Assembly: GCA_019187225.1 (NCBI GenBank)
Contig: JABAQQ010000023.1
Coordinates: 186,001 to 250,000, forward strand
Reading direction: 5' to 3'
DNA: 64,000 nucleotides
DNA from: Saprospiraceae bacterium
GTDB taxonomy: Bacteria; Bacteroidota; Bacteroidia; Chitinophagales; Saprospiraceae
This document shows positions 1 through 64,000 of this stretch, in pieces. Position numbers and translations under genes: made by a program. Every line of letters begins with the position of its first letter. Position 1 is the stretch's first letter. The notes below the pieces were generated by a model. It saw only the letters and a program-made list of their open reading frames with translations, did no database searches and was not told the DNA's origin.

Positions 1-36
1 AATGCCCAATGTCCAATGTCCAATGCCCAATGTCCG
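1..36. repeat. short-word array (CAATGTCC/CAATGCCC)
   Basis: The first 36 bases are four to five head-to-tail copies of an 8-base word, CAATGTCC or CAATGCCC. The same word recurs near 16488-16502 and 63500-63525. It is one of several related GTCCA-based words filling gaps between genes in this window. No gene is visible in bases 1-84. Confidence 0.7.
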
Positions 37-84
37 ATTATTTTGCCCGCATACTTGGGATGGTTTGTTTCAGCACAAGAGCGC

Positions 85-1398
85 CTAAGTATTCACTCCA
101 TCTTCCTCCAGCAATAAATCCCGTGGCAATGACTTGGTCGCACGCGCACCCAGTTCTCTGATCTTTTCGGCTTTCCCAATGAGCGTATCACCGGGACGTG
201 CAGCATTGGTGAGTTTGTTCATGGCGTCGTCATAGGCGGTCCGGGCATTGTCGAGCCGGGCGCCGATGGTCTTTAAATCTTCCACGAAGGCAACGAATTT
301 GTCGTAGAGCAAACCGCTTTGGCGGGCGATCTCGAGCACCGAACGGGCTTGTTTTTCCTGCTTCCACAGGTGGGCGACGGTGCGCATGGTGGCGAGCAGG
401 CTACTGGTGGTCACCAGTACGATGTTGCGCTCCAGAGCATCGGTGAAGAGTTTGGGATCGGCTTGAGAGGCGACCGTTAGGGCGCTTTCGAGCGGAACGA
501 ACAACAGCAGGTAGTCCGGCGTGTTGATCTGGTAAAGCATCTGGTAGTTGGTGCGGCTCAGGTTGTCCACATGACTGCGCAGGCTGTTGACGTGGGCTTT
601 CAGGTGCTGATCGCGTTCGGCAGGATCGTCGGTATTGAAATACCGCTCGAAGGCCGTGAGCGATACTTTCGCATCCACGATCAGGTGTTTGTTTTCAGGT
701 AATTGGATGATAAAGTCCGGGCGTTTGGCGGCCCCTTCGTCGTCGCGGAAAGTGGTTTGGGTAAGGAAGTGAATACCCTTTTGCAGGCCTGATTTTTCGA
801 GCAATGTTTCGAGTTGAAGTTCGCCCCAATCGCCTTGTACCTTGCTCTGGCCTTTGAGCGCGGTGGCGAGGTTGTGCGCGTCGTGGCTGAGTTGCTGGTT
901 GAGGGTGTGCAATTGTTCGATCTCTTTCTTCAGGCTCGTTTTTTCGCGGGTCTCTTCTAAGAATTTCCGATCCACGTTTTCTTCGAATTCCTTTATTTTT
1001 TCTTTCAGGGGACTTAGTACCTGCTGCAATTGCCGGGCATTTTGCGCAGTGAAACGCTCCGATTTTTCCTCCAGCAACCGGTTGGCGATGTTCTCGAATT
1101 CGGTTTTAAACCGCGCCTGCAACTGCTCCACTTCGCTTTTTTGGGTTTGCAGGGTGTTTTCTAAGTGATAGATCTGCTGTTCGCGGGCAGCGAGTTGCGC
1201 AAGCGCGTCGCGGAGTTCCTGTTCTTTGGCGCTGAGCCCGGCGCGCAGTTGCTCGTTTTGAGCAACAATGGCGGCGTGAAGTTCTTTGGGCACGAACTGA
1301 TCAGACGACAAGCCTGCAACGGGCGCGCGACGTTGCACCACGATAAAAAAGAGTATCAGCGCCAGGCCGCCGAGGATGAGATAGAAGTTGGTGTCCAT
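85..1398 (-). CDS. rmuC: RmuC-family DNA recombination protein
   Basis: The 437-aa protein has one N-terminal membrane helix (about residues 5-21), a long coiled coil (about 40-190) and then the RmuC nuclease-like domain (about 190-400). That domain shows GDWGELQLETLLEKSGL, RPDFIIQLP and LIVDAKVSLTAFERY, the core of this PD-(D/E)XK-related family. RmuC limits inversions and rearrangements at inverted repeats in E. coli, which is apt in a chromosome this rich in inverted repeats, although that link is only inference. The length is normal for the family. It is transcribed alone; the ATG at 1398 is followed directly by the membrane segment. Confidence 0.93.
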   Translation of the reverse strand: MDTNFYLILGGLALILFFIVVQRRAPVAGLSSDQFVPKELHAAIVAQNEQLRAGLSAKEQELRDALAQLAAREQQIYHLENTLQTQKSEVEQLQARFKTEFENIANRLLEEKSERFTAQNARQLQQVLSPLKEKIKEFEENVDRKFLEETREKTSLKKEIEQLHTLNQQLSHDAHNLATALKGQSKVQGDWGELQLETLLEKSGLQKGIHFLTQTTFRDDEGAAKRPDFIIQLPENKHLIVDAKVSLTAFERYFNTDDPAERDQHLKAHVNSLRSHVDNLSRTNYQMLYQINTPDYLLLFVPLESALTVASQADPKLFTDALERNIVLVTTSSLLATMRTVAHLWKQEKQARSVLEIARQSGLLYDKFVAFVEDLKTIGARLDNARTAYDDAMNKLTNAARPGDTLIGKAEKIRELGARATKSLPRDLLLEEDGVNT

Positions 1399-1493
1399 GT
1401 TCCGGGCGTTTTGCAGGCAAATGTAGGATGGATTTTACTTTTTGTTTATTTTGGGGCGCTTTTAAAAATAAATGTTTTGAAATTAACATTTTC

Positions 1494-1681
1494 GCCCGCA
1501 GATTCGCGCGAACTGTTTCCCGCAGATTTCGCAAATTATTTCCCCGCAGATTTGCACAGATGTTTCCCGCAGATTTCGCAAATTATTTCCCCGCAGATTT
1601 GCGCAGATGTTTCCCGCAGATTTCGCGAACTGTTTCCCGCAGATTTGCGCAGATGTATCCCGCAGATTTGCGCAGATTTTT
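1494..1681. repeat. tandem array of a 23-24 bp CCCGCAGATTTGCGCAGAT unit
   Basis: About eight imperfect copies of a 23-24 bp unit (TTTCCCGCAGATTTGCGCAG and variants with TTCGCAAATTA) lie just upstream of the GxxExxY gene. The reverse complement of the same unit forms the array at 2206-2435, so the gene is bracketed by inverted arrays. No real gene is visible in 1399-1753; open frames across the array are translated repeat. Confidence 0.85.
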
Positions 1682-1753
1682 CCCCCATTACTTCGATGAG
1701 TAACGGGAAATATCGTCAAAATTCATTTAATTCACTATTAAAACACGCTTGCC

Positions 1754-2134
1754 ATGCATGAAAATGAAATCTCCTACCAAATCCGGAAAGCCATATTTAA
1801 GGTCTACAACACACTTGGCCCGGGATTATTAGAATCTGCCTACGAAGCGGCATTGGCCTATGAGTTATCTAAGGATAACCTATCTGTCAGAGTACAAATG
1901 GTTGTGCCTATGGTCTATGAGGAAATAAAAATCGAGATTGGTTACCGCCTGGATATTTTAGTTGAAAATAAAGTAATTGTTGAAATAAAGTCAGTAGAGG
2001 AATTGGCAAATGTTCATCACAAGCAAATCCTAACCTATCTTAAACTTTCGGGCATGAAGCTCGGTATTTTAGTCAATTTTAATACCGATGATATCTCAAA
2101 ATCCATATTCCGAAAAGCAAATGGTTTGGAGTAA
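1754..2134 (+). CDS. GxxExxY family protein (PD-(D/E)XK-like)
   Basis: This 126-aa protein carries the family signature LGPGLLESAYEAAL (G-x2-E-x2-Y) near residues 21-35. A nuclease-like strand pair follows: YRLDILVENKVIVEIKSVE (D, then E-x-K) near residues 63-81. GxxExxY proteins are a small family widespread in Bacteroidota and environmental bacteria, with a predicted restriction-endonuclease-like fold and no established role. Base composition is more AT-rich than its neighbours. It stands alone between two inverted arrays of one repeat, an arrangement suggesting a small selfish or mobile unit. The family assignment is secure; the function is unknown. Confidence 0.85.
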   Translation: MHENEISYQIRKAIFKVYNTLGPGLLESAYEAALAYELSKDNLSVRVQMVVPMVYEEIKIEIGYRLDILVENKVIVEIKSVEELANVHHKQILTYLKLSGMKLGILVNFNTDDISKSIFRKANGLE

Positions 2135-2205
2135 CAATTTCCTTTCCAGTCATTTATAATTTTAACGCGTAAATCCGTGGGAAAAACCTGCATAAATCCG
2201 CGATA

Positions 2206-2435
2206 AAATAATCTGCGGGAAAATAATCTGCGCGAATCTGCGGGTAACATCTGCGCGAATCTGCGGGAATAATCTGCGCGAATCTGCGGGAAATCACCTC
2301 CAAAAATCTGCGGGAATAATCTGCGCGAATCTGCGGGAAATCACCTCCAAAAATCTGCGGGAATAATCTGCGCGAATCTGCGGGAATAATCTGCGCGAAT
2401 CTGCGGGAAATCACCTCCAAAAATCTGCGGGAAAC
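2206..2435. repeat. inverted-orientation array of the same GCAGATT unit
   Basis: About eight copies of ATCTGCGCGAATCTGCGGGA are interrupted three times by an AAATCACCTCCAAAA linker. This is the reverse complement of the array at 1494-1681. Some stretches form a higher-order repeat of about 47 bp (unit, linker, unit). The rest of 2135-2545 holds no recognisable gene. Confidence 0.85.
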
Positions 2436-2545
2436 ATGCAATTTTTTGGACACCGCGCGAATTTTTTTCAAAAAAATGTGTTTCAGGACAAAACCGCAGA
2501 ACCATTCAGCCCAGCTATGACTTAAACAACGAATCCTCCCGTCTC

Positions 2546-4774
2546 ATGCGTCTTTCCTACACCCTCCTGCTGCCCGCCCCTTTCCTGTTTATTCCCGAAA
2601 TCTCATTTACTCAATCCACCCGTACCGAACACCAGGCCTGTTACAGTTTGCGCATCGAGCGTGCGCGTTCGGAAATCCGGGTGGACGGCAGCCTCTCTGA
2701 ATCTGCCTGGCAGACCACTGCCGCGACGGATTGTTTTTGGCTCAAATGGCCCCGCGACGGCGGCGAAGCGCCCGACCAAACCGAGGTGCGCTGCACGTAC
2801 GATGATAAATTCCTCTACATAGCGGCTGTTTGTTACGACAATACGCCCCATTATGTGATCCAGGGGCTCAAACGAGATATAGGGTACTGGGACTCAGACG
2901 GTTTCGCGGTAGTCCTGGATCCGGTCAACGCTGCCGCGAACGGTTATTTTTTTGCCGTCACCGCCGCAGGAGTGCAGACGGACGGCTTGCTCTCCGGGGG
3001 TGACGATCCGGATCAGAACTGGGACAATGCCTGGCATGTCGAAACAAAAGCCTATCCGGACCATTGGACGGCTGAACTGGCCATTCCGTTCCGGATATTG
3101 CGGTTCAGAGAGGGCCAAAAGATCTGGGGTATCAATTTCATCCGCAACGACCTGAGCAACGGCGTTTATTCCGTGTGGGCGCAGGTGCCTTTTCAATTCA
3201 ACGGCACCGACCCCGCCTGGTGTGGCACCCTGACCTGGGACGAACCACCCGTTCGCGTCAAAAGCAATTACAACCTGATCCCTTACGCCACAGCGTCAGT
3301 GTCGAGGGATTACGAAGCCGGGGGGGATTGGAAGGCAAAACCGAACGCCGGCCTCGATGCGAAGATCGGCATCGGTTCCGGGCTGAATCTCGACCTGACT
3401 GTCAATCCGGATTTTTCCCAAATCGAAATTGACGAGCAACTGGTCAATCTCACCCGTTTTGACCTTCAATTACCCGAAAAACGCACTTTTTTTCTCGAAA
3501 ACGCCGACCTCTTCGGCAACTTCGGCATCCCCCCTATACGCCCGTTTTTCTCCCGCCGCATCGGATTGGACGACGACGGCAATCCACTGCCCATTCTCGG
3601 AGGGGTACGACTTACCGGTAACCTCGGCCAAAATACCCGCATCGGCCTGATGACGATGCAGACCGGAAAAAAGAGCGATGATCCTTCACGCAATTTTACC
3701 GCGCTGGCTGTGAACCACCGGGTGTTCACCCGATCCTCCATATCGGGTTATTTCCTCGACAGAGAAGAGTTTGAAGGCTCTGAAATGTTGAAGAACCGCT
3801 ACAGCCGCAACGCGGGCATCGAATGTATTTTCATTTCCAATGACAGTAAGTGGAACTCCTGGCTGACGCACCACCGCTCTTTCAAGCCAGGGATCAATAC
3901 CAAAGACTGGTTTGGCAATGCAGGTGTAGGTTACAGCAGCCGCCGATTTTCCGTTTTGCTCGATGCGTTGCATATGGGAGAAAATTATTACGCCGACATG
4001 GGATTCGAGCAGCGCATTGAGAATCACGACGTCGTGCTCGATACGACGATCCGCATCGGGTACAACATCCTGTACAGCGAGTTCGGTTACCAGTTGTTTC
4101 CCAAAAAAGAAAACAGCCTGCTAAATTACACCGAAGCAGGCGGCGAAATATTTACCGTTCTGAATCCCGACGGTTCGCTCAACGAACTTTCCATAGAAAT
4201 CGGAGCGGAAATGAACTTTAAAAACACCAGTTACCTGCAATTCGGCATCAAACCCAGCCTGGCGAATGTGCCTGTTTCCTTCAAATTTGACGAGGAAGAA
4301 GACCTGAGCCGCTGCCCGGCTTTGCCGGCGGACAATTACCGTTTTGTCAGCGCAGGCGCGGAGTGGACATCAGACTACCGGAAACACTTTTTTCTGACGC
4401 TCAATGCCGAAACGGGCGGTTTTTACAACGGCAGTCAATACATGGCAGGTGTGACGCTGAACTGGCGGATCCGCACCCTGGCCAATGTACGGCTCAGTGC
4501 CGCATACAGTTACCTCGAATTCCCGGCGCCCTATTGCGACGTGGAGTTGTTCAATCTCACCCCCCGTGTCGAAGTGTTTTTCACCAAAAAACTGTGGTGG
4601 ACCACCTTCCTGCAATACAATACCCAGGCCGACAACTTCAACGTCAACAGCCGTTTGCAGTGGCGATTCCGGCCCATGAGCGACATTTTTGTGGTGTATA
4701 CCGACAATTATGCCGTCCGGTTCTGGGGGCCAAAGAACCGGGCATTGGTCGTGAAGATGAATTACTGGTTGTGA
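2546..4774 (+). CDS. DUF5916 outer-membrane protein with CBM9-like N-terminal domain
   Basis: The 742-aa protein starts with a signal peptide (about 1-24). A CBM9-like beta-sandwich follows (about 35-230; IRVDGSLSESAWQ, FLYIAAVCYDN, WDSDGFAVVLDP). The remainder is the DUF5916 region, with the signature VNPDFSQIEIDEQ, NLTRFDLQLPEKRTFFLEN and alternating strands typical of an outer-membrane barrel. The family is common in Bacteroidota, where an exported sugar-binding or hydrolase-linked role is assumed but unproven. Length is normal. No partner gene is adjacent; the neighbouring subtilase converges on it. Confidence 0.9.
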   Translation: MRLSYTLLLPAPFLFIPEISFTQSTRTEHQACYSLRIERARSEIRVDGSLSESAWQTTAATDCFWLKWPRDGGEAPDQTEVRCTYDDKFLYIAAVCYDNTPHYVIQGLKRDIGYWDSDGFAVVLDPVNAAANGYFFAVTAAGVQTDGLLSGGDDPDQNWDNAWHVETKAYPDHWTAELAIPFRILRFREGQKIWGINFIRNDLSNGVYSVWAQVPFQFNGTDPAWCGTLTWDEPPVRVKSNYNLIPYATASVSRDYEAGGDWKAKPNAGLDAKIGIGSGLNLDLTVNPDFSQIEIDEQLVNLTRFDLQLPEKRTFFLENADLFGNFGIPPIRPFFSRRIGLDDDGNPLPILGGVRLTGNLGQNTRIGLMTMQTGKKSDDPSRNFTALAVNHRVFTRSSISGYFLDREEFEGSEMLKNRYSRNAGIECIFISNDSKWNSWLTHHRSFKPGINTKDWFGNAGVGYSSRRFSVLLDALHMGENYYADMGFEQRIENHDVVLDTTIRIGYNILYSEFGYQLFPKKENSLLNYTEAGGEIFTVLNPDGSLNELSIEIGAEMNFKNTSYLQFGIKPSLANVPVSFKFDEEEDLSRCPALPADNYRFVSAGAEWTSDYRKHFFLTLNAETGGFYNGSQYMAGVTLNWRIRTLANVRLSAAYSYLEFPAPYCDVELFNLTPRVEVFFTKKLWWTTFLQYNTQADNFNVNSRLQWRFRPMSDIFVVYTDNYAVRFWGPKNRALVVKMNYWL

Positions 4775-4817
4775 TCTTTTGTGCAGGGCATTTGTGCATT
4801 GATGCGCTTACAACACC

Positions 4818-6530
4818 TCAACGCCACACCAGCCCTGCCAACCGTTCCGCTTTTTGCCCGTCGCGCAACACGAGTTGGTAGGCGCCCGGCGGTATATTGT
4901 CTAATCCGCTGATCTTCAGCGTAGAGATTTCATTTTTTGAAAAGCGGGATACGATGCCTTCGAATTTTTGCCCCAGTACGTCTCGCAATTCCAGGTGGTT
5001 GCCTGAAACAGGCAAGTCGCTGAAAACCAAAAAAGTGAGTTCTCCTTTGTCCCGGTCGAAGGCGAAAAAATGTCCCGGCTTTCCGGTTGTTGTATAAGAA
5101 TAATATCCGCCCAACTGCAACCAGGCATCCGCCAGATTGGGCATGCCGAATCCGCGCTCGTTGTCGGGGGATTCGCTTTGGTCCGCCGCGGCAAAAACGG
5201 CGTCGAGGATTTCACCGGCCGTTTTTTCCGGGAAGGCGCTCCACAAAGCCGCCAATCCACCGGCGAGCATGGGTGATGCCAGGGAAGTCCCGCTCGACAA
5301 GCCGAGCTGAACGCCCAGGCCGCCTGCAGTCACCACCTGGTCGCCCGGAGCAACGAGATCGGGTTTGATACGACCGTCGGGAGTGGGTCCGAACGAGCTG
5401 AACGATGCGCGTTTTCCCTCGTAATCCACCGCACCCACGGCGATCAGCCCCGGCGCATCTGCCGGCACGCCGATATAGCGCCACGAACCCTCTCCTTCAT
5501 TGCCTGCGCTGTTGCAGATGATCATGCCTTTCGTGGCTGCGATGGTCGCTCCTTTCGAGCCGATGGCCGAGCGTCCGTCGAGTTTTGCGTAGCGGTGATT
5601 CAGGGTGGTATCGTTGAAATGCGTATATCCGAGCGAAGCGTTGATGATGTCGGCGCCAATGCTGTCCGCCCATTCCGCCCCGGCGATCCAATTGGACTCC
5701 TCGATGGGGTATTCACCCGCCGTATCTTCCGTTTTAAGCAAAAAATAGGTCGCATCGGGTGCGCCGCCGACGAAATAACCCGGCATGTTGGCGGCCATAA
5801 CAGACAGCACAGAGGTGCCATGTTGCGCTCCTTCATACACGGCGCCGTCGCGTTCCACAAAATCCCATCCGGGGAAAAGGCGCCCCTGCAAGGCCACGCT
5901 GTCGAAAAAAGGCAACGTATCCACGTTCGTAAAACCGCCGTCCATCACGGCCACCCAGATGCCGTCGCCGCGATGACCTGCGGCATACAGCGCCGGCAGT
6001 TCGAGCAGGCTGTTCTGCAGCCCCGCATAGCCCAATGCGCCGCCGCCTTCGGGCTTGGGATACGCCTTCACCGGCGCGCGCTTTTTGGACGGACGGTTGG
6101 GCGGATTTTTCGCCGGTATATGCCGCCCGATGTACTCTACTTTTTTGACAAAAGGCAATTTTTTCAGGGAAGCAGCCCCGGCAGAGTCGGCTACCACAGC
6201 GGCAGCGTTCAGCCAGCGCGACGTACTGTGTACTCTTACGCCATTGATTTTCAGGGCGTTGACATAGCCGGGGTTGACCGGCAGGTCATTTTCAACGACG
6301 GCGATCCCGGCGCGGGCGCGGCGCTCCAGGGCGCGGGCGGAAAGAAACTCGGCAGGCCGGCAAGTGCACCAGGGAGAGTTGTTCTTATCCGTGAATTCTA
6401 CCCAGTACTTGTTTGGCTTAGGTGCTTGTGAAAAAAGGACCAAGGGAAAAACCAACCCTACCATCATTAGGATAGCGACGGGAAAAGAAAAAAGATATGG
6501 GTTATAATTCCGGATGAGGATTTTTTGCAT
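4818..6530 (-). CDS. secreted S8 subtilisin-like serine protease with T9SS sorting domain
   Basis: The catalytic triad of family S8 is visible: Asp in VAVMDGGF (about residue 195), His in QHGTSVLSVMAAN (about 236) and Ser in GTSLASPMLAGG (about 414), with an N-terminal propeptide before them. The ATG at 6530 gives MQKILIRNYN and a signal-anchor-like hydrophobic segment ending in FSQ; an in-frame ATG at 6566 would add 12 polar residues and looks less likely. The last 75 residues (LELRDVLGQKFEG ... GAYQLVLRDGQ) form a type-A T9SS sorting domain, so the enzyme should cross the outer membrane and be surface-bound or released. About 570 aa. Confidence 0.93.
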   Translation of the reverse strand: MQKILIRNYNPYLFSFPVAILMMVGLVFPLVLFSQAPKPNKYWVEFTDKNNSPWCTCRPAEFLSARALERRARAGIAVVENDLPVNPGYVNALKINGVRVHSTSRWLNAAAVVADSAGAASLKKLPFVKKVEYIGRHIPAKNPPNRPSKKRAPVKAYPKPEGGGALGYAGLQNSLLELPALYAAGHRGDGIWVAVMDGGFTNVDTLPFFDSVALQGRLFPGWDFVERDGAVYEGAQHGTSVLSVMAANMPGYFVGGAPDATYFLLKTEDTAGEYPIEESNWIAGAEWADSIGADIINASLGYTHFNDTTLNHRYAKLDGRSAIGSKGATIAATKGMIICNSAGNEGEGSWRYIGVPADAPGLIAVGAVDYEGKRASFSSFGPTPDGRIKPDLVAPGDQVVTAGGLGVQLGLSSGTSLASPMLAGGLAALWSAFPEKTAGEILDAVFAAADQSESPDNERGFGMPNLADAWLQLGGYYSYTTTGKPGHFFAFDRDKGELTFLVFSDLPVSGNHLELRDVLGQKFEGIVSRFSKNEISTLKISGLDNIPPGAYQLVLRDGQKAERLAGLVWR

Positions 6531-6612
6531 GGCTTGTTTATTTTGCCGAAGGCGATAAAACAACATTTTTTTTGCCCACAGCGATTTCTGTTAAAATTTA
6601 ATAAGAACAAAA

Positions 6613-6643
6613 TTTGTAGTCTCCCAAACGACTTGTATGTTTG
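6613..6643 (+). promoter_or_regulatory. Bacteroidota-type promoter for the cox operon
   Basis: TTTG at 6613-6616 is followed, after exactly 19 bases, by TATGTTTG at 6636-6643. This matches the Bacteroidota housekeeping consensus TTTG-N19-TAnnTTTG. Transcription would start near 6650, leaving a leader of about 39 nt before the ATG at 6689. Confidence 0.75.
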
Positions 6644-6688
6644 AGGGGCCGAACCCCGCTTATATCCAGGTTTAAAATCGCCGAGCCT

Positions 6689-7174
6689 ATGAGCGAAGAT
6701 CACCACATCGAGCCGGGGACTGCAACCGCTTGTCCGTGCCCGAATAAAACCACGCGAAGGAAGCAAAGTTCGTTTCCTTTCCTGTTTGCCGTTTTGGTGG
6801 CCATCCTGCCCAAATGCCCTTTTTGTGTACTGGGATATTCGGGTGTATTGATGCTTTGCTCCGGCACCCGGCAATATCACTTCGATGCCCACTGGACCAA
6901 TTTCATTCCCGTTGGAGCGACGTTGTTGGTTTGTATGGCCTTGCTTTTCAACTCCAAAGGCCGGCGCACCCGGTGGGCGTTGGGATTTGCCTTATCGGGC
7001 GGTCTGCTCGTAACGCTGGCACAAACATTAACCGGTAGCAATATCGAATATTATACCGGGACCGGACTTATTTTTTTCGCTGTCTTTTTGAACGGCAGCC
7101 TTCCGTTCTTTTGGCGGAAAGCACTCCCCTATCTTAACAAAACAATTCATTTCCACTTTAACCGGCACTATTAA
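6689..7174 (+). CDS. four-helix membrane protein with CPCP and CPFC motifs, first gene of cox operon
   Basis: The ATG at 6689 gives MSEDHHIEPG, a 161-aa protein. A longer TTG-initiated frame from 6641 is unlikely because the promoter's -7 box overlaps it. Four hydrophobic segments are visible at about 29-58, 73-90, 98-118 and 126-147. The N-terminus has ACPCPN and the first helix has KCPFCVLGYSGVLMLC. A Cys pair in the first of four helices resembles the layout of MerC-type metal transporters, but overall similarity is too weak to assign the family. It ends two bases before coxM and shares its promoter. I infer a possible metal (copper) or redox role for CO dehydrogenase; it may also be unrelated. 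Confidence 0.7.
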   Translation: MSEDHHIEPGTATACPCPNKTTRRKQSSFPFLFAVLVAILPKCPFCVLGYSGVLMLCSGTRQYHFDAHWTNFIPVGATLLVCMALLFNSKGRRTRWALGFALSGGLLVTLAQTLTGSNIEYYTGTGLIFFAVFLNGSLPFFWRKALPYLNKTIHFHFNRHY

Positions 7175-7176
7175 TT

Positions 7177-8040
7177 ATGATTCCTCAATCATTTCAGTAC
7201 GAAGCCCCGGCAACACTGGCGAAAGCCCTTTCGCTCCTGCAGCAATACGGAGATGCCAAAATTCTGTCGGGCGGACACAGCCTTATTCCGATGTTGAAAC
7301 TCCGGCTCGCCACCCCGGAGCACATCATAGACATCAGCGGGATCAAAGGTTTGTCCTATATCAAAGAACAGGGCGGTTATCTGAAGATCGGGGCACTCAC
7401 CAAGGAATCGGACCTCGAAGAGAGCCGCACCATCAGGACCCGCTATCCCATTCTCATGGATGCGGCCAAGATGATCGCCGATCCTTCGGTGCGCAATCTC
7501 GCCACCATTGGCGGTAACCTTGCCCACGGGGATGCCGCCAACGATCACCCCGCAGTAATGCTCGCGCTGCGCGCGGAGATCATTGCGACGGGCCCGAATG
7601 GCAAACGCAACATTCCTGTAGACGAATTTTTTCTCGGTTTTTTCACAACAGCGCTCCAACCGGACGAAATATTGACGGAAATTCATATCCCGGTAAAAAA
7701 AGCGAAAACCGGCGGCGCTTACCTGAAATTGGAACGCAAGGTCGGCGACTACGCCACCGCAGGCGTCGCGGTGCAACTAACCAAAGACGACCAGGGCCAT
7801 ATTGCCCAGATCGGCATCGGACTCACCAACGTGAGCGCAGCACCCATGCGGGCAAGCAATGCCGAAGCGGTACTAAAGGGTAAATCTCCCACCGACGAAC
7901 TCATTGCCAAAGCGGCGCTGGCGGCTGCCCGCGAATGCGACCCGAATGCCGACCTGCGCGGCACCGTCGAATACAAACGTGCAATGGTCAAAACACTGAC
8001 CGAGCGCGCCGTCCGCCTTGCGCTGAAGCGGGCAAAATGA
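7177..8040 (+). CDS. coxM: carbon monoxide dehydrogenase medium subunit, FAD-binding
   Basis: This 287-aa protein matches CoxM (288 aa in Oligotropha carboxidovorans) along its length. FAD pyrophosphate loops appear as [11 protein letters not shown] (about 31-41) and [10 protein letters not shown] (about 111-120), followed by the C-terminal CO-dehydrogenase flavoprotein domain (about 175-285). CoxM passes electrons from the [2Fe-2S] clusters of CoxS to its FAD and on to the quinone pool. The order coxM-coxS-coxL is that of form I clusters. Its stop is followed at once by an inverted GTTGGAC/GTCCAAC array separating it from coxS. Confidence 0.95.
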
Positions 8041-8220
8041 CGTTGGACTGTTGGACGTTGGACTGTTGGACTGTTGGACGTTGGATTTTTAGACATTGGA
8101 CTTCAGAATTTCCAGCCATCCAACATCTAAGGTCCAACAATCCAACGTCCAGCCATCCAACGTCCAGCCATCCAACGTCCAACAGTCCAACAGTCAAAAG
8201 TCCAACAGTCAAAAGTCAAA
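8041..8220. repeat. inverted GTTGGAC / GTCCAAC array between coxM and coxS
   Basis: Bases 8041-8100 are head-to-tail GTTGGAC/TGTTGGA words. Bases 8118-8220 are the same words in reverse complement (TCCAACGTCC, TCCAACAGTC). The two arms could form a long imperfect hairpin in the cox mRNA. The same family occurs at 32345-32440 and 32802-32937. Confidence 0.85.
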
Positions 8221-8231
8221 CTACTCAAAAT

Positions 8232-8723
8232 ATGTCTACAAAAAAAATAACGGTCACTGTGAACGGGACATCCCACTCCGTCGAAGTGGAACCGCGCCTG
8301 CTCCTCGTTCACTTCATCCGCGAAAACCTGAACCTGACCGGCACCCACATCGGTTGCGACACCAGCAACTGCGGCGCCTGTACCGTCTTGTTGAACGGCC
8401 GTTCGGTTAAATCCTGTACGGTATTCGCCGTTCAGGCGAATGGTAAAAACATAAAAACCATTGAAGGCATGGCTGAGGGTGGAGCGCTGCACCCCCTGCA
8501 GGAAGGTTTTAAAGAAGAACACGGCCTGCAATGCGGTTTTTGTACCCCCGGCATGATCATGCGCTGCGCCGACCTGCTCGAGCGCAACCCGAACCCGACG
8601 GAAGAAGAGATCCGCTGGGGTATCTCCGGCAACCTTTGCCGCTGCACGGGTTACAACAACATCGTGAAAGCGGTGCAGTACGCCGCCAAAAAAATGCAGG
8701 AGGCAGAAGCAGTGCCCGCTTAA
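8232..8723 (+). CDS. coxS: carbon monoxide dehydrogenase small subunit, two [2Fe-2S] clusters
   Basis: The ATG at 8232 gives [12 protein letters not shown]; the open frame extends upstream through the repeat array but that part is repeat-encoded. The 163-aa product (CoxS is 166 aa in Oligotropha) has the plant-type ferredoxin cluster in [16 protein letters not shown] and the second cluster in [14 protein letters not shown] and [13 protein letters not shown]. The stretch [10 protein letters not shown] is close to that of true CO dehydrogenase small subunits. It relays electrons from the Mo-Cu site in CoxL to CoxM. An upstream A-rich stretch is the only visible ribosome-binding feature. Confidence 0.96.
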
Positions 8724-8761
8724 TTCATCACCCATCGTTCATCTCTCATCACTCGAAAGAT

Positions 8762-11131
8762 ATGTTCTGCAATACATCAAAAGAAATCTCCGGCCTGGGG
8801 CATGGAATGAAGCGCAAGGAAGACGCCCGCTTCCTCCAGGGCAAAGGCAACTACATAGACGACATCAAGTTGCCTGGCATGTTGTATATGGACATCGTCC
8901 GCAGTCCGTACGCGTACGCCAAAATAGTAAACATTGATGCTTCGAAGGCGCTGGCCATCCCCGGCGTCCTGGCCGTCATCACGGGCCGTGACCTGGAGAA
9001 ATACAAACTCCACTGGATGCCCACCCTTATGTCGGACACTCAAATGGTGTTGCCGACCGATACGGTGATGTATTACGCTCAGGAAGTCTGCGTCGTCATT
9101 GCCACGGAGCGCTACATCGCCGCCGACGGGGTAGCAGCCGTCGAGGTAGAATACGAACCGATGAAAGCGGTGGTGGACCCCTTCAAAGCACTCGAAAAAA
9201 GCGCTCCCGTGCTCCGTCCCGACAAGGGTAAAACCGACAACCACATCTGGCACTGGGAAGCGGGCGACCGGGCCGCCACGGACAAGGCTTTCGAGAAAGC
9301 CGATGTCGTGGTAAAAGAACAGATGTACATCCCCCGCATCCACGTGGCGAGCATCGAAACCTGCGGCTGCGTCGCCGATTTTCAACCCGTCGGCGGCCAA
9401 TTGACGCTCTACATGACGACACAGGCGCCGCACGCCATCCGAACGGTGCTGGCTCTGGTGGCCGGACACGTCGGACTGTCGGAAGAGCGCATCCGGGTGA
9501 TCTCGCCCGACATCGGCGGCGGATTCGGGGGTAAAGTGCCCGTGTATCCGGGTTATGTATGCGCAGTGGCAGCCTCGGTACTCATCGGCAAACCGGTCAA
9601 ATGGATCGAAGACCGCATGGAGAATCTCCAGGCAGACTCTTTCGCCCGCGACTACCACATTACCTGCGAACTGGCGGCCACCAAAGAGGGCAGGATACAA
9701 GCGCTGCGTTTTAAAACCATCGCCGACCACGGCTACGCCGACGCACAGGCCGCACCCTCCAAATTCCCGGCGGGTTTGTTCTCGATCTGTACGGGTTCGT
9801 ACGATTTTAATACGGCCTTTACGGAAATGGACGCCGTTTATACCAACAAAGCCCCCGGCGGCGTAGCCTACCGCTGCTCGTTCCGCGTGACTGAAGCCGT
9901 ACACGCCATCGAACGCATGGTGGACCGGCTCGCGCTCGAGGTCGGCAAAGACCCGGCAAAACTGCGCATGGAAAACTTTATCAAAAAAGACCAATTCCCC
10001 TATAAAAGCGCCCTCGGCTGGGAATACGACAGCGGCGACTATCACACCGCGCTGAAAAAGGCGATGGATACCATCGGCTATAACAAACTGCGCAAAGAAC
10101 AGGCTGAAAAACGCAAACGCGGCGAACTCATGGGCATCGGTATTTCATCGTTCACCGAAATAGTGGGCGCCGGGCCGAGCCGCCAGTTCGATATCCTCGG
10201 CATTAAAATGTTCGACAGTGCCGAGATCCGCGTACACCCGACCGGCAAGGCGATTGCGCGTTTCGGCACCAAATCGCAGGGACAGGGACACGAAACAACC
10301 TATGCGCAGATCATCGCCCAGGAACTCGGCATCCCCGCCGCCCACATCGAAGTCGAAGAAGGCGACACCGACACGGCGCCTTACGGACTCGGCACCTATG
10401 CCAGCCGTTCCACGCCGGTAGGAGGCGCCGCCGCCGCCATGGCCGCCCGCAAACTGCGCGACAAAGCCCGCAAGATCGCCGCCTACCTGCTCGAAGTCAG
10501 CGAAGAGGACCTCGAATGGGAACCCGGCAAATTCTTCGTGAAAGGCGCGCCCGAAAAAGCGAAAACCATCCAGGAAATCGTCTTTGCCGCCTATACCAAC
10601 CACCCGCCGGGCATGGAAGCCGGCTTCGAGGCAACGCACTACTACGACCCGCCCAACCTGACTTTCCCTTTCGGTTCCTACATCTGTGTCGTAGACATAG
10701 ACAAGGAAACCGGCGAGATCAAGATCCGCCGTTTCGTCGCCATCGACGACTGCGGCAACATCATCAATCCGATGATCGTGCAGGGACAGGTGCACGGCGG
10801 CCTCACGCAGGGTCTCGCTCCGGCGATGTACGAAGAATTCATCTACGACGACGACGGCAACCTGCTCAACGGCTCGTTCATGGATTACCTCGTACCGACT
10901 GCCGTCGAGTCGCCGCATTGGGAAACGGGACACACCATAACGCCGTCGCCACACCACCCCATCGGCGCCAAAGGCGTGGGCGAATCGCCGACCGTCGGCG
11001 CGCCGCCCGCCATCGCCAACGCGATCGTGGACGCGCTTTCGCATCTCGGCGTGACGCACATGGATATTCCGATCACGCCGCAGAAAGTGTGGAAGGTATT
11101 GAAGGAAAAGGGCGTGGTGAAAGCGGTGTGA
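8762..11131 (+). CDS. coxL: form I aerobic carbon monoxide dehydrogenase large subunit (Mo-Cu)
   Basis: The ATG at 8762 gives MFCNTSKEISGLGHGMKRK, a 789-aa protein (809 in Oligotropha). The decisive motif is VAYRCSFR (about residues 376-383). AYxCSFR is the form I CoxL loop whose Cys binds copper in the MoS-Cu centre; form II enzymes have AYRGAGR. Other Mo-cofactor motifs present are DIGGGFGGKVP (about 248-258) and GAKGVGESPTVGAPPA, with the catalytic Glu (about 740). The enzyme oxidises CO with water to CO2 and two electrons. It is followed three bases later by coxD. An upstream extension of the frame overlaps coxS and is not used. Confidence 0.97.
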   Translation: MFCNTSKEISGLGHGMKRKEDARFLQGKGNYIDDIKLPGMLYMDIVRSPYAYAKIVNIDASKALAIPGVLAVITGRDLEKYKLHWMPTLMSDTQMVLPTDTVMYYAQEVCVVIATERYIAADGVAAVEVEYEPMKAVVDPFKALEKSAPVLRPDKGKTDNHIWHWEAGDRAATDKAFEKADVVVKEQMYIPRIHVASIETCGCVADFQPVGGQLTLYMTTQAPHAIRTVLALVAGHVGLSEERIRVISPDIGGGFGGKVPVYPGYVCAVAASVLIGKPVKWIEDRMENLQADSFARDYHITCELAATKEGRIQALRFKTIADHGYADAQAAPSKFPAGLFSICTGSYDFNTAFTEMDAVYTNKAPGGVAYRCSFRVTEAVHAIERMVDRLALEVGKDPAKLRMENFIKKDQFPYKSALGWEYDSGDYHTALKKAMDTIGYNKLRKEQAEKRKRGELMGIGISSFTEIVGAGPSRQFDILGIKMFDSAEIRVHPTGKAIARFGTKSQGQGHETTYAQIIAQELGIPAAHIEVEEGDTDTAPYGLGTYASRSTPVGGAAAAMAARKLRDKARKIAAYLLEVSEEDLEWEPGKFFVKGAPEKAKTIQEIVFAAYTNHPPGMEAGFEATHYYDPPNLTFPFGSYICVVDIDKETGEIKIRRFVAIDDCGNIINPMIVQGQVHGGLTQGLAPAMYEEFIYDDDGNLLNGSFMDYLVPTAVESPHWETGHTITPSPHHPIGAKGVGESPTVGAPPAIANAIVDALSHLGVTHMDIPITPQKVWKVLKEKGVVKAV

Positions 11132-11134
11132 CCT

Positions 11135-12031
11135 ATGAAATTCAACGCCGACCAAATCACCGGCATCCAACCCATCATCGCCGGGCTGGAGCGTTTGGGT
11201 TACATCCTCGACCAAGAACTGGCAACCGTGGTTTTTCTCCTGCTGAAACTCCGCAAGCCCCTGCTGGTGGAAGGCAACGCCGGCATCGGCAAGACCGAAC
11301 TGGCGAACATGCTCGCGCGTCTGCTCGATACGCAACTCATTCGTTTGCAATGTTATGAAGGATTGGATGTCAACTCCGCCGTGTACGAATGGAATTACCA
11401 GAAGCAATTGCTCGGCATCAGGATACAGGAAGGAAGTAACCGAAGTGAGGAGGAAAAAGAGCGCCATATTTTCAGCGAGGAATACCTGCTCAAACGGCCG
11501 CTGCTGCAATCCATCAGCGCGATCGACCAGGCGCCTGTGCTGTTGATAGACGAGATTGACCGCACCGACGAGGAGTTCGAGGCGTTTTTGCTCGAATTGC
11601 TGTCCGAATTTCAGATCACCATCCCCGAACTGGGCACCGTCAAAGCCCGGTATATTCCCTATGTCGTGCTGACTTCCAACCGCACCCGCGAATTGAGCGA
11701 TGCACTGCGCCGCCGCTGTCTGTACCATTGGGTGGACTACCCTTCCGCATCCAAAGAATTGGCCATCGTGCAAAAACGCTTTCCGGACATAGAAAAAAAA
11801 CTGGCGGCGCAACTCGTGTCGTTCATCCAGTACCTGCGCGCCAAAAAACTCCAGAAAACACCCGGCGTCTCCGAGACGCTCGACTGGGCTCTGAGCCTGA
11901 TGGCGCTTGGATACCGCACGCTCGACGTGGAAGCGGTGGAACGCACGCTGGGTTGCGTGTTGAAATCGGCGGATGATATCCGAAGCGTAAAAGAAGAAGG
12001 CATCGCCTCCGTGCTTGCCGGGGCATCATAA
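11135..12031 (+). CDS. coxD: CoxD, MoxR-type AAA+ ATPase for CO dehydrogenase cluster assembly
   Basis: The 298-aa protein (about 295 aa in Oligotropha) has Walker A in VEGNAGIGKTELANML (about 47-62), Walker B in PVLLIDEIDRTDEE (about 129-142), a sensor-1 region in YVVLTSNRTRELSD and an arginine-finger-like RRRC. It is a MoxR-class AAA+ chaperone. In Oligotropha, CoxD is needed for sulfuration of the molybdenum centre, and CoxE is its usual von Willebrand partner. Here coxE lies 3.2 kb further on, beyond the inserted iorAB pair. It starts three bases after coxL, so co-transcription is expected. Confidence 0.94.
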   Translation: MKFNADQITGIQPIIAGLERLGYILDQELATVVFLLLKLRKPLLVEGNAGIGKTELANMLARLLDTQLIRLQCYEGLDVNSAVYEWNYQKQLLGIRIQEGSNRSEEEKERHIFSEEYLLKRPLLQSISAIDQAPVLLIDEIDRTDEEFEAFLLELLSEFQITIPELGTVKARYIPYVVLTSNRTRELSDALRRRCLYHWVDYPSASKELAIVQKRFPDIEKKLAAQLVSFIQYLRAKKLQKTPGVSETLDWALSLMALGYRTLDVEAVERTLGCVLKSADDIRSVKEEGIASVLAGAS

Positions 12032-12035
12032 AAAA

Positions 12036-12203
12036 TTTAAACACACATGAGTCATGCGAATCAGGAGCAAAACACTCATGCGCAATGGACTTCAATTACT
12101 TAGGTGGCACGTTTACGAAACTTTGAAAGTTTCGTAAACGTAAAACCCTGGAAATCAACGACGAATTTTTACCCCCGATTCGCATGTCTCATGTGTATTT
12201 AAA
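12036..12203. repeat. 168-bp element with 26-bp inverted ends and a 31-bp central palindrome
   Basis: Bases 12036-12061 and 12178-12203 are inverted repeats matching at 24 of 26 positions (TTTAAA-ACACATGAG core). In the middle, 12110-12140 is a perfect palindrome of CGTTTACGAAACTTT around a single G. The unit sits between the convergent stops of coxD and the iorB-like gene, so the palindrome may act as a two-way terminator, or the whole may be a small MITE-like element. Confidence 0.8.
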
Positions 12204-12220
12204 ATTAACACGCCTGCTAT

Positions 12221-14395
12221 TCAACCCGGATTCCCCAGATCGAACGGCAGTTTTCGCACCCTTTTGCCGGTTGCGAGGAAAATAGCATTACACAACGCAG
12301 GTGTCAGAGGCGGAAAACCCGGTTCGCCTACTCCGCCGGGGTTTTCGCGATTTTCGATGATGTGAATTTCAATCGGCGGCGTTTCGTCCAGCCGCAGGAG
12401 GTTGAACTGGTGGAAATTGCTTTCCTGCGCCTCCCCACCGGCAAATGTGATGGCCGGCTTCAGCGCTGCAGACAAGGCCATCACCGCGTTGCCTTCCGTT
12501 TGGGCTTTCACCGTATCCGGGTTGACATATTGACCGCAATCAATCACGCCCACAATCTTTTCAATGACGACACCCATGTCTTTTTTGGAAACGGTGACAG
12601 CATACGCCGCCGTGCTGCCGAATGAGTGCGCGATGGCGATGCCGACGGCTTTACCCGCTCTCCGCTGCGCGCGGTAGTCTGATTTTTCCGCCAAAAACTG
12701 AAGCAGAGTTGTCCAGCGCGGCTCGTTTTTCAGCATTTCCAAGCGAAAATCCATCGGGTCTTTTCCGGCGGCGTGCGCCATTTCATCTACAAACGACTCT
12801 TGGGCAAATGCGTTGGTCGAAGAATAAACGGAGCGCCACCATACGATCGGGATAGGGGTATCATTGAGGTTGAACGCCTGCCGCCGGTTAGGTATGACGT
12901 AGGGGCTCGTAGCCTGGTCAATGGTTTCGCTCGCCCAATCGTCGGCAACTTTACTCGTGTCTTCTTTGAACACCTGGTGCTTGATGGAGGCGCCGATGAT
13001 CTTATGCTCCCAGGCGATCAGGTTGCCAGCGGCGTCGAGGCCTCCTTTTACCACATTCAGCATGCCGGGGCGATAAGGGCCGTTGCCGAGGTCGTCTTCG
13101 CGGGTCCAGATGAGCTTGACCGGCGCCTGCACATTTTTTGAAACGGCAGCGGCTTCCAGCACAAAGTCCAGATAACCCTTTCGCCCGAACGAGCCGCCCA
13201 TAAAAACGTTGTGCATGGTCACGTTTTCCCGGGGGATACCCAAATATTCCGACACCTCATGGATGGTGTCGGTGGTGCCTTGCACGGGCGCCCAGACCTC
13301 GGCTTTGTTGCCCGAAACTGCGACGGTAGCGCACATCGGCTCGATGGGAGCGTGGGCGGTGAAAGGCGTTTCATACTGCGCATCGAGCACTTTTGCCGCC
13401 CTGGCAAATCCGGATTTGACGTCGCCGACCACATCGGGATAGGAGTTGCCGTCCTGCGCTGCTTTGGCGCGGCATTCGGCGAAATATTGTTCCGTCGAAA
13501 TGTTTTCGTAACCAGCGTTGTCCCATTCGATCTGCAGCACCTGACGCGCTTTCAACGCGGCCCAATACGTGGTGGCGACGACAGCCACCGCATCCACCGC
13601 CTTGTGCGGCATTTTGCGTTCCGTTTTAAAAACGGCTTTTACGCCGGGCATAGCGGCCACTTCCGCTTCATTGAAACGCACGACTTTGCCGTGAATGACC
13701 GGGCATCGCTGTATGGTAGCGTACAGCATGCCGGGCACCTTAACGTCCAGGCCGAACACCGCTTTTCCATTCACTTTCGACGGCACATCGGGACGGGGAA
13801 TGGCTTTGCCGATGATGGTGAAATCTTTGGGGTCTTTGAGTTTGGGTTCTTTCGGCACTTCCAGGGCAGCAGCGTCGGCAACCAGTTCGCCGAAGCTGAA
13901 AGATTTACCGCTCGGCCGGTGCATAACCTTAGCTTTTTCCGTGTAGCAGTCGGCTTCCGCTGCATTCCAGCGTTTGGCAGCGGCTTTTATTAACATCTCG
14001 CGCGCGGCTGCGCCGACTTTCCGGAGCGGGAGCCAACTAAAGCGCACGGAACCGGAGCCCCCTACGCTTTGTGTGCCGTAACGTCTGTCGCCGGAAGTAA
14101 TGCGGATGTCAATTTGATCGAAAGTGACACCCAATTCCTCGGCGATCAGGGCGGGCATGGACTGCCAGGTGCCCTGCCCCATTTCGGGTCGCGGGTTGAA
14201 GATGGTGATCTTGTTGTCGGGCGTAATAAGGATGAAAGTGTTGAGTTCCGTTTCAGCCGCGTCGCCATCGGCAAGGCTCAGTTTGCGCGGCCCTGCCAGC
14301 AGGCTGCCAGCCGGGCCGATGCCGATGGCCAGTACGGCGCCGGCATGACTCATGATCTTCAGGAATTCGCGGCGGGTTGCGATATATGTGGACAT
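12221..14395 (-). CDS. Tat-exported xanthine-dehydrogenase-family molybdopterin subunit (IorB-like)
   Basis: This 724-aa protein begins with a twin-arginine signal (TRREFLKIM at about 7-15, then a hydrophobic stretch to about 34). It has the two-part aldehyde oxidase/isoquinoline 1-oxidoreductase beta layout: PEMGQGTWQSMPALIAEELG (about 69-88), GGSFGRKGYLDFVLEAA and the catalytic Glu in GVGEPGFPPLTPALCNA near the C-terminus. These enzymes hydroxylate aldehydes or N-heterocycles in the periplasm with a Mo-cytosine-dinucleotide type cofactor; the substrate cannot be read from sequence. Its Fe-S partner is just upstream on the same strand. The pair sits antiparallel between coxD and coxE. Confidence 0.9.
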   Translation of the reverse strand: MSTYIATRREFLKIMSHAGAVLAIGIGPAGSLLAGPRKLSLADGDAAETELNTFILITPDNKITIFNPRPEMGQGTWQSMPALIAEELGVTFDQIDIRITSGDRRYGTQSVGGSGSVRFSWLPLRKVGAAAREMLIKAAAKRWNAAEADCYTEKAKVMHRPSGKSFSFGELVADAAALEVPKEPKLKDPKDFTIIGKAIPRPDVPSKVNGKAVFGLDVKVPGMLYATIQRCPVIHGKVVRFNEAEVAAMPGVKAVFKTERKMPHKAVDAVAVVATTYWAALKARQVLQIEWDNAGYENISTEQYFAECRAKAAQDGNSYPDVVGDVKSGFARAAKVLDAQYETPFTAHAPIEPMCATVAVSGNKAEVWAPVQGTTDTIHEVSEYLGIPRENVTMHNVFMGGSFGRKGYLDFVLEAAAVSKNVQAPVKLIWTREDDLGNGPYRPGMLNVVKGGLDAAGNLIAWEHKIIGASIKHQVFKEDTSKVADDWASETIDQATSPYVIPNRRQAFNLNDTPIPIVWWRSVYSSTNAFAQESFVDEMAHAAGKDPMDFRLEMLKNEPRWTTLLQFLAEKSDYRAQRRAGKAVGIAIAHSFGSTAAYAVTVSKKDMGVVIEKIVGVIDCGQYVNPDTVKAQTEGNAVMALSAALKPAITFAGGEAQESNFHQFNLLRLDETPPIEIHIIENRENPGGVGEPGFPPLTPALCNAIFLATGKRVRKLPFDLGNPG

Positions 14396-14410
14396 GGTTG
14401 TGTGCGTTGA

Positions 14411-14445
14411 AGGTAGAGGGTAGAGGGTAGAGGGTAGAGGGTTAT
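14411..14445. repeat. GGTAGAG heptamer array
   Basis: Four perfect head-to-tail copies of GGTAGAG lie in the 75-bp gap between the IorA-like and IorB-like genes. It is another short-word array in this chromosome and would be transcribed in the leader of the IorB-like gene. Confidence 0.7.
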
Positions 14446-14470
14446 AGGTTGATGGTAGCGAAAATATTCA

Positions 14471-14941
14471 TCATTTATCATTCATCATTTTAGCCGCTTT
14501 GTGGACAGCTTTGCGGATGCGCGGATAGGTACCGCAGCGGCAGAGGTGGCCAGACAGTGCGAGGTCAATATCGGCGTCGGTGGGGGCGGGTTTTTGGCGC
14601 AGCAAGGCGGCAGCGCTCATGACAATTCCGCTCTGGCAATAACCGCACTGGGGTACCTGCTCGGAGATCCAGGCTTGTTGCACTGCGTGGTCGGTGTTGG
14701 CTGAAAGCCCTTCGATGGTGGTAATTTTGGCTGTTTTCCTGATGCTCGAGATCGGCGTTACGCAGGAGCGTATCGGCTGATCGTTGAGATGCACGGTGCA
14801 GGCGCCACACTGGGACATTCCGCAGCCGTATTTGGTGCCGGTCAAACCGATGTAGTCCCGGACAACCCACAGCAAGGGAGTGTCGGGATCGGCTTCTACG
14901 GTATGCTGTTGACCGTTGACGGAAATGGTGTATTTAGCCAT
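14471..14941 (-). CDS. (2Fe-2S)-binding subunit of the IorAB-type molybdenum hydroxylase
   Basis: The 156-aa protein has the ferredoxin-type cluster in [17 protein letters not shown] (about 38-54) and the second [2Fe-2S] domain in [19 protein letters not shown] and [11 protein letters not shown]. It matches the IorA family (small Fe-S subunits of about 150-160 aa), not CoxS. It lies 75 bp upstream of the Tat-exported large subunit and is expected to be carried across the membrane with it. No cytochrome c subunit, a frequent third partner, is present nearby. It is transcribed divergently from coxE. Confidence 0.92.
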
Positions 14942-15130
14942 GATAAAAGTTAGTTTGTATTGTTAACGCTTGTGCCGGCAATCGTTTTGATTCCGGGTTC
15001 AAAATTAGCGGTTAATGTCTGAAGGGAAATATTTTTTAGACAACCACGTCCAAAAGCGGAGCAATTGCCGGCTTGGAATATAACGGCTTTCACGGATTAA
15101 TATTTGTGTTATTTCGTCGAATTAAATTGC

Positions 15131-15138
15131 TAATTTTG
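15131..15138 (+). promoter_or_regulatory. possible -7 box upstream of coxE
   Basis: TAATTTTG fits TAnnTTTG and lies 67 bases before the coxE ATG, in the 264-bp gap between the divergent iorA-like gene and coxE. A TTTG at 15103-15106 is 24 bases upstream, wider than the usual 19, so this is a weak call. The rest of 14942-15205 shows no other feature. Confidence 0.3.
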
Positions 15139-15205
15139 CTGTCATTGAGCCCGTTTGCAGGCAAGATACTTTTCTTCCATCGCCGGCATCCGGGCACATC
15201 CAGCC

Positions 15206-16354
15206 ATGAAAAAAACCGCTCAAATCGAAACCGGCCTGACCGACGCCATCGTCGGTTTTGCACAGTTTGCCCGCCGCAGGGGCCTGAACGCGGGCATGGA
15301 AGAGACTTTTTCAGCATTGAAAACATTCGATCTCGGCTTGTTCTCGGACATGCCGGTGTTTTACTACAGTTTGAAAAGCCTTTTTTGTACGCGCCGGGAA
15401 GACATCCCCCTTTTTGACGAACTCTTTAAAATATACTGGCTGTCGGAAGAAGACAATGTACGCCGCCGTTCCGAACAAAAAATCTCAGGCATCCAAAACA
15501 TCCCGCAAAGGCATAACAGCCTGATGTTCTGGGGCATGAAGAACAAAGAGGAGCGCGATGCGGAGGAGTACGACAGCCGCACCACCACCGGTGCCAATAC
15601 CGTCGCGCGGCTCCAAAAAACGGATTTCTCCAGGGTCAGTGAAATGGACGCCACCCTGCTGGAAACCCTTGCCGAAAAACTCTGGCGTGAAATGCTCCGG
15701 CGCCTGCGCCGCCGCCGCAAAAAGAACGCCCGTCGCGGACAAGTAGACCTCCGCCGCACCCTTCGCGCCAGCCTGCAACAGGGCGGCGAACCGGTTTACC
15801 TTCGCTTCAAAAACAAAAAACCGCGGAAACTCCGCCTTGTCCTCCTGCTCGATGTGAGCGGCTCGATGGACAAATACAGTTTTTTTCTGCTCCGGTTCGT
15901 GTGGGCCTTGCAATCGCATTTCGAGCAAGTCGAGTCGTTCATTTTCAGCACCCGCCTGCACCGCATCACGGAATTGCTCAAGACCGGCGGCTTGGAAAAA
16001 ACCCTGCGATTGCTCTCCGAACGGACGGAAGACTGGTCGTCGGGCACCCGCATCGGCGAATGCCTGAAAACGTTCAACGAAGAACATGCCCGGCATATCC
16101 TCGCCCGGAGTGCCTGTACCATCGTATTGAGCGACGGCCTCGACACCGGGGAAGCCGGGGTGCTGGCCTCGGAAGTGCAAAAACTCCGGCGCCGGACCAA
16201 ACGGCTCGCCTGGCTCAACCCGCTCAAAGGTACCGCAGGGTATGCGCCCACCGCCCGCGGTATGAGCGAAGCGCTGCCTTTCGTGGACCACTTTCACGCG
16301 GCGCACAACTTAGAAAGCCTGATGGAATTGGAGGAATTGCTGGCAAGTATTTGA
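15206..16354 (+). CDS. coxE: CoxE, von Willebrand factor A protein for CO dehydrogenase maturation
   Basis: The ATG at 15206 gives MKKTAQIETGLTDAIVGF (382 aa); an upstream TTG at 15155 would add 17 residues and is less likely. The C-terminal VWA domain (about 205-375) has the MIDAS motif LVLLLDVSGSMDKYS and later VLSDGLDTGEAG. The N-terminal half is the CoxE-type helical region with FAQFARRRGL. CoxE-like VWA proteins act with CoxD-type MoxR ATPases; in Oligotropha, CoxE is needed for the copper-containing active site. A stretch rich in Arg and Lys (RRLRRRRKKNARRG) lies at about 170-183. Confidence 0.93.
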   Translation: MKKTAQIETGLTDAIVGFAQFARRRGLNAGMEETFSALKTFDLGLFSDMPVFYYSLKSLFCTRREDIPLFDELFKIYWLSEEDNVRRRSEQKISGIQNIPQRHNSLMFWGMKNKEERDAEEYDSRTTTGANTVARLQKTDFSRVSEMDATLLETLAEKLWREMLRRLRRRRKKNARRGQVDLRRTLRASLQQGGEPVYLRFKNKKPRKLRLVLLLDVSGSMDKYSFFLLRFVWALQSHFEQVESFIFSTRLHRITELLKTGGLEKTLRLLSERTEDWSSGTRIGECLKTFNEEHARHILARSACTIVLSDGLDTGEAGVLASEVQKLRRRTKRLAWLNPLKGTAGYAPTARGMSEALPFVDHFHAAHNLESLMELEELLASI

Positions 16355-16407
16355 TATTGAGATATTGAGATATTGAGATATTGAGATATTGAGATATTGA
16401 GATATTA
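16353..16407. repeat. GATATTGA octamer array
   Basis: About six perfect copies of GATATTGA start at the coxE stop codon. A related GATATTGG array with an inverted arm lies at 59641-59672. Confidence 0.8.
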
Positions 16408-16410
16408 GAT

Positions 16411-16570
16411 TTAAGTATGTGGACAAAATAGATTGGCATTGGACTATTAGACCTTGGAAACCAATCATTTAGTCTGATGTACAATGTCTAAAATCCAATG
16501 TCCGGCTACTTATTCTTTAATTCTTATCAACCTTCATCAACATTTACCAACCCTTATCAACCCTCATTTG
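16411..16570. repeat. inverted GTGGACA/CCAATGTC repeat and CTTATCAACC words before coxF
   Basis: Bases 16415-16505 contain GTGGACA, ATTGGAC, ATTGGCATTGG and, in reverse sense, CCAATCATT, ACAATGTC and CCAATGTCC. This resembles the repeat at 63420-63535. Bases 16523-16568 are CTTATCAACC/CCTTCATCAAC words, a family also seen at 33662-33700. Together they fill the 226-bp coxE-coxF gap. Confidence 0.6.
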
Positions 16571-16580
16571 TTATTAAAGA

Positions 16581-17582
16581 ATGACCGACGAATTTTTTAC
16601 CACCGCTTCCGAGCTGAAAACCCGCGGCGAACCATTCGCAGCGGTGACGGTCGTGCGCAATGAATCGCCCAGTTCAGGTAAAACCGGCGACAAAGCCATT
16701 TTCGGAAAAAACGGCCTCCTGGCAGGATGGATTGGCGGAGGATGCGTCTATTCCATCGCCATGAAAGAAGTATCGGACGCTTTGGAAGACGGCAAAACCC
16801 GCTTTGTGCGCGTAAGCCCCCATCCGAAATCCGATGCTCCTTCCGGCGTGAAAGAATACAAAATGACCTGCCACAGCGGCGGCACAGTAGACCTTTTCAT
16901 CGAACCGGTAATGCCGCGTCCGCACCTGATCGTGTTGGGAAAATCGGTGATCGGCCGCGCACTCCTGCGCATCGCCAAAGCCGCCGATTTCAGCCTTACC
17001 ATCGTCAACGACGAGGCGACCCACGATGCGTTTCCCGATGCAGACCACTGGCAAACGCAGTTCGATCTGTCTGGCATGGCCTTCGACGACCGCACTTTCA
17101 TCGTGGTATCCACCCAGGGCGACCACGACGAACAGGCACTCGAAGCGGCGCTTTCGGTCACCTGCCGCTATGTCGGTTTTGTCGGCAGCCGGAAAAAACG
17201 CGATGGCGTGTTCGATTATCTGAAAAAAAAGGGAATTTCCGAAGCCCGATTGAAGGCCGTTCATGCGCCCGTCGGCCTCGACATCAACGGCAAAACACCC
17301 GAAGAAGTGGCCATCAGCATTCTGGCCGAGATCATCCGGGAATACCGCACCCAAGACGTATCGAAGATACAATTCACGGCGACGAAAAACGAGCCTGTCG
17401 CCGAACAAACTCCGGAGGAGTCCGGCCCCAAACGCCCGCAGATCATCACCAATCCCGTCTGCGGTATGCCTATTTCGCTGGGCATGGCCAAATACATCGT
17501 CGAAACCGAAGGCGAACCGATCTATTTTTGCTGCGACGGCTGCAAGAACAAGTTCGATGCGGAGCCCGAAAAATATGGTTAG
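16581..17582 (+). CDS. coxF: CoxF: XdhC-family maturation factor fused to a C-terminal YHS domain
   Basis: The 333-aa protein has an XdhC/CoxI N-terminal domain (about 8-80; GEPFAAVTVVRNESPSSGK, AGWIGGGCVYSIAMKE), an XdhC Rossmann domain (about 112-258; LIVLGKSVIGRALL, YVGFVGSRKKRDGV, HAPVGLDINGKTPEEVA) and then a short linker. The last 46 residues form a YHS domain: NPVCGMPI ... IYFCCDGCKNKFDAEPEKY, with Cys at about 295 and a CCxxC cluster near 318. YHS domains bind soft metals such as copper, for example in copper ATPases. In Oligotropha, CoxF is required for insertion of copper in the Mo-S-Cu site and ends without this domain (about 280 aa). I infer that the YHS domain supplies or holds the copper. 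Confidence 0.92.
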   Translation: MTDEFFTTASELKTRGEPFAAVTVVRNESPSSGKTGDKAIFGKNGLLAGWIGGGCVYSIAMKEVSDALEDGKTRFVRVSPHPKSDAPSGVKEYKMTCHSGGTVDLFIEPVMPRPHLIVLGKSVIGRALLRIAKAADFSLTIVNDEATHDAFPDADHWQTQFDLSGMAFDDRTFIVVSTQGDHDEQALEAALSVTCRYVGFVGSRKKRDGVFDYLKKKGISEARLKAVHAPVGLDINGKTPEEVAISILAEIIREYRTQDVSKIQFTATKNEPVAEQTPEESGPKRPQIITNPVCGMPISLGMAKYIVETEGEPIYFCCDGCKNKFDAEPEKYG

Positions 17583-17604
17583 TTAGTTGTTTATTGGGTG
17601 ATTT

Positions 17605-17660
17605 GTTTATTTGGATATTTGGTGATCTCGCGTTTCAAATCACCAAATAACCAAATAAAC
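17605..17660. repeat. hairpin between coxF and coxG
   Basis: Bases 17605-17626 and 17639-17660 are inverted repeats matching at 21 of 22 positions, with a 12-base loop. It has no following T-run, so it looks like an mRNA stability or repeat-family hairpin rather than a terminator. coxG begins 60 bases later. Confidence 0.8.
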
Positions 17661-17720
17661 GAATCATCAACCCGCCTTATAATACACCTACATTCAAAGC
17701 ATTTCAAACTGCACCCTCCT

Positions 17721-18161
17721 ATGACACTCGAAGGCAACTACACCGTCAAAGCCCCCCGCCAAACCGTTTGGAACATGCTCATGGACCCGGAAGTGCTGGC
17801 CAAGGTCACGCCGGGCATTACCCGCCTGGAAAAAATAGATGAAGAGAATTACAAAGCCGTCGCGGAATTGAAAATAGGTCCGGTAGGCGGCGCTTTTTCC
17901 GGCAACCTGCGCATTGCCGACCGCAAAGAGCCGGAAAGTTTTGCGCTTATTGTCCGGCAAAGCAGCAAGATCGGCAATGCCGACGCGGTGATGAACATGC
18001 GCCTGGAGGATGCGGGAGCGGGTGAAACAGCGGTGCGTTTCGAAGGCGAGGTAAAACTGTCGGGGTTGCTGGCCACCATGGGCGGGCGGGTGATCACGCC
18101 CGTCGCCAAAATGCTGTCGCAACAATTTTTTGAAGCATTGGAAAAAGAGGTTGCAGGGTAA
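17721..18161 (+). CDS. coxG: CoxG, SRPBCC-fold CO dehydrogenase subunit
   Basis: The ATG at 17721 gives MTLEGNYTVKAPRQTVWNML, a 146-aa SRPBCC-fold protein with the CoxG signature: LMDPEVLAKVTPGITRLEK, GPVGGAFSGNLRI and the C-terminal GGRVITPVAKMLSQQFFEAL. CoxG links the cytosolic enzyme to the membrane and, as reported for mycobacteria, extracts menaquinone for the flavoprotein subunit. The Oligotropha protein is about 205 aa with a hydrophobic C-terminal tail; here the protein stops at the end of the fold, so it has no membrane anchor of its own. It is followed two bases later by moeA. Confidence 0.92.
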   Translation: MTLEGNYTVKAPRQTVWNMLMDPEVLAKVTPGITRLEKIDEENYKAVAELKIGPVGGAFSGNLRIADRKEPESFALIVRQSSKIGNADAVMNMRLEDAGAGETAVRFEGEVKLSGLLATMGGRVITPVAKMLSQQFFEALEKEVAG

Positions 18162-18163
18162 AA

Positions 18164-19387
18164 ATGTCACGAGGTTATACTATGGCCATACTCAGCGTCG
18201 CAGAAGCGGAAAAGATCATTTTACAGCATGCTTTTTCCCCCGCCGGGGAAGAAGTGGAGTTGGCGCACACCCTGGGCCGCATCCTGCAGGAGGAACTGAC
18301 CGCCGACCGCGATTTCCCGCCTTTCGACCGCGTGACGATGGACGGTATTGCGATCCGCCATGCGCAGTTTGCGGAAGGCTGCCGGCAATTTCCCATCTGC
18401 GGCGTCCAGGCTGCCGGAAAACCCCGGCTGACACTGACCGATCCCGCCGGATGTATGGAAGTCATGACGGGAGCCATGTTGCCCGAAGGCGCCGACACGG
18501 TCATCCGGTATGAAGATGTGCGCATCGAAAACGGATCGGCGGCCGTGTTGTGTTCGGGGGTTAATTTTCGTCAAAACCTTCACTTCCAGGGAATTGACCG
18601 GCGAACCGGCGATATCATTGTGCAAAGGGGGCAGAAAATAGGCCCCGCCGAGATCGCCACGGCAGCTACCGTCGGCAAAACCCGCCTCCGGGTGGCGCGC
18701 CTGCCGCGAACGGCCATCGTTTCCACCGGCGACGAGCTGGTGCCGGTCGGGCAAACACCTTTGCCGCACCAGATCCGTGGCTCGAATGTTTTTGCCATCC
18801 GGGCATTGCTGGCCGAACAATTCCAGGCAGACAGCCAAATCTTTCACTACCCCGACGATCCGAAAGCCATTGCCAAGGGATTGGAACAGATTTTTGGAGA
18901 CTTCGATCTGGTAATTTTGAGCGGCGCTGTGTCGGAAGGAAAGTTCGATTTTTTGCCGCAGGTGCTGGCGTCGCTCGGCGTGGAAAAACTTTTTCACAAG
19001 GTGTCGCAGCGACCCGGAAAGCCGTTCTGGTTCGGCCAACTGCCCGGTCGCGCGGTTGTTTTTGCCTTGCCGGGCAATCCCGTTTCGGCTTTTATGTGCG
19101 TCTGCCGTTACCTGCTTCCGTTCCTGCGCCGGAGTTTGGGCCAAACCCCGCGACCACCCGAAATAGCCTCCCTCGCCGAACAGGTGGTATTCAAACCGGC
19201 GCTCACGTATTTTCTTCCCGTCCGACTGGAGTGCACGGCCGGCGGAATGCTACAGGCACAGCCCTTGCCGGGTCATGGCTCCGGCGACCTCGCCAACCTC
19301 AACGATGCGGACGGATTTTTGGAATTGCCGCTGGAGCGGGATGTATTTCTGGCCCGGGAAGTGTTCCCGTTTTACCGCTATCGTTAG
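18164..19387 (+). CDS. moeA: molybdopterin molybdenumtransferase MoeA
   Basis: The 407-aa protein has the MoeA domains in order, with motifs DRVTMDGIAIRH (about 46-57), GAMLPEGADTVIRYED (about 102-117), STGDELVPVG (about 186-195), IRGSNVFAIRALL and LSGAVSEGKFDFLPQVL; the usual SGGVS is SGAVS here. ALPGNPVSAFMC marks the molybdate-binding region. MoeA inserts molybdate into adenylylated molybdopterin. An in-frame ATG at 18182 is an alternative start. It is the last gene of the coxE-F-G-moeA run and should support both molybdenum enzymes nearby. Confidence 0.94.
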   Translation: MSRGYTMAILSVAEAEKIILQHAFSPAGEEVELAHTLGRILQEELTADRDFPPFDRVTMDGIAIRHAQFAEGCRQFPICGVQAAGKPRLTLTDPAGCMEVMTGAMLPEGADTVIRYEDVRIENGSAAVLCSGVNFRQNLHFQGIDRRTGDIIVQRGQKIGPAEIATAATVGKTRLRVARLPRTAIVSTGDELVPVGQTPLPHQIRGSNVFAIRALLAEQFQADSQIFHYPDDPKAIAKGLEQIFGDFDLVILSGAVSEGKFDFLPQVLASLGVEKLFHKVSQRPGKPFWFGQLPGRAVVFALPGNPVSAFMCVCRYLLPFLRRSLGQTPRPPEIASLAEQVVFKPALTYFLPVRLECTAGGMLQAQPLPGHGSGDLANLNDADGFLELPLERDVFLAREVFPFYRYR

Positions 19388-19394
19388 ACAACAT

Positions 19395-20417
19395 TTATAA
19401 ATATTGATTCTTCACTGCAATGATCTGCGCCATGATGCTCAAGGCGATCTCTTTTGCCGTGCGCGATTTGATCGGCAATCCGACCGGCGCGTGGATGCGT
19501 TTGAATTCTTCCTCCGAATAACCGGCTTCCAGCAGGCGTTCGCGACGGCGTTCGTTGGATGCCTTGCTCGACAAAGCGCCGATATAGGCCGCGCGCGACC
19601 GCAGGAGGAGGTGCAAGGCCTGGTCGTCAATTTTCGGGTCGTGGGCCATGACCACTGCGAATGTGTATTCGTCGAGCGGATAATCCGGCAATATTTCGGC
19701 GGGGTAATCCTCGACCAGGCGGTCGGGCGGCGTGGGGAAGTGGGTATTCTGCGCAAAGGCGCCGCGCGGGTCAATCACAATGGTCTCGAAATCGAAATAA
19801 GCGGCGAGGTGCGCCAGTTCGGCGGAGGCGTGCGCCGCACCGATGATAAACAACTGGAGTTTGCGCGGAAAAACCCGCAAAAACCAGCGCTCATCGCCCA
19901 ATTCCAACACCTGGCTTTTGCGCTCGCGCCAGGCGCGCATGGCGTGTTCCTGCAAATCCGACGGCGCGGATGAGCCGGCAGCCGGGTCGTCGGTCAGGAT
20001 GAGGTGATGCGCCGCCGGGCCGCCGGAAATGCGCGTCGCCCAGACGCAACTTTTGTTTTGGGCCAGACAGTGGCGCAGGGTTTGCCAGAAAGCCGGATTG
20101 TCGCAACCGGGGAATTTTTCCAGGAACAATTCGATCGTGCCGCCGCAGGTGAGTCCCACCGACCACGCGTCGTCGTCGCTGACGCCGAATTTGAGCATCC
20201 GGCCTGCAGCCCCGGCAGTCGTCTCCTGCGATTCGCGCAACACCACGCCTTCCACACAGCCGCCCGATACCGAGCCGAGCATTTCCAGTTCGGAGCCGAC
20301 GAACATGGTCGTACCGACAGGGCGGGGCGCGCTGCCCCAGGTGTTGATGACGGTAGCGACACTGAAAGGCTTGCCTTCGGCGAGCCAGCGATCTATTTCT
20401 TGCAGGTATTCACGCAT
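19395..20417 (-). CDS. XdhC-family molybdenum hydroxylase maturation protein
   Basis: This 340-aa protein has the XdhC N-terminal domain (about 8-75; GKPFSVATVINTWGSAPRPVG, GSVSGGCVEGVVLRE) and the XdhC Rossmann domain (about 175-325; LFIIGAAHASAELAHLAAYF, YIGALSSKASNERRRERL, HAPVGLPIKSRTAKEIALSI). XdhC proteins bind the cofactor and assist its sulfuration before insertion. It lies 20 bp downstream of moaE on the same strand and converges on moeA. With CoxF devoted to the cox enzyme, this one may serve the IorAB-type enzyme or both; a CoxI role is possible. Confidence 0.92.
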   Translation of the reverse strand: MREYLQEIDRWLAEGKPFSVATVINTWGSAPRPVGTTMFVGSELEMLGSVSGGCVEGVVLRESQETTAGAAGRMLKFGVSDDDAWSVGLTCGGTIELFLEKFPGCDNPAFWQTLRHCLAQNKSCVWATRISGGPAAHHLILTDDPAAGSSAPSDLQEHAMRAWRERKSQVLELGDERWFLRVFPRKLQLFIIGAAHASAELAHLAAYFDFETIVIDPRGAFAQNTHFPTPPDRLVEDYPAEILPDYPLDEYTFAVVMAHDPKIDDQALHLLLRSRAAYIGALSSKASNERRRERLLEAGYSEEEFKRIHAPVGLPIKSRTAKEIALSIMAQIIAVKNQYL

Positions 20418-20437
20418 TGTTTTCTAATTTCTAATTT

Positions 20438-20899
20438 CTAAGGATGCACCGCCACCCACACCTCCCCATCTTCATAAATTTCCTTTTTCCAGATGGGTAC
20501 GGTTTGTTTGAGGGTATCAATGCAATACTGGCAGGCTTCAAATGCAGCGGCGCGATGCGCGGCGCTGACGGCGATCACGACCGGAACGTCGCCGATATCC
20601 AGAACGCCGGTGCGATGGTGGATGGCGATTTTCCGGACGGAAAAACGCGACCGCGCCGCTTCGGCGATCTTTTGCATCTCCGAAACCGCCATGGGAGCGT
20701 AGGCTTCAAATTCGAGGCGGACGACAGGTTTTCCTTTGGTTCGATCCCGGACTGTGCCGATGAACACCACCGTGCCGCCTGCATCGGGAGCATGCACGAA
20801 GGATTCGCAGGTCTGCACCGAAAGCGGCGTTTCTGAAAGGAGGATGCTGATGTCGTTCACGGTTGCGTCGGTTTGTCTGCTGCTGACGGGCGGTGTCAT
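20438..20899 (-). CDS. moaE: molybdopterin synthase catalytic subunit MoaE
   Basis: The ATG at 20899 gives MTPPVSSRQTDATVNDISIL and a 153-aa product of normal MoaE length. A much longer frame upstream to 21151 has no MoaE homology and crosses a likely promoter region. Motifs include GGTVVFIGTVRDRTKGK (about 44-60), LEFEAYAPMA, IAIHHRTGVLDIGDVPVVI and the active-site region LKQTVPIWKKEIYEDG near the C-terminus. MoaE transfers sulfur from MoaD to precursor Z. moaD, moaA and moaC are not in the window. It leads a two-gene unit with xdhC. Confidence 0.94.
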   Translation of the reverse strand: MTPPVSSRQTDATVNDISILLSETPLSVQTCESFVHAPDAGGTVVFIGTVRDRTKGKPVVRLEFEAYAPMAVSEMQKIAEAARSRFSVRKIAIHHRTGVLDIGDVPVVIAVSAAHRAAAFEACQYCIDTLKQTVPIWKKEIYEDGEVWVAVHP

Positions 20900-21164
20900 C
20901 CGGTCACCCGTAGCGGTTTGGTAAAGTCTGGAGACAAAAATAAGAAGGAGTTGGCAATGTGTTGGGGAAATGATCCGGGCACAGGCACAATTTTCCGTCG
21001 CAGCATGTGTTTTCAAACGCATGTTGTGTCCTACCCTTCGTAGTAACAATGGGTGAGTCATATATTGAAATACTATGTTTATTTTGCGCCGAAAACGGCG
21101 CCTGGCCCGACGCCGCGAACAATGTGCTACCCAACCTTTTACTTTTTGCATTCGTCTTGATGAT

Positions 21165-21755
21165 ATGGAAGACCAAATTCATTCGATCCCTATGCTTCCA
21201 CCGACGAGGCGTCTGAAAACGCCTGTACAATCTTTCGGCATTCCGCTCTTACTGATTTGCTGCGCAGGATGGAGCAGTTGTATCAAAGAGCCCGTTGATG
21301 CCTTCAGCGGCCTGGGCAAGCGCCCGGTATATGTTCCCGTCGCGGAGCTCGCCAACATTGCCAACCTGCCGCCCCAGCCCATCCTCCAAACGGGCGCCAT
21401 TTTTCTGAAAGACACTTTATTTTTTATGCTGGAACAGAAAAAAGGCATCCACGTTTTCAACGTAAAAGATTCGTCGCACGTCTCCAGCCTGACTTTTTTC
21501 AAGATACCCGCCGTCACCGATTTTACCATCGAGGGCAATCGACTGTACGCTGACAGTTGGAAAGACCTGGTGACGATCAATATCAGCGATCTTTACCACA
21601 TCGAGGTGCTCGACCGGCAAACCGGCGTATTCGAGCCCCTGTTGTATCCTCCCTTGTACGATGGCATCTTCGAATGCGTGGATCAATCCAAAGGCGCCGT
21701 GGTGGATTGGGAGGATGCGACGCTGGAAAATGTACATTGCAGAACCGTAAATTGA
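21165..21755 (+). CDS. predicted lipoprotein, first of two linked envelope proteins
   Basis: From the ATG at 21165 (or 21192, MLPPTRRLKT) the protein has a hydrophobic signal (about FGIPLLLICCAGWSSC) ending in a lipobox Cys followed by IKEP. The mature part, about 165 aa, has beta-rich LVIVD-like units: IHVFNVKDSSHVSSL, LVTINISDLYHIEVL. No catalytic motif is seen. It ends 29 bp before a second lipoprotein with clearer LVIVD repeats, so the two are probably one operon of surface proteins. The start choice and function are uncertain. Confidence 0.75.
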   Translation: MEDQIHSIPMLPPTRRLKTPVQSFGIPLLLICCAGWSSCIKEPVDAFSGLGKRPVYVPVAELANIANLPPQPILQTGAIFLKDTLFFMLEQKKGIHVFNVKDSSHVSSLTFFKIPAVTDFTIEGNRLYADSWKDLVTINISDLYHIEVLDRQTGVFEPLLYPPLYDGIFECVDQSKGAVVDWEDATLENVHCRTVN

Positions 21756-21784
21756 TATTTTATCACATCAAAACCTTCCCTTCC

Positions 21785-22549
21785 ATGAAACGGATCATTG
21801 TACTGCTTGCCTTTTTCGCGCTGTTTGCCGTAGCCTGCAGCAAAGATTCCGACAGCGCCGCTGCCGACGCCGGCAAATCGGGCTCTATCACCCGTTTTAC
21901 CGTGCACAATGGCTATATGTATGCCCTCAACCCGAACGAAGTGCTGACTTACAGCCTCCAGGATCCTGACCACCCGGTACTGGTGCACCGGCTTCCCACC
22001 GATTACGGACTGGAGACGATCATTATTTACGACAATACCATTTACCTGGGCTCCAGGACGGCGCTTTATATCCTGGACATCACCAATCCTGCCGCACCGG
22101 TTATCCTGTCCAAAGCCGACCGCGGGGATCTGTTTATCGGAGGTTGCGATCCCGTAGTGGTAAAAGACCGGTATGCCTATTCCACCATTAAGATCATCCA
22201 AAATATATGCGGGGATATTGCCGCGTTCAGCGCCCTGCTGGTGTATGACGTGAGCGATAAAAGCGCGCCGGTCGTCATCGGCGAATACCCCTTAGAAATC
22301 CCCAACGGCCTCGGTTACGAGGGCAATTATCTGTTCGTCTGCGACGAAGGCGCCGACCGGCTGGAAGTATTCGATATTTCGACACCCCAGTCGCTGCAGA
22401 CATTGCCCCAATACGCATTCAGCCTGACGGATCCGTACGACCTGATCGTGAACGGCAACAAAATGATCGTGTCCACGAAAACCGATTTCCAGATTTTCGA
22501 CATCAGCGCGTTGCCGGTCATCAAAAGAACAGGCATCATTGCAAAATAA
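21785..22549 (+). CDS. LVIVD-repeat lipoprotein
   Basis: The ATG at 21785 gives MKRIIVLLAFFALFAVACSK, a classic lipoprotein signal with lipobox AVAC. The 254-aa protein then repeats units such as LYILDITNPAAPVIL, LLVYDVSDKSAPVVIG, LEVFDISTPQSL and FQIFDIS, the LVIVD repeat expected to build a beta-propeller on the cell surface. Such proteins are common in Bacteroidota and have no known activity. The stop codon abuts the next ATG directly. Confidence 0.85.
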   Translation: MKRIIVLLAFFALFAVACSKDSDSAAADAGKSGSITRFTVHNGYMYALNPNEVLTYSLQDPDHPVLVHRLPTDYGLETIIIYDNTIYLGSRTALYILDITNPAAPVILSKADRGDLFIGGCDPVVVKDRYAYSTIKIIQNICGDIAAFSALLVYDVSDKSAPVVIGEYPLEIPNGLGYEGNYLFVCDEGADRLEVFDISTPQSLQTLPQYAFSLTDPYDLIVNGNKMIVSTKTDFQIFDISALPVIKRTGIIAK

Positions 22550-23230
22550 ATGAGATTTAATGTGGTCAATAGGGTCAATGTGATCATTTTTATTCTATCG
22601 TTGCTCCCTGTCGCCTTGCCGGCGCAAACGGCCAGGGATACGGCTACTTCCGGCATACCCTTGCTTGCGATCAAGATAAACGCCCTCCCCCTGGTCAATC
22701 CTTTCAAACAGGCCATCGCATTGAGCGCCGACCTTCGCCTGGCGCGCCGTTTCAGCGTCCATGCCGGAGCGGGGCGTTTCCTCGGCTCGACTACTTTTGT
22801 CCATAACGAGGGAGAATCCTACACAGGGCAGCGCTTGAGAGCGGGGATCAAATATTTCCCGGTCATTTCGGCTTCCAATGCATTTTATATCGGTATTGAA
22901 AGCAAATACCACGACATCAAACACCTCCGTTACAGGGATGTATTCCGACAGGGAGGGCAATACCTGGAAATATTGAAAACGGAAAGAAAAGTCGAGACCC
23001 GCGGACTGGCCCTCTGCACCGGCGGGCAGTTTTACGAAGGCAGAAACAGGCGCCTTGTGATAGAACCCTTCGCCGGCCTGGGCGTCGTATTTCACGAGGT
23101 TACCTTGCCGCTTCCGCCCGACGCCGAATTGATCGAAACAGAGGAATTTCTTTCGTTCGAATTTGAGCCGGGCAAGAGCAGGTTTTTAGATGTGTTGCTG
23201 GGGATACACGTGGGGGTGGGTTTGTGGTAG
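22550..23230 (+). CDS. small outer-membrane beta-barrel protein
   Basis: The 226-aa protein has a signal peptide (about 1-26, ending LPAQ), alternating-strand segments (ALSADLRLARRFSVHAGAG, RLRAGIKYFPVI, NAFYIGIESKYHD, GLGVVFHEVTL) and ends in Trp, the usual signature of an outer-membrane barrel. Its start is immediately next to the stop of the LVIVD lipoprotein, so it belongs to the same operon. No specific family can be named. Confidence 0.75.
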   Translation: MRFNVVNRVNVIIFILSLLPVALPAQTARDTATSGIPLLAIKINALPLVNPFKQAIALSADLRLARRFSVHAGAGRFLGSTTFVHNEGESYTGQRLRAGIKYFPVISASNAFYIGIESKYHDIKHLRYRDVFRQGGQYLEILKTERKVETRGLALCTGGQFYEGRNRRLVIEPFAGLGVVFHEVTLPLPPDAELIETEEFLSFEFEPGKSRFLDVLLGIHVGVGLW

Positions 23231-23397
23231 GGAGAAATCAGGCGTGCTCGGTATATTTATAATGCAAGAAGTTGTAGCAAACATAAATAAAACCCGCATT
23301 TTTTCGCCTTTTTCTCAAACTTCCCCCTTCTTTGCAAACTCAATCCGCACCCCTCGGCCTGCTTTTTGCCCCTGAACAGGCAAACTACCCGCACCAC

Positions 23398-25728
23398 ATG
23401 GACACGCTCGACAAAAAAAGCCTGCTCGAAAAACAAATCGAAGATGAATTCATCCTGCCTGCCCTGCAAATATCGGGCTGGCGCGATGCGCAGATCGTCC
23501 GCCAGGAATCCTATACCGCCGGGCGTATCATTATCCGCAGGGGCAGCGCAAACCTGTGGACCCGCGGCGAACGCAAACGCCCCGATTTCGTGCTTTACCA
23601 CGTCGCGCACCTGCCGCTGGCTGTTATCGAAGCGAAAGACAATAACCACAGCGTCGAACATGGTTTGGAGCAAGCCTTAGGATACGCCGCCGCCGACGCG
23701 GGCGGTCTCGACGTGCTTTTCGTCTATTCCACCAATGGCGACGGCTTCGTCGAACTCGACAAAAGCACCGGCGAGCAAAAATTCCTGGCACTCGACCAAT
23801 TCCCCGCACCCGCCGACCTGTGGCGACGTTTCCTTGCAGCCAAAGGACTGACACCCGAACACGGCCAACTACTCGAAACACCCTACTACGACGGCATTAC
23901 CCCTTACTATTTTCAGTACATCGCCGTCAATCGTGTATTTGAAGCCGTGCTGCGCGGTGAGCGCCGCATGATGTTGGTCATGGCGACCGGCACGGGCAAG
24001 ACCTTCATGGCATCTCAAATTATCTACCGCCTGCGCGAAGCGAAACAAGCCCGCCGCTTTCTCTTTTTGGTTGACCGCAACACATTGGCCGACCAAACCA
24101 TGCGCGACGACTTCAAAATTTTTTCGCGGGTAATGACAAAAATCACAAACCGCACCGTCGAAAAGGAATACCAGGTTTATTTGGCGTTGTACCAAGCCGT
24201 TACCGGAACGGAAGAACTGAGCAACATTTACAAGCAATTCGACCGCGATTTTTTCGATGTGGTCATCGTGGACGAATGTCACCGGGGCAGCGCCGACGAA
24301 GACGCGGCCTGGCGCGATGTCATCGAATATTTTGAACCCGCCGTGCAAATCGGCCTGACCGCCACGCCCAAAGAAACCCGCCAAACCTCGAACACCGAAT
24401 ATTTCAACAACGTACTTTACACTTACTCCCTTTTCCGGGGCATAGACGACGGCTTTCTCGCCCCGTTCAAAGTCATCGAAAAAATCGTGGACAAAGACCG
24501 GGCAGGGTATGTGCCGGAAGAGGGCAAAGCCGACAAACTCACCGGCGAACTCATTCCCGCCCGCATATACAACACGCTCGACTTCGACCGCAATTTAGTC
24601 ATCGAAGAGCGGACGCAATTAGTGGCAAAACACGTCAGCGACTTTCTGAAAAGCACCGACCGCAAACAAAAGACCATCATTTTTTGCCGCGACATTGACC
24701 ACGCGGAACGCATGAAAATCGCGCTCATCGCCGAAAACCTCGACCTGTACGAACAGAACCCCAAATACATCATGCAAATCACATCCGGCGAAAAAGGCGA
24801 CGCCGGACGCGCCGAACTCGAAAACTTCCAGAGCAAGGAACCCAAATACCCCATCATCGTCACCACCTCCAAACTGCTGACGACCGGCGTGAACGCGCCG
24901 ACGGTGAAAGTCATCGTGCTCGACGCTTTCATCCAGAGCCGCACCGAATTCAAACAGATCATCGGACGCGGCACCCGCATCGCGGAAAAATTCGGCAAGG
25001 TATTTTTTACCATTATGGATTTTCGCGGCTCGACCCAACAGTTTTACGACCCCGATTTCGACGGTAATCCCTTGCCCCTCGACGACTTCGACGAAGCCGA
25101 ACCCGCTGCAGCTGCCGAACGCGCCAAACCCGAACCGGAAGACGAAACCCGCCAACATAAATACGTTGTGGACGGGGTGCAGGTGGACGTAGTGATGGAA
25201 ACCGTGCGCTATTACGACGGCGCGGGGCGCATCATGCACGAAAACCTGACCGACTACACCCGCCGCAACATCCTGGAAAACTTCGCCAGCATCGAAGATT
25301 TTCTTACCCGCTGGAACGACGCCGACCGCAAAGAAGCCCTGCTCGACGAACTGCGCACACACGGCATCCTGACCGACGCGCTGAAAGACGAAACGGGCGA
25401 AAACTTCAAACAACTCGACGACTTCGACCTGATATGCCACTTAGCGTTCGGGGCAAAACCCCTTACCCGCGCCGAACGCGCCAACAACGTGCAGAAACGC
25501 GACATTTACGCCCGCTACGGCGGACAAGCCCGGCACGTGCTCGACGCCCTGCTCCAAAAATACGCCGACGAAGGCATCGCTTCCATCGAAGACACGCAAG
25601 ACCTCAAAGTGCGACCATTCACCGACATCGGCACACCCGTCGAAATCGTGAAAATGTTCGGCGGCAAAGACGCTTACTTTGCGATGCTGGCGGAATTGAA
25701 AAATGAACTTTACAAAATTTCAGCGTAA
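23398..25728 (+). CDS. hsdR: type I restriction endonuclease subunit R
   Basis: The ATG at 23398 gives MDTLDKKSLLEKQIEDEF, 776 aa; a TTG at 23332 would add 22 residues. An N-terminal PD-(D/E)XK nuclease (about 10-130) shows RKRPDFVLYH and LAVIEAKDNN. The SF2 helicase motor follows with Walker A MLVMATGTGKTFMASQ (about 195-210), the DECH box in VVIVDECHRGSADED (about 286-300), TATPKETRQ, motif V TTSKLLTTGVNAP and motif VI QIIGRGTRIAEKFG. The C-terminal region resembles the EcoEI R C-terminal domain. It translocates and cuts unmethylated DNA with HsdM and HsdS. Confidence 0.95.
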   Translation: MDTLDKKSLLEKQIEDEFILPALQISGWRDAQIVRQESYTAGRIIIRRGSANLWTRGERKRPDFVLYHVAHLPLAVIEAKDNNHSVEHGLEQALGYAAADAGGLDVLFVYSTNGDGFVELDKSTGEQKFLALDQFPAPADLWRRFLAAKGLTPEHGQLLETPYYDGITPYYFQYIAVNRVFEAVLRGERRMMLVMATGTGKTFMASQIIYRLREAKQARRFLFLVDRNTLADQTMRDDFKIFSRVMTKITNRTVEKEYQVYLALYQAVTGTEELSNIYKQFDRDFFDVVIVDECHRGSADEDAAWRDVIEYFEPAVQIGLTATPKETRQTSNTEYFNNVLYTYSLFRGIDDGFLAPFKVIEKIVDKDRAGYVPEEGKADKLTGELIPARIYNTLDFDRNLVIEERTQLVAKHVSDFLKSTDRKQKTIIFCRDIDHAERMKIALIAENLDLYEQNPKYIMQITSGEKGDAGRAELENFQSKEPKYPIIVTTSKLLTTGVNAPTVKVIVLDAFIQSRTEFKQIIGRGTRIAEKFGKVFFTIMDFRGSTQQFYDPDFDGNPLPLDDFDEAEPAAAAERAKPEPEDETRQHKYVVDGVQVDVVMETVRYYDGAGRIMHENLTDYTRRNILENFASIEDFLTRWNDADRKEALLDELRTHGILTDALKDETGENFKQLDDFDLICHLAFGAKPLTRAERANNVQKRDIYARYGGQARHVLDALLQKYADEGIASIEDTQDLKVRPFTDIGTPVEIVKMFGGKDAYFAMLAELKNELYKISA

Positions 25729-25740
25729 ACACTTTTGAGA

Positions 25741-27078
25741 ATGAGTGAAGCATTAAACTCTAAATTAGGTGGCTATATTCGGAAGATAAACCAACGGTTT
25801 TCAGACTTGAAAGCCCCGGAGCAGTTAGCGGTTTTTGGCGTGACAAACAAAGAAGGGGTGGTAAATACAGGTGTTCCTCCAAGTGATGATTTGAGTAATT
25901 ATATCGTAGTCGGCGAAGGCCAATTTGTTTACAACCCCTACCGGGTAAATGTTGGCTCAATAGGCTTAACTCCCAAAGGTTTCAAAGGGTTAGTGAGTCC
26001 TGCTTACGTCGTATTTGAGACCAAAGATGAATTAGACCCGGAATACCTTTTCCTTTACCTGAAAAGCGAAAGGGGCATCAATTTGGTAAACCATTATGGA
26101 AATCGCGGTGGGGTAAGAGATGCTTTGCGATACGACGCTTTGATTGAAATTGATTTCCCTTTTGTTGACCGCCCTATCCAAAAAAACATCGTCGCCCGCC
26201 TCCAATCCCTCCAATCCCTGCACCGCGAAGCCGACGCTTTACTCGCCCGCCTGCAAGCCGATGTGAAGCGTTTGCGCCAAAGCATCTTGCAGGAAGCCAT
26301 ACAGGGAAAATTGGTGCCCAACTCCCCTCCTTTGGAGGGGTCGGGGGAGGCCCTGCTCGCCGACATCCGCGCCGAAAAAGAGCGCCGCGCCCGCGAAGCA
26401 GGAAAGAAACCGGAAGCGCCATTGCCGCCCGTCACACCGGAAGAGATGCCGTTTGAATTGCCGGAAGGGTGGCTGTGGTGTAGGTTGGGGGAAGTTTTAG
26501 ATATAGTTTCAGGCGTTCAAAAAGGGAAAGCGTACAATGTAAACACCTTTGAAGTACCTTATTTAAGGGTAGCAAATGTTCAGCGTGGATGGCTGGATTT
26601 GAATGAGATAAAAACCATTCCTGTTTCGCAAGAAGATTTTGAAAGACTGCTTCTCAAAAAAAGAGACATTTTAATGACTGAAGGTGGCGACCCTGATAAA
26701 TTGGGAAGATGTGCAATTTGGAATGAAGAAGTCGAAACGTGCATTCACCAAAACCATATTTTCAGGGGACGAATTATTTTGCAAGAGCAGAATGAATTTT
26801 ATCTAATGGCCCTTTTGAATTCCCCATACGCCATTAAGTATTTTTTGAGGAAGTTTAAGCAAATGACCAATCTGGCATCGGTAAGTAAATCTGATTTGTC
26901 CAATTTGCACATTCCATTGCCGCCTATTTCAATACAAAATTTGATTCTAAAAGACCTTGAAAAGCGTAGCGCCCAACTCACCCAACTCGACCAACAACTC
27001 ACCGCCCTGCAAGCCAAAACGGAACGCCTGTGGAAAAGTGAACTCCAGCAAACTTTCAAATTTGAAAACGTCGGATAA
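25741..27078 (+). CDS. hsdS: type I restriction-modification specificity subunit S
   Basis: The ATG at 25741 gives MSEALNSKLGGYIRKINQ, 445 aa. It has two target-recognition domains (about 1-140 and 235-400), each followed by a coiled-coil spacer (RLQSLQSLHREADALLARLQADVKRLRQS and LEKRSAQLTQLDQQLTALQAKTERLW). Both recognition domains are AT-rich while both spacers are GC-rich, as expected where recognition domains are swapped by recombination. In the first spacer, a palindromic repeat at 26323-26350 is read in frame as NSPPLEGSGEA. It lies 12 bp after hsdR. Confidence 0.94.
   Translation: MSEALNSKLGGYIRKINQRFSDLKAPEQLAVFGVTNKEGVVNTGVPPSDDLSNYIVVGEGQFVYNPYRVNVGSIGLTPKGFKGLVSPAYVVFETKDELDPEYLFLYLKSERGINLVNHYGNRGGVRDALRYDALIEIDFPFVDRPIQKNIVARLQSLQSLHREADALLARLQADVKRLRQSILQEAIQGKLVPNSPPLEGSGEALLADIRAEKERRAREAGKKPEAPLPPVTPEEMPFELPEGWLWCRLGEVLDIVSGVQKGKAYNVNTFEVPYLRVANVQRGWLDLNEIKTIPVSQEDFERLLLKKRDILMTEGGDPDKLGRCAIWNEEVETCIHQNHIFRGRIILQEQNEFYLMALLNSPYAIKYFLRKFKQMTNLASVSKSDLSNLHIPLPPISIQNLILKDLEKRSAQLTQLDQQLTALQAKTERLWKSELQQTFKFENVG
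26323..26350. repeat. palindromic TCCCCTCC-TTT-GGAGGGG repeat within hsdS
   Basis: The sequence CCCCTCC TTT GGAGGGG, followed by TCGGGGGAGG, is a form of the palindromic repeat common between genes in Bacteroidota. Here it is inside the reading frame of hsdS, in the spacer between the first recognition domain and the second half, and keeps the frame open. Confidence 0.75.
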
Positions 27079-27140
27079 AACGAACTGCGACGCCGGATGC
27101 GCGGTTTTTTCCGTATCTTGTCACGCTAAAAAGCAACGAT

Positions 27141-27305
27141 ATGTCCATCACCATTTCTCCTAAAATGACCCCGGAGGAAATCAAAAAAGCCCTCGAAAGG
27201 CTGCCTTCCGGGAAACGCCTGCAAGCCAAAAAGTACAGCGGCGCGATAAAATTGCGCGAAGACCCTTTGAAGTATCAAAAACGCATCCGCGATGAATGGA
27301 ACTAA
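27141..27305 (+). CDS. antitoxin of a VapBC-type pair
   Basis: This 54-aa gene starts MSITISPKMTPEEIKKALE and ends LREDPLKYQKRIRDEWN, the EDP-x-QK-x-RDEW tail typical of short Bacteroidota antitoxins paired with PIN toxins. Its last 14 bases overlap the start of the PIN gene, so the two are translationally coupled. The basic middle (KRLQAKKYSGAIKL) may bind the toxin. It lies 62 bp after hsdS, inside the restriction-modification operon. Confidence 0.82.
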   Translation: MSITISPKMTPEEIKKALERLPSGKRLQAKKYSGAIKLREDPLKYQKRIRDEWN

Positions 27306-27663
27306 ACTGTTGGTGGATACCAATATCGCCCTGTATTTCCTGGGTGGCGACCCGGTATTGTCCAGTCTTTTAGACCAGCGGGAAATTTACGTGTCGGCCA
27401 TTACCGAAATGGAATTGCTGGGCTATCCGGGCATCACGCAAACGGAGGCGGAACGCATCCACAATTTCCTGAACGACTGCCAATTGGTGGAAATCAACGC
27501 CGATGTGCGGAAAAAAGCCATCGAAATCCGCCGGTTGCACAACCTGAAATTGCCCGACGCCATCATCGCGGCTACTGCGCTGCATCTCAACCTTCCGCTG
27601 ATTTCCGCCGACGATATTTTTTCCCGCATCGGCGAATTGAATTTCGTGTTTTACGCGCTTTAA
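27292..27663 (+). CDS. PIN-domain ribonuclease toxin (VapC-like)
   Basis: The 123-aa protein is a single PIN domain. The acidic metal-binding residues are visible: Asp in LLVDTNIALYFL (about residue 9), Glu in AITEMELLGYPG (about 42), Asp in LKLPDAIIAATAL (about 93) and ISADDIF near the C-terminus. VapC toxins cleave RNA, often initiator tRNA or rRNA. It overlaps its antitoxin by 14 bp and is followed four bases later by hsdM, so it is transcribed as part of the hsd operon. Confidence 0.9.
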   Translation: MNGTKLLVDTNIALYFLGGDPVLSSLLDQREIYVSAITEMELLGYPGITQTEAERIHNFLNDCQLVEINADVRKKAIEIRRLHNLKLPDAIIAATALHLNLPLISADDIFSRIGELNFVFYAL

Positions 27664-27667
27664 AGCA

Positions 27668-29149
27668 ATGGCAAAGACCTCGACAAATAATACCGCGCCC
27701 AACGGCAACGGCAAAAGCTTAGGCAGCATCATTCAGGGCATCCGCAACATCATGCGTGAAGACCCCGGCGTGAACGGCGACGGGCAGCGCCTCGAACAAC
27801 TTTCCTGGCTTATCTTTCTCAAACTGCTCGACGCCAACGAAGCCGAATACGAACTCGACCTCGACGGCTACACTTCCCCCATCCCGGAGCGCCTGCGCTG
27901 GCGTACGTGGGCAGAAGCGCCCGACAAAGACCGGCTCACCGGCGAAGACCTTATCGCATTTATTGACACCCAATTGTTTCCGGGATTGCGCCGCTTGCGG
28001 GCAAGCGAACAAAACAACCCCGTCGCCCGGAGCATCGCGCACACGCTCACCACGCTTTTCACCGATGTAAACAACTACATGAAAAACGGGGTGGTGCTGG
28101 CGAAAGTCATCAACCAACTCAACCAGATAGATTTCAACAGCCGCAAAGAGCGCCATTTGTTCAACGACATCTACGAACAAATGCTGCGCGAACTGCAAAG
28201 CGCCGGGAGTTACGGGGAATTTTACACGCCGCGCCCGATTACCAATTTCATCGTGGAAAAGGTCAACCCGCAATCCGGGGAAATCGTGCTCGACCCCGCC
28301 TGTGGCACGGGTGGTTTTTTGGTTTCGACGGTGGAACACCTGCGCGGCCAAAATCTCACCACCGAACAGGAACTCCAACTCGAACAATACATCCGGGGCA
28401 TCGAATGGAAAACGCTGCCCTACGCGCTTTGCGCCATTAACTTGCGCCTGCACAACCTTTCGCAGCCCGACATTACGAAAGACGACGCTTTCAGCCGCCC
28501 GCTCAGCACTTACACTTCCGAAGACCGGGTGCATTGCATCGTCGCCAATCCGCCGTTCGGCGGCACGATGGACGCCAGCGCCCACAACAACTTTACCACC
28601 GCCTACAAGACCAAAGAGACCGCCGACCTGTTTTTGGTGCTTATGATTGAACTGCTGCTCGACGGCGGGCGGGCGGGCATCGTGCTACCCGACGGCTCGC
28701 TTTCCGGCGAAGGGGTAAAAGCCCGCATCCGGCAAAAGTTGTTGGAAGATTGCAACCTGCACACGATTGTCCGCCTCGACAATTCCGTTTTCAAACCCTA
28801 CGCTACCGTCAAAACCAACCTGCTTTTTTTCACCAAAGGACAACCCACCAAAGAGGTTTGGTACTTCCAAAATCCCTTGCCCGAAGGCTCGAAAGGTTAC
28901 TCCAAAACCAAGCCGATGCAGGACAAAGACTTCGACGCCCTGCGCGCATGGTGGGACAATCGCACCGAAAACGAAAACGCCTGGCGTGTTCACATCGCTG
29001 ACATCGCCGCAAGAGGCTACGACCTCGACATCAAACACCCCAACGCGGTACAGGAAGAAATTCTGGAAGCGCCGCCGGTCATCATTGCGCAAATCGAAAA
29101 GGATTTGGAAGCGTTGGTGGGGTTGGTGGGAAAGATGAAAAACTTTTAG
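27668..29149 (+). CDS. hsdM: type I restriction-modification DNA methyltransferase subunit M
   Basis: The 493-aa protein has the HsdM N-terminal helical domain (about 15-150) and an N6-adenine methyltransferase domain with the conserved GEFYTPRPITNFIVEKV, motif I VLDPACGTGGFLVS (about 207-220) and motif IV CIVANPPFGGTMD (about 295-307). It methylates the host target with HsdS and forms the restriction complex with HsdR. The order R-S-(toxin-antitoxin)-M is unusual because the toxin pair separates hsdS from hsdM. Confidence 0.96.
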   Translation: MAKTSTNNTAPNGNGKSLGSIIQGIRNIMREDPGVNGDGQRLEQLSWLIFLKLLDANEAEYELDLDGYTSPIPERLRWRTWAEAPDKDRLTGEDLIAFIDTQLFPGLRRLRASEQNNPVARSIAHTLTTLFTDVNNYMKNGVVLAKVINQLNQIDFNSRKERHLFNDIYEQMLRELQSAGSYGEFYTPRPITNFIVEKVNPQSGEIVLDPACGTGGFLVSTVEHLRGQNLTTEQELQLEQYIRGIEWKTLPYALCAINLRLHNLSQPDITKDDAFSRPLSTYTSEDRVHCIVANPPFGGTMDASAHNNFTTAYKTKETADLFLVLMIELLLDGGRAGIVLPDGSLSGEGVKARIRQKLLEDCNLHTIVRLDNSVFKPYATVKTNLLFFTKGQPTKEVWYFQNPLPEGSKGYSKTKPMQDKDFDALRAWWDNRTENENAWRVHIADIAARGYDLDIKHPNAVQEEILEAPPVIIAQIEKDLEALVGLVGKMKNF

Positions 29150-29172
29150 TTCACGCTTAAACCTTTGAAAAT

Positions 29173-30255
29173 ATGGCAAATGCGGAACATTTGGCGATTT
29201 TGAAGCAAGGGGTGGAGGTGTGGAATAAGTGGAGGGAAGAGAATAAAGACATTAGGCCGGATTTATCAAACAGCAACCTTTCCGGCGCCCGTTTATCAGG
29301 AATTTATTTGTCTGGAGCAGATTTGTCTGGATCACATTTCTCTGATGCCGATTTATCGAAAGCGTACCTTTCCGATGCCGACTTATCGGGGGCATTATTG
29401 AGAAATGCTTACCTGGTCAGAGCCCACCTGCCTGGAGCCAACCTATCGGGAGCTGACATGCATAATATCAATTTGTCTTGGTCTAACATATCTTATTCCA
29501 GCTTAGCTTATGCCAATCTATCCAGTGCATCACTTTTTCGCACCGACCTAACCGGCGCAAATTTGACTGGAGCTAATCTAACCGGCGCCAATCTAACCAG
29601 CGCTTCTTTACTAGAAACTAATCTAACAAATGCAAATATTCAAGGGGCTAATATATATGGAATATCTGTTTGGGATATAAAAAAGGATCGTATAATTCAA
29701 AAAGATTTGGTAGTTACTAAACCTAATGAGCCAACCATTACAGTGGATGACCTCGAAATCGCCCAATTCATCTACCTCCTTCTCAACAACCAAAAATTCC
29801 GCGATGTCATCGAAACCGTCACCTCCAAAGCCGTTCTGATTTTAGGCCGCTTTACCGACGAACGGAAAAAAGTGCTCGACGCCATCCGGGAAGAACTGCG
29901 CAACCGCAATTTCCTGCCTATACTTTTTGATTTTGAAAAACCGGCTACCCGCGACCTGACCGAAACCATTTCTATTTTGGCGAAGTTGTCGCGCTTTGTT
30001 ATTGCCGACCTGACCGATGCGAAGAGCATACCGCAGGAATTAAGCCATATCATTCCGTTTATGCCCAACCTGCCGGTTATTCCTATCATTTTGCAGGGGC
30101 AGCGGAAATACGCCATGTTCGAGCACTGGCGTCCTTATCCCTGGGTTTTACCGATTTACGAATACGAAAACGAGGGGCATTTAATTTCTACTTTGTCGGC
30201 AGAGGTTATCGAACCGGCGGAGAGGAAGGTGCAGGAGATACGGGGCATAAAATAA
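29173..30255 (+). CDS. pentapeptide-repeat protein with C-terminal TIR-like domain
   Basis: The 360-aa protein begins with a short helical segment. About 25 pentapeptide repeats of the A(D/N)LSG type follow (about residues 33-165), forming a right-handed quadrilateral helix. From about 195 onward is an alpha/beta domain with AVLILGRFTDERKKVLDAI, FLPILFDFEKPATRDLTE, RFVIADLTDAKSIPQEL and PVIPIILQG. That pattern recalls TIR-like folds in defence proteins, but a NADase Glu is not securely identified. The repeat half is AT-rich and the C-terminal half GC-rich, pointing to a fusion. It lies 23 bp after hsdM, so a defence role is plausible. Confidence 0.8.
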   Translation: MANAEHLAILKQGVEVWNKWREENKDIRPDLSNSNLSGARLSGIYLSGADLSGSHFSDADLSKAYLSDADLSGALLRNAYLVRAHLPGANLSGADMHNINLSWSNISYSSLAYANLSSASLFRTDLTGANLTGANLTGANLTSASLLETNLTNANIQGANIYGISVWDIKKDRIIQKDLVVTKPNEPTITVDDLEIAQFIYLLLNNQKFRDVIETVTSKAVLILGRFTDERKKVLDAIREELRNRNFLPILFDFEKPATRDLTETISILAKLSRFVIADLTDAKSIPQELSHIIPFMPNLPVIPIILQGQRKYAMFEHWRPYPWVLPIYEYENEGHLISTLSAEVIEPAERKVQEIRGIK

Positions 30256-30286
30256 AAAACCCTTGCAAGTTATTCACTCACAAGGG
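30251..30286 (-). terminator. terminator after tRNA-Glu
   Basis: On the minus strand CCCTTG and CAAGGG (30281-30286 and 30260-30265), extended by wobble pairs, form a stem followed by TTTTTTATT. It lies 16 bases past the 3' end of the tRNA. Confidence 0.7.
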
Positions 30287-30301
30287 AATAGGGAATTTCA
30301 G

Positions 30302-30376
30302 TGGTAGCCCGTACGGGAATCGAACCCGTGTTACAAGAATGAAAATCTTGCGTCCTAACCCCTAGACGAACGGGCC
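30302..30376 (-). tRNA. tRNA-Glu (UUC)
   Basis: Read on the minus strand the 75-nt gene starts GGCCCGTTCGTCTAGGGG, has the anticodon loop TTTTCAT (anticodon TTC), the T-arm GGGTTCGATTCCC, and ends ACGGGCTACCA with the CCA encoded. Acceptor pairing GGCCCGT/ACGGGCT closes with a G-U at the first pair. Confidence 0.95.
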
Positions 30377-30413
30377 TTTACGATTGCAGATTGCGGATTT
30401 CAGATTGCGGATT
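30377..30413. repeat. GATTGCGGATT word array
   Basis: Three to four imperfect copies of GATTGCGGATT/CAGATTGCGGATT lie directly upstream of tRNA-Glu. The same words recur at 34887-34926. Bases 30414-30522 show nothing else. Confidence 0.6.
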
Positions 30414-30522
30414 AAACCGCGAAAAACCATCTTTCCGTAAAAGCGGGGCAAAGATAGCGGCAGCAGTGTTGGAAATCCAAATAGCGTTGAAAAATTTTTC
30501 AGAAAAAATTTTGAAGCCCTGT

Positions 30523-32352
30523 CTAAAATCCATTCTGTTCCAAAACAGCCGCCGCCTTTTTTTGCACATCCGGATCCACTTCGAGTTCCGGCGCATGGTG
30601 CGGCTTTTTCCGCGCATCCACTACCAGCGGCCCGCGGCATCCCCAGTGTTTGAATTCGGTAAACGCTTGCACCCCGTACACATCGTGGCTCGGATTGGCG
30701 CGGGTGAAGGCGACCCACAAAAAATTGTTCAAAGTCGCTGCGGCGAATGGGCTGTCGTCAACAAGCAGAATGAGCGGTATATGTTGTAAATCAAAACGTT
30801 CGAGCCAGCGGCACAGCGTTTCAGCCTGGTCGCGGGCGGTTTTTTCCACTTCAAATTTGGGCGCCTGCACGGCCAGAATACCAGGCAGGCAAAAGTGTGG
30901 CGCACTGAAGCCTTCGGGCAGGGAAAATGCTTGCGGCAGCTCTGTTTTTAGTTCGCGGCGTTGGTCGCCCCGGCAAGCGACCACCACTTTGGAGCCTTCG
31001 TTCCATCCCGTGCCGGAGTAGTCGAGTGTGTCTATGGTGGTGCGGGTCTGGAAGTGCAGGTCGCGCGTCCAGTCCACGCGTTCGAGTACGTGGCGGAAAA
31101 AATGCGGGATGTCGTGGGTATCGAGATTCGGGTTGTCGTCCGAGGCGGCGATGATCAGAAATTTGGCCAGCGAAGTCTGGCCGGAACCGAGGATGCGGTT
31201 GGCGATCGTGAGTATCTCCTCGGGTTTGCGTTCCCGGAAAGGCATATAGCGCTCGTGCCCGATGGCCAGCAGCAGGGGGTGTACGCCGGCGGCGTCCACC
31301 GCGTGCAGTTCCTTAAGACCGGGAAATTCCTGCGGTGTGAGCGGCGCCACGAGTTCGTGGATGAGCCAGCCGAAACTGCTGTCCTCCATCGGCGGGCGGC
31401 CGACGACGCTGAAATGCCAGAGCGGGTCTTTGCGGTGGTACACTTTATGGACGCGCATCACGGGGAAATCGTGCGCCAGCGAGTAATAGCCCAAGTGATC
31501 GCCGAAGGGCCCTTCGGGCTTTTTCACGTCTTTCAGTATCTCCCCTGTGATGACGAAATCGGCGTCGGCGCTGATAAAATGGCCGTCGCGACGCGTGTAG
31601 CGAAAACGCCGCCCCGCCAGCATGCCGGCGAAGGTGAGTTCACTCAGGCCCTCCGGCAGCGGCATGATGGCCGAAAACGCGTGACTCGGTGGTCCGCCGA
31701 CAAAGATGCTGCACAAAAAAGGTTTATCGCTGCGGTTGTATTTGGTGTGGTGCACCCCGATGCCCCGGTGGAGTTGGTAGTGCAGGCCGATCTCTTCGTT
31801 CGGAATATATTCGTTGCCGGACAGTTGAATGCGGTACATGCCGAGGTTCGACTGCATCACATTGCCGGGCGCGTCGGGGTCTTCGGTGTACACCTGCGGC
31901 ATGGTGATGAAAGCGCCACCGTCCATCTGCCAGCTTTTGATCTGGGGCAACCGGTCGATGGTGGTCGTGCCAAAGGTCGCAGGCGCGCCAAACCAGTTGC
32001 GTGACGGCAGGGCCGACAATGCTGTGAAGGGCGCGCCAAGGTAGCGCCCCGGTTTTTTCAGCAATTGGGTGGGATCTTTTTTCAGTTCGATGACGCGCTT
32101 CACGCGGTCGAGCGTATGGCGGAAGAGAAATTCCGTTTGTTTGAACGTACCGTAGATATTGCTCACTGCCTGAAAGGGACTGCCTTTCACGCGCTCGAAC
32201 AGGATGGCCGGGCCCCGGCGCTCGAAGACCTGCCGGTGGATTTCGGCCATTTCCAGGTCGGGATCCACTTCTTCCCGGATGCGCAGCAGCATTCCGTGCC
32301 GTTCCAGGTCGCGCACGGCGTCGCGGAGATTTCGGTATCGGACGTTGGACAT
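30523..32352 (-). CDS. ubiD: UbiD-family decarboxylase
   Basis: The 609-aa protein is a full-length UbiD-family prenyl-FMN-dependent decarboxylase (YRNLRDAVRDLERHGMLLRI, GPAILFERVKGSPF, VGGPPSHAFSAIMPLPEG, ITGEILKDVKKPEGPFGDHLGYYS). In Bacteroidota such genes usually act in quinone (menaquinone) synthesis on an aromatic acid; a UbiX partner is not in the window. The C-terminal extension beyond about 500 aa is typical of the longer members. The first codons (MSNV) are supplied by the GTCCAAC repeat array that abuts the gene, so the start codon itself lies in repeat DNA. Confidence 0.92.
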   Translation of the reverse strand: MSNVRYRNLRDAVRDLERHGMLLRIREEVDPDLEMAEIHRQVFERRGPAILFERVKGSPFQAVSNIYGTFKQTEFLFRHTLDRVKRVIELKKDPTQLLKKPGRYLGAPFTALSALPSRNWFGAPATFGTTTIDRLPQIKSWQMDGGAFITMPQVYTEDPDAPGNVMQSNLGMYRIQLSGNEYIPNEEIGLHYQLHRGIGVHHTKYNRSDKPFLCSIFVGGPPSHAFSAIMPLPEGLSELTFAGMLAGRRFRYTRRDGHFISADADFVITGEILKDVKKPEGPFGDHLGYYSLAHDFPVMRVHKVYHRKDPLWHFSVVGRPPMEDSSFGWLIHELVAPLTPQEFPGLKELHAVDAAGVHPLLLAIGHERYMPFRERKPEEILTIANRILGSGQTSLAKFLIIAASDDNPNLDTHDIPHFFRHVLERVDWTRDLHFQTRTTIDTLDYSGTGWNEGSKVVVACRGDQRRELKTELPQAFSLPEGFSAPHFCLPGILAVQAPKFEVEKTARDQAETLCRWLERFDLQHIPLILLVDDSPFAAATLNNFLWVAFTRANPSHDVYGVQAFTEFKHWGCRGPLVVDARKKPHHAPELEVDPDVQKKAAAVLEQNGF

Positions 32353-32440
32353 GGACGTTGGACTGTTGGATTGTTGGACGTTGGACTGTTGGACGTTGGA
32401 CTGTTGGACGTTGGACGTTGGACGTTGGACTGTTGGACGT
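32345..32440. repeat. GTTGGAC / TGTTGGACG array at the ubiD start
   Basis: Head-to-tail GTTGGAC and TGTTGGA words run from the first codons of ubiD up to the MITE-like element at 32441. Confidence 0.85.
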
Positions 32441-32818
32441 TGGACTGTTGGACGTTGGATTATTCAGGCGCAAAATAAACAGGGAGTGTTCAAAAAAGTG
32501 TGTCATTCCACTTTATCCAAACCCCGCGTGAACAACCGCGAAGCGGTTAAATTTGATTAGCCCCGTGTGAAACGCGGGATTAATGGATAGAGGGAGTTTT
32601 AGCAACTGCGGAGCAGTTGAACTTCATTCCAAATATTTGATATTCAATCGCTTCGCGGTTGGCATTTTTTTGGGGGGAGGCAGATTGTCCCCCGTGTTGC
32701 GCACGGGGTTAATCAAATTTGTCCGCTTTGCGGTCGGATTTTAAAAAACAAAATGACACACTTTTTTGAACACTCCCTGTTTATTTTGCGCCTGAATAAT
32801 CCAACGTCCAACAGTCCA
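32441..32818. mobile_element. 378-bp MITE-like element with 67-bp perfect inverted ends
   Basis: Bases 32441-32507 and 32752-32818 are perfect 67-bp inverted repeats. Each arm contains GGGAGTGTTCAAAAAAGTGT, which looks like a transposon end, and the outer parts run into GTTGGAC words. The interior holds a second inverted pair near 32529-32560 and 32698-32733, and small palindromes around CCGCGAAGCGG and CTGCGGAGCAG. No transposase is encoded, so it would be a non-autonomous element or a foldback. The parent family was not identified. Confidence 0.75.
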
Positions 32819-32937
32819 CCGTCCAATAGTCAAACATCAAACTGTCAAACTGTCAAACTGTCAAACTGTCCAACTGTCAAACTGTCAAACTGTCAAACTG
32901 TCCAACGTCCAACAGTCCAACGTCCAACAATCCAACG
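32819..32937. repeat. GTCAAACT / GTCCAAC array after the START gene
   Basis: Words GTCCAAC, GTCAAACT and GTCCAACA run head to tail up to the stop codon of the START gene. It is the mirror-sense partner of the array at 32345-32440 across the MITE-like element. Confidence 0.8.
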
Positions 32938-33597
32938 TCACTCCCTGATATAAGCCAGTTTTGCCGACTGGTATTTAGGCTGCTGCAACATTTTGCGCAT
33001 CCGGCTGAGGGTTTCGAGCGGGCCCACGTCTATTGCCATATTGACCATCCAATCTGGGATATTGCCGGCGGGGTCGGAGTAGATGTAATATTCAATGTAC
33101 TGCCAACCGCCGGTACCGGGGACGACCGTCCAGCGGGTCGTGGTGGTTTTGATGCGCACAACGTCTTTATTTTCAGGCAAATAAACGGGTTTCGCGTAAC
33201 TGGTGGAAGTAACCCGTTTGGTCACCGAGTCCTGTTCCACCTTGGTCTGCAGCACAATATCGCGGTCGCTCAGCGGCCAGGGAAAATCAATTTTGGAATA
33301 ATAGAAAAACTCCTTGTCGCCCGTCCTTTTGAGGAGTTTGGCTTCGGCGATCTTGTAGCCCCACGCCGGGTAATTTTCCACTTCGTTCAGGAGTTGCACG
33401 ATGCCGGGCAAGGTGGCTTTCATCGAAGTCACCATTTTGATCTCGTGCACGTCGGAAGTTTTTTTGTAATAGACTTTTACGCCGTTTTTTTCATTTTTGA
33501 AAACCCAGCCGTCGGAGTTCTGGGCCAGTATGGATTGTGAAATGAAAATGCCGGGGAAAAGGAGCAGCAGCAGTCTGGAGGTCAAAAATTGTTGCAT
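32938..33597 (-). CDS. secreted START-domain lipid-binding protein
   Basis: The 219-aa protein has a signal peptide (about 1-25, ending SILAQ) and a START domain filling the rest: GVKVYYKKTSDVHEIKMV, DREFFYYSK-like segments (KEFFYYSKIDFPWPLSDRDIVL), TTTRWTVVPGTGGWQYIEYY and DVGPLETLSRMRKML. START proteins bind hydrophobic ligands in a central cavity; the ligand is unknown. It is monocistronic, between a repeat region and a 282-bp gap. Confidence 0.88.
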   Translation of the reverse strand: MQQFLTSRLLLLLFPGIFISQSILAQNSDGWVFKNEKNGVKVYYKKTSDVHEIKMVTSMKATLPGIVQLLNEVENYPAWGYKIAEAKLLKRTGDKEFFYYSKIDFPWPLSDRDIVLQTKVEQDSVTKRVTSTSYAKPVYLPENKDVVRIKTTTTRWTVVPGTGGWQYIEYYIYSDPAGNIPDWMVNMAIDVGPLETLSRMRKMLQQPKYQSAKLAYIRE

Positions 33598-33661
33598 GGG
33601 AATTGTTTTGTCTGTCAGGCGAAATCAGTGGTTTGGGGTTGATTATGAATCATGAGGCTGG

Positions 33662-33700
33662 ATCATCAACCATTATAAACCCGTATCAACCTTTATCAAC
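33662..33700. repeat. TATCAACC word array
   Basis: Imperfect TATCAACC/TATCAACT words, the same family as 16523-16568. The rest of 33598-33879 shows no gene or clear signal. Confidence 0.5.
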
Positions 33701-33879
33701 TATTATAATCAAAAGACTGTGCCACAACGCGAAAGGTGGCAGCCTTGTTCCGAAGAATCGGCAGAAAGGAAAAATTTTATGCGCAGTATAAAAACAGTTT
33801 GCACAACTCAAGCCTCACAAATCATTAAAAATCAGGCAAATCCAATCATGTCCATCCTTTTAATCACTTAAATCCCGGT

Positions 33880-34884
33880 TCAATTCCTCAAATAATCCGC
33901 CACTGCCGCCGCCCAGGCTGGTTTGTCGTTGAGGCTTTCCACCAGGTCGAGCCGTTCGCCGCCCCATTTCAGGAAGTCCTCGCGGTATTCCTCGCCGATC
34001 TCGATGGTCGTTTCCAGGCAGTCGGCGGTAAAGGCCGGGCAGAAGACGAGCAGGCGTTTGGCGCCGCTTTTGGCCAGATTTTCAATGACTTGTACGGTAT
34101 AGGGTTGCGTCCAGGGATCGCGTCCGAGGCGGCTTTGAAAGCAGACGGTGTATTGTCCGGGCTTCAGTTGCAACCTCCCCGCAATGGCTTGGGTAGTGGC
34201 ATAACACTGGGCGGAGTAGCAAAACCGGTTGGTGGGGGTCAGCGTCTGACAACAATCGCTTTTTTGCAGACAATGGTTGAACGCGTCGGCTTTGCGCAAC
34301 TGGCGCTGCGGCAGTCCGTGGTAACTGAACAGGAAATGGTCGTAGGAGAGCAGGTCGAATTGCATCGCATTTTTTACGAACAGGTCAATCATTGGCTCCC
34401 AGGTCGGGTAGGCGCTGACCATTTCGACCGCCGGGATGACTTGTTGCCGGCTCAACACCCGCATCACTGCTTCGTGCACCGACCCCGTCGTAGCGCTGGC
34501 GTATTGCGGGAACAACGTGAACACTTTGATCTTCGACACTTTCGCCTGCATGAGTTTCGCAACGGCCGATTCGATGGAAGGGTTTTGGTACCGCATGGCG
34601 AGTTCGACCGCGTATTCGGGACCCAGCAAATTCTGCACCTGCGCCGCGAGGTTTTCGCCGTAATATTTAAGCGGCGAGCCGTTTTCCGTCCAGAGATGGC
34701 GGTAGGCTTCCGCCGATTTGCCGGAGCGAAACGGTGCGATGATACAACGCACCAACAAATTGCGGGCAATTGGATGGATGTCAATCACACGCGGGTCGAG
34801 CAGGAATTGTTTGAGGTAGCGGTATACGGCAGGACGGGTGGGTGCATCGGGAGTGCCGAGGTTGACGAGAAGGATGCCGGTCAT
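33880..34884 (-). CDS. hemH: ferrochelatase
   Basis: The 334-aa protein matches ferrochelatase throughout: GILLVNLGTPDAPTRPAVYRYLKQFLLDPRVI at the N-terminus, the active-site His in FLFSYHGLPQRQL (about 187) and the conserved Glu in CLETTIEIGEEY (about 267). It inserts iron into protoporphyrin IX, the last step of protoporphyrin-dependent haem synthesis, at the inner membrane. No other hem gene is adjacent. Cys residues near 210-225 (CLQKSDCCQTL) are not the vertebrate Fe-S type arrangement. Confidence 0.95.
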   Translation of the reverse strand: MTGILLVNLGTPDAPTRPAVYRYLKQFLLDPRVIDIHPIARNLLVRCIIAPFRSGKSAEAYRHLWTENGSPLKYYGENLAAQVQNLLGPEYAVELAMRYQNPSIESAVAKLMQAKVSKIKVFTLFPQYASATTGSVHEAVMRVLSRQQVIPAVEMVSAYPTWEPMIDLFVKNAMQFDLLSYDHFLFSYHGLPQRQLRKADAFNHCLQKSDCCQTLTPTNRFCYSAQCYATTQAIAGRLQLKPGQYTVCFQSRLGRDPWTQPYTVQVIENLAKSGAKRLLVFCPAFTADCLETTIEIGEEYREDFLKWGGERLDLVESLNDKPAWAAAVADYLRN

Positions 34885-34886
34885 GT

Positions 34887-34926
34887 TGATTGCGGATTGC
34901 GGATTGCGGATTGCAGATTGCAGATT
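34887..34926. repeat. GATTGCGGATT word array upstream of hemH
   Basis: Five head-to-tail copies of ATTGCGG/ATTGCAG words lie directly before the hemH start, the same family as 30377-30413. Confidence 0.7.
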
Positions 34927-35099
34927 TTTGCGGTCAGTTAACTAAAAAAAGCAGGCAATGTTCGGGAAAAGATTTTTTTTGCAGGAGAAACCGCACGGCG
35001 AGCATTTATCTTTACCGCGCTCACGAGCTGGGCAAATTTTCAAAAAAGCACCTGAATGCACGACAGGCACCCATCGTTGACACGGAAAAAAGCAGATTG

Positions 35100-36398
35100 A
35101 TGAAAAAAGGACTACTTGCGTTTTTGTTGCTTGGCAACCTGTTTGACCTCGCCGCACAAGCCCCGCCGGGATTGAAAACCCTTGTAAACCAGATGGCCGA
35201 TGCCATTGAGCCGAAAGTGATCGAATGGCGGCGCGATTTTCACCGCTATCCCGAATTGTCGAACCGGGAATTCAAAACCGCGGAAAAAGTAGCGGCGCAC
35301 CTGAGCGCGCTGGGCATGGAAGTGCGCACCGGTATCGCCTACACCGGCGTGGTGGGTATTTTGAAAGGCGGCCAACCCGGCCCGGTCATCGGCCTGCGCG
35401 CCGACATGGATGCGCTTCCTGTCGCGGAGCGCGTGGAACTGCCCTTCAAATCGGTGGCAAAATCCACCTACAACGGCGAAGAAGTGGACGTCATGCACGC
35501 CTGCGGCCACGATACGCACGTGGCCATCATGATGGGCGTGGCCGAGATCCTGGCGGCCATGAAAAACGAGTTGGCCGGCACGGTGGTGTTCGTCTTTCAA
35601 CCCGCCGAAGAAGGCCCGCCCGAAGGCGAGGAAGGAGGTGCGCCGCTGATGATAAAAGAAGGCGTGCTCGACAACCCCAAAATCGAGGCGATGTTCGGAC
35701 TGCACATCAATTCGCAGACAGAAGTCGGCAAGATCGCCTACCGCAGCGGCGGCATCATGGCGGCGTCCGACTGGTTCTACATCGAGGTGCACGGCAAACA
35801 AACGCACGGCTCGCAACCCTGGAGCGGGGTTGACCCCATCGTGATATCGGCAGAGATCATCCAGGGTTTGCAAACCATCGTCAGCCGGCAGATGGACCTC
35901 ACGGAGCAGCCTGCGGTGGTCACGGTGGGCAAGATCAGCAGCGGCGTGCGCGCCAACATCATCCCCGAACTGGCCGAAATGATAGGCACGATCCGGACGC
36001 TCGACACGGCCATGCAGCGCAAGATCCACCAAAAGGTCAAACTGACCGCCGAAAAGATCGCCGAAAGCGCGGGCGCCCGCGCCGAGGTGCGCATCGAGAA
36101 CAAAACCCCTGTCACCTTCAACGATCCTGCGCTGACAGCGAGGGTGTTGCCTTCGCTCCGCGACGCGGCGGGCAGCGACCAGGTGGAGGAAGTGAAAGCC
36201 CGCACCGGCGCGGAAGATTTCGGCTTTTTTGCGCAAAAGGTGCCCTCGTTTTACTTTTTCCTGGGCGGCATGCCCAGGGGCAAAAAGCGGGAAGATGCTG
36301 CGGCGCACCACACGCCCGATTTTTACATTGACGAAAGCGGGATGAAATTGGGCGTACGTGCTTTTTGTTACCTGGTACTGGATTATTTCGGGAAATAG
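35100..36398 (+). CDS. secreted M20-family amidohydrolase
   Basis: The ATG at 35100 gives MKKGLLAFLLLGNLFDLAAQ, a signal peptide; upstream in-frame sequence comes from the repeat region. The 432-aa protein is an M20D amidohydrolase (hippurate / IAA-amino-acid hydrolase type) with metal ligands in HACGHDTHVAIMMG (about 138-150), FQPAEEGPPEGEEGG (about 171-185), GLHINSQTEVG and the final ligand His in AAAHHTPDF. The dimerisation domain lies at about 215-330. It would remove acyl groups from N-acyl amino acids in the periplasm; the substrate is unknown. Confidence 0.93.
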   Translation: MKKGLLAFLLLGNLFDLAAQAPPGLKTLVNQMADAIEPKVIEWRRDFHRYPELSNREFKTAEKVAAHLSALGMEVRTGIAYTGVVGILKGGQPGPVIGLRADMDALPVAERVELPFKSVAKSTYNGEEVDVMHACGHDTHVAIMMGVAEILAAMKNELAGTVVFVFQPAEEGPPEGEEGGAPLMIKEGVLDNPKIEAMFGLHINSQTEVGKIAYRSGGIMAASDWFYIEVHGKQTHGSQPWSGVDPIVISAEIIQGLQTIVSRQMDLTEQPAVVTVGKISSGVRANIIPELAEMIGTIRTLDTAMQRKIHQKVKLTAEKIAESAGARAEVRIENKTPVTFNDPALTARVLPSLRDAAGSDQVEEVKARTGAEDFGFFAQKVPSFYFFLGGMPRGKKREDAAAHHTPDFYIDESGMKLGVRAFCYLVLDYFGK

Positions 36399-36410
36399 TA
36401 AGTTTGCACA

Positions 36411-37661
36411 ATGTTGCCGGCCCAATTGAACAAGGTTTTCAGCCGCCACTTCGGATTCCAGCACCTCACGCCCGAAGAAATCGAACACCGCACGCTTGCG
36501 TTGACGATCATCGTGCTCATTACCCTGCTGGATTTCACCTACAACCTGGCATTTTACCTGTTCGGCGGACGCTTTACGTGGTGGACAACGGTCATCTATT
36601 TCCTCGCCAGTACGATCAACCTAGTAATTTTTAAGATAAAGGGCAATTTCCGGCGTTTTCGCAACATCCAGATCGTGCTCACTATCCTGCTGCCACTGGT
36701 AGCCCAGATCACGCATGGTGGATTCACCGGTAGCAGCGGCGTGGTGCTGGCAGCGTTTCTGGCGCCCCTGGGCACGCTGATGTTCGCCCGGGTGCGCACG
36801 GCAAGACTTACTTTTTTCGCCTACCTGTTCGCCTTGCTCGTAGCGGGCGTTTGGGAATATCTCGCGCGGCCCGACCCCAACAACCTGCCGCCGGAAGTGC
36901 ACCTGATGTTCTTCGAGTTCAATTTCGCCTTCACCGCCGCCGTCGCGTATTTTCTGATGGAAGGTTTTCTGAAAAACAAAGCGGCCCTGCTCAAACTCGT
37001 CCGGGAAGAACACGAGATCGCCGACCGGCTGCTGCTCAATATTTTTCCGGAAGAAACGGCGCGCGAACTGATGGAAAAAGGCTCGGTAAAAGCCAAAAAC
37101 TACCCGGCAGTCACGGTGATGTTCACAGATTTTGTCGGCTTTTCAGCCTTCGCCCGCACCCTGAGCGCCGAGGCGTTGGTGGAGCAACTCGATTTTTATT
37201 TCAACGCTTTCGACGACATCATTTGCCGACACGGTCTGGAAAAGATCAAGACCATAGGCGACAGTTACATGTGCGCCGGCGGTATCCCGACGCCGCGGCC
37301 CGACCATGCTTTCGCCGTCCTGGATGCAGCGCTTGAAATCCGCCAATTCGTTGTCAGTCAACGGCAACAAAAAATTGAACAGTATAACTATCCATTCGAA
37401 ATCCGCATCGGCATCCATACCGGGCCAGTGGTGGCGGGGGTGGTGGGCAGCAGCAAAATGGCCTACGACATCTGGGGCGAAACAGTCAACATCGCCGCCC
37501 GCATGGAACAAACCTGCGAACCCGACAAAATCAATATTTCTGAAGCGGCTTACGCCCTCGTAAAAGACCAATTTGAATGCATCTACCGGGGGCGTTTCCC
37601 GGCCAAACACGTCGGGGAGATTGAAATGTATTATGTTTACGAAAGATTTTATGAAATCTGA
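36411..37661 (+). CDS. membrane-bound class III adenylate cyclase
   Basis: The 416-aa protein has about six membrane helices (about 30-185), a short linker helix (LVREEHEIADRLLLNIFPEETARELMEKG) and a class III cyclase domain (about 228-400). The metal-binding Asp residues lie in MFTDFVGFSAF and IGDSYMCAGG. The adenine-specifying Lys is in LEKIKTIGD and Asp in MAYDIWGETVNIAARM, with the transition-state Asn and Arg in VNIAARME. This indicates ATP, not GTP, as substrate. It ends just before polX. Confidence 0.93.
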   Translation: MLPAQLNKVFSRHFGFQHLTPEEIEHRTLALTIIVLITLLDFTYNLAFYLFGGRFTWWTTVIYFLASTINLVIFKIKGNFRRFRNIQIVLTILLPLVAQITHGGFTGSSGVVLAAFLAPLGTLMFARVRTARLTFFAYLFALLVAGVWEYLARPDPNNLPPEVHLMFFEFNFAFTAAVAYFLMEGFLKNKAALLKLVREEHEIADRLLLNIFPEETARELMEKGSVKAKNYPAVTVMFTDFVGFSAFARTLSAEALVEQLDFYFNAFDDIICRHGLEKIKTIGDSYMCAGGIPTPRPDHAFAVLDAALEIRQFVVSQRQQKIEQYNYPFEIRIGIHTGPVVAGVVGSSKMAYDIWGETVNIAARMEQTCEPDKINISEAAYALVKDQFECIYRGRFPAKHVGEIEMYYVYERFYEI

Positions 37662-37680
37662 CGCCCACCAGTCCACCGAC

Positions 37681-39345
37681 ATGACCAACAAACAAATTGC
37701 CAACGCATTCGACGAACTCGCCAACCTCATGGAACTCCACGAGGAGGATGATTTTCGCATCCGCTCGTACCGGAATGCTTACCTGAACCTGCGCAAACTC
37801 GACCGGCCGCTGGCCGATATGTCGGACGCGGAGATCAAGGACATCAAAGGCGTAGGGCCGGCGATCGCAGGGAAGATCCGTGAACTGGCGGCGGGCGGCA
37901 AAATGGCGACCCTGGAAAAATACCGCGAAAAAACGCCGCCCGGCGTGGTGGAAATGCTGGAAGTCAACGGCTTCGGGCCCAAAAAAGTCCGCATCGTGTG
38001 GAAAGAAATGGGCGTCGAGACGGTCGGCGAACTCTGGTATGCCTGCAACGAGAACCGCCTCGTCGAATTCAAGGGATTCGGCCTGAAAACCCAGGAAGAC
38101 CTCAAAAACAAACTCGAATACTTTCTCAAAAGCCGCGACAAACTCCACCTTGACGCCGCCGAAGAAGAGGCCGATTTTATCTGCACCTGGCTCACGGGTA
38201 AATTGCCCGGCGCGCGCGTGGCACCGGTGGGCGAACTGCGGCGTCGCTGCCCGGTGATTGACCAATTGGAAATACTGGTGGGCTACGACGGCGATGTACC
38301 GGCGGCTTTAGCCGCCGACGAAGTTATTCAAATCGCCGAATCGCCGGAAAGTTCGGCGGCTAAAGCCGCCGGTACGCTTAGGGTTCGTCTGGAGAACAAT
38401 ACTTCGGCATTGATACATTGCTGCAATCCGGCTGAATTTGGCTCCAAGTTATTCAAATACACGGGCAGCGCAACCTTCGTGGAAGGTTTTGCCAAAACGA
38501 ATCCGGGGCTCGATTTTAAAAACCTGGAAACCGAACAAGCGGTGTTTGAAAAAGCGGGCGCAGCGTATGTGGCGCCGGAATTGAGAGACACCCCCTACCC
38601 TCCACCCTCCACCCTCAAACTCCAACTCATTGAAGACCAAAACCTTAAAGGGATTCTCCACGTCCACACCACCTGGAGCGATGGACTGCACAGCCTGCGC
38701 GAGATGTGCGAATACACCCGTTCGCTGGGCTACGCCTATATCGGCATCACCGACCACAGCCAGTCGGCTTTTTACGCCAATGGTTTGAAGCCCGACCGGG
38801 TGCTGGCCCAAATGGAAGAAATTGACCGTTTGAACGAAGAACTGGCGCCGTTTCGGATCTTTAAGGGCATTGAGAGCGATATCCTGAACGACGGCTCGCT
38901 TGATTACGAAGACGCTGTGCTGGAAAAATTCGATTTCGTGATCGCCTCGGTACACTCCAACCTGAAAATGACCCGCGAAAAAGCCACCGAGCGGGTGGTA
39001 CGCGCCATCGAAAATCCTTATACCACCATCCTCGGCCACCCTACCGGTCGCCTGTTGCTCAGCCGCGAGGGTTATCCGCTCGACTGGGATGCCGTATTCG
39101 ACGCTTGTACCCGCTGCAAAGTCGCCATCGAACTGAACGCCAACCCCTACCGCCTCGACATAGACTGGACTTTGATACCCGAAGCCCTGCGACGGGGTAT
39201 TCCCATCAGCATCAACCCCGACGCGCACAGCAAAGACGGCATCCACGATACGCGCTACGGCGTGATGGTGGCGCGCAAGGGTGCGCTCACAGTGGATGGG
39301 TGCCTGAATGCCAAAAGAGCGGAGGAATGGCGACCAAAGAAATGA
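37681..39345 (+). CDS. polX: PolX-family DNA polymerase / 3'-5' exonuclease (HhH and PHP domains)
   Basis: The ATG at 37681 gives MTNKQIANAFDELANLMELHEED, the usual PolX start, for a 554-aa protein; ATGs at 37633 and 37651 overlap the cyclase gene. Helix-hairpin-helix motifs (IKGVGPAIAGKI, VNGFGPKKVRIVW) precede a beta-type polymerase region (about 160-300). The PHP phosphoesterase has metal ligands in LHVHTTWSDGLHS, ITDHSQSAF, HPTGRLL and NPDAHSKDG. PolX enzymes fill gaps in base-excision and mismatch repair. A 23-bp palindromic repeat pair (38296-38375) is inserted in frame in the polymerase region. Confidence 0.92.
   Translation: MTNKQIANAFDELANLMELHEEDDFRIRSYRNAYLNLRKLDRPLADMSDAEIKDIKGVGPAIAGKIRELAAGGKMATLEKYREKTPPGVVEMLEVNGFGPKKVRIVWKEMGVETVGELWYACNENRLVEFKGFGLKTQEDLKNKLEYFLKSRDKLHLDAAEEEADFICTWLTGKLPGARVAPVGELRRRCPVIDQLEILVGYDGDVPAALAADEVIQIAESPESSAAKAAGTLRVRLENNTSALIHCCNPAEFGSKLFKYTGSATFVEGFAKTNPGLDFKNLETEQAVFEKAGAAYVAPELRDTPYPPPSTLKLQLIEDQNLKGILHVHTTWSDGLHSLREMCEYTRSLGYAYIGITDHSQSAFYANGLKPDRVLAQMEEIDRLNEELAPFRIFKGIESDILNDGSLDYEDAVLEKFDFVIASVHSNLKMTREKATERVVRAIENPYTTILGHPTGRLLLSREGYPLDWDAVFDACTRCKVAIELNANPYRLDIDWTLIPEALRRGIPISINPDAHSKDGIHDTRYGVMVARKGALTVDGCLNAKRAEEWRPKK
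38296..38375. repeat. in-frame palindromic repeat pair within polX
   Basis: Bases 38296-38318 and 38353-38375 are perfect 23-bp inverted repeats built on CGGCGGCTTTAGCCGCCG, itself nearly palindromic, with a 34-base spacer. It is a repeat type usually found between genes, but here translates as PAALAADEVIQ ... ESSAAKAAGTLR within polX. Confidence 0.85.
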
Positions 39346-39357
39346 ACCCCTCTTTTC

Positions 39358-40584
39358 TCAATGAATCAATAACACCGATTCGTACTTTTGTCTATCCGCC
39401 AAACGCAAAAATCCGTATCCGATGCCTGCCATTCCGAGCATCATGCCAGGTGAATTGAATTCGCTTTGCGTGCCATTGGGAAAGGGTACCTTCCGGCGTT
39501 CAAATTGTTCGATTGCCTCCACAGCCCTTTCTTCAACCTGACGGATAAACTTTTCGTCGCCGGTTACCTCCGAAGCGCAGAGCAGCACATCCGCATTGCC
39601 GAAAAGACCATGGCAGAGGCTGAAATTTCCCAAATGTTTTTGGCCAAAATACCGCAACGTTGTGTTCGCGGCTATTTGCCCTGATTTCACAAACATTTCA
39701 TTTTGTGTAAGTTGATACGCCCGAAACCGGGACAGACCTATGCCGGGTGCGCCGTGACACCAAGCGCAGCCACACAGCCGGGGCGTATCTTCACGCTGGC
39801 GCATGGTTTTACTTTCCCGGAAATCGGGCCAGTTTTCCTGCTCCGCGTCGAAACAGGATTCTTCATAATCGAAACCTGCAAGGGCCGCTTTTTGATACTG
39901 TTCTTCCTGCGTGTGATGGTACAATTCGAGTAAGGCGCCGGCAATGCCCGCCGCACCATGCGCATAGCCGGTCAGGTTAGCGGCCGAGCCGTACGGCATG
40001 GTGTTCCAGGAAATCCCCTTTTGTTCCGCTTGGGCCTGTTGCACCAGATAATGGCCCATTTTGTGGAGCAATTCGTCCAAAACACCTTCCCTGTATCGGC
40101 GATTGAGCCGGATAATTGCGGGAATGGCGCCCGCGCAACCATCAATCACATCTAATGTATATTCCGATTCAGGCAATTGGTTGAGGCTTCGAAGTATTTG
40201 AAGTCCCCGCTCGATCAGGTTGCTTTGATCGAATTTTTCTCCGATTTCCACGGCGGCAAAAGCGATCCCGGTCAGCCCGGAATGGAAGCCTGATTTGCCA
40301 TGTTGAATATTATCGCCTGTTTGCAGCGCTTGTTCGATGGCGCCGAGGGCGACGGCGCGATGGCGCCTGTCGCCGGTTGTGCTGTGGAGTTGGGCCAAAA
40401 ACCAGGCGATGCCCGATGTGCCATTGTACCAGGTACCTTTCAACGCTGCGTAATAGGGCCTGGGTTTTTCCCCCACAATGTCATTATCGGCGCCTATCCA
40501 ATTGTACTGATTGTTGTAGTTGAGTGCATCGCGGCATAAAGCATTGCCTATGCTGACGGCTGTATTCAAAAATTCTGTTTGCAT
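39358..40584 (-). CDS. LanC-family lanthionine cyclase of the RiPP operon
   Basis: The 408-aa protein has the LanC alpha-barrel pattern of GxxG motifs (SGFHSGLTGIAFAA, AHGAAGIAGALLELY, PGMMLGMAGIGYGFLRL). The zinc ligands are Cys in CAWCHGAPGIGLSR (about 273) and Cys-His in SLCHGLFGNADVLL (about 323). LanC enzymes activate Cys thiols and add them to dehydroalanine or dehydrobutyrine to close (methyl)lanthionine rings. It is a stand-alone cyclase and the last gene of the operon, six bases after the HopA1-type lyase. It converges on polX with a 12-bp gap. Confidence 0.93.
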   Translation of the reverse strand: MQTEFLNTAVSIGNALCRDALNYNNQYNWIGADNDIVGEKPRPYYAALKGTWYNGTSGIAWFLAQLHSTTGDRRHRAVALGAIEQALQTGDNIQHGKSGFHSGLTGIAFAAVEIGEKFDQSNLIERGLQILRSLNQLPESEYTLDVIDGCAGAIPAIIRLNRRYREGVLDELLHKMGHYLVQQAQAEQKGISWNTMPYGSAANLTGYAHGAAGIAGALLELYHHTQEEQYQKAALAGFDYEESCFDAEQENWPDFRESKTMRQREDTPRLCGCAWCHGAPGIGLSRFRAYQLTQNEMFVKSGQIAANTTLRYFGQKHLGNFSLCHGLFGNADVLLCASEVTGDEKFIRQVEERAVEAIEQFERRKVPFPNGTQSEFNSPGMMLGMAGIGYGFLRLADRQKYESVLLIH

Positions 40585-40590
40585 GGTTTT

Positions 40591-41601
40591 TTAATTTTCA
40601 AAAGCAGGAAAATGATACGGGTATTTTGAATTGGGGTTGAGATAAAGCGCCTCCGGGCGCAGGTAGTTTTTCTGAATGTTTTTCAGGATAAAATCTGTCC
40701 AGGCATCTTTTGGCTGCCTGTTATTCCAGGCATCTAAGATGCCCTGCGCTATAATTTTGCAGCGGCTGGTACCGAAACTATCGGTTGAGGAAAATGGATT
40801 TTCCGCGAATCCGATTCCGGGAGCGAGCCGTTTGGTAAACATCGGCACTTCGGCGTTCAAGATGGTTTTCATTTCGGCATAATGTTCTTTGAGCAGATCC
40901 GCAACAACCTGGAAATAACGCTTGTCAATATACAAAACGGCCGCATCACAACGGGTATAAAAGACCTTTCGGTTAAGGCATTTGAATTGGAAAGGAATAT
41001 GGTAGCGATTGAGGTTTTTGGATATCAATGCCACGAGCGAAGCCGCCCCTTCCGGTACCAGGTTAAAATACAGGCGAACGATGGCTGCATTATTGTTGTC
41101 GAGCAGCATCTCTCCGAAAATGAAATAGAACACATCGCCCGTTTCGGGTTCGGCACTGTATTCCGGCACAACTCTGATATTGACCGTTTCGCCGCGCTGC
41201 AGCGGCCCTTGCCCGAAATGCGCGCGAATAAAGTCGCCCGCGTAGGTATAGCGTTTGAAACCGCCCTTGTGCACGAGGATGTTGCCGCCGTGTTCGATCT
41301 CATCCACCGTCCAGCCGCAATCGTAACACTCGGCGGATGCGTTGGCTGTACGGAGCGCCGGAAGAAATGAATCTTCTATCTCGCGATCAATAATATCGTA
41401 TTGTTTCGCCGCCCGGTTCCGGGTATAACAAGCCGAGTAGAGCAGGTTGGTCAGGTTGTGGAAAAGGCTTACCTCTGCGCTCGCTTCGGGGTAATCGTAG
41501 CCTTCATAAAACTCCCCCCGGAAACTGAGTTTACCGGTGGATTCGATATCGACAGCGCTGACAATATACTGTATGTCATCAAGATAAGACGGTGGTTGCA
41601 T
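40591..41601 (-). CDS. HopA1-family lyase-like protein (class V LanY / TvaD-type)
   Basis: The 336-aa protein matches the HopA1 effector-like family across its core: HNLTNLLYSACYTRN (about 48-62), GGFKRYTYAGDFI, VRLYFNLVPEGAASLVALI, YHIPFQFKCLN, CDAAVLYIDKRYF, PMFTKRLAPGIGFAENP and FGTSRCKIIAQGI. In class V lanthipeptide and thioamitide clusters, such a protein removes phosphate from Ser/Thr phosphorylated by a partner kinase, leaving dehydroamino acids. Its ATG overlaps the kinase gene by 23 bases, so the two are translationally coupled. The pairing with the kinase and LanC supports the role; the activity is inferred. Confidence 0.88.
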   Translation of the reverse strand: MQPPSYLDDIQYIVSAVDIESTGKLSFRGEFYEGYDYPEASAEVSLFHNLTNLLYSACYTRNRAAKQYDIIDREIEDSFLPALRTANASAECYDCGWTVDEIEHGGNILVHKGGFKRYTYAGDFIRAHFGQGPLQRGETVNIRVVPEYSAEPETGDVFYFIFGEMLLDNNNAAIVRLYFNLVPEGAASLVALISKNLNRYHIPFQFKCLNRKVFYTRCDAAVLYIDKRYFQVVADLLKEHYAEMKTILNAEVPMFTKRLAPGIGFAENPFSSTDSFGTSRCKIIAQGILDAWNNRQPKDAWTDFILKNIQKNYLRPEALYLNPNSKYPYHFPAFEN

Positions 41602-42715
41602 GATAGGAATTGTGGGTTTGTATGCCCAGCACCTCGCTGATGGCCTCGTCGGCGTGGCGGAGCAGGTTAAGACTGAGTTGCAGGATTTTGGCGCTGTATA
41701 ACGACATGTCTTTTACGCCCTGCACGGATTCGAAGCAGGTATGCACCAATTTCAAGGCTGTATAACGCACGGCTTTTTCCAGGTTTCGATGGGTCGTCGC
41801 GGCATCCCAATTTGCCAGTTCGGCGTAGCGCCGCCAAAAAGCGGCGATGGAAGCTTGCACCGACGCGAGGTTGACAATGAAAGCCTCCTCCGACCGGTAG
41901 TCCTGTCCGATCTCCGAAGCGACCCATAAAGTGAGGTAATTTTGGACAACGGAAGCGACGTCCCACAACGGATCGCCGATGTCGGCCAGTTCCCAGTCAA
42001 TCAGGCGGATATCCGGTTCGCTGCCCGGAAAAAAATCGCTGTTGATCAAAAAGTTGGGGAACTTCACATCACCGTGGACGAGGCTTTTCATTTCCCATTC
42101 TTCGCCCATCTGACGCAGGTGTTCCATAAATTCACGGTTGCCCAGGATGAGTTTTACCGATTGTTTTTCGGCATTGCCCACCGCAGGGTTGTTGAGCCAA
42201 TCGGTCAGATTGTTTTCCGAAAGGGAAAACACCCAGGGTTTGCGTTTTTTGAAAAGCGAAAAACTTTTCTGATTTTCCAGTATACCCGACTGGTGCGTGT
42301 GATAGGAGGACAGCAATTCGGCGAGTTTTTCGGCAACCGGAATTGGGAAAAAGCCTGAATTCCGGTAGGATTCATGCAGGTTTTGTACTTGGGGCAACAA
42401 TTCGAGAATCAGGATATGATTCAGGTAATCGTACTCAAAATAACGCGGCAGGAATCCGCGCAGCGAATGATAGGCATCGTCGTTGTTGGCCAGCCAATAG
42501 CAGGTGGCTTCGATGCGCAGCGTTTCGCGTTTCTCCTGGTCGTGGGCGCGCACCTGTTTTACAAGAAAAGCGGGCGAATACTCGCGGTTGACCGCAAAGT
42601 TGGTGTTGCGGCTCGACCGGTCGCGCACGCTGAATTCCCCTTTTACAATGGATTCGAGGTCAATCAGACCCTTTTCAAGGAGATAATGAGCAATATTTTC
42701 ATAAGAAAGCAGCAC
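41579..42715 (-). CDS. APH-type kinase of the RiPP operon (class V LanK / TvaC-type)
   Basis: The most plausible start is the GTG at 42715 (VLLSYENIAHYLLEKGL, 378 aa); the open frame upstream only overlaps the precursor gene. The phosphotransferase core shows the ATP-binding FLVKQVRAHDQEKRETLRIEA (about 55-75), the catalytic loop LVHGDVKFPNFLI (about 209-221) and the metal-binding DWE in IRLIDWELADIGDPLWDVA. It belongs to the aminoglycoside/choline kinase fold used as Ser/Thr kinases (LanK, TvaC) in class V lanthipeptide and thioamitide pathways. It overlaps the HopA1-type gene and lies 62 bp after the precursor gene, behind a hairpin. Confidence 0.86.
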   Translation of the reverse strand: MLLSYENIAHYLLEKGLIDLESIVKGEFSVRDRSSRNTNFAVNREYSPAFLVKQVRAHDQEKRETLRIEATCYWLANNDDAYHSLRGFLPRYFEYDYLNHILILELLPQVQNLHESYRNSGFFPIPVAEKLAELLSSYHTHQSGILENQKSFSLFKKRKPWVFSLSENNLTDWLNNPAVGNAEKQSVKLILGNREFMEHLRQMGEEWEMKSLVHGDVKFPNFLINSDFFPGSEPDIRLIDWELADIGDPLWDVASVVQNYLTLWVASEIGQDYRSEEAFIVNLASVQASIAAFWRRYAELANWDAATTHRNLEKAVRYTALKLVHTCFESVQGVKDMSLYSAKILQLSLNLLRHADEAISEVLGIQTHNSYHATTVLS

Positions 42716-42742
42716 GGCAGATTGTTTTTTTGGTGAAAAAAT

Positions 42743-42767
42743 CCGGCGGAGCGGAGTGCTCCGCCGG
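42743..42767 (-). terminator. attenuator hairpin between precursors and modification genes
   Basis: Perfect 10-bp inverted repeat CCGGCGGAGC / GCTCCGCCGG with a 5-base loop. Read on the minus strand it is followed by ATTTTTT, so it has the form of a Rho-independent terminator 10 bases past the precursor stop. Partial read-through would make more precursor than enzyme, as in many lantibiotic operons. Confidence 0.8.
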
Positions 42768-42777
42768 GGTGAAAAAC

Positions 42778-43650
42778 TCAATAGCCGTAATTGGCTGTTT
42801 GATACGGGTTGAAGCCGCCGGTGTAACCTCCGCCGCCGGTACAGGCAATCGTCGCCGGAGTTGTCAGTTCGTTGATGTCGTAAGCGCAGGTGCACCACGT
42901 TCTGATCCGCGTCGCAGCAACCCGGAACGTATCTGTTTGCTGGGGTTCGTAGCGACAGTAAAGGAAGTTGCAGGTAACAACGAACTTGCAAGTGTGATTA
43001 TAGTGTGTCGGGGGGCCAAAAGCCTGGACAGCAACATTTTGACAGATATTATTTACTGATCGGCAGATCGCGATAGGATTGCCGCTGATGGTGCAGCCGA
43101 ATTTGCAGGTCGGTTGAACGCAAGTCTGTTTCAAGCATTCGCTGGGCAGTGTAGCCGGAGGTGTCTCAAAGACCTGACATGCAGGATCCAATGCACCGGT
43201 AGGTCCGTGGCATATCTCGAACGGCTCCGAGAATGGCCGGCAGCCTTGTTCAAGAAATGCTGAAGGAAGTTCTCTCGCTACGACCCTGGGAGGCCTGACC
43301 CGTGCCTGGCTTCCAAACGCCTTGATCAAATCGCCTTCCAGAAAAGATGACTTGACCCGGTTGACAAGTTTCGGATCACCGGCAGTAAATACAGTTGTCT
43401 TCCTGACCCATAAGCGGCTGCCGCCGAGTGAGTCTTCTTCAGTACTGACAGGATCGGAATAAAGCACATCTTGTTCCGGTAGTTCAATAAAATCGCTCAA
43501 TGTAGCATCGGAATACACGCGGACGTGCCCCGCAAGGTCGGAATCTCCGATGTATCCTTGCAGCAGCACCAGGTCTTCGGTAGATTTTGGATCGGGTCGC
43601 ACGCTTTTTATGAAGGCATCGCGCCTGATCCTTCTTGATTCAGTGGCCAT
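42778..43650 (-). CDS. giant Cys-rich RiPP (lanthipeptide-like) precursor A
   Basis: The 290-aa protein has no Cys in residues 1-136 and 15 Cys in residues 137-270. The leader (about 11-113: DAFIKSVRPDPKST, LLQGYIGDSDLAGHVRVYSD, SDFIELPEQDVLYSDPVST, SSFLEGDLIKAF) matches that of precursor B at about 86 of 103 positions by eye. The core diverges almost completely (PTCKFGCTISG, TCKFVVTCNFLYC, WCTCAYDINELTTP). The end GGGGYTGGFNPYQTANYGY resembles that of B. This leader/core/tail pattern next to a kinase, lyase and LanC marks it as a modification substrate. It is far longer than ordinary lanthipeptide precursors. No signal peptide is seen. Confidence 0.8.
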   Translation of the reverse strand: MATESRRIRRDAFIKSVRPDPKSTEDLVLLQGYIGDSDLAGHVRVYSDATLSDFIELPEQDVLYSDPVSTEEDSLGGSRLWVRKTTVFTAGDPKLVNRVKSSFLEGDLIKAFGSQARVRPPRVVARELPSAFLEQGCRPFSEPFEICHGPTGALDPACQVFETPPATLPSECLKQTCVQPTCKFGCTISGNPIAICRSVNNICQNVAVQAFGPPTHYNHTCKFVVTCNFLYCRYEPQQTDTFRVAATRIRTWCTCAYDINELTTPATIACTGGGGYTGGFNPYQTANYGY

Positions 43651-43700
43651 AATCAGGATTTGTGGTTTTTAATGTGTGAAAAAAAATTTGATGAATAAAA

Positions 43701-43716
43701 GAATAGTGCACTATTC
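43701..43716 (-). promoter_or_regulatory. palindromic operator upstream of precursor A
   Basis: GAATAGTGCACTATTC is a perfect 16-bp palindrome 50 bases before the precursor A start. The core AGTGCACT recurs at 44709-44716, at a similar distance before precursor B. On the minus strand it follows TATGTTGA, a poor -7 box, so it may lie at a transcription start. Confidence 0.6.
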
Positions 43717-43761
43717 GTCAACATATCAATCCCTTTGGACAAGGGAGTAGTCAATCATCCA

Positions 43762-44661
43762 TCAATACCCGGTCGTGGTGTAAGGATTGAAACCGCCGGC
43801 GTAGCCAGTCAGCGCAGCAGCCTGATTGACTGCCGCTTGCTGATAAAGAATCGTGATTTCAGTTTGGCAGGCAATGCTCGGGCAGGCGCCGAAAGTCGGA
43901 CACTCAGGATTCGTCGGACAGGCTAAAGTCGGGCAAACCACTGCAACAGAAGGGCATCCTAATTTGGTAGGACAGCCGGCAGGTTGCGATGCACATACCG
44001 GAACCGACGGAGGACAGGTTTCAGTCCGGATGCCGCACAACGCCGGGGCCGTACAGGCAACTCCGCATGTCCTGAAACACGACGGTTGGTTGGTACAGGT
44101 CGCCTGCATTACGCTTGGAATGTTGCAGGGTACCGGCAATGTTTTGGGACAGCACAAACTTGCCCGGGTTAACGGACAGATGGGCGCAACCAAACTTGGC
44201 TGGGTGCAAGGCGTGCCAATTTGCGATACACAACAGGATTTCGGTCTGAACGAAGTATTGCACACGGTGATGAAAGTCGGCAATACCGCCGGCAACACTA
44301 CTGCCGGAACATTCATCGTATCGCCGAAGGCTTTCATGATATCGCCTTCCAGGAAGGAGGATCTCACGCGATTGACCTGGTTCGGGTCGCCGGCAGTGAA
44401 TTCTGCCGTCTTTCTGACCCACAAACGGCTACCGCCGAGCGGGTCTTCTTCGGTACTGACAGGGTCGGAGTAGAGAATATCCTGTTCCGGCAGTTCGATA
44501 AAATCGCTCAGCGTGGGATCAGAATACAATCGAATGTGGCCCGCCAGGTCGGATTTGCCGATGTAGCCTTGCAGCATCACCAGCGCTTCTGTGGATTTGG
44601 GGTCGGGTCGTACGTTTTCAATAAAAGCATCGTACCGGACCGCCTTTTTGGGTGCAGGCAT
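43762..44661 (-). CDS. giant Cys-rich RiPP (lanthipeptide-like) precursor B
   Basis: The ATG at 44661 gives MPAPKKAVRYDAFIENV, 299 aa; an ATG at 44715 lies within the operator. No Cys occurs before residue 134; 22 Cys lie between 134 and 265. The last part of the core is a quasi-repeat of Cys-Pro-Thr/Ser (CPTKLG, CPSVAVV, CPTLA, CPTNPE, CPTFGA, CPSIAC) with Cys every 5-7 residues, well suited to serial (methyl)lanthionine rings. The leader is shared with precursor A, and the tail GYAGGFNPYTTTGY has the same GGFNPY motif. It is the first gene of the RiPP operon. Function is inferred from neighbours. Confidence 0.8.
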   Translation of the reverse strand: MPAPKKAVRYDAFIENVRPDPKSTEALVMLQGYIGKSDLAGHIRLYSDPTLSDFIELPEQDILYSDPVSTEEDPLGGSRLWVRKTAEFTAGDPNQVNRVRSSFLEGDIMKAFGDTMNVPAVVLPAVLPTFITVCNTSFRPKSCCVSQIGTPCTQPSLVAPICPLTRASLCCPKTLPVPCNIPSVMQATCTNQPSCFRTCGVACTAPALCGIRTETCPPSVPVCASQPAGCPTKLGCPSVAVVCPTLACPTNPECPTFGACPSIACQTEITILYQQAAVNQAAALTGYAGGFNPYTTTGY

Positions 44662-44703
44662 AAAATGGTTGTTTTGGAAATGAATTGATCTGGGTAAGCA
44701 ATC

Positions 44704-44720
44704 GAATAAGTGCACTATCC
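44704..44720 (-). promoter_or_regulatory. promoter/operator upstream of precursor B
   Basis: On the minus strand TATTTTCG (44727-44720) resembles the TAnnTTTG -7 box. It is followed at once by GATAGTGCACTTATTC, whose AGTGCACT core (44709-44716) matches the palindrome before precursor A. A regulator bound here would cover the start of transcription. Confidence 0.55.
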
Positions 44721-44751
44721 GAAAATACCAGAGGAGAGGAGCAAAAAAGAA

Positions 44752-44793
44752 ATGCCTTTAACGGCAGTCTTCAAACCTGACCGTTAAAGGCAT
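44752..44793 (-). terminator. terminator after pyrF
   Basis: Bases 44752-44764 and 44781-44793 are perfect 13-bp inverted repeats (ATGCCTTTAACGG). On the minus strand the stem is followed by TTTCTTTTTT. It separates pyrF from the RiPP operon; 44794-44942 holds nothing else recognisable. Confidence 0.75.
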
Positions 44794-44942
44794 GATCGCA
44801 GGAAATGCTGCGGGTAACAATTCAAAAAGTATGAAAAGGAGGGAGGGGAAAAAAGGGAGGAAATGGTTTTCATTTGAGATTGGTTTTTTAGACGAGTGCA
44901 AAGTAAGGTTTTTTAATCATACGATGCAAGCGCAACATGAAA

Positions 44943-45764
44943 TTATTTTATTTTTTTATGCAACAATTCCTCCATCGCCTCCTGCATCTTCTTCGCCTCT
45001 TCGCGCGCTTTTTCGGCAAAATCTTCGCCGCCAGAAGCATAAATGATGCTGCGCGAAGCATTGATCAGCAAGCCGCAATCCCGGGTAAGGCCGTTTTTAC
45101 AGATGGCTGCCAGATCGCCGCCCTGAGCCCCCACGCCAGGCACGAGCAAAAAACTGTCCGGCGCAATTTCGCGGACGCGGATAAAAGCGTCGGGATGCGT
45201 GGCGCCCACCACGAACATCAGGTTGGCGGGACTCCCCCACCCTTGCGCGACCCGCATCACTTTTTCCCATACCGCTTCCCGGCTGTCTTCCAGCCAGTCG
45301 CGCTGAAAATCATTGCTGCCTTTGTTGGACGTCAGCGCGAGCAGGATCACCCATTTGCCTTCGAAACCGAGAAAAGGCGTCACGCTGTCCTCACCCATGT
45401 AAGGCGCCACCGTGACGGCGTCGAAGTTCATTTTTTGGAAAAAGGCTTCGGCGTACATCCGGCTGGTGTTGCCGATGTCGCCGCGTTTGGCATCGGCGAT
45501 GATAAAGTGTTCATGGCCAATGTAATCCACCGTTTTTTGAAGGGTTTGCCAACCGGCAGGCCCCAAACGCTCGTAGAAAGCCAGGTTGGGCTTGTAAGCC
45601 ACACAGAGATCGCGCGTGGCGTCAATGATGCGGCGGTTGAATTCGAGGATCGGGTCCTCGTGACGGAGCAGGTGTTGTGGTATTTTGCCCAATTCAGTGT
45701 CGAGGCCGACGCAGAGGAACGTTTTTTTGCGAAAAATTCCGGAGATGAGTGTGGCGCGGTTCAT
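44943..45764 (-). CDS. pyrF: orotidine 5'-phosphate decarboxylase (type 2)
   Basis: The ATG at 45764 gives [24 protein letters not shown], 273 aa; an in-frame ATG at 45851 overlaps the terminator of the upstream gene. Motifs of type 2 OMP decarboxylase are present: [28 protein letters not shown], the catalytic [18 protein letters not shown] (about 91-108), [12 protein letters not shown] and [12 protein letters not shown]. It makes UMP in the cytosol, the last step of pyrimidine synthesis. It is monocistronic, with terminators on both sides. Confidence 0.95.
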
Positions 45765-45792
45765 GGTGCGAAGGTAGAAAAGGCCATAAAAA

Positions 45793-45824
45793 AACCGCCC
45801 TCCCCTGTTACGGGAAGAGCGGTT
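45793..45824 (-). terminator. terminator after the giant adhesin gene
   Basis: On the minus strand AACCGCTCTTCCC and GGGGAGGGCGGTT form a 13-bp stem (a few G-U pairs), followed by TTTTTTAT, 36 bases past the stop codon at 45861. Confidence 0.8.
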
Positions 45825-45860
45825 GAGTTTTTTTAAGGCAATAAAAAGCAACCGAAGGTA

Positions 45861-48800
45861 TTAACGGACGAGAAGTATAGACTTCACTTCCGTCTCATTG
45901 TCTGCTTCCACGCGCAGGAAATAAGTGCCGGCGCTCACGCCCCCGGCATTCCAGCGCAGGGTGGTCGGGCCATCCAACACACCGTTGTACACCGTAGCGA
46001 TTTCCTGACCGTATGCGTTCCAAACGACCACACGGGCATTGGAAGCGGCGGGTACGTTGATATCAATGTTCAAAACATCGCTGAACGGCTGCGGATACGC
46101 TTTTACTTCAAAAGGACCGGTTTTGGTGCCACCGCCGGGCAGGATTTTGTCCACCGGATTGCCATTGAAGTCGTCGCCACAACCGGCTACGAAGAAGCTC
46201 ACCGAACCCTGGTCGGCTTTCCCGGCAACGTCGTCGCGCAGGGCGCCGATAACGATATTTTTCTTGTAAATATCGAGTGCCGAACCAAACTGATCATTTT
46301 TATCGCCCTGGTTGTCGTACAGTTTTGCAGCGTATTCCCAGAAACCGTTTTGCTGGCGTTCCCAAATGTAAGCGGCGCCGGAGTTGGAGCCTTTGTGGTT
46401 GTCGAAACGGGCGCCTGCGATGGCAAAATTGCCATTCACGGCGACGGCAAAACCGAGTTGGTCATTGGCAGTACCGTCTTCGGCCAGCAGTTTCACGGCT
46501 TGTCCCCAGTTGTTGGTTCCGCCTGCGTTGCGTTCGAAAATGTACGCCGAGCCGGAATTAGAGCCTTTGTCGTCGTTCTGGTTGGCGCCTACGATGACAA
46601 TGTCAGCACTGATACCCACGCTGGTTCCAAAGTTGTCGAGGGCTGCACCATCGTTGGCAAGCAGTTTTTTCAACTGTCCCCAGGCGTTTGCACCGCCCTG
46701 GTCTTTGCCAAACAAGTAAGCAGCACCGGCGTTCATGCCCTTTTCATCTTCTAATGCCGCGCCCACAACTGCAAGGTCGCCGTCGAGCTTGAGGCTGGCG
46801 CCGAACATGTCGCCTGCGCCGGCGTCAACAGCGGTGATCTTGGCAATCTGGCCCCAATTGTCTGTGCCGCCCTCATTTTTGCCGAACAGGTAAGCAGCGC
46901 CTGCATTCAGCCCCTTTTCGTCGTTCATGCTGGCGCCCACGAGCACTTTGTCGCCATAAACACTCACTGCAGCGCCAAAATTGTCGTCTGCAAAACCGTC
47001 ATTTGCCTTGATCTTTTTGACCAGGTCCCACGTATTATTGGAAGTATTTTTGGCAAAAATGTAAGCAGCGCCGGCATTGGAAGCCTGGTCGTCATCCTGC
47101 GGAGCACCCACAACGATCAGGTTGGAGTACACGGATACACTTGCGCCGAACAAATCTTCCGCTTCTACGTCGCCCGGGTTGAGTACTGCCACCTGCTGCC
47201 AATCGTCGGGATTGTTATCATTGTTCTGCAATACATAAGCCAGGCCGGAATTGGAACCGTTGCCATCGGCGTTTTTGGCTCCTACGACCGCATAGCTGCC
47301 GTTCATGGCCACGCTTGCGCCATAGAGGTCGCCGGTTTGTCCGATGTCCGCCATTTGTTTGTCTGACTGACGCCAGGAGTCGTCCGTTTCATCCACAAAA
47401 CCGTCGCAGTCGTCGTCGAGACCGTTGCAGATCTCCGGCGCCAGTTCCACGACGATGCAGAATTTGCACATTGTCTGGTTGCCGGCGGCATCGGTAGCAG
47501 TCACCATGACCGTTGTATTGCCAACAGAGAACAAGCCGTTTTCAGAAGGCGGCCATTCGCTGTAATGGATCTCAACGCCGGGGCAGTTGTCGGTAGCGGT
47601 GGCTTCGTATTCCACGGCTGCCTGGCAGAACAGGTTCGGATCGTTGATCGTGTAGATATCTTCGGGGCAGATGAGCAACGGCGGTTGGTAGTCTTTCACC
47701 GTAATGGTTTGCTGACAGGTCGCGTCGTTGCCGGCAGCGTCCACAGCCGTCCAGGTGATGGTGGTGACGCCGACGGGATAAACCGGCCCCGTAACGTCAT
47801 CGTTCGTCAGGCTGGCGATGCCGCAGTTGTCGGTAGCGCTTGCCGTGCCGATGAAGGCGATGGTGGCCGAGCACTTGTTGATGTCGTTGTTTTTAACGAT
47901 GTTGTTCGGGCAGGTGATGCTCGGATTTTCATTGTCGAGCACGATCACGTTGAAGCTGCAGGTAGCCATGTTGCCCGAAGCGTCGGTGGCTTTGTAGATC
48001 ACCGTCGTCGTGCCCACATCGAAGAGCGAACCGCTCGCCATGCCGCTGACAAAGGTCACCACCACACCGGGACAGTTGTCGGAAGCCGTTATCTTGGGCC
48101 AGGTGACGACCGCGCCGCACACGCCCGGATCATTCACGACCGTGATGTTAGCCGGGCAGTTGTTGAATACCGGCGGCTGCACGTCGAGTACGGTAACCGT
48201 GAAGCTACAGGTAGACATATTGCCTGCGGCATCGGTTGCTTTGAAAACGTTGGTCGTGGTGCCCACAGGGAAGAAGGAGCCACTGGGCAGTCCCGCAATT
48301 TGTTCGATCGTCACGCCGGGGCAGTTGTCACTGAAGGTCGGCGTCGCATAGGTGACGATGGCGCCGCACTGGTCCGGGTCGTTGTTTTTCACAATATTCG
48401 CCGGGCAAGTGATGGTTGGCGGTTGCACATCGTTCACCGTGACGGTAAAGCTGCAGGTAGCAGTGTTGCCCGACGCGTCGGTCACCTGCCATACGTTGGT
48501 GGTCGTGCCGACCGGGAAAAACGCGCCGCTGGGCAAGCCGCTTATCAGCATGATGCTGGCGCCCGGGCAGTTATCGCTGAAAGTTGGCGCCGGATAAGTG
48601 ACGTTGGCGCCGCACTGGTTCGGAGTATTGCCTACGGTGATGTTGTTCGGGCAGGTGATCACCGGCGCTTCGTTGTCGTTCACCGTGATCGAGAAACTGC
48701 AGGTCGTGCTGTTGCCCGACGCGTCGGTGGATTGGTAAGAGATCACCGAAGTTCCTTTCGGGAATGCGGAGCCGTTGGGCAGGCCGCCGGTTTGTTCCAA

Positions 48801-51800
48801 AGTGGGCACGTCGCAGTTGTCGTGGGTAGTAGGGGTGGACCAGTTGACCACCGCAGAGCAAAGGCCCGGATCAGTGTCCATCACGATGTCGAACGGACAG
48901 GAAAGATAGGGCGGGTCATTGTCCACCACAGTGATCGTGAATGTGCAGGATGCAGAGTTACCCGAAGCGTCGGTAGCCTGGAATCCAACCACATTGACAC
49001 CCAATGGGAACGCCGAGCCGCTGGGCAAGCCGAGTATCTGTTCCGGATTGGCAGAGCCGGAGCAGTTGTCGGGAGCCACCGGGCACATGAACATGGCGAC
49101 TGCCGTGCAGGTATTCGGGTCGGTGTTCAAGGTCACGCTGGGCGGGCAGGTGATGACCGGCGGGGTGACGTCAACTGCATAAGCTTCCATCACACAGGTG
49201 GCCGTCAGACCGGGTCCATCCGTCACCGTGAGCGTAACGAGGGTCTGACCGAATCCAACCAGCGTACCGGCAACCGGACTTTGCGTCACGAGGAAACCGC
49301 CGCAGTTGTCGGAGGCGTTCGCGAGACCCGTGAAGTCAGGCAATGGTGTTTGGCAATCGTCATCGGCATCAAAATACTGCGGGTCGGGACATTCGATGGT
49401 AGGCGGCGTCATGTCGTCGGCAGTGGTCTGGAAAGAGCACGTGCTGGCATTGCCGGCGGCGTCGGTCACGGTCATTACAATCGTCAGGAAACCGGCGCTG
49501 ATGGAACCCGGAGCAGGATCCTGGGTGACCGAGAGGTCTGCATCGCAGTTGTCGTTTGCCACTACCAGGCTCGTGTAGTCGGCAGTTGCCACCTGGCAGT
49601 TATCATCCGTGGTAACCGCTACATTGGGCGGACAAACACTGATTTCCGGTGCATCGTCGTCCGAAACAATAACATTGAATTCGCAGTTGCTGATATTACC
49701 TGCGTCATCCTGAGCGCTGAAGCTGACCAAAGTGGAGCCCAGGTCAAAAACGGAACCGCTTGCCGGACCTCCGGTTTGTGTGATGGCCACATCATTGTCG
49801 CAGTTGTCGGTAGCGACAAGGTCAAAAGTAGCGACGCCACTGCAGGCTCCGCCGCTGGTGCCTACTTCCACGTCCGCACAATTGGAAAATTCCGGAGCCG
49901 TTTCATCCGATAAAGTAACGGTGATCGAACAAGTGGAAGAATTGCCGGCATCGTCGGTCACTGTAAAAACTACTGTTGTATTTCCGCTGATAATGCTTCC
50001 GGACACCGGAGATTGTTCCACTGTACCGCTACCGCAGTTATCGGTGAATGCCACAGAACCGGTATAATCGCCCAATTCAGCCACGCAGTTGGCATCAGCC
50101 AGCAACGTCTGGTCGCTGCCGCAATCGGATATAAGAGGCGCCTCGTCATCGGCATAAGTAAACGACCACTCCGGGCAGCCGGTGGCTTCGCCGAGAGCGT
50201 TTTTAGGTACAATTTTCCAATAATAACTGCCATAGGTGAGTGCCCCCGCATCATAAGAGGTGCCCGTCACATTGGCCACCAGCGGCGGGTTAGGCGACGT
50301 ACCGAAGTAGACATCGTAGCTCGTCGCAGCAGGCTCAGCCGGCCAGGAGAGGGTGGTAGCACCCGAGGGCGGGCAGTCAGAACTACCGTCGGCCGGAGCG
50401 GAAGGTGCGGCAAGGCAGGATACTGACTGCAGCAACTGAATGTCATCTACATACAGGTAGAACTGATTGGTAATGGAATAAGCGTGAAAACCGAGATAGT
50501 ACGTGCCTGAAGACGGAGCGGTGAAATCAACCGAAGCATTTTGCACCACGTTGCCTGTAATATTGGGGAAATCAAGCAGGGTAGTGGTCATCGCGCCTGC
50601 AGACGGGGATGTACCCAGGGCAACTTTCATTTTCTCGGTATAGCTGGTGCTGTTGTTGCCGTACTTAAAGGTCAGCCGGTAGGTCGAGCCTGCTGTCATA
50701 TCTATGCCGCGGGTATAGAACCAGTCGTCGGCAGGCAGGCTGACATTATAGGTATAGCGCAGTGTGATGCCCGTATATCCCGTTGGAGCAGTAACCGTAG
50801 TCCATGTTGATCCACCGTTCAAATCCTCTCTGCTCGTACAGGCAGGAAGGTTGGGAGTGGTAGCGCCGTTGAAGTTCTCCGTATAAGGCACACCTGTCGG
50901 CGTACAAGCAGTCGTAAACGAAATTTTGGGGCTGTTTGCACTGTACATACCTCCACAATCCTGCCGGATGTATACGTCGTAAGTTGTTGCGGAATTCAGA
51001 CCCGTCAGGGCAATAGGCGATGCGCCTCCGGTAACAATCGCACCGCCAGCACCGGGAGAGCCGCCGGCCCCAGGAGTGTTGAACGGTGCCACGCCATATT
51101 CTACGATGTAACTTCCCGGACAACCGTTGCAGGAAAAATTCACATCAGCAGAAGTGGTGGAAATGTTGGAAATAGAATTGAGAGAGGGTGCAAAGCAAGA
51201 CGGAGGCGTCCAGGAAAAGGTAGTACCTGACGTCGGCGGATTAGCCGTGTTGACAAATGTACAACTGCTGGTATTGGCCGTCCCTGCAATAGTATTGTTC
51301 CAGTCATGCGGCGCCACCGTAGCGCGGTTGTTAAAATCAGTTGATGCCGTACCACCCATTCCGACGTGCGCCGTACTCGAAGTAGTATTAAATACCATGG
51401 TACCCCACACGATTTCCACGGTCTGGTCAGTTGCGACTCCACCGGCTTCATTCAGCCGGATTTGAAAAGTCAGATTATGCCCCGTACCTGCCGTGCCGTA
51501 ACGCTTGTAGTTCGTCCACTGCACCACAAAGGTCCGGAAAGGAGCGCCGCCGATCGTTTCAATGCGCAATTCCGCACCGGTTTGAGCCTGTAAATCTGCA
51601 CCTAAAACAGCGACACGGCTGCGAAGGTAAGCTGGCGTATTCGCTGCCGTCGAACTCAGAGGCGTATAAGAGCTGGTAGTATTCATGTCCACCGACGGCG
51701 ACAAAGCGGACTGCCCCAGCGATATCCAGCCATTGTTGTTGATACCCACCCGGTCGAAGTCTATCCCGTTGTAGTTGAACGTAAAACCGATGGGAAATCC

Positions 51801-52040
51801 CGGCCCGGTGTTAACCGTTCCGCCCAGCGGAACCGCCGGATCTACGAAACGCTGGTCGTCGCTGCTGGCGTTGCCCAGCACGATACCGCCGGTAATGGGC
51901 GTATATGTCCCGCTCAATTGCGAAAACGTATAAGCGCTTACCTGGGCGTTTATGTGCTGAACAAATGCCGCACATGAAATGGCAATAAAAAGCAGCCATT
52001 TCTGCTTCCTGTAAAACTGTAGCTGTGTCAAAGTCCTCAT
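45861..52040 (-). CDS. giant T9SS-secreted adhesin with HYR, FN3-like and FG-GAP repeats
   Basis: The 2059-aa protein has a signal peptide (about 1-32). Next come a beta-rich N-terminal module (about 33-280), an FN3-like domain (about 285-370), a jelly-roll/MAM-like domain (about 375-545) and a second FN3-like domain (about 545-628). Eleven HYR repeats of about 82 aa follow (about 630-1530; PPVITCPPSVTL, TDASGNSATCSFTITV), then a metal-binding EICNGLDDDCDGFVDE motif (about 1534). Seven FG-GAP/integrin-like repeats (about 1545-1950; FGASVSVYSNLIVVGAPQDDD) and a T9SS type-A sorting domain (about 1975-2059; VKAYPQPFSDVLNIDIN) complete it. It is a surface adhesin or matrix protein. Confidence 0.93.
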   Translation of the reverse strand: MRTLTQLQFYRKQKWLLFIAISCAAFVQHINAQVSAYTFSQLSGTYTPITGGIVLGNASSDDQRFVDPAVPLGGTVNTGPGFPIGFTFNYNGIDFDRVGINNNGWISLGQSALSPSVDMNTTSSYTPLSSTAANTPAYLRSRVAVLGADLQAQTGAELRIETIGGAPFRTFVVQWTNYKRYGTAGTGHNLTFQIRLNEAGGVATDQTVEIVWGTMVFNTTSSTAHVGMGGTASTDFNNRATVAPHDWNNTIAGTANTSSCTFVNTANPPTSGTTFSWTPPSCFAPSLNSISNISTTSADVNFSCNGCPGSYIVEYGVAPFNTPGAGGSPGAGGAIVTGGASPIALTGLNSATTYDVYIRQDCGGMYSANSPKISFTTACTPTGVPYTENFNGATTPNLPACTSREDLNGGSTWTTVTAPTGYTGITLRYTYNVSLPADDWFYTRGIDMTAGSTYRLTFKYGNNSTSYTEKMKVALGTSPSAGAMTTTLLDFPNITGNVVQNASVDFTAPSSGTYYLGFHAYSITNQFYLYVDDIQLLQSVSCLAAPSAPADGSSDCPPSGATTLSWPAEPAATSYDVYFGTSPNPPLVANVTGTSYDAGALTYGSYYWKIVPKNALGEATGCPEWSFTYADDEAPLISDCGSDQTLLADANCVAELGDYTGSVAFTDNCGSGTVEQSPVSGSIISGNTTVVFTVTDDAGNSSTCSITVTLSDETAPEFSNCADVEVGTSGGACSGVATFDLVATDNCDNDVAITQTGGPASGSVFDLGSTLVSFSAQDDAGNISNCEFNVIVSDDDAPEISVCPPNVAVTTDDNCQVATADYTSLVVANDNCDADLSVTQDPAPGSISAGFLTIVMTVTDAAGNASTCSFQTTADDMTPPTIECPDPQYFDADDDCQTPLPDFTGLANASDNCGGFLVTQSPVAGTLVGFGQTLVTLTVTDGPGLTATCVMEAYAVDVTPPVITCPPSVTLNTDPNTCTAVAMFMCPVAPDNCSGSANPEQILGLPSGSAFPLGVNVVGFQATDASGNSASCTFTITVVDNDPPYLSCPFDIVMDTDPGLCSAVVNWSTPTTHDNCDVPTLEQTGGLPNGSAFPKGTSVISYQSTDASGNSTTCSFSITVNDNEAPVITCPNNITVGNTPNQCGANVTYPAPTFSDNCPGASIMLISGLPSGAFFPVGTTTNVWQVTDASGNTATCSFTVTVNDVQPPTITCPANIVKNNDPDQCGAIVTYATPTFSDNCPGVTIEQIAGLPSGSFFPVGTTTNVFKATDAAGNMSTCSFTVTVLDVQPPVFNNCPANITVVNDPGVCGAVVTWPKITASDNCPGVVVTFVSGMASGSLFDVGTTTVIYKATDASGNMATCSFNVIVLDNENPSITCPNNIVKNNDINKCSATIAFIGTASATDNCGIASLTNDDVTGPVYPVGVTTITWTAVDAAGNDATCQQTITVKDYQPPLLICPEDIYTINDPNLFCQAAVEYEATATDNCPGVEIHYSEWPPSENGLFSVGNTTVMVTATDAAGNQTMCKFCIVVELAPEICNGLDDDCDGFVDETDDSWRQSDKQMADIGQTGDLYGASVAMNGSYAVVGAKNADGNGSNSGLAYVLQNNDNNPDDWQQVAVLNPGDVEAEDLFGASVSVYSNLIVVGAPQDDDQASNAGAAYIFAKNTSNNTWDLVKKIKANDGFADDNFGAAVSVYGDKVLVGASMNDEKGLNAGAAYLFGKNEGGTDNWGQIAKITAVDAGAGDMFGASLKLDGDLAVVGAALEDEKGMNAGAAYLFGKDQGGANAWGQLKKLLANDGAALDNFGTSVGISADIVIVGANQNDDKGSNSGSAYIFERNAGGTNNWGQAVKLLAEDGTANDQLGFAVAVNGNFAIAGARFDNHKGSNSGAAYIWERQQNGFWEYAAKLYDNQGDKNDQFGSALDIYKKNIVIGALRDDVAGKADQGSVSFFVAGCGDDFNGNPVDKILPGGGTKTGPFEVKAYPQPFSDVLNIDINVPAASNARVVVWNAYGQEIATVYNGVLDGPTTLRWNAGGVSAGTYFLRVEADNETEVKSILLVR

Positions 52041-52213
52041 CTGCGAGAAATTTAAGTGAAGATAAAAAGTGGTTAGCTGAGTGCCGAGGCACGGTTATTA
52101 CAATACAAAAACTCCAAACCCCGATCTTTCTTCCGGACACGGAAAAATCGGATCGGAGATGAGCCGGGAGAATTCTAACTGGATGAGTAATCGGTATCAA
52201 ACGCGCCAGGAGG

Positions 52214-52236
52214 TTCGCCTCCCGTTATGAGGCGAA
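52214..52236. repeat. small hairpin in the adhesin-gyrA gap
   Basis: TTCGCCTC and GAGGCGAA are 8-bp inverted repeats with a 7-base loop. The gap 52041-52637 otherwise holds the leaders of two divergent genes and a repeat array; TACCTTCG at 52509-52516 is a possible -7 box for gyrA. Confidence 0.45.
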
Positions 52237-52529
52237 TGCGCAAATTGGCATCAATCAGAATAAAACAATGTTCATGGACGCAGTATACACCGCCGGAGTA
52301 GAATAGGGGGAAAGCGGATTAGGAGAGCAAACAAAAATTGATTCCCAAAAGTAGAATGTCCGGACGACCTTCCAAATGAAAATCGCGGATTTGTCAAACA
52401 GATGACTTTTAACGCTTAAATATGGGCCAACACCGGTAACATCTATTTATTCCGGTAAGTTACCGAAATCTGACAGCGATTTCTGGGATTTAAAACGACT
52501 GAACTTCGTACCTTCGCGCACCTTTTCAA

Positions 52530-52633
52530 TGGTGGACGGCCCGCGGTGGACGGTTGATACAATAAAGGTTCAATCGTTCAAATTTCCCAATCAAAAACAC
52601 CCGTCCACCCTCAACCGTCCACCGTCAACCGTA
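52530..52633. repeat. GGTGGACGG / CCGTCCACC inverted words abutting gyrA
   Basis: GGTGGACGG occurs at the left of the block and CCGTCCACC, CCGTCAACC words at the right, ending four bases before the gyrA ATG. The same words lie at 62618-62651, where they are translated. Confidence 0.75.
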
Positions 52634-52637
52634 AGTG

Positions 52638-55124
52638 ATGCAAGATTCGAGAATCGTTTCCATCAACATTGAAGAAGAACTCAAGGTCGCGTACATTGAC
52701 TACTCGATGTCCGTGATCGTCAGCCGTGCGCTGCCCGACGTGCGCGACGGCCTGAAGCCTGTGCACCGCCGCGTCCTGTACGGGATGCTCGATCTGGGCC
52801 TGGCTTACAACAAACCCTACAAGAAATCAGCACGTATCGTGGGTGAAGTGTTGGGTAAGTATCACCCGCACGGCGACAGTTCCGTGTACGATACGATGGT
52901 GCGCATGGCCCAGGAATGGAGCCTGCGCTACCCATTGGTGGACGGCCAGGGCAACTTCGGCAGTATGGATGGCGATTCGCCCGCTGCGATGCGTTATACC
53001 GAAGCCCGGCTACGCCGCGTTGCCGATGAGATCGTAGGCGACATTGACAAAGAAACCGTTGATTTTCAGCTCAATTTCGACGACTCGCTCGAAGAGCCGA
53101 CCGTCATGCCGACCAAATTTCCCAACCTGCTGGTCAACGGCGCGTCGGGCATTGCAGTCGGTATGGCCACCAACATGATGCCCCACAACCTTTCGGAGGT
53201 GTGCGACGCCATCATGGCCGCAGTGGATAAGCCCGACATTGACGTCGAAGAATTGATGCAATACGTGAAAGCACCCGATTTTCCCACCGGCGGCATCATT
53301 TACGGCCTGTCAGGCGTGAAAGAAGGCTTCCGAACCGGCCGAGGCCGGGTGGTGGTGCGCGCCAAAACAGAGATCGAGACCGATGAAAAAGGACGCGAAA
53401 GCATCATCGTGACCGAAGTGCCTTACCAGGTGAACAAGGCACTGCTGATCGCCAAAATCGCCGAACTCGTCAACGAAAAAAGAATCCTCGGCATCGCCGA
53501 CGTGGGCGACCAGTCGAACCGCGAAGGCGTCCGCATCGTCATCGAGGTCAAACGCGACGCAGCTGCCAATGTGATCCTGAGCCAGCTCTTCAAACTCACG
53601 CCGCTGCAAACCTCCTACGGCATCAACAACATCGCGCTGGTGAACGGCCGGCCCAGAACGCTGAACCTGAAAGATCTGATTGACGAGTTCATCAAATTCC
53701 GCCTCGAAGTCATCGTCCGCCGCACGTCGTACGAATTGCGCAAAGCCGAAGAGCGCGCCCACATCCTCGAAGGCCTGCTCATCGCGCTCGATCACTTAGA
53801 CGAAGTCATCGCGCTCATCCGCGCCTCCAAAGACGCCGAAGAAGCCCGCGAAGGATTGATGTCGAAATTCGGCCTGACAGAAATCCAGGCAAAAGCGATC
53901 CTCGCCATGCGCCTCCAGCAACTCACTGGCCTGGAACGCGACAAGGTGAAACTCGAATACGAGGAATTGATGAAAAAAATCGCCGAATTGAAAGCGATCC
54001 TGGCCGATGAAGGTCTTCAGCGCGGCATCATCAAATCGGAGACGACAGAGATCAAAGAGCGTTTCGGCGATGCACGTCGCACCACGATCGAGGTGGATGA
54101 AGCGGATATCAGCATGGAAGACCTCATCGAGGACGAAGAAGTAGTGATCACCATCAGCCACGCCGGTTATATCAAACGCACGCCCATTTCCGAATACAGG
54201 GCTCAGGGCCGTGGCGGTCGGGGCGCGCAGGGCGTGCGCACCCGCGACGAGGATTTTGTGGAACATATGTTCACCGCCACCAACCACCAGACCCTGCTGC
54301 TTTTCACCGAAAGCGGGCGCTGTTTCTGGCTCAAAGTATACGAGATACCAGAAGGAACGCGCGTAGGACAAGGGCGGGTGATCCAGAATCTGCTCAATAT
54401 CCCGAAAGAAGATAAAGTCCGCGCCTTTATTATTGTGAAACAACTCGACGACGAGGAGTTTATCAACAATCATTATATCATCTTCTGCACCAAACGCGGG
54501 CAGATCAAGAAAACTCTGCTGGAAGCGTATTCGCGCCCGCGTCAGGGCGGCATCAACGCCATCGAGATCAACGAGGGCGATGCGCTCATCGAAGCCAAAC
54601 TGACCAATGGCAAGAACGAGATCATCCTCGCCGTACAAACCGGCAAGGCCATTCGGTTCAACGAGCAGGACGTGCGCCCCATGGGCCGCACGGCTGCCGG
54701 TGTGCGCGGCATTCAGGTACAAAAAGACGACACAGTGGTAGGAATGGTCTGTATTGATCCTACCGACACCACCTCGTCCATTCTGGTGGTTTCCGAAAAG
54801 GGCATGGGCAAACGCTCGGCGCTCGACGAATACCGCACCCAGGGACGCGGCGGCAAAGGCATCAAAACCATGAACATCACCGCAAAAACCGGCCACCTCG
54901 TCGCCATTAAAACCGTGACCGACAACGACGACCTGATGATCACAACTACTTCCGGCGTCACCATCCGCACCGCAGCCGACGAGTTGCGCGTGATGGGCCG
55001 CGCCACGCAGGGCGTCAAACTCATCCGACTGGATGAAGGCGACGACATTGCCGACGTAGCGGTGGTCAATTCGGCGGAAGAGGAGAATGACCCGGCAGAA
55101 TCGCCGGCAGAGACGGTTTCTTAA
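52638..55124 (+). CDS. gyrA: DNA gyrase subunit A
   Basis: The ATG at 52638 gives [23 protein letters not shown], 828 aa; a GTG just before it is less likely. The breakage-reunion domain holds the catalytic Tyr in [10 protein letters not shown] (about 121) and the quinolone-determining region [22 protein letters not shown] with the drug-sensitive Ser and Asp intact. The GyrA-specific C-terminal beta-pinwheel has the GyrA box [10 protein letters not shown] (about 520), which separates it from ParC. With GyrB it introduces negative supercoils. The gene is transcribed alone. Confidence 0.96.
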
Positions 55125-55217
55125 TCTTTCGCAAATAAGCCGGTCTCAACACAACCGGACAACCGAAACAACGTCTTATACAAACGATTTTTCAAAACTT
55201 AATTTTTGCTGAAAACG

Positions 55218-56543
55218 ATGAAAAAATTTCTTTTCCCCCTCATGGGATTTTTGTTCCTCGCCGGTTTCATCCAGGCACAGGAGGACGGCGCGAAACTCGC
55301 CAAACAGGCTGGGAAAGCCCTGTCAGCATACAACATTGATCCAACCGCCAACGCCGCCAAGTTGGATGAGGCCAAACAAAAAATTGACGAGGCGCTCAAA
55401 ACACCCGAGGCGCAGGCACAGGCTTCGGCCTGGCTCACACAGGGCGATATTTACACTACCCTGCTCATGAAAGACATGGCCAAACGTATGGTTGATGCAA
55501 ACGCGCCGCTCACCGGCGACAACGACGCATTGGTGGCTTTCGAGGGATACAAAAAAGCATATGACAACCCCACCGCAAAAAAATATGAAAAAAGCGACGC
55601 CGTGAAAGGCATCGCCCAAATGGAAGGCCATCTGATCAATATCGGCGTGAGCAAATTCGAAGCACAGCAATACGAGAAGGCATTCAATTCATTCAGAGCC
55701 TCCCTGCTGGCAAACGAAGTATTGAAAGCGAACAGCCAAAAAAGCGTGCTCGACGACAAAGATCAATACGACAACCAGGTATATATCACCGGACTCGCAG
55801 CGCACCAGGCCAAGAAATACGACGAGGCGTTGAAATATTACAATCAACTTTACGCCTCAGGCAATGCCAAAGCCGCCATCTACGAAGGAATCTTCCTGAT
55901 CAAGTCGGAAACGGGCGACGCCGCCGCCGCCGAAAAAGTATTGGCCGAAGGCCGCGCCAAGTACCCGGAAGATACGGGGCTGCTGTTTGCCGAGATCAAC
56001 GTTTACCTGAAAAAAGGCAAATTAGACGAACTGACCGGTAGTTTGAAAAAAGCCATCGAGAAGGAGCCGACCAATATCAACCTATACGTGACGCTCGGCA
56101 ACGTGTATGACAATCTCTACCAGACGATGTCCAAAGAGAAGAACGAGGCCAAAGCAAGCGAATACTTCGAAGAAGCGAAAAAATACTACGGCCAGGCCAT
56201 TGAAAGAGACCCGAAAAATGCCGATGCCGTGTATTCGCTCGGCGCGCTTTACTATAATAAAGCCGCCGTAAAAACGCAGGAGATGAATGCGCTGCCGGAG
56301 GATTATTCGAGCGCAGGGTTGAAAAAACTTCAGGTAATGAAAGACGAAGTCATGGGGTTGTTCGACCAGGCGCTGCCTTACTTCCAGAAAGCGGAAAGCC
56401 TCGATCCGAATGATCTCAATACGCTGATCGCTTTGAACGAAATATACGCCCGCAAAGAGGACGAACTGTCTCTTGAATTCAAAAAACGGCTCGATACCGT
56501 GCGCGGGGGCGGGAAAAACGCTGCCTCCCATTTCAAAAATTAA
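55218..56543 (+). CDS. secreted TPR-repeat protein
   Basis: The ATG at 55218 gives MKKFLFPLMGFLFLAGFIQAQ, a signal peptide; a TTG at 55206 is an unlikely start. The 441-aa protein is alpha-helical with tetratricopeptide units (KYDEALKYYNQLYASGNAKAAIYEGI, NINLYVTLGNVYDNLYQTM, AKKYYGQAIERDPKNADAVYSLGALYYNKAA, LFDQALPYFQKAESLDPNDLNTLIALNEIY). It is expected in the periplasm as a scaffold; no partner is evident. A strong terminator follows. Confidence 0.88.
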   Translation: MKKFLFPLMGFLFLAGFIQAQEDGAKLAKQAGKALSAYNIDPTANAAKLDEAKQKIDEALKTPEAQAQASAWLTQGDIYTTLLMKDMAKRMVDANAPLTGDNDALVAFEGYKKAYDNPTAKKYEKSDAVKGIAQMEGHLINIGVSKFEAQQYEKAFNSFRASLLANEVLKANSQKSVLDDKDQYDNQVYITGLAAHQAKKYDEALKYYNQLYASGNAKAAIYEGIFLIKSETGDAAAAEKVLAEGRAKYPEDTGLLFAEINVYLKKGKLDELTGSLKKAIEKEPTNINLYVTLGNVYDNLYQTMSKEKNEAKASEYFEEAKKYYGQAIERDPKNADAVYSLGALYYNKAAVKTQEMNALPEDYSSAGLKKLQVMKDEVMGLFDQALPYFQKAESLDPNDLNTLIALNEIYARKEDELSLEFKKRLDTVRGGGKNAASHFKN

Positions 56544-56571
56544 AAAACAAAGTAGTCTGATTAACAATTTG

Positions 56572-56611
56572 AGTGGTGGCACGGCCTCGGGCTTTGCCAC
56601 CACTGTTTTTT
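56572..56611 (+). terminator. terminator after the TPR gene
   Basis: AGTGGTGGCA (56572-56581) and TGCCACCACT (56595-56604) form a perfect 10-bp stem followed by GTTTTTTT. Confidence 0.85.
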
Positions 56612-56646
56612 TGTATAACTTCGCGACAACCAACCGTATTGATCAC

Positions 56647-59640
56647 ATGAAGTTATACCAACTCCTTTTCACAGCGTTCGCGCTGAACAATATCCCTTTG
56701 ATGGAGGCCCAATTACCCTCCGGCTTTGTTCAATACTCCCTCGCCGAAGGGTTGAATCCCACCGATATGGCCGTCGCTCCCGACGGGCGAATATTTGTCG
56801 CCGAAAAAAACGGCCTGGTTCGCGTCGTCGAGGACGGGGAAATGTTGCACGACCCTTTTACTGCACTGGTGGTGGACGATTTCAATGAACGCGGCCTCGG
56901 GCACATCGCCCTGCATCCCCTTTTTCCCGACTCTCCGTTCGTCTATTTTTTTTATACGGTAAAAGGCTCCGCCCGCAACCGGGTGTCGAGGGTGCGGGCC
57001 AATGGCAATTACGCAGTACCGGGCAGCGAACAAATTTTGTATGAAACGGACGTAAAACTCGGCTCGGTACACAACGGAGGGGCCATGGCATTCGGAACCG
57101 ACGGAAAATTATATATTTCCACCGGTGAGAACGGATTCGGCGACCCCGCTACCAACTTAAACAACGATTCAGGCAAGGTGCTCCGGCTGAACGCCGATGG
57201 TTCCATTCCGGCCGACAACCCTTTTTTCAACCTCGCTACCGGCAAATATCAATCGGTGTATGCCAAGGGGTTTCGCAATCCGTTCTCCATGGCTGTGCAG
57301 CCTGAAACCGGGCGTATTTTTCTATGCGACGTAGGCGGTTCCGACTGGGAGGAGATCAACGATGTGTTGCCGTCCAAAGACTACGGCTGGCCTGTTCTGG
57401 AAGGGAAAGCCAGCGGTCAATCATTGCCTGCCAATTACAAAGACCCTTTGTTCAGTTATGACCACGGTATCGCTTGTGCCGTGGTCGGAGCAGCATTTTA
57501 TCCGCAAAGCGGCGGCAGTTTCCCCACCAAATACACCGGTAAATTCTTTTTTGCCGACTACTGCAACGGCTTTATCGGCGTGCTGAACCCTCTGACCGGG
57601 AGCAGGGAACAGGACCTGGTGACAGGTGTCAACCGGCCTGTTTGCATCCGCATTTCTGCTGAAGGAGACCTCTATTACCTCGCCCGCGCGGGTTTGGGCG
57701 GCGGTTCGGAGGCCGACAACACGGCCAGTAACGACGGGAGCCTGTGGCGCGTTGCCTATACCGGCAGCAACGCACCTTTCGTATTCGGGCATCCCAAAGG
57801 AGGATTATACCCGGTGGGCGATACGGTGGCGCTACGAACCTTCGCGCTCGGCCAGACTCCGTTAACATTTCGCTGGCAAAAAAACGGAACGGATATTCCG
57901 GGCGCTGATTCCAGTGCGCTGATCCTTGCCGGCGTCCAGTTGCAGGACAGCGCCGCTATGTTCCGGTGCATCATCAACAATACGATCGGCGCCGACACAT
58001 CGGACGCGGCCATGCTCCGCGTGACGTCCAACCAGCGACCCGCACCCGTCATCACATCTCCTTCCCCCAATTTTTTATACCGGGCAGGCGAAGCGTTCTC
58101 TTTCGCCGGCCACGCCGGAGACCCGGAAGAAGGCGCCTTGCCAGCATCGGCGCTCACCTGGAAAATTGATTTTCACCACGACGAACACACGCACCCCGCG
58201 CTCGCACCGGTAGAAGGATTGACCGAAGGAACGTATTATGTAGCGGACGAAGGAGAGCCGGACGACCACGTCTGGTACCGCATTTATCTGACGGCTAAGG
58301 ACAGCATGGGACTCTCCCGCACCACCTGGAAAGAGGTTTACCCGCAAACAACTCACATCACCGTTGCCACTACCCCACCCGGTATTCCGGTCAATTCCGA
58401 CGGCCTGACAGGCATTTCTCCGTATACTTTTCACAGCGTGGTTGGGCTGAAACGCTCGGCGGTCCTGCCTGTTTCGATGTTTCGCGGCGATTCGGTATTG
58501 GTCTTCAATCAATGGCACGACGGCAGCACCATACCCCAAATCTCTTTTACTACTCCCGCAGCGCCTGTTCCGCCTTTTGAAGCGGACTACCATGTTTATC
58601 ACCGCTCGAATGGGTTCGGATTGTACGCCGAGTTTTTTAATTTCGATGAATATAATAACAACCCGGAAGTGGCGCCGATTTACAGCCGGATAGATACGGT
58701 AATTGATTTTGAATGGCTGGAGGGTTCGCCCGAACCGGGCTATGTTCCCAACGACAATTTTGCCGTCAGATGGACGGGCGATATCGTGCCGTTTTTCGAC
58801 GACACGCTCACCTTTTACGCGACCAGCGATGATGGTATGAGGCTGTGGATCAACGACAGTCTCTTGATTGACAAATGGCAGACACAGCCCCAAATAGAAT
58901 ACAGCGCTACCATCTTCCTGGAAGGCGGGCGGCGTTATCCCATCCGCATGGAGGTTTTTGATGCCTGGGTCGCGGCGGCAGCGCAATTGCGCTGGGGAAG
59001 TACCCGGCTTCCGAAGTCCGTGGTGCCGAAATCACAGTTGTATCCGCCCAAAGCGTTGATCCCCAATACGATGAGCGGATTCGTATGGCTCGACTCCCTT
59101 CACAACGGAATTTTTGACGCCTTCGAATCGCCATTGGGAGGAGTGGCCATTCTCCTTTTCGACCGGAATACCAACGATATTCTGGGGGCTGCGACAACGG
59201 ACGCGCAAGGACGGTACTCGATAGACGGTATACCAGCCGGTACGTACCGGGGTTATGCGCTACCGCCCTACCATGATTTTGCCCTGGGGCCAGGGTATGG
59301 ATTGGACACTGAGGGGTATACTCCGGAGTTTTCCATGACCGGAGAGGAACAGTTTGAATACAACTTTTCCTTTCTGTTGTTGCGTGATCTCCCCACCGCC
59401 AGCCGTTCATGGAGCGTTTCACCCAATCCCGGCAGCGGTTTGTTCCGGTTTAAAAAACACTTCAATACTGGTTCGAAGAGCCTGGATATCCGGGTCTACA
59501 GCAGCCGTGGAAAGCTCGTTTTGGAAAAACAACTTGCTGAAAATGAGTGGGAAACCACGCTCGATATGAGCGGTATGATTCACGGCGTTTACCTGGTGGT
59601 AGCCGATGGAAAACAGATGAACCTCGTTTTAGCCGATTGA
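56647..59640 (+). CDS. T9SS protein with PQQ-type sugar dehydrogenase-like propeller and PA14 domain
   Basis: The ATG at 56647 gives MKLYQLLFTAFALNNIPLMEAQ, 997 aa with a signal peptide. A glucose/sorbosone dehydrogenase-like six-bladed propeller spans about 25-425 (PTDMAVAPDGRIFVAEKNG, ERGLGHIALHPLF, HNGGAMAFGTDGKLYISTGE, GKVLRLNADGSIP). An Ig-like domain (about 430-525) and a linker follow. A PA14 domain (about 660-800; FGLYAEFFNFDEYNNN, LTFYATSDDGMRLWINDSLLID), an SdrD-B-like domain (about 815-900) and a T9SS sorting domain (about 915-997) end the chain. It is a secreted, carbohydrate-directed oxidoreductase candidate; cofactor binding is unproven. Confidence 0.88.
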   Translation: MKLYQLLFTAFALNNIPLMEAQLPSGFVQYSLAEGLNPTDMAVAPDGRIFVAEKNGLVRVVEDGEMLHDPFTALVVDDFNERGLGHIALHPLFPDSPFVYFFYTVKGSARNRVSRVRANGNYAVPGSEQILYETDVKLGSVHNGGAMAFGTDGKLYISTGENGFGDPATNLNNDSGKVLRLNADGSIPADNPFFNLATGKYQSVYAKGFRNPFSMAVQPETGRIFLCDVGGSDWEEINDVLPSKDYGWPVLEGKASGQSLPANYKDPLFSYDHGIACAVVGAAFYPQSGGSFPTKYTGKFFFADYCNGFIGVLNPLTGSREQDLVTGVNRPVCIRISAEGDLYYLARAGLGGGSEADNTASNDGSLWRVAYTGSNAPFVFGHPKGGLYPVGDTVALRTFALGQTPLTFRWQKNGTDIPGADSSALILAGVQLQDSAAMFRCIINNTIGADTSDAAMLRVTSNQRPAPVITSPSPNFLYRAGEAFSFAGHAGDPEEGALPASALTWKIDFHHDEHTHPALAPVEGLTEGTYYVADEGEPDDHVWYRIYLTAKDSMGLSRTTWKEVYPQTTHITVATTPPGIPVNSDGLTGISPYTFHSVVGLKRSAVLPVSMFRGDSVLVFNQWHDGSTIPQISFTTPAAPVPPFEADYHVYHRSNGFGLYAEFFNFDEYNNNPEVAPIYSRIDTVIDFEWLEGSPEPGYVPNDNFAVRWTGDIVPFFDDTLTFYATSDDGMRLWINDSLLIDKWQTQPQIEYSATIFLEGGRRYPIRMEVFDAWVAAAAQLRWGSTRLPKSVVPKSQLYPPKALIPNTMSGFVWLDSLHNGIFDAFESPLGGVAILLFDRNTNDILGAATTDAQGRYSIDGIPAGTYRGYALPPYHDFALGPGYGLDTEGYTPEFSMTGEEQFEYNFSFLLLRDLPTASRSWSVSPNPGSGLFRFKKHFNTGSKSLDIRVYSSRGKLVLEKQLAENEWETTLDMSGMIHGVYLVVADGKQMNLVLAD

Positions 59641-59650
59641 TATTGGGATA

Positions 59651-59672
59651 TTGGGATATCTCAATATCCCAA
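59651..59672. terminator. hairpin between convergent genes
   Basis: TTGGGATAT (59651-59659) and ATATCCCAA (59664-59672) form a 9-bp stem with a 4-base loop, inside a GATATTGG word repeat. It overlaps the last codons of the LysE gene and could end transcription from both sides, but there is no clear T-run. Confidence 0.4.
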
Positions 59673-60287
59673 CAACCCGAACAACAGTTTCAAACCCAGT
59701 CCCAAAAAGATCAACCCCACGAAGCGGTCGGCGTGACGCGCCATCGAGGCGGAATGTTGCATGATGACCCTTCCCAGCCAGGCATACAGGCCCAGCGCCC
59801 CTACTGTGCCCACCGTCACGCCTGCCGAAAAAATCAGGGTGGAAGCCAGGTCAACCTCCTTCCAAACCCCCGATACGCGCAGCGTACCACAATAGGCGAA
59901 CCAATAAGGGACGGCCAGCAGGTTGAATGCGCTGAGCAAAACACCTTTCCCCACCTGACGCACTGCCGAAACATCCGCCACCAGTGCCCTCGAATCGTAC
60001 GGTTTCGACCAGAAAAGCAGATAAGCCGCGAGGGTGAAAAATACCGGGATAGCCGCCCACTGAAACCAGCGCTCCACCCCGGGGTTGCTCAGGAACCACC
60101 CGGTCAGCGCTACCGCCGCCCATGCCTGAAAAAATTCCGCGCCCGCCGCCCCAGCTGCCAGCAACATAGCCGCCGCCACGCCCCGCTGAATAGCTGTTTG
60201 CGCAACCGACAGACTGATCAGTCCCGGCGGCAGCGAACCGAACAAACTCAAACCGAAGCCTGCGGCGAAAAGTATCATCGCATCCAT
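59661..60287 (-). CDS. LysE-family amino acid exporter
   Basis: The ATG at 60287 gives MDAMILFAAGFGLSLFGSLPPGLISLSV, 208 aa, normal for LysE/RhtB transporters; an ATG at 60350 adds a poorly matching tail. The family signature is the N-terminal GxxxxxxPPGxxxL region, followed by about six membrane helices (AAMLLAAGAAGAEFFQAWAAVALTG, FTLAAYLLFW, LIFSAGVTVGTVGALGLYAWLG, RFVGLIFLGLGLKLLFGLL). It would export a small amino acid or metabolite; the substrate is unknown. It stands alone. Confidence 0.85.
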   Translation of the reverse strand: MDAMILFAAGFGLSLFGSLPPGLISLSVAQTAIQRGVAAAMLLAAGAAGAEFFQAWAAVALTGWFLSNPGVERWFQWAAIPVFFTLAAYLLFWSKPYDSRALVADVSAVRQVGKGVLLSAFNLLAVPYWFAYCGTLRVSGVWKEVDLASTLIFSAGVTVGTVGALGLYAWLGRVIMQHSASMARHADRFVGLIFLGLGLKLLFGLLGY

Positions 60288-60410
60288 TTGGCGGCAAAAT
60301 AGCAGGTTTTGCACAAGGGGTAATGTGCCAGGGGTTACAATTGAACGCAAAAGGAACCGAAAAGGCAGCGATACCGCAACTCACTCCATCTTCTCACAAA
60401 ACATTCGCCA

Positions 60411-62477
60411 ATGATCAGATTGATACTTTCTCTTATTCTCTGCCTTTCGTTTTCAAATATTTTCGCGCAGGTGGCTGCGGGAGTGTCCGGCAACTTGTTT
60501 GTCAACAACAACAACCAGATTGAAACGGTCAATCTATCCACCGTTCCTCCCCCCTTCGGCCAGTCCGACAATGAAACGACGGACAGCCTCGACCTCAACC
60601 GCGACGGCCTGTACGACGTGAAGATGTATGGTGGCACCTGTAATACCTTCGATTGCAGCGGCGGCTCGACGAGCGTGAGCAGCATGCACCCGAAACTGGA
60701 ATGGATGACCGATGGGAACAACAACATCCGCAAATTGGCCGTGGGAGACAGCATCAATAAAAATCAAAACTGGGCCGTGGTGGATCACAGTACTCTGATT
60801 TACAAGGTCTATGGGATCGGAGGATACATACAGGCAGGCAACTGGTTCCCCGAACCGGACGGCTACGCCGGCGTGCGGCTGACCGAAGGCCAGGATACCT
60901 TATATGGTTGGCTGAGCATCACCGCTACTGTCCAACAGACAAGCGGCAGCACCAGCATAAAAGTGCTGCAATGGGCGATAGAAAAATCAACAACAGTCTA
61001 TCAAAATGTTATCGCTGGTAATCCAAACGGCTTGATGCCATGCAGCAATTCGTTCCAATTGAACATCGGCCCGCCTACCCTGCCCGGAATGGACTCCATA
61101 CAAGCGGATACCTTCGACATCAACGGCGACGGCGTATCCGACGCTGCGCTTGTCGTTGCCGTTTGCAACACCGGCGGCTGTCTTAAGAGCAGCGTCTATC
61201 TGAGTGGTCTGCATTCCGGTTTCAATTTCGTCCGTGGACAAAACGGCGTAAAGCGTTTCCAGGATGGAGAAATTATCGGCGTCTATTCCAATTGGGACAC
61301 ATTGTCGCCCGACCTGCATTCCGGTTATTTACTTTCTACCGGGAGCGATGCGAACGGAAATCAGACCTTCGGCGAATGGCTGAACAATTCTACCGGCTAC
61401 GCGGGTATCCGGCTCGTGACGCCTAACGCAGATACGCTTCTGGGCTGGATCTATATGAAGGCGCTTGCCATGCCCGGTTATTATGCCAGTGTGCTCGTTT
61501 ACGGTTGCGCCATTCAGCACGACCCATCGCAATTACCCTACATAACGGTAACGGTCGCGCCGCAAAAAAACGTCTATTGTCCCGGCGATACTGTTGTTTT
61601 TCAGGCTGTTGCCGTCGGTGCAACGCAGTACGCCTGGCATTTCTGGGACGGCGCTACCGATACCGTGCTGACCGTCACAAAAGTATTGCCCGACAGTTCG
61701 GTGACAGCCACTTTCGAAGCGATCAATGCGAACGGCCCAACGGTATGGACAGCAGAACTCGACGTATCGCCGCTTGCCATCGAGGTGGAGGATATTTTAC
61801 TGACCTGTTATCAACCTGTTGATACGTTAAGCGCCTCCACCAACATACCTGCTGAAATATGGTGGGTTGTCGGTAACGACACCATTTACGGACCGACGCC
61901 GCCGCCCATCATTTTTCCGGGCCTTTATATTACCGTATTCGCGCAGGATGAATACGGGTGCGTCGTTTCCGAACAGGTTGTGATAGAGCAGGATGTAACC
62001 GTTCCGGATGTCAGCATCGAATACGACGAAACCAATCATATACTGATCGCCCATTCGGGCACGCCGAACGTGACATTCACCTGGTATGGCGGGCCGTCTA
62101 CCTGGCCGGTTATGGAAGATACCGTAAGTATCAGCCTGTCAGGTACATACACACTCGTTGCCACTGCGCCCAACGGCTGTACTTCTTCGGCGAGCATAAC
62201 AGTAGTGATCACGGCGACCGAAGAACCTTTTTCCGGCTCTGTTCTTATTCTACCAAATCCGGCGAGCGAGGTGTTGCGCATCAGGAACCGGCTTCCGGCA
62301 GATATTGACCTGAAAATTTTCAATGCAGCGGGAGGTTTGGAATTGGCCCACAGCACAGCGCCGGCCAACAGCATTACGGAACTCGACGTAGCATTATTAC
62401 CGGGCGGTTTTTATTTGCTTGGCGGATTTGATCCCGAAGGCAAACCCTTGTTTTTCAAAAAGTTCGTAAAAAAATAA
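60411..62477 (+). CDS. T9SS-secreted surface protein of unknown function
   Basis: The 688-aa protein has a signal peptide (about 1-19, MIRLILSLILCLSFSNIFAQ). Two similar beta-rich modules follow (about 20-200 and 205-365; both with TDSLDLNRDGLYDVK or DTFDINGDGVSDAAL and YAGVRLTEGQDTLYGWLSI / YAGIRLVTPNADTLLGWIYM), pointing to an internal duplication. Next are PKD/Ig-like segments (about 370-590) and a T9SS type-A sorting domain (about 605-688; VLILPNPASEVLRIRN, GGFYLLGGFDPEG). Role unknown; probably adhesive. Confidence 0.85.
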   Translation: MIRLILSLILCLSFSNIFAQVAAGVSGNLFVNNNNQIETVNLSTVPPPFGQSDNETTDSLDLNRDGLYDVKMYGGTCNTFDCSGGSTSVSSMHPKLEWMTDGNNNIRKLAVGDSINKNQNWAVVDHSTLIYKVYGIGGYIQAGNWFPEPDGYAGVRLTEGQDTLYGWLSITATVQQTSGSTSIKVLQWAIEKSTTVYQNVIAGNPNGLMPCSNSFQLNIGPPTLPGMDSIQADTFDINGDGVSDAALVVAVCNTGGCLKSSVYLSGLHSGFNFVRGQNGVKRFQDGEIIGVYSNWDTLSPDLHSGYLLSTGSDANGNQTFGEWLNNSTGYAGIRLVTPNADTLLGWIYMKALAMPGYYASVLVYGCAIQHDPSQLPYITVTVAPQKNVYCPGDTVVFQAVAVGATQYAWHFWDGATDTVLTVTKVLPDSSVTATFEAINANGPTVWTAELDVSPLAIEVEDILLTCYQPVDTLSASTNIPAEIWWVVGNDTIYGPTPPPIIFPGLYITVFAQDEYGCVVSEQVVIEQDVTVPDVSIEYDETNHILIAHSGTPNVTFTWYGGPSTWPVMEDTVSISLSGTYTLVATAPNGCTSSASITVVITATEEPFSGSVLILPNPASEVLRIRNRLPADIDLKIFNAAGGLELAHSTAPANSITELDVALLPGGFYLLGGFDPEGKPLFFKKFVKK

Positions 62478-62616
62478 GTTGTACCCGCCCCAACTCCGGA
62501 TATGCGATCGCTGCGGCTCGAGTCAGTATTTTTTCCCATTTTTGCATCTGCGTTCTTCCCGACAGACCCTCCCAATAGGGATGTACCGGCTAGACCACAT
62601 TCTATCGCTGCCAATC

Positions 62617-63411
62617 ATGCCATCCACCGTCCACCGTCCACCGTCAACCGTCTTCACCATCATCACCGTCGTCTATAACGGCGAAGCCGACCTGCCCGGC
62701 ACCATGGAAAGTGTGCGCCGGCAAACTTATCCCCATATCGAATACATTTTCGTGGATGGCGCTTCCAAGGACAATTCGCTGAAAATCATACAGGAATTCG
62801 CCAAGACGATGCCCAACGTGCACTGGATATCCGAGCCGGACAAGGGACTCTACGATGCCATGAACAAAGGTATGCGCATCGCCACCGGCGACTTCGTGTG
62901 GTGCCTCAATTGTGGCGACCACATCCACGCGCCCGACGTCCTGGAAAAAATGGCAACACTCATCACGCCCCAAACCGACGTGCTTTACGGCGAAACCATG
63001 CTCGTTGACGCCAACCGCCGGCCTGTGGGTACCATGAGCGAACTCAGTACCCGCAAACTGCCCGAACGTCTGCATTGGCGCGATTTCCTCGGCGGTATGC
63101 TGGTGGTGCACCAGGCGTTCATCCCGCGCCTGTCCATCGCGCCGCCGCTCATCGAAAACAACCTTTGCGCCGATTATGACTGGTGCATCAAGATCTTGAA
63201 AAAAAGCCGCGAAACCGTGAATACCGGCTTCATCACCACCGATTACCTCATGGGCGGCATCTCTAAACAACGCCACCGCCAAAGCCTGCGCGACCGCTTC
63301 AAAGTGATGCGGACGCATTTTGGGCTGATGCGGGCGGTGCTGGCGCATGGATGGATTGTGGTGCGGGCGGTGATGCACCGGGTGAGGCGGAGGGGGAAGG
63401 CGCGGTATTAA
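62617..63411 (+). CDS. family 2 glycosyltransferase
   Basis: The ATG at 62617 gives MPSTVHRPPSTVFTIITVVYNG, 264 aa; ATG 62581 is an alternative. The GT-A fold of family 2 is clear: FTIITVVYNGEADLPGTMESV, YIFVDGASKDNSLKII, EPDKGLYDAMNKGMRIATGD, FVWCLNCGDHI (DxD-like region) and LCADYDWCIKI. It resembles the WcaA-like enzymes of surface polysaccharide synthesis. The first residues, PSTVHRPPSTV, are translated from the GTCCACC repeat array. No other polysaccharide genes are nearby. Confidence 0.9.
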   Translation: MPSTVHRPPSTVFTIITVVYNGEADLPGTMESVRRQTYPHIEYIFVDGASKDNSLKIIQEFAKTMPNVHWISEPDKGLYDAMNKGMRIATGDFVWCLNCGDHIHAPDVLEKMATLITPQTDVLYGETMLVDANRRPVGTMSELSTRKLPERLHWRDFLGGMLVVHQAFIPRLSIAPPLIENNLCADYDWCIKILKKSRETVNTGFITTDYLMGGISKQRHRQSLRDRFKVMRTHFGLMRAVLAHGWIVVRAVMHRVRRRGKARY

Positions 63412-63419
63412 AATAATAA

Positions 63420-63535
63420 ACTATAAGTACGTGGACAATGGATTTTTGACATTGGACAGTTGACCAAATGATTGGTTATCAGGATCAAACGTCCAATGTC
63501 TAATGTCAATTTGTTTTGTCCAATTACTAAATTAG
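63420..63535. repeat. inverted TGGACA / CCAATGTC repeat block
   Basis: Words GTGGACAATGG, ATTGGACAG and, in reverse sense, GTCCAATGTC, TAATGTC and GTCCAATTA flank ATGATTGGTTATC. It resembles 16415-16505 in content and order. No gene is visible in 63412-63587. Confidence 0.6.
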
Positions 63536-63545
63536 AAAATATGGG

Positions 63546-63553
63546 TACCTTTG
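63546..63553 (+). promoter_or_regulatory. -7 box for the propeller gene
   Basis: TACCTTTG is an exact TAnnTTTG match 34 bases before the ATG at 63588. A -33 element at the expected spacing is not clear. Confidence 0.5.
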
Positions 63554-63587
63554 CAAAGGAGCGGCAGCCATTTAACTCCTTACCGAT

Positions 63588-64000
63588 ATGAAAAATTTGT
63601 ATATTTTATTAGTGTTGTTTACGATCAACAACCTGAATGCTCAGACATTCACCAAAATTGTTTATAATACAAGTAATTCCGGCCTGCCGCATAATCATGT
63701 TCGCAGCATTTCAATTGACAGCAACGATATTATCTGGATTGGAACACAGCAGGGAGGACTTGCAAGATTTGATGGAGTGAACTGGAACTCCTGGAATACC
63801 TCGAATTCCGATATACCCGGTAACAACGTCAGGCTCGTAGAATCAATGAATAATGGAGAAGTATGGGTTTCCTGCATTATCAGCTCGAATCCAAATCCAT
63901 ATTGGATTTCGAGATACTATGAAGGCGGGTGGGAAAACTGGACAGGAATATCTGATGGTCTTGATATTGCAGATGCTTTTGATCTATATAACAATAAGGT
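63588..64000 (+). CDS. two-component-regulator-propeller-type secreted protein (5' part, runs off window)
   Basis: The ATG at 63588 opens a frame that stays open to the last base (137 codons, partial). It starts with a signal peptide (MKNLYILLVLFTINNLNAQ). The repeats that follow (NSGLPHNHVRSISIDSNDIIWIGT, GLARFDGVNWNSWNTSNS, GNNVRLVESMNNGEVWVS) are Reg_prop beta-propeller blades with the typical D-x-xIWIGTxxGGLARFDG pattern. It is more AT-rich than preceding genes. The rest of the protein, perhaps with a T9SS tail or a histidine kinase, lies outside the window. Confidence 0.8.
   Translation, partial: MKNLYILLVLFTINNLNAQTFTKIVYNTSNSGLPHNHVRSISIDSNDIIWIGTQQGGLARFDGVNWNSWNTSNSDIPGNNVRLVESMNNGEVWVSCIISSNPNPYWISRYYEGGWENWTGISDGLDIADAFDLYNNK

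What the first reader, a model, noticed from the sequence alone, without database searches (positions are those of the whole stretch)
39358..44661. Candidate new lanthipeptide-type RiPP system in Bacteroidota: two giant precursors, kinase, HopA1 lyase and LanC
Seen: five same-strand genes in the order precursor B, precursor A, hairpin, APH-type kinase, HopA1-family protein (23-bp overlap with the kinase), LanC (6-bp gap). Established: an APH-like kinase plus a HopA1-like lyase dehydrates Ser/Thr in class V lanthipeptides (LxmK/LxmY) and thioamitides (TvaC/TvaD); LanC closes thioether rings. Inferred: the operon makes very large multi-ring lanthipeptides of 15-22 Cys. No transporter, protease or LanX-type partner is present in the window, so export and leader removal use other genes, or the leader may stay.
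Basis: partly seen in the sequence, partly recalled or inferred. Interest (0 to 1): 0.95.

Follow-up and report, generated by a model that had tools for sequence, protein, structure and literature searches.

The report
Operon for giant thioether-ringed peptides
A five-gene operon in a Saprospiraceae-like bacterium pairs two unusually large cysteine-rich precursor proteins with a kinase, a lyase and a ring-closing enzyme that together should staple them with many thioether rings, and related operons in other phyla carry precursors with up to 97 cysteines.

Summary
Confirmed: five minus-strand genes at 39358-44661 encode two precursors (299 aa, 22 Cys; 290 aa, 15 Cys), an APH-type kinase, a HopA1-family lyase and a LanC with intact zinc-site motifs. 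The active-site positions of the lyase CaoY are kept. The enzyme set equals class Vb lanthipeptide synthetase (LanK/LanY/LanC), so the chemistry is not new; the precursors are. Each has a 113-114-aa folded leader without Pfam, NCBIfam or PDB match, ending in FLEGD(I/L)xKAF, and a variable core. Every Cys of precursor A (22 of 22) and 14 of 15 of precursor B can take its own Ser/Thr 2-8 residues upstream; 0 and 3 of 1000 shuffles do as well. The triad is complete in 68 of 76 loci found, from Bacteroidota, Acidobacteriota, Pseudomonadota, Myxococcota, Cyanobacteria and Planctomycetota; 61 of 74 HopA1-bearing loci have a Cys-rich ORF upstream, up to 1119 aa. Eleven loci encode leader and core as separate genes; 25 of 74 have a protease gene beside the precursor or operon. 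Whether the window's product stays one large stapled chain or is cut, how it leaves the cell and what it does are unknown. New variant of a known kind.

The parts
43762..44661 (-). Precursor A: 299 aa, 22 Cys; leader (44320-44661) plus Cys/Thr-rich core (43762-44319)
   Evidence: leader 92/118 and core 62/153 identical to the L029 counterpart; 22 of 22 Cys can take a distinct Ser/Thr 2-8 residues upstream
42778..43650 (-). Precursor B: 290 aa, 15 Cys; leader (43312-43650) plus core
   Evidence: leader 88/117 and core 73/164 identical to the L029 counterpart; 14 of 15 Cys pairable
44326..44355 (-). Leader-end motif FLEGDIMKAF of precursor A, candidate recognition motif
   Evidence: A looser pattern ([FY][FLSA]xG[DNEKQPATS][LIVM]) is in 31 of 35 leaders; a like motif ends a different Flavobacterium N-domain. 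Role inferred
43315..43344 (-). Leader-end motif FLEGDLIKAF of precursor B
   Evidence: Role inferred
43765..43797 (-). Conserved C-terminal tail GGFNPYTTTGY of precursor A
   Evidence: Tail pattern in 10 of 67 precursors: the window's two, L029 (2), L030 (2), L031, L032, L033 and, outside the clade, L092
42781..42819 (-). Conserved C-terminal tail GGFNPYQTANYGY of precursor B
42743..42767 (-). Terminator-like hairpin between precursor B and kinase; may give more precursor than enzyme transcript
   Evidence: function inferred. Terminator-like sites overall are no more frequent here than in shuffles (8 vs 7.9); this one is by far the strongest stem
41579..42715 (-). APH-type kinase, LanK-like (GTG start; 378 aa)
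   Evidence: APH 3.5e-10; LxmK model 8e-13 but 48 bits against a cut-off of 315; HGDxKxxNF and DWExAxxGD invariant in 7 homologues
40591..41601 (-). HopA1-family phospho-Ser/Thr lyase, LanY-like
   Evidence: 7.5e-38; R176, K207, R217, Y224 invariant in 7 homologues, matching CaoY R187, K219, R229, Y236
39358..40584 (-). Stand-alone LanC cyclase with zinc-site motifs (AHG, WCHG, LCHG)
   Evidence: best solved relative LicM2, 1.5e-23

Best explanation
A class Vb-type lanthipeptide operon with giant precursors. The kinase phosphorylates Ser/Thr in the long core of each precursor, the HopA1-type lyase removes the phosphate to leave Dha/Dhb, and LanC adds each Cys to a dehydro-residue on its N-terminal side, often 5-6 positions away, giving up to 22 and 15 (methyl)lanthionine rings. 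The folded leader and its FLEGD(I/L)xKAF end recruit the enzymes. Shown here: gene content, homology, conserved active-site positions, leader/core asymmetry, Ser/Thr-Cys spacing, recurring triad. Inferred: the reactions, leader recognition, ring number, role of the hairpin. For the window itself I lean to a contiguous large multi-ring product, because I see no repeated linker in either core and no protease in the operon; relatives with linkers and a neighbouring protease probably cut a polyprotein into smaller lanthipeptides.
For: Enzyme families; active-site positions of lyase, kinase and LanC; all three enzymes in 68 of 76 loci and in all 7 HopA1 loci of the 6 HopA1-bearing genomes among 396 of the order; Cys-rich ORF (at least 90 aa, at least 10 Cys) upstream in 61 of 74 loci with HopA1; leader conserved, core variable; Cys pairing 22/22 and 14/15, and 1963 of 2048 over all precursors against 1516 for reversed sequences; Ser/Thr at -5/-6 in 64.8% vs 30.5% at the mirror positions on average, 56 of 67 precursors and 34 of 38 groups, window .64 vs .27 and .60 vs .20.
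Against: No chemistry was measured. The kinase is far below the LxmK equivalog cut-off (48 vs 315 bits). Against the -5/-6 rule: 11 of 67 precursors and 4 of 38 groups (Sphingomonas, Bradyrhizobium stylosanthis, Enhygromyxa, G382 locus a), and Flavobacterium is near zero (+0.05). Cores are rich in Ser/Thr, and the reversed window cores still pair 20 of 22 and 12 of 15, so the directional excess is small for the window taken alone. No export or leader-removal gene is in the operon. Kinase relatives L068 and L069 (Myxococcota) have no HopA1 or LanC that my profiles find.
Confidence: 0.85

Rival explanations
1. Same enzymes and rings, but the window's precursors are polyproteins: an unlinked protease cuts the core into several small lanthipeptides, as seems to happen in relatives. 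(Not exclusive of the chemistry above; it concerns the final product.)
For: Many relatives carry near-repeated cores separated by linkers. A protease gene lies beside the precursor or operon in 25 of 74 loci: kumamolisin/S53-like (my name) in 18, S8 in 3, papain-like C1 in 4. Pfam of eight of these: the four of the first kind match Peptidase_S8, three of them also Pro-kuma_activ, two of those above its cut-off; two match Peptidase_S8 well; two match Peptidase_C1. Of 61 loci with a precursor, 16 of the 18 with the first kind have two or more AQAQ in the precursor, against 1 of 43 without it.
Against: The window cores show no repeated linker or core by eye (sequence and spacing). No Pro-kuma propeptide domain in the genome; relatives of the L033 operon protease only at 1.8e-6 and 4.2e-6, elsewhere in the genome. 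The first kind of protease falls in one supported clade of the tree, so its link to AQAQ is largely one origin.
Confidence: 0.3
2. The enzymes only dehydrate, or the dehydro-residues serve something other than lanthionine rings (AviCys, reduction, adducts).
For: The kinase/HopA1 pair is tied to dehydro-residues and AviCys in thioamitides and others (PMC7794033 section 9).
Against: A LanC with intact zinc-site motifs is in the operon and a LanC is in 68 of 76 loci; no decarboxylase or reductase is among the five genes; Cys are spaced for rings.
Confidence: 0.06
3. The Cys-rich proteins are unmodified metal-binding or disulfide proteins that merely neighbour the enzymes.
For: High Cys content alone is common in such proteins; in genome G1032 the leader gene was found without HopA1 in the assembly.
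Against: Leader conserved and core variable; directional Ser/Thr spacing. Of 7 leader-bearing genomes among 398 of the family, 6 have E<1e-6: in 5 the triad is adjacent, in G1032 the contig ends after the precursor and no HopA1 was found in this 82% complete genome; the seventh, G044, is a weak match (0.006) without HopA1. In the class sample 2 of 395 genomes match: the window's own and G1225, which is the L077 organism with a triad.
Confidence: 0.04

Closest known systems
Class Vb lanthipeptides (SmoA with cyclase SmoC; Pei et al. 2022, known to me through review PMC12328550 section 7; the names SmoK/SmoY are recalled)
   Same: Separate APH-type kinase, HopA1-type lyase and LanC cyclase
   Different: Host is Bacteroidota, whereas the review says class V was found only in actinobacteria; precursors of 290-299 aa with a folded leader and 15-22 Cys; no tailoring, transport or protease gene in the operon
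Class Va lanthipeptides (cacaoidin CaoK/CaoY/CaoX, lexapeptide, pristinin A3)
   Same: Kinase and lyase homologues with the same lyase residues
   Different: Cyclase here is LanC; no second APH-type protein and no flavoprotein in the operon
Class II LanM and class IV LanL
   Same: LanC-fold zinc cyclase; the window LanC scores best against the LanM model (290 bits, cut-off 304)
   Different: No fused dehydratase or kinase-lyase domains; a 408-aa protein
Multi-core RiPP precursors (microviridin multi-core precursor, PMC5934393; search listing with start of abstract only)
   Same: Several cores in one chain, as in Flavobacterium, Hymenobacter and Kordia relatives
   Different: Lanthionine-type enzymes, chains up to 1119 aa, and in Kordia the leader is a separate gene
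Kordia LanC clusters noted in PMC11118758 (passages read)
   Same: LanC beside precursors in Kordia, probably this system
   Different: The passages speak of LanC with a nucleotidyltransferase; the words HopA1 (not searched in that paper), giant or split precursor did not appear in the passages shown

Membership tests
Class V lanthipeptide (Vb) | APH-type kinase LanK | tested here: met
   Pfam APH 3.5e-10; motifs invariant in 7; solved kinase 9dk1_A 1.2e-5. The LxmK equivalog cut-off is not reached (48 vs 315 bits)
Class V lanthipeptide (Vb) | HopA1-type lyase LanY with the CaoY active-site residues | tested here: met
   PF17914 7.5e-38; R176/K207/R217/Y224 invariant in 7 vs CaoY R187/K219/R229/Y236; spacings 31/10/17 vs 32/10/17
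Class V lanthipeptide (Vb) | Stand-alone LanC with zinc site | tested here: met
   PF05147 3.2e-67; WCHG and CHG aligned to LicM2 and LANCL2; that these are the zinc ligands is recalled
Class V lanthipeptide (Vb) | Product carries Lan/MeLan | not testable with these tools
   Needs co-expression and mass spectrometry
Class Va lanthipeptide | LanX-type second APH protein and AviMeCys flavoprotein in the cluster | tested here: not met
   One APH-like gene and no flavoprotein among the five genes or the genes scanned on either side, 36411-39345 and 44943-52040
Class II LanM | LanC fused to a class II dehydratase domain | tested here: not met
   408-aa protein matches only positions 546-931 of 932 of TIGR03897
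Class III/IV LanKC/LanL | Kinase, lyase and cyclase in one chain | tested here: not met
   Three separate genes
Proteusin/NHLP-type or other catalogued leader | Leader matches a catalogued family | tested here: not met
   35 leaders, none with an NCBIfam match better than 0.0026 or a Pfam match better than 0.083

The most novel reading that the evidence does not exclude
The window and its relatives belong to a widespread branch of thioether biology that makes protein-sized, regularly stapled chains rather than small antibiotics: a folded leader domain, in some lineages a separate protein acting in trans, directs a kinase-lyase-LanC set to install tens of rings along one chain (up to 97 Cys; in one Saprospiraceae relative Cys recurs every 6 residues thirty times in a row), giving rod-like cross-linked proteins that stay with or on the cell.
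Probability: 0.3. Interest if true: 0.93.

Novelty: new variant of a known kind. Interest (0 to 1): 0.82.

Why it matters
A LanC survey counted only ORFs of up to 100 aa as lanthipeptide precursors (PMC11251773, passages read), and a 2025 review places class V only in actinobacteria (PMC12328550 section 7). If this finding holds, such limits hide a family in at least six phyla with precursors several times that size. It offers an enzyme set that may staple long chains at dozens of sites, a new folded leader, a natural case of leader and core in separate genes, and clear tests in named cultured hosts such as Kordia, Flavobacterium and Hymenobacter species.

Tried and rejected
Viral contigs gave no confirmed relative of precursor A or of the kinase. 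The leader model (pLDDT 85.9, seven strands, two helices) has no convincing PDB match (best E 0.21) and no sequence relative in the PDB (best 0.59). The alternative Flavobacterium N-domain is modelled only at pLDDT 63.8 with no convincing match (best 0.021, TM about 0.2), so no claim is made about its fold. Pooled z-scores are inflated by repeats; I rely on the per-precursor and per-group tests (group labels are mine). The protease-AQAQ association has p 1e-11 by Fisher, but the loci concerned fall in one clade of a FastTree tree (support 1.000), which also holds L064 and L094, where I found no such protease (L094 is a short contig) and not L101, which was left out of the tree; so I do not use that p as independent evidence. 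Linking the genome's two C39 matches to the operon was considered; nothing supports it beyond presence. The S8 subtilase of the window was considered as maturation protease; it lies about 33 kb away and was not among the hits of the L033 operon protease.

Rows dropped before counts: L012, L013, L014 and L028 as duplicates of L047, L030, L035 and L031; loci without HopA1 (L043, L068, L069, L103, L104) from the precursor counts; one ORF of L097 as unlikely; L032 and L101 (incomplete or interrupted genes) from the tree. At least one of the 67 precursor ORFs (L073) looks like a shadow frame and was kept. Precursor ORFs were picked by script (length, Cys content, position), not curated one by one. 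Only 35 window ORFs were scanned with Pfam; among the unscanned are 56473-59640, 60411-62477 and 62479-63411.
Full report
What is there. Five genes lie on the minus strand at 39358-44661 in the order precursor A, precursor B, hairpin, kinase, HopA1-type lyase, LanC. The operon lies between a gene with HHH and PHP domains (polX-like) and an orotidine-phosphate-decarboxylase gene; its G+C (51.5%) is close to that of the window (53.6%). It shares its family group with genome G792, whose contig C114 has the same length, 28,726 bases, as a contig of Flavilitoribacter nigricans (lineage Saprospirales, Lewinellaceae). Its nearest named operon is from a Saprospiraceae metagenome genome (L029, kinase 78% identical). 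A Saprospiraceae/Lewinellaceae-like member of Bacteroidota is therefore inferred.

Enzymes. Pfam gives LANC_like 3.2e-67, HopA1 7.5e-38 and APH 3.5e-10. NCBIfam gives the class V kinase LxmK at 8e-13, far below its cut-off (48 vs 315 bits), and LanM for the LanC protein just below its cut-off (290 vs 304 bits). In seven homologues the lyase positions R176, K207, R217 and Y224 are invariant. In CaoY, K219A lost lyase activity, R187A nearly lost it and R229Q was inefficient, and Y236 is a conserved active-site position (PMC9486802 section 6, read whole); the spacings are 31/10/17 here and 32/10/17 there. The solved relatives of the lyase are 9dk1 chain B (3.5e-11) and HopA1; the kinase profile finds 9dk1 chain A, the kinase of the same entry (1.2e-5). 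LanC aligns through WCHG and CHG with LicM2 and LANCL2.

Precursors. Both have a leader of 113-114 residues and a core. Between the window and L029 the leaders are 92/118 and 88/117 identical while the cores are 62/153 and 73/164; Cys are kept at 15 of 22 and 10 of 15. The leader family (35 members aligned) reaches Acidobacteriota, Bradyrhizobium, Chloroflexota and, in the second round of the profile, Enhygromyxa; by eye a similar, unannotated ORF precedes the operon of a Deinococcus plasmid. It has no Pfam or NCBIfam family, and its model (pLDDT 85.9) has no convincing PDB match. The end of the leader, FLEGD(I/L)xKAF here, is kept as a looser pattern in 31 of 35 leaders; a like motif ends a different N-terminal domain in Flavobacterium and recurs three to four times along the Arcicella, Flavisolibacter and Taibaiella precursors. 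I propose it as the recognition motif.

Ring code. Across 67 precursors, Ser/Thr stands 5 or 6 residues before a Cys in 64.8% of cases on average against 30.5% for the mirror positions after it; 56 of 67 precursors and 34 of 38 taxon groups go this way. The window values are .64 vs .27 and .60 vs .20. Every Cys of precursor A and 14 of 15 of precursor B can be given its own Ser/Thr 2-8 residues upstream, which 0 and 3 of 1000 shuffles reach; over all precursors 1963 of 2048 Cys can, against 1516 in reversed sequences. Against: reversed window cores still reach 20 of 22 and 12 of 15; Sphingomonas, Bradyrhizobium stylosanthis, Enhygromyxa and one G382 locus run against the -5/-6 rule and Flavobacterium is near zero.

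Distribution. In the sample of the order, 6 of 396 genomes have HopA1, in 7 loci, and all 7 have kinase and LanC beside it; in the phylum sample 1 of 395, the window's own. The kinase profile found 76 loci; 68 hold all three genes, on one strand in the order kinase, HopA1, LanC by the coordinates, with kinase and HopA1 in one ORF in three of them (L095, L098, L100). Of the 8 others, 4 end at a contig edge (L034, L043, L078, L096), L103 and L104 are partial kinase matches, and L068 and L069 have no HopA1 or LanC that my profiles find. By record title the 68 come from Bacteroidota, Acidobacteriota, Pseudomonadota, Myxococcota, Cyanobacteria and Planctomycetota. Of 74 loci with HopA1 (71 of the 76 plus L015-L017), 61 have an upstream ORF of at least 90 aa and 10 Cys (median 434 aa and 31 Cys per locus; most 97 Cys, L051; longest 1119 aa, L047).

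Variants that bear on mechanism. In eleven loci (nine Kordia, L056, L016) the leader is a separate gene before the core gene. Twelve genomes, eleven of them with operons lacking this leader beside them and one Kordia control, were searched with the leader profile: only the Kordia control matched, so other lineages use other leaders or none. Many relatives have repeated cores with linkers. A protease gene lies beside the precursor, or in Rahnella after LanC, in 25 of 74 loci: kumamolisin/S53-like by my reading in 18, S8 in 3, papain-like in 4. Pfam was run on eight of the 25: all four of the first kind match Peptidase_S8, three also Pro-kuma_activ (two above its cut-off), the two S8 and two C1 examples match those families. 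Two or more AQAQ occur in the precursors of 16 of the 18 loci of the first kind and 1 of the 43 others, but these lineages fall in one clade. I see neither linkers nor a linked protease in the window, which is why I lean to a contiguous product there.

Comparison. The enzyme set is that of class Vb, which I know from the review PMC12328550 section 7 (read whole); the primary paper is not held. The review states that class V was found only in actinobacteria. PMC7794033 section 9 (read whole) reports the kinase/HopA1 pair outside Streptomyces mainly in Actinobacteria and Firmicutes, and distant pairs in Cyanobacteria, Planctomycetes and Proteobacteria. PMC11118758 (passages) mentions LanC near precursors in Kordia; PMC10734526 and PMC7477175 (passages) mention RiPP or lanthipeptide clusters in Kordia without these details. 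Nine searches of the held library listed, in the rows shown, no paper whose title or abstract start speaks of giant or split class V precursors; most subscription papers are not in that library.

Verdict. The chemistry is very probably class Vb lanthionine formation; the precursor architecture and its spread are the new part. Function is open: no transport, protease or tailoring gene is in the operon, and the genome's two C39 matches are only candidates.

Noticed in passing
L035 8734-9825 (= L014), Saprospiraceae MAG IP29b_bin.23: Core with Cys every 6 residues for thirty intervals in a row, which suggests a regular rod-like fold.
   Followed up: partly
L048, L054, L055, L057, L060, L061, L065, L070, L093 (Kordia), L056, L016: Leader and Cys-rich core encoded by separate neighbouring genes in eleven loci, a possible natural leader acting in trans.
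   Followed up: partly
   Followed up: no
L095, L096, L098, L100 (Alphaproteobacteria): Kinase and HopA1 matches lie in one open reading frame, which suggests a fused dehydratase.
   Followed up: no
L118 4922-5696 (Deinococcus sp. QL22 plasmid): ORF without a listed gene, with a leader resembling this family and FLQGTMVSNAM, before kinase, a HopA1-LanC gene and an S8 peptidase (gene table of that collection is incomplete).
   Followed up: partly
L066 (Rahnella sp. AA): A gammaproteobacterial triad falls inside a Bacteroidota clade of the tree, which suggests horizontal transfer.
   Followed up: no
window 4818-6566 and 34890-36398: S8 subtilase and M20 peptidase in the window, not in the operon.
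   Followed up: partly
window 23332-30255: Type I restriction system (HsdR-, S- and M-like genes) followed by a pentapeptide-repeat protein.
   Followed up: no
window 7177-21151: Molybdenum hydroxylase/CO-dehydrogenase-like genes with maturation genes.
   Followed up: no
window 45861-52040: 2059-aa protein with HYR and FG-GAP repeats and a secretion-system sorting tail near the operon.
   Followed up: no
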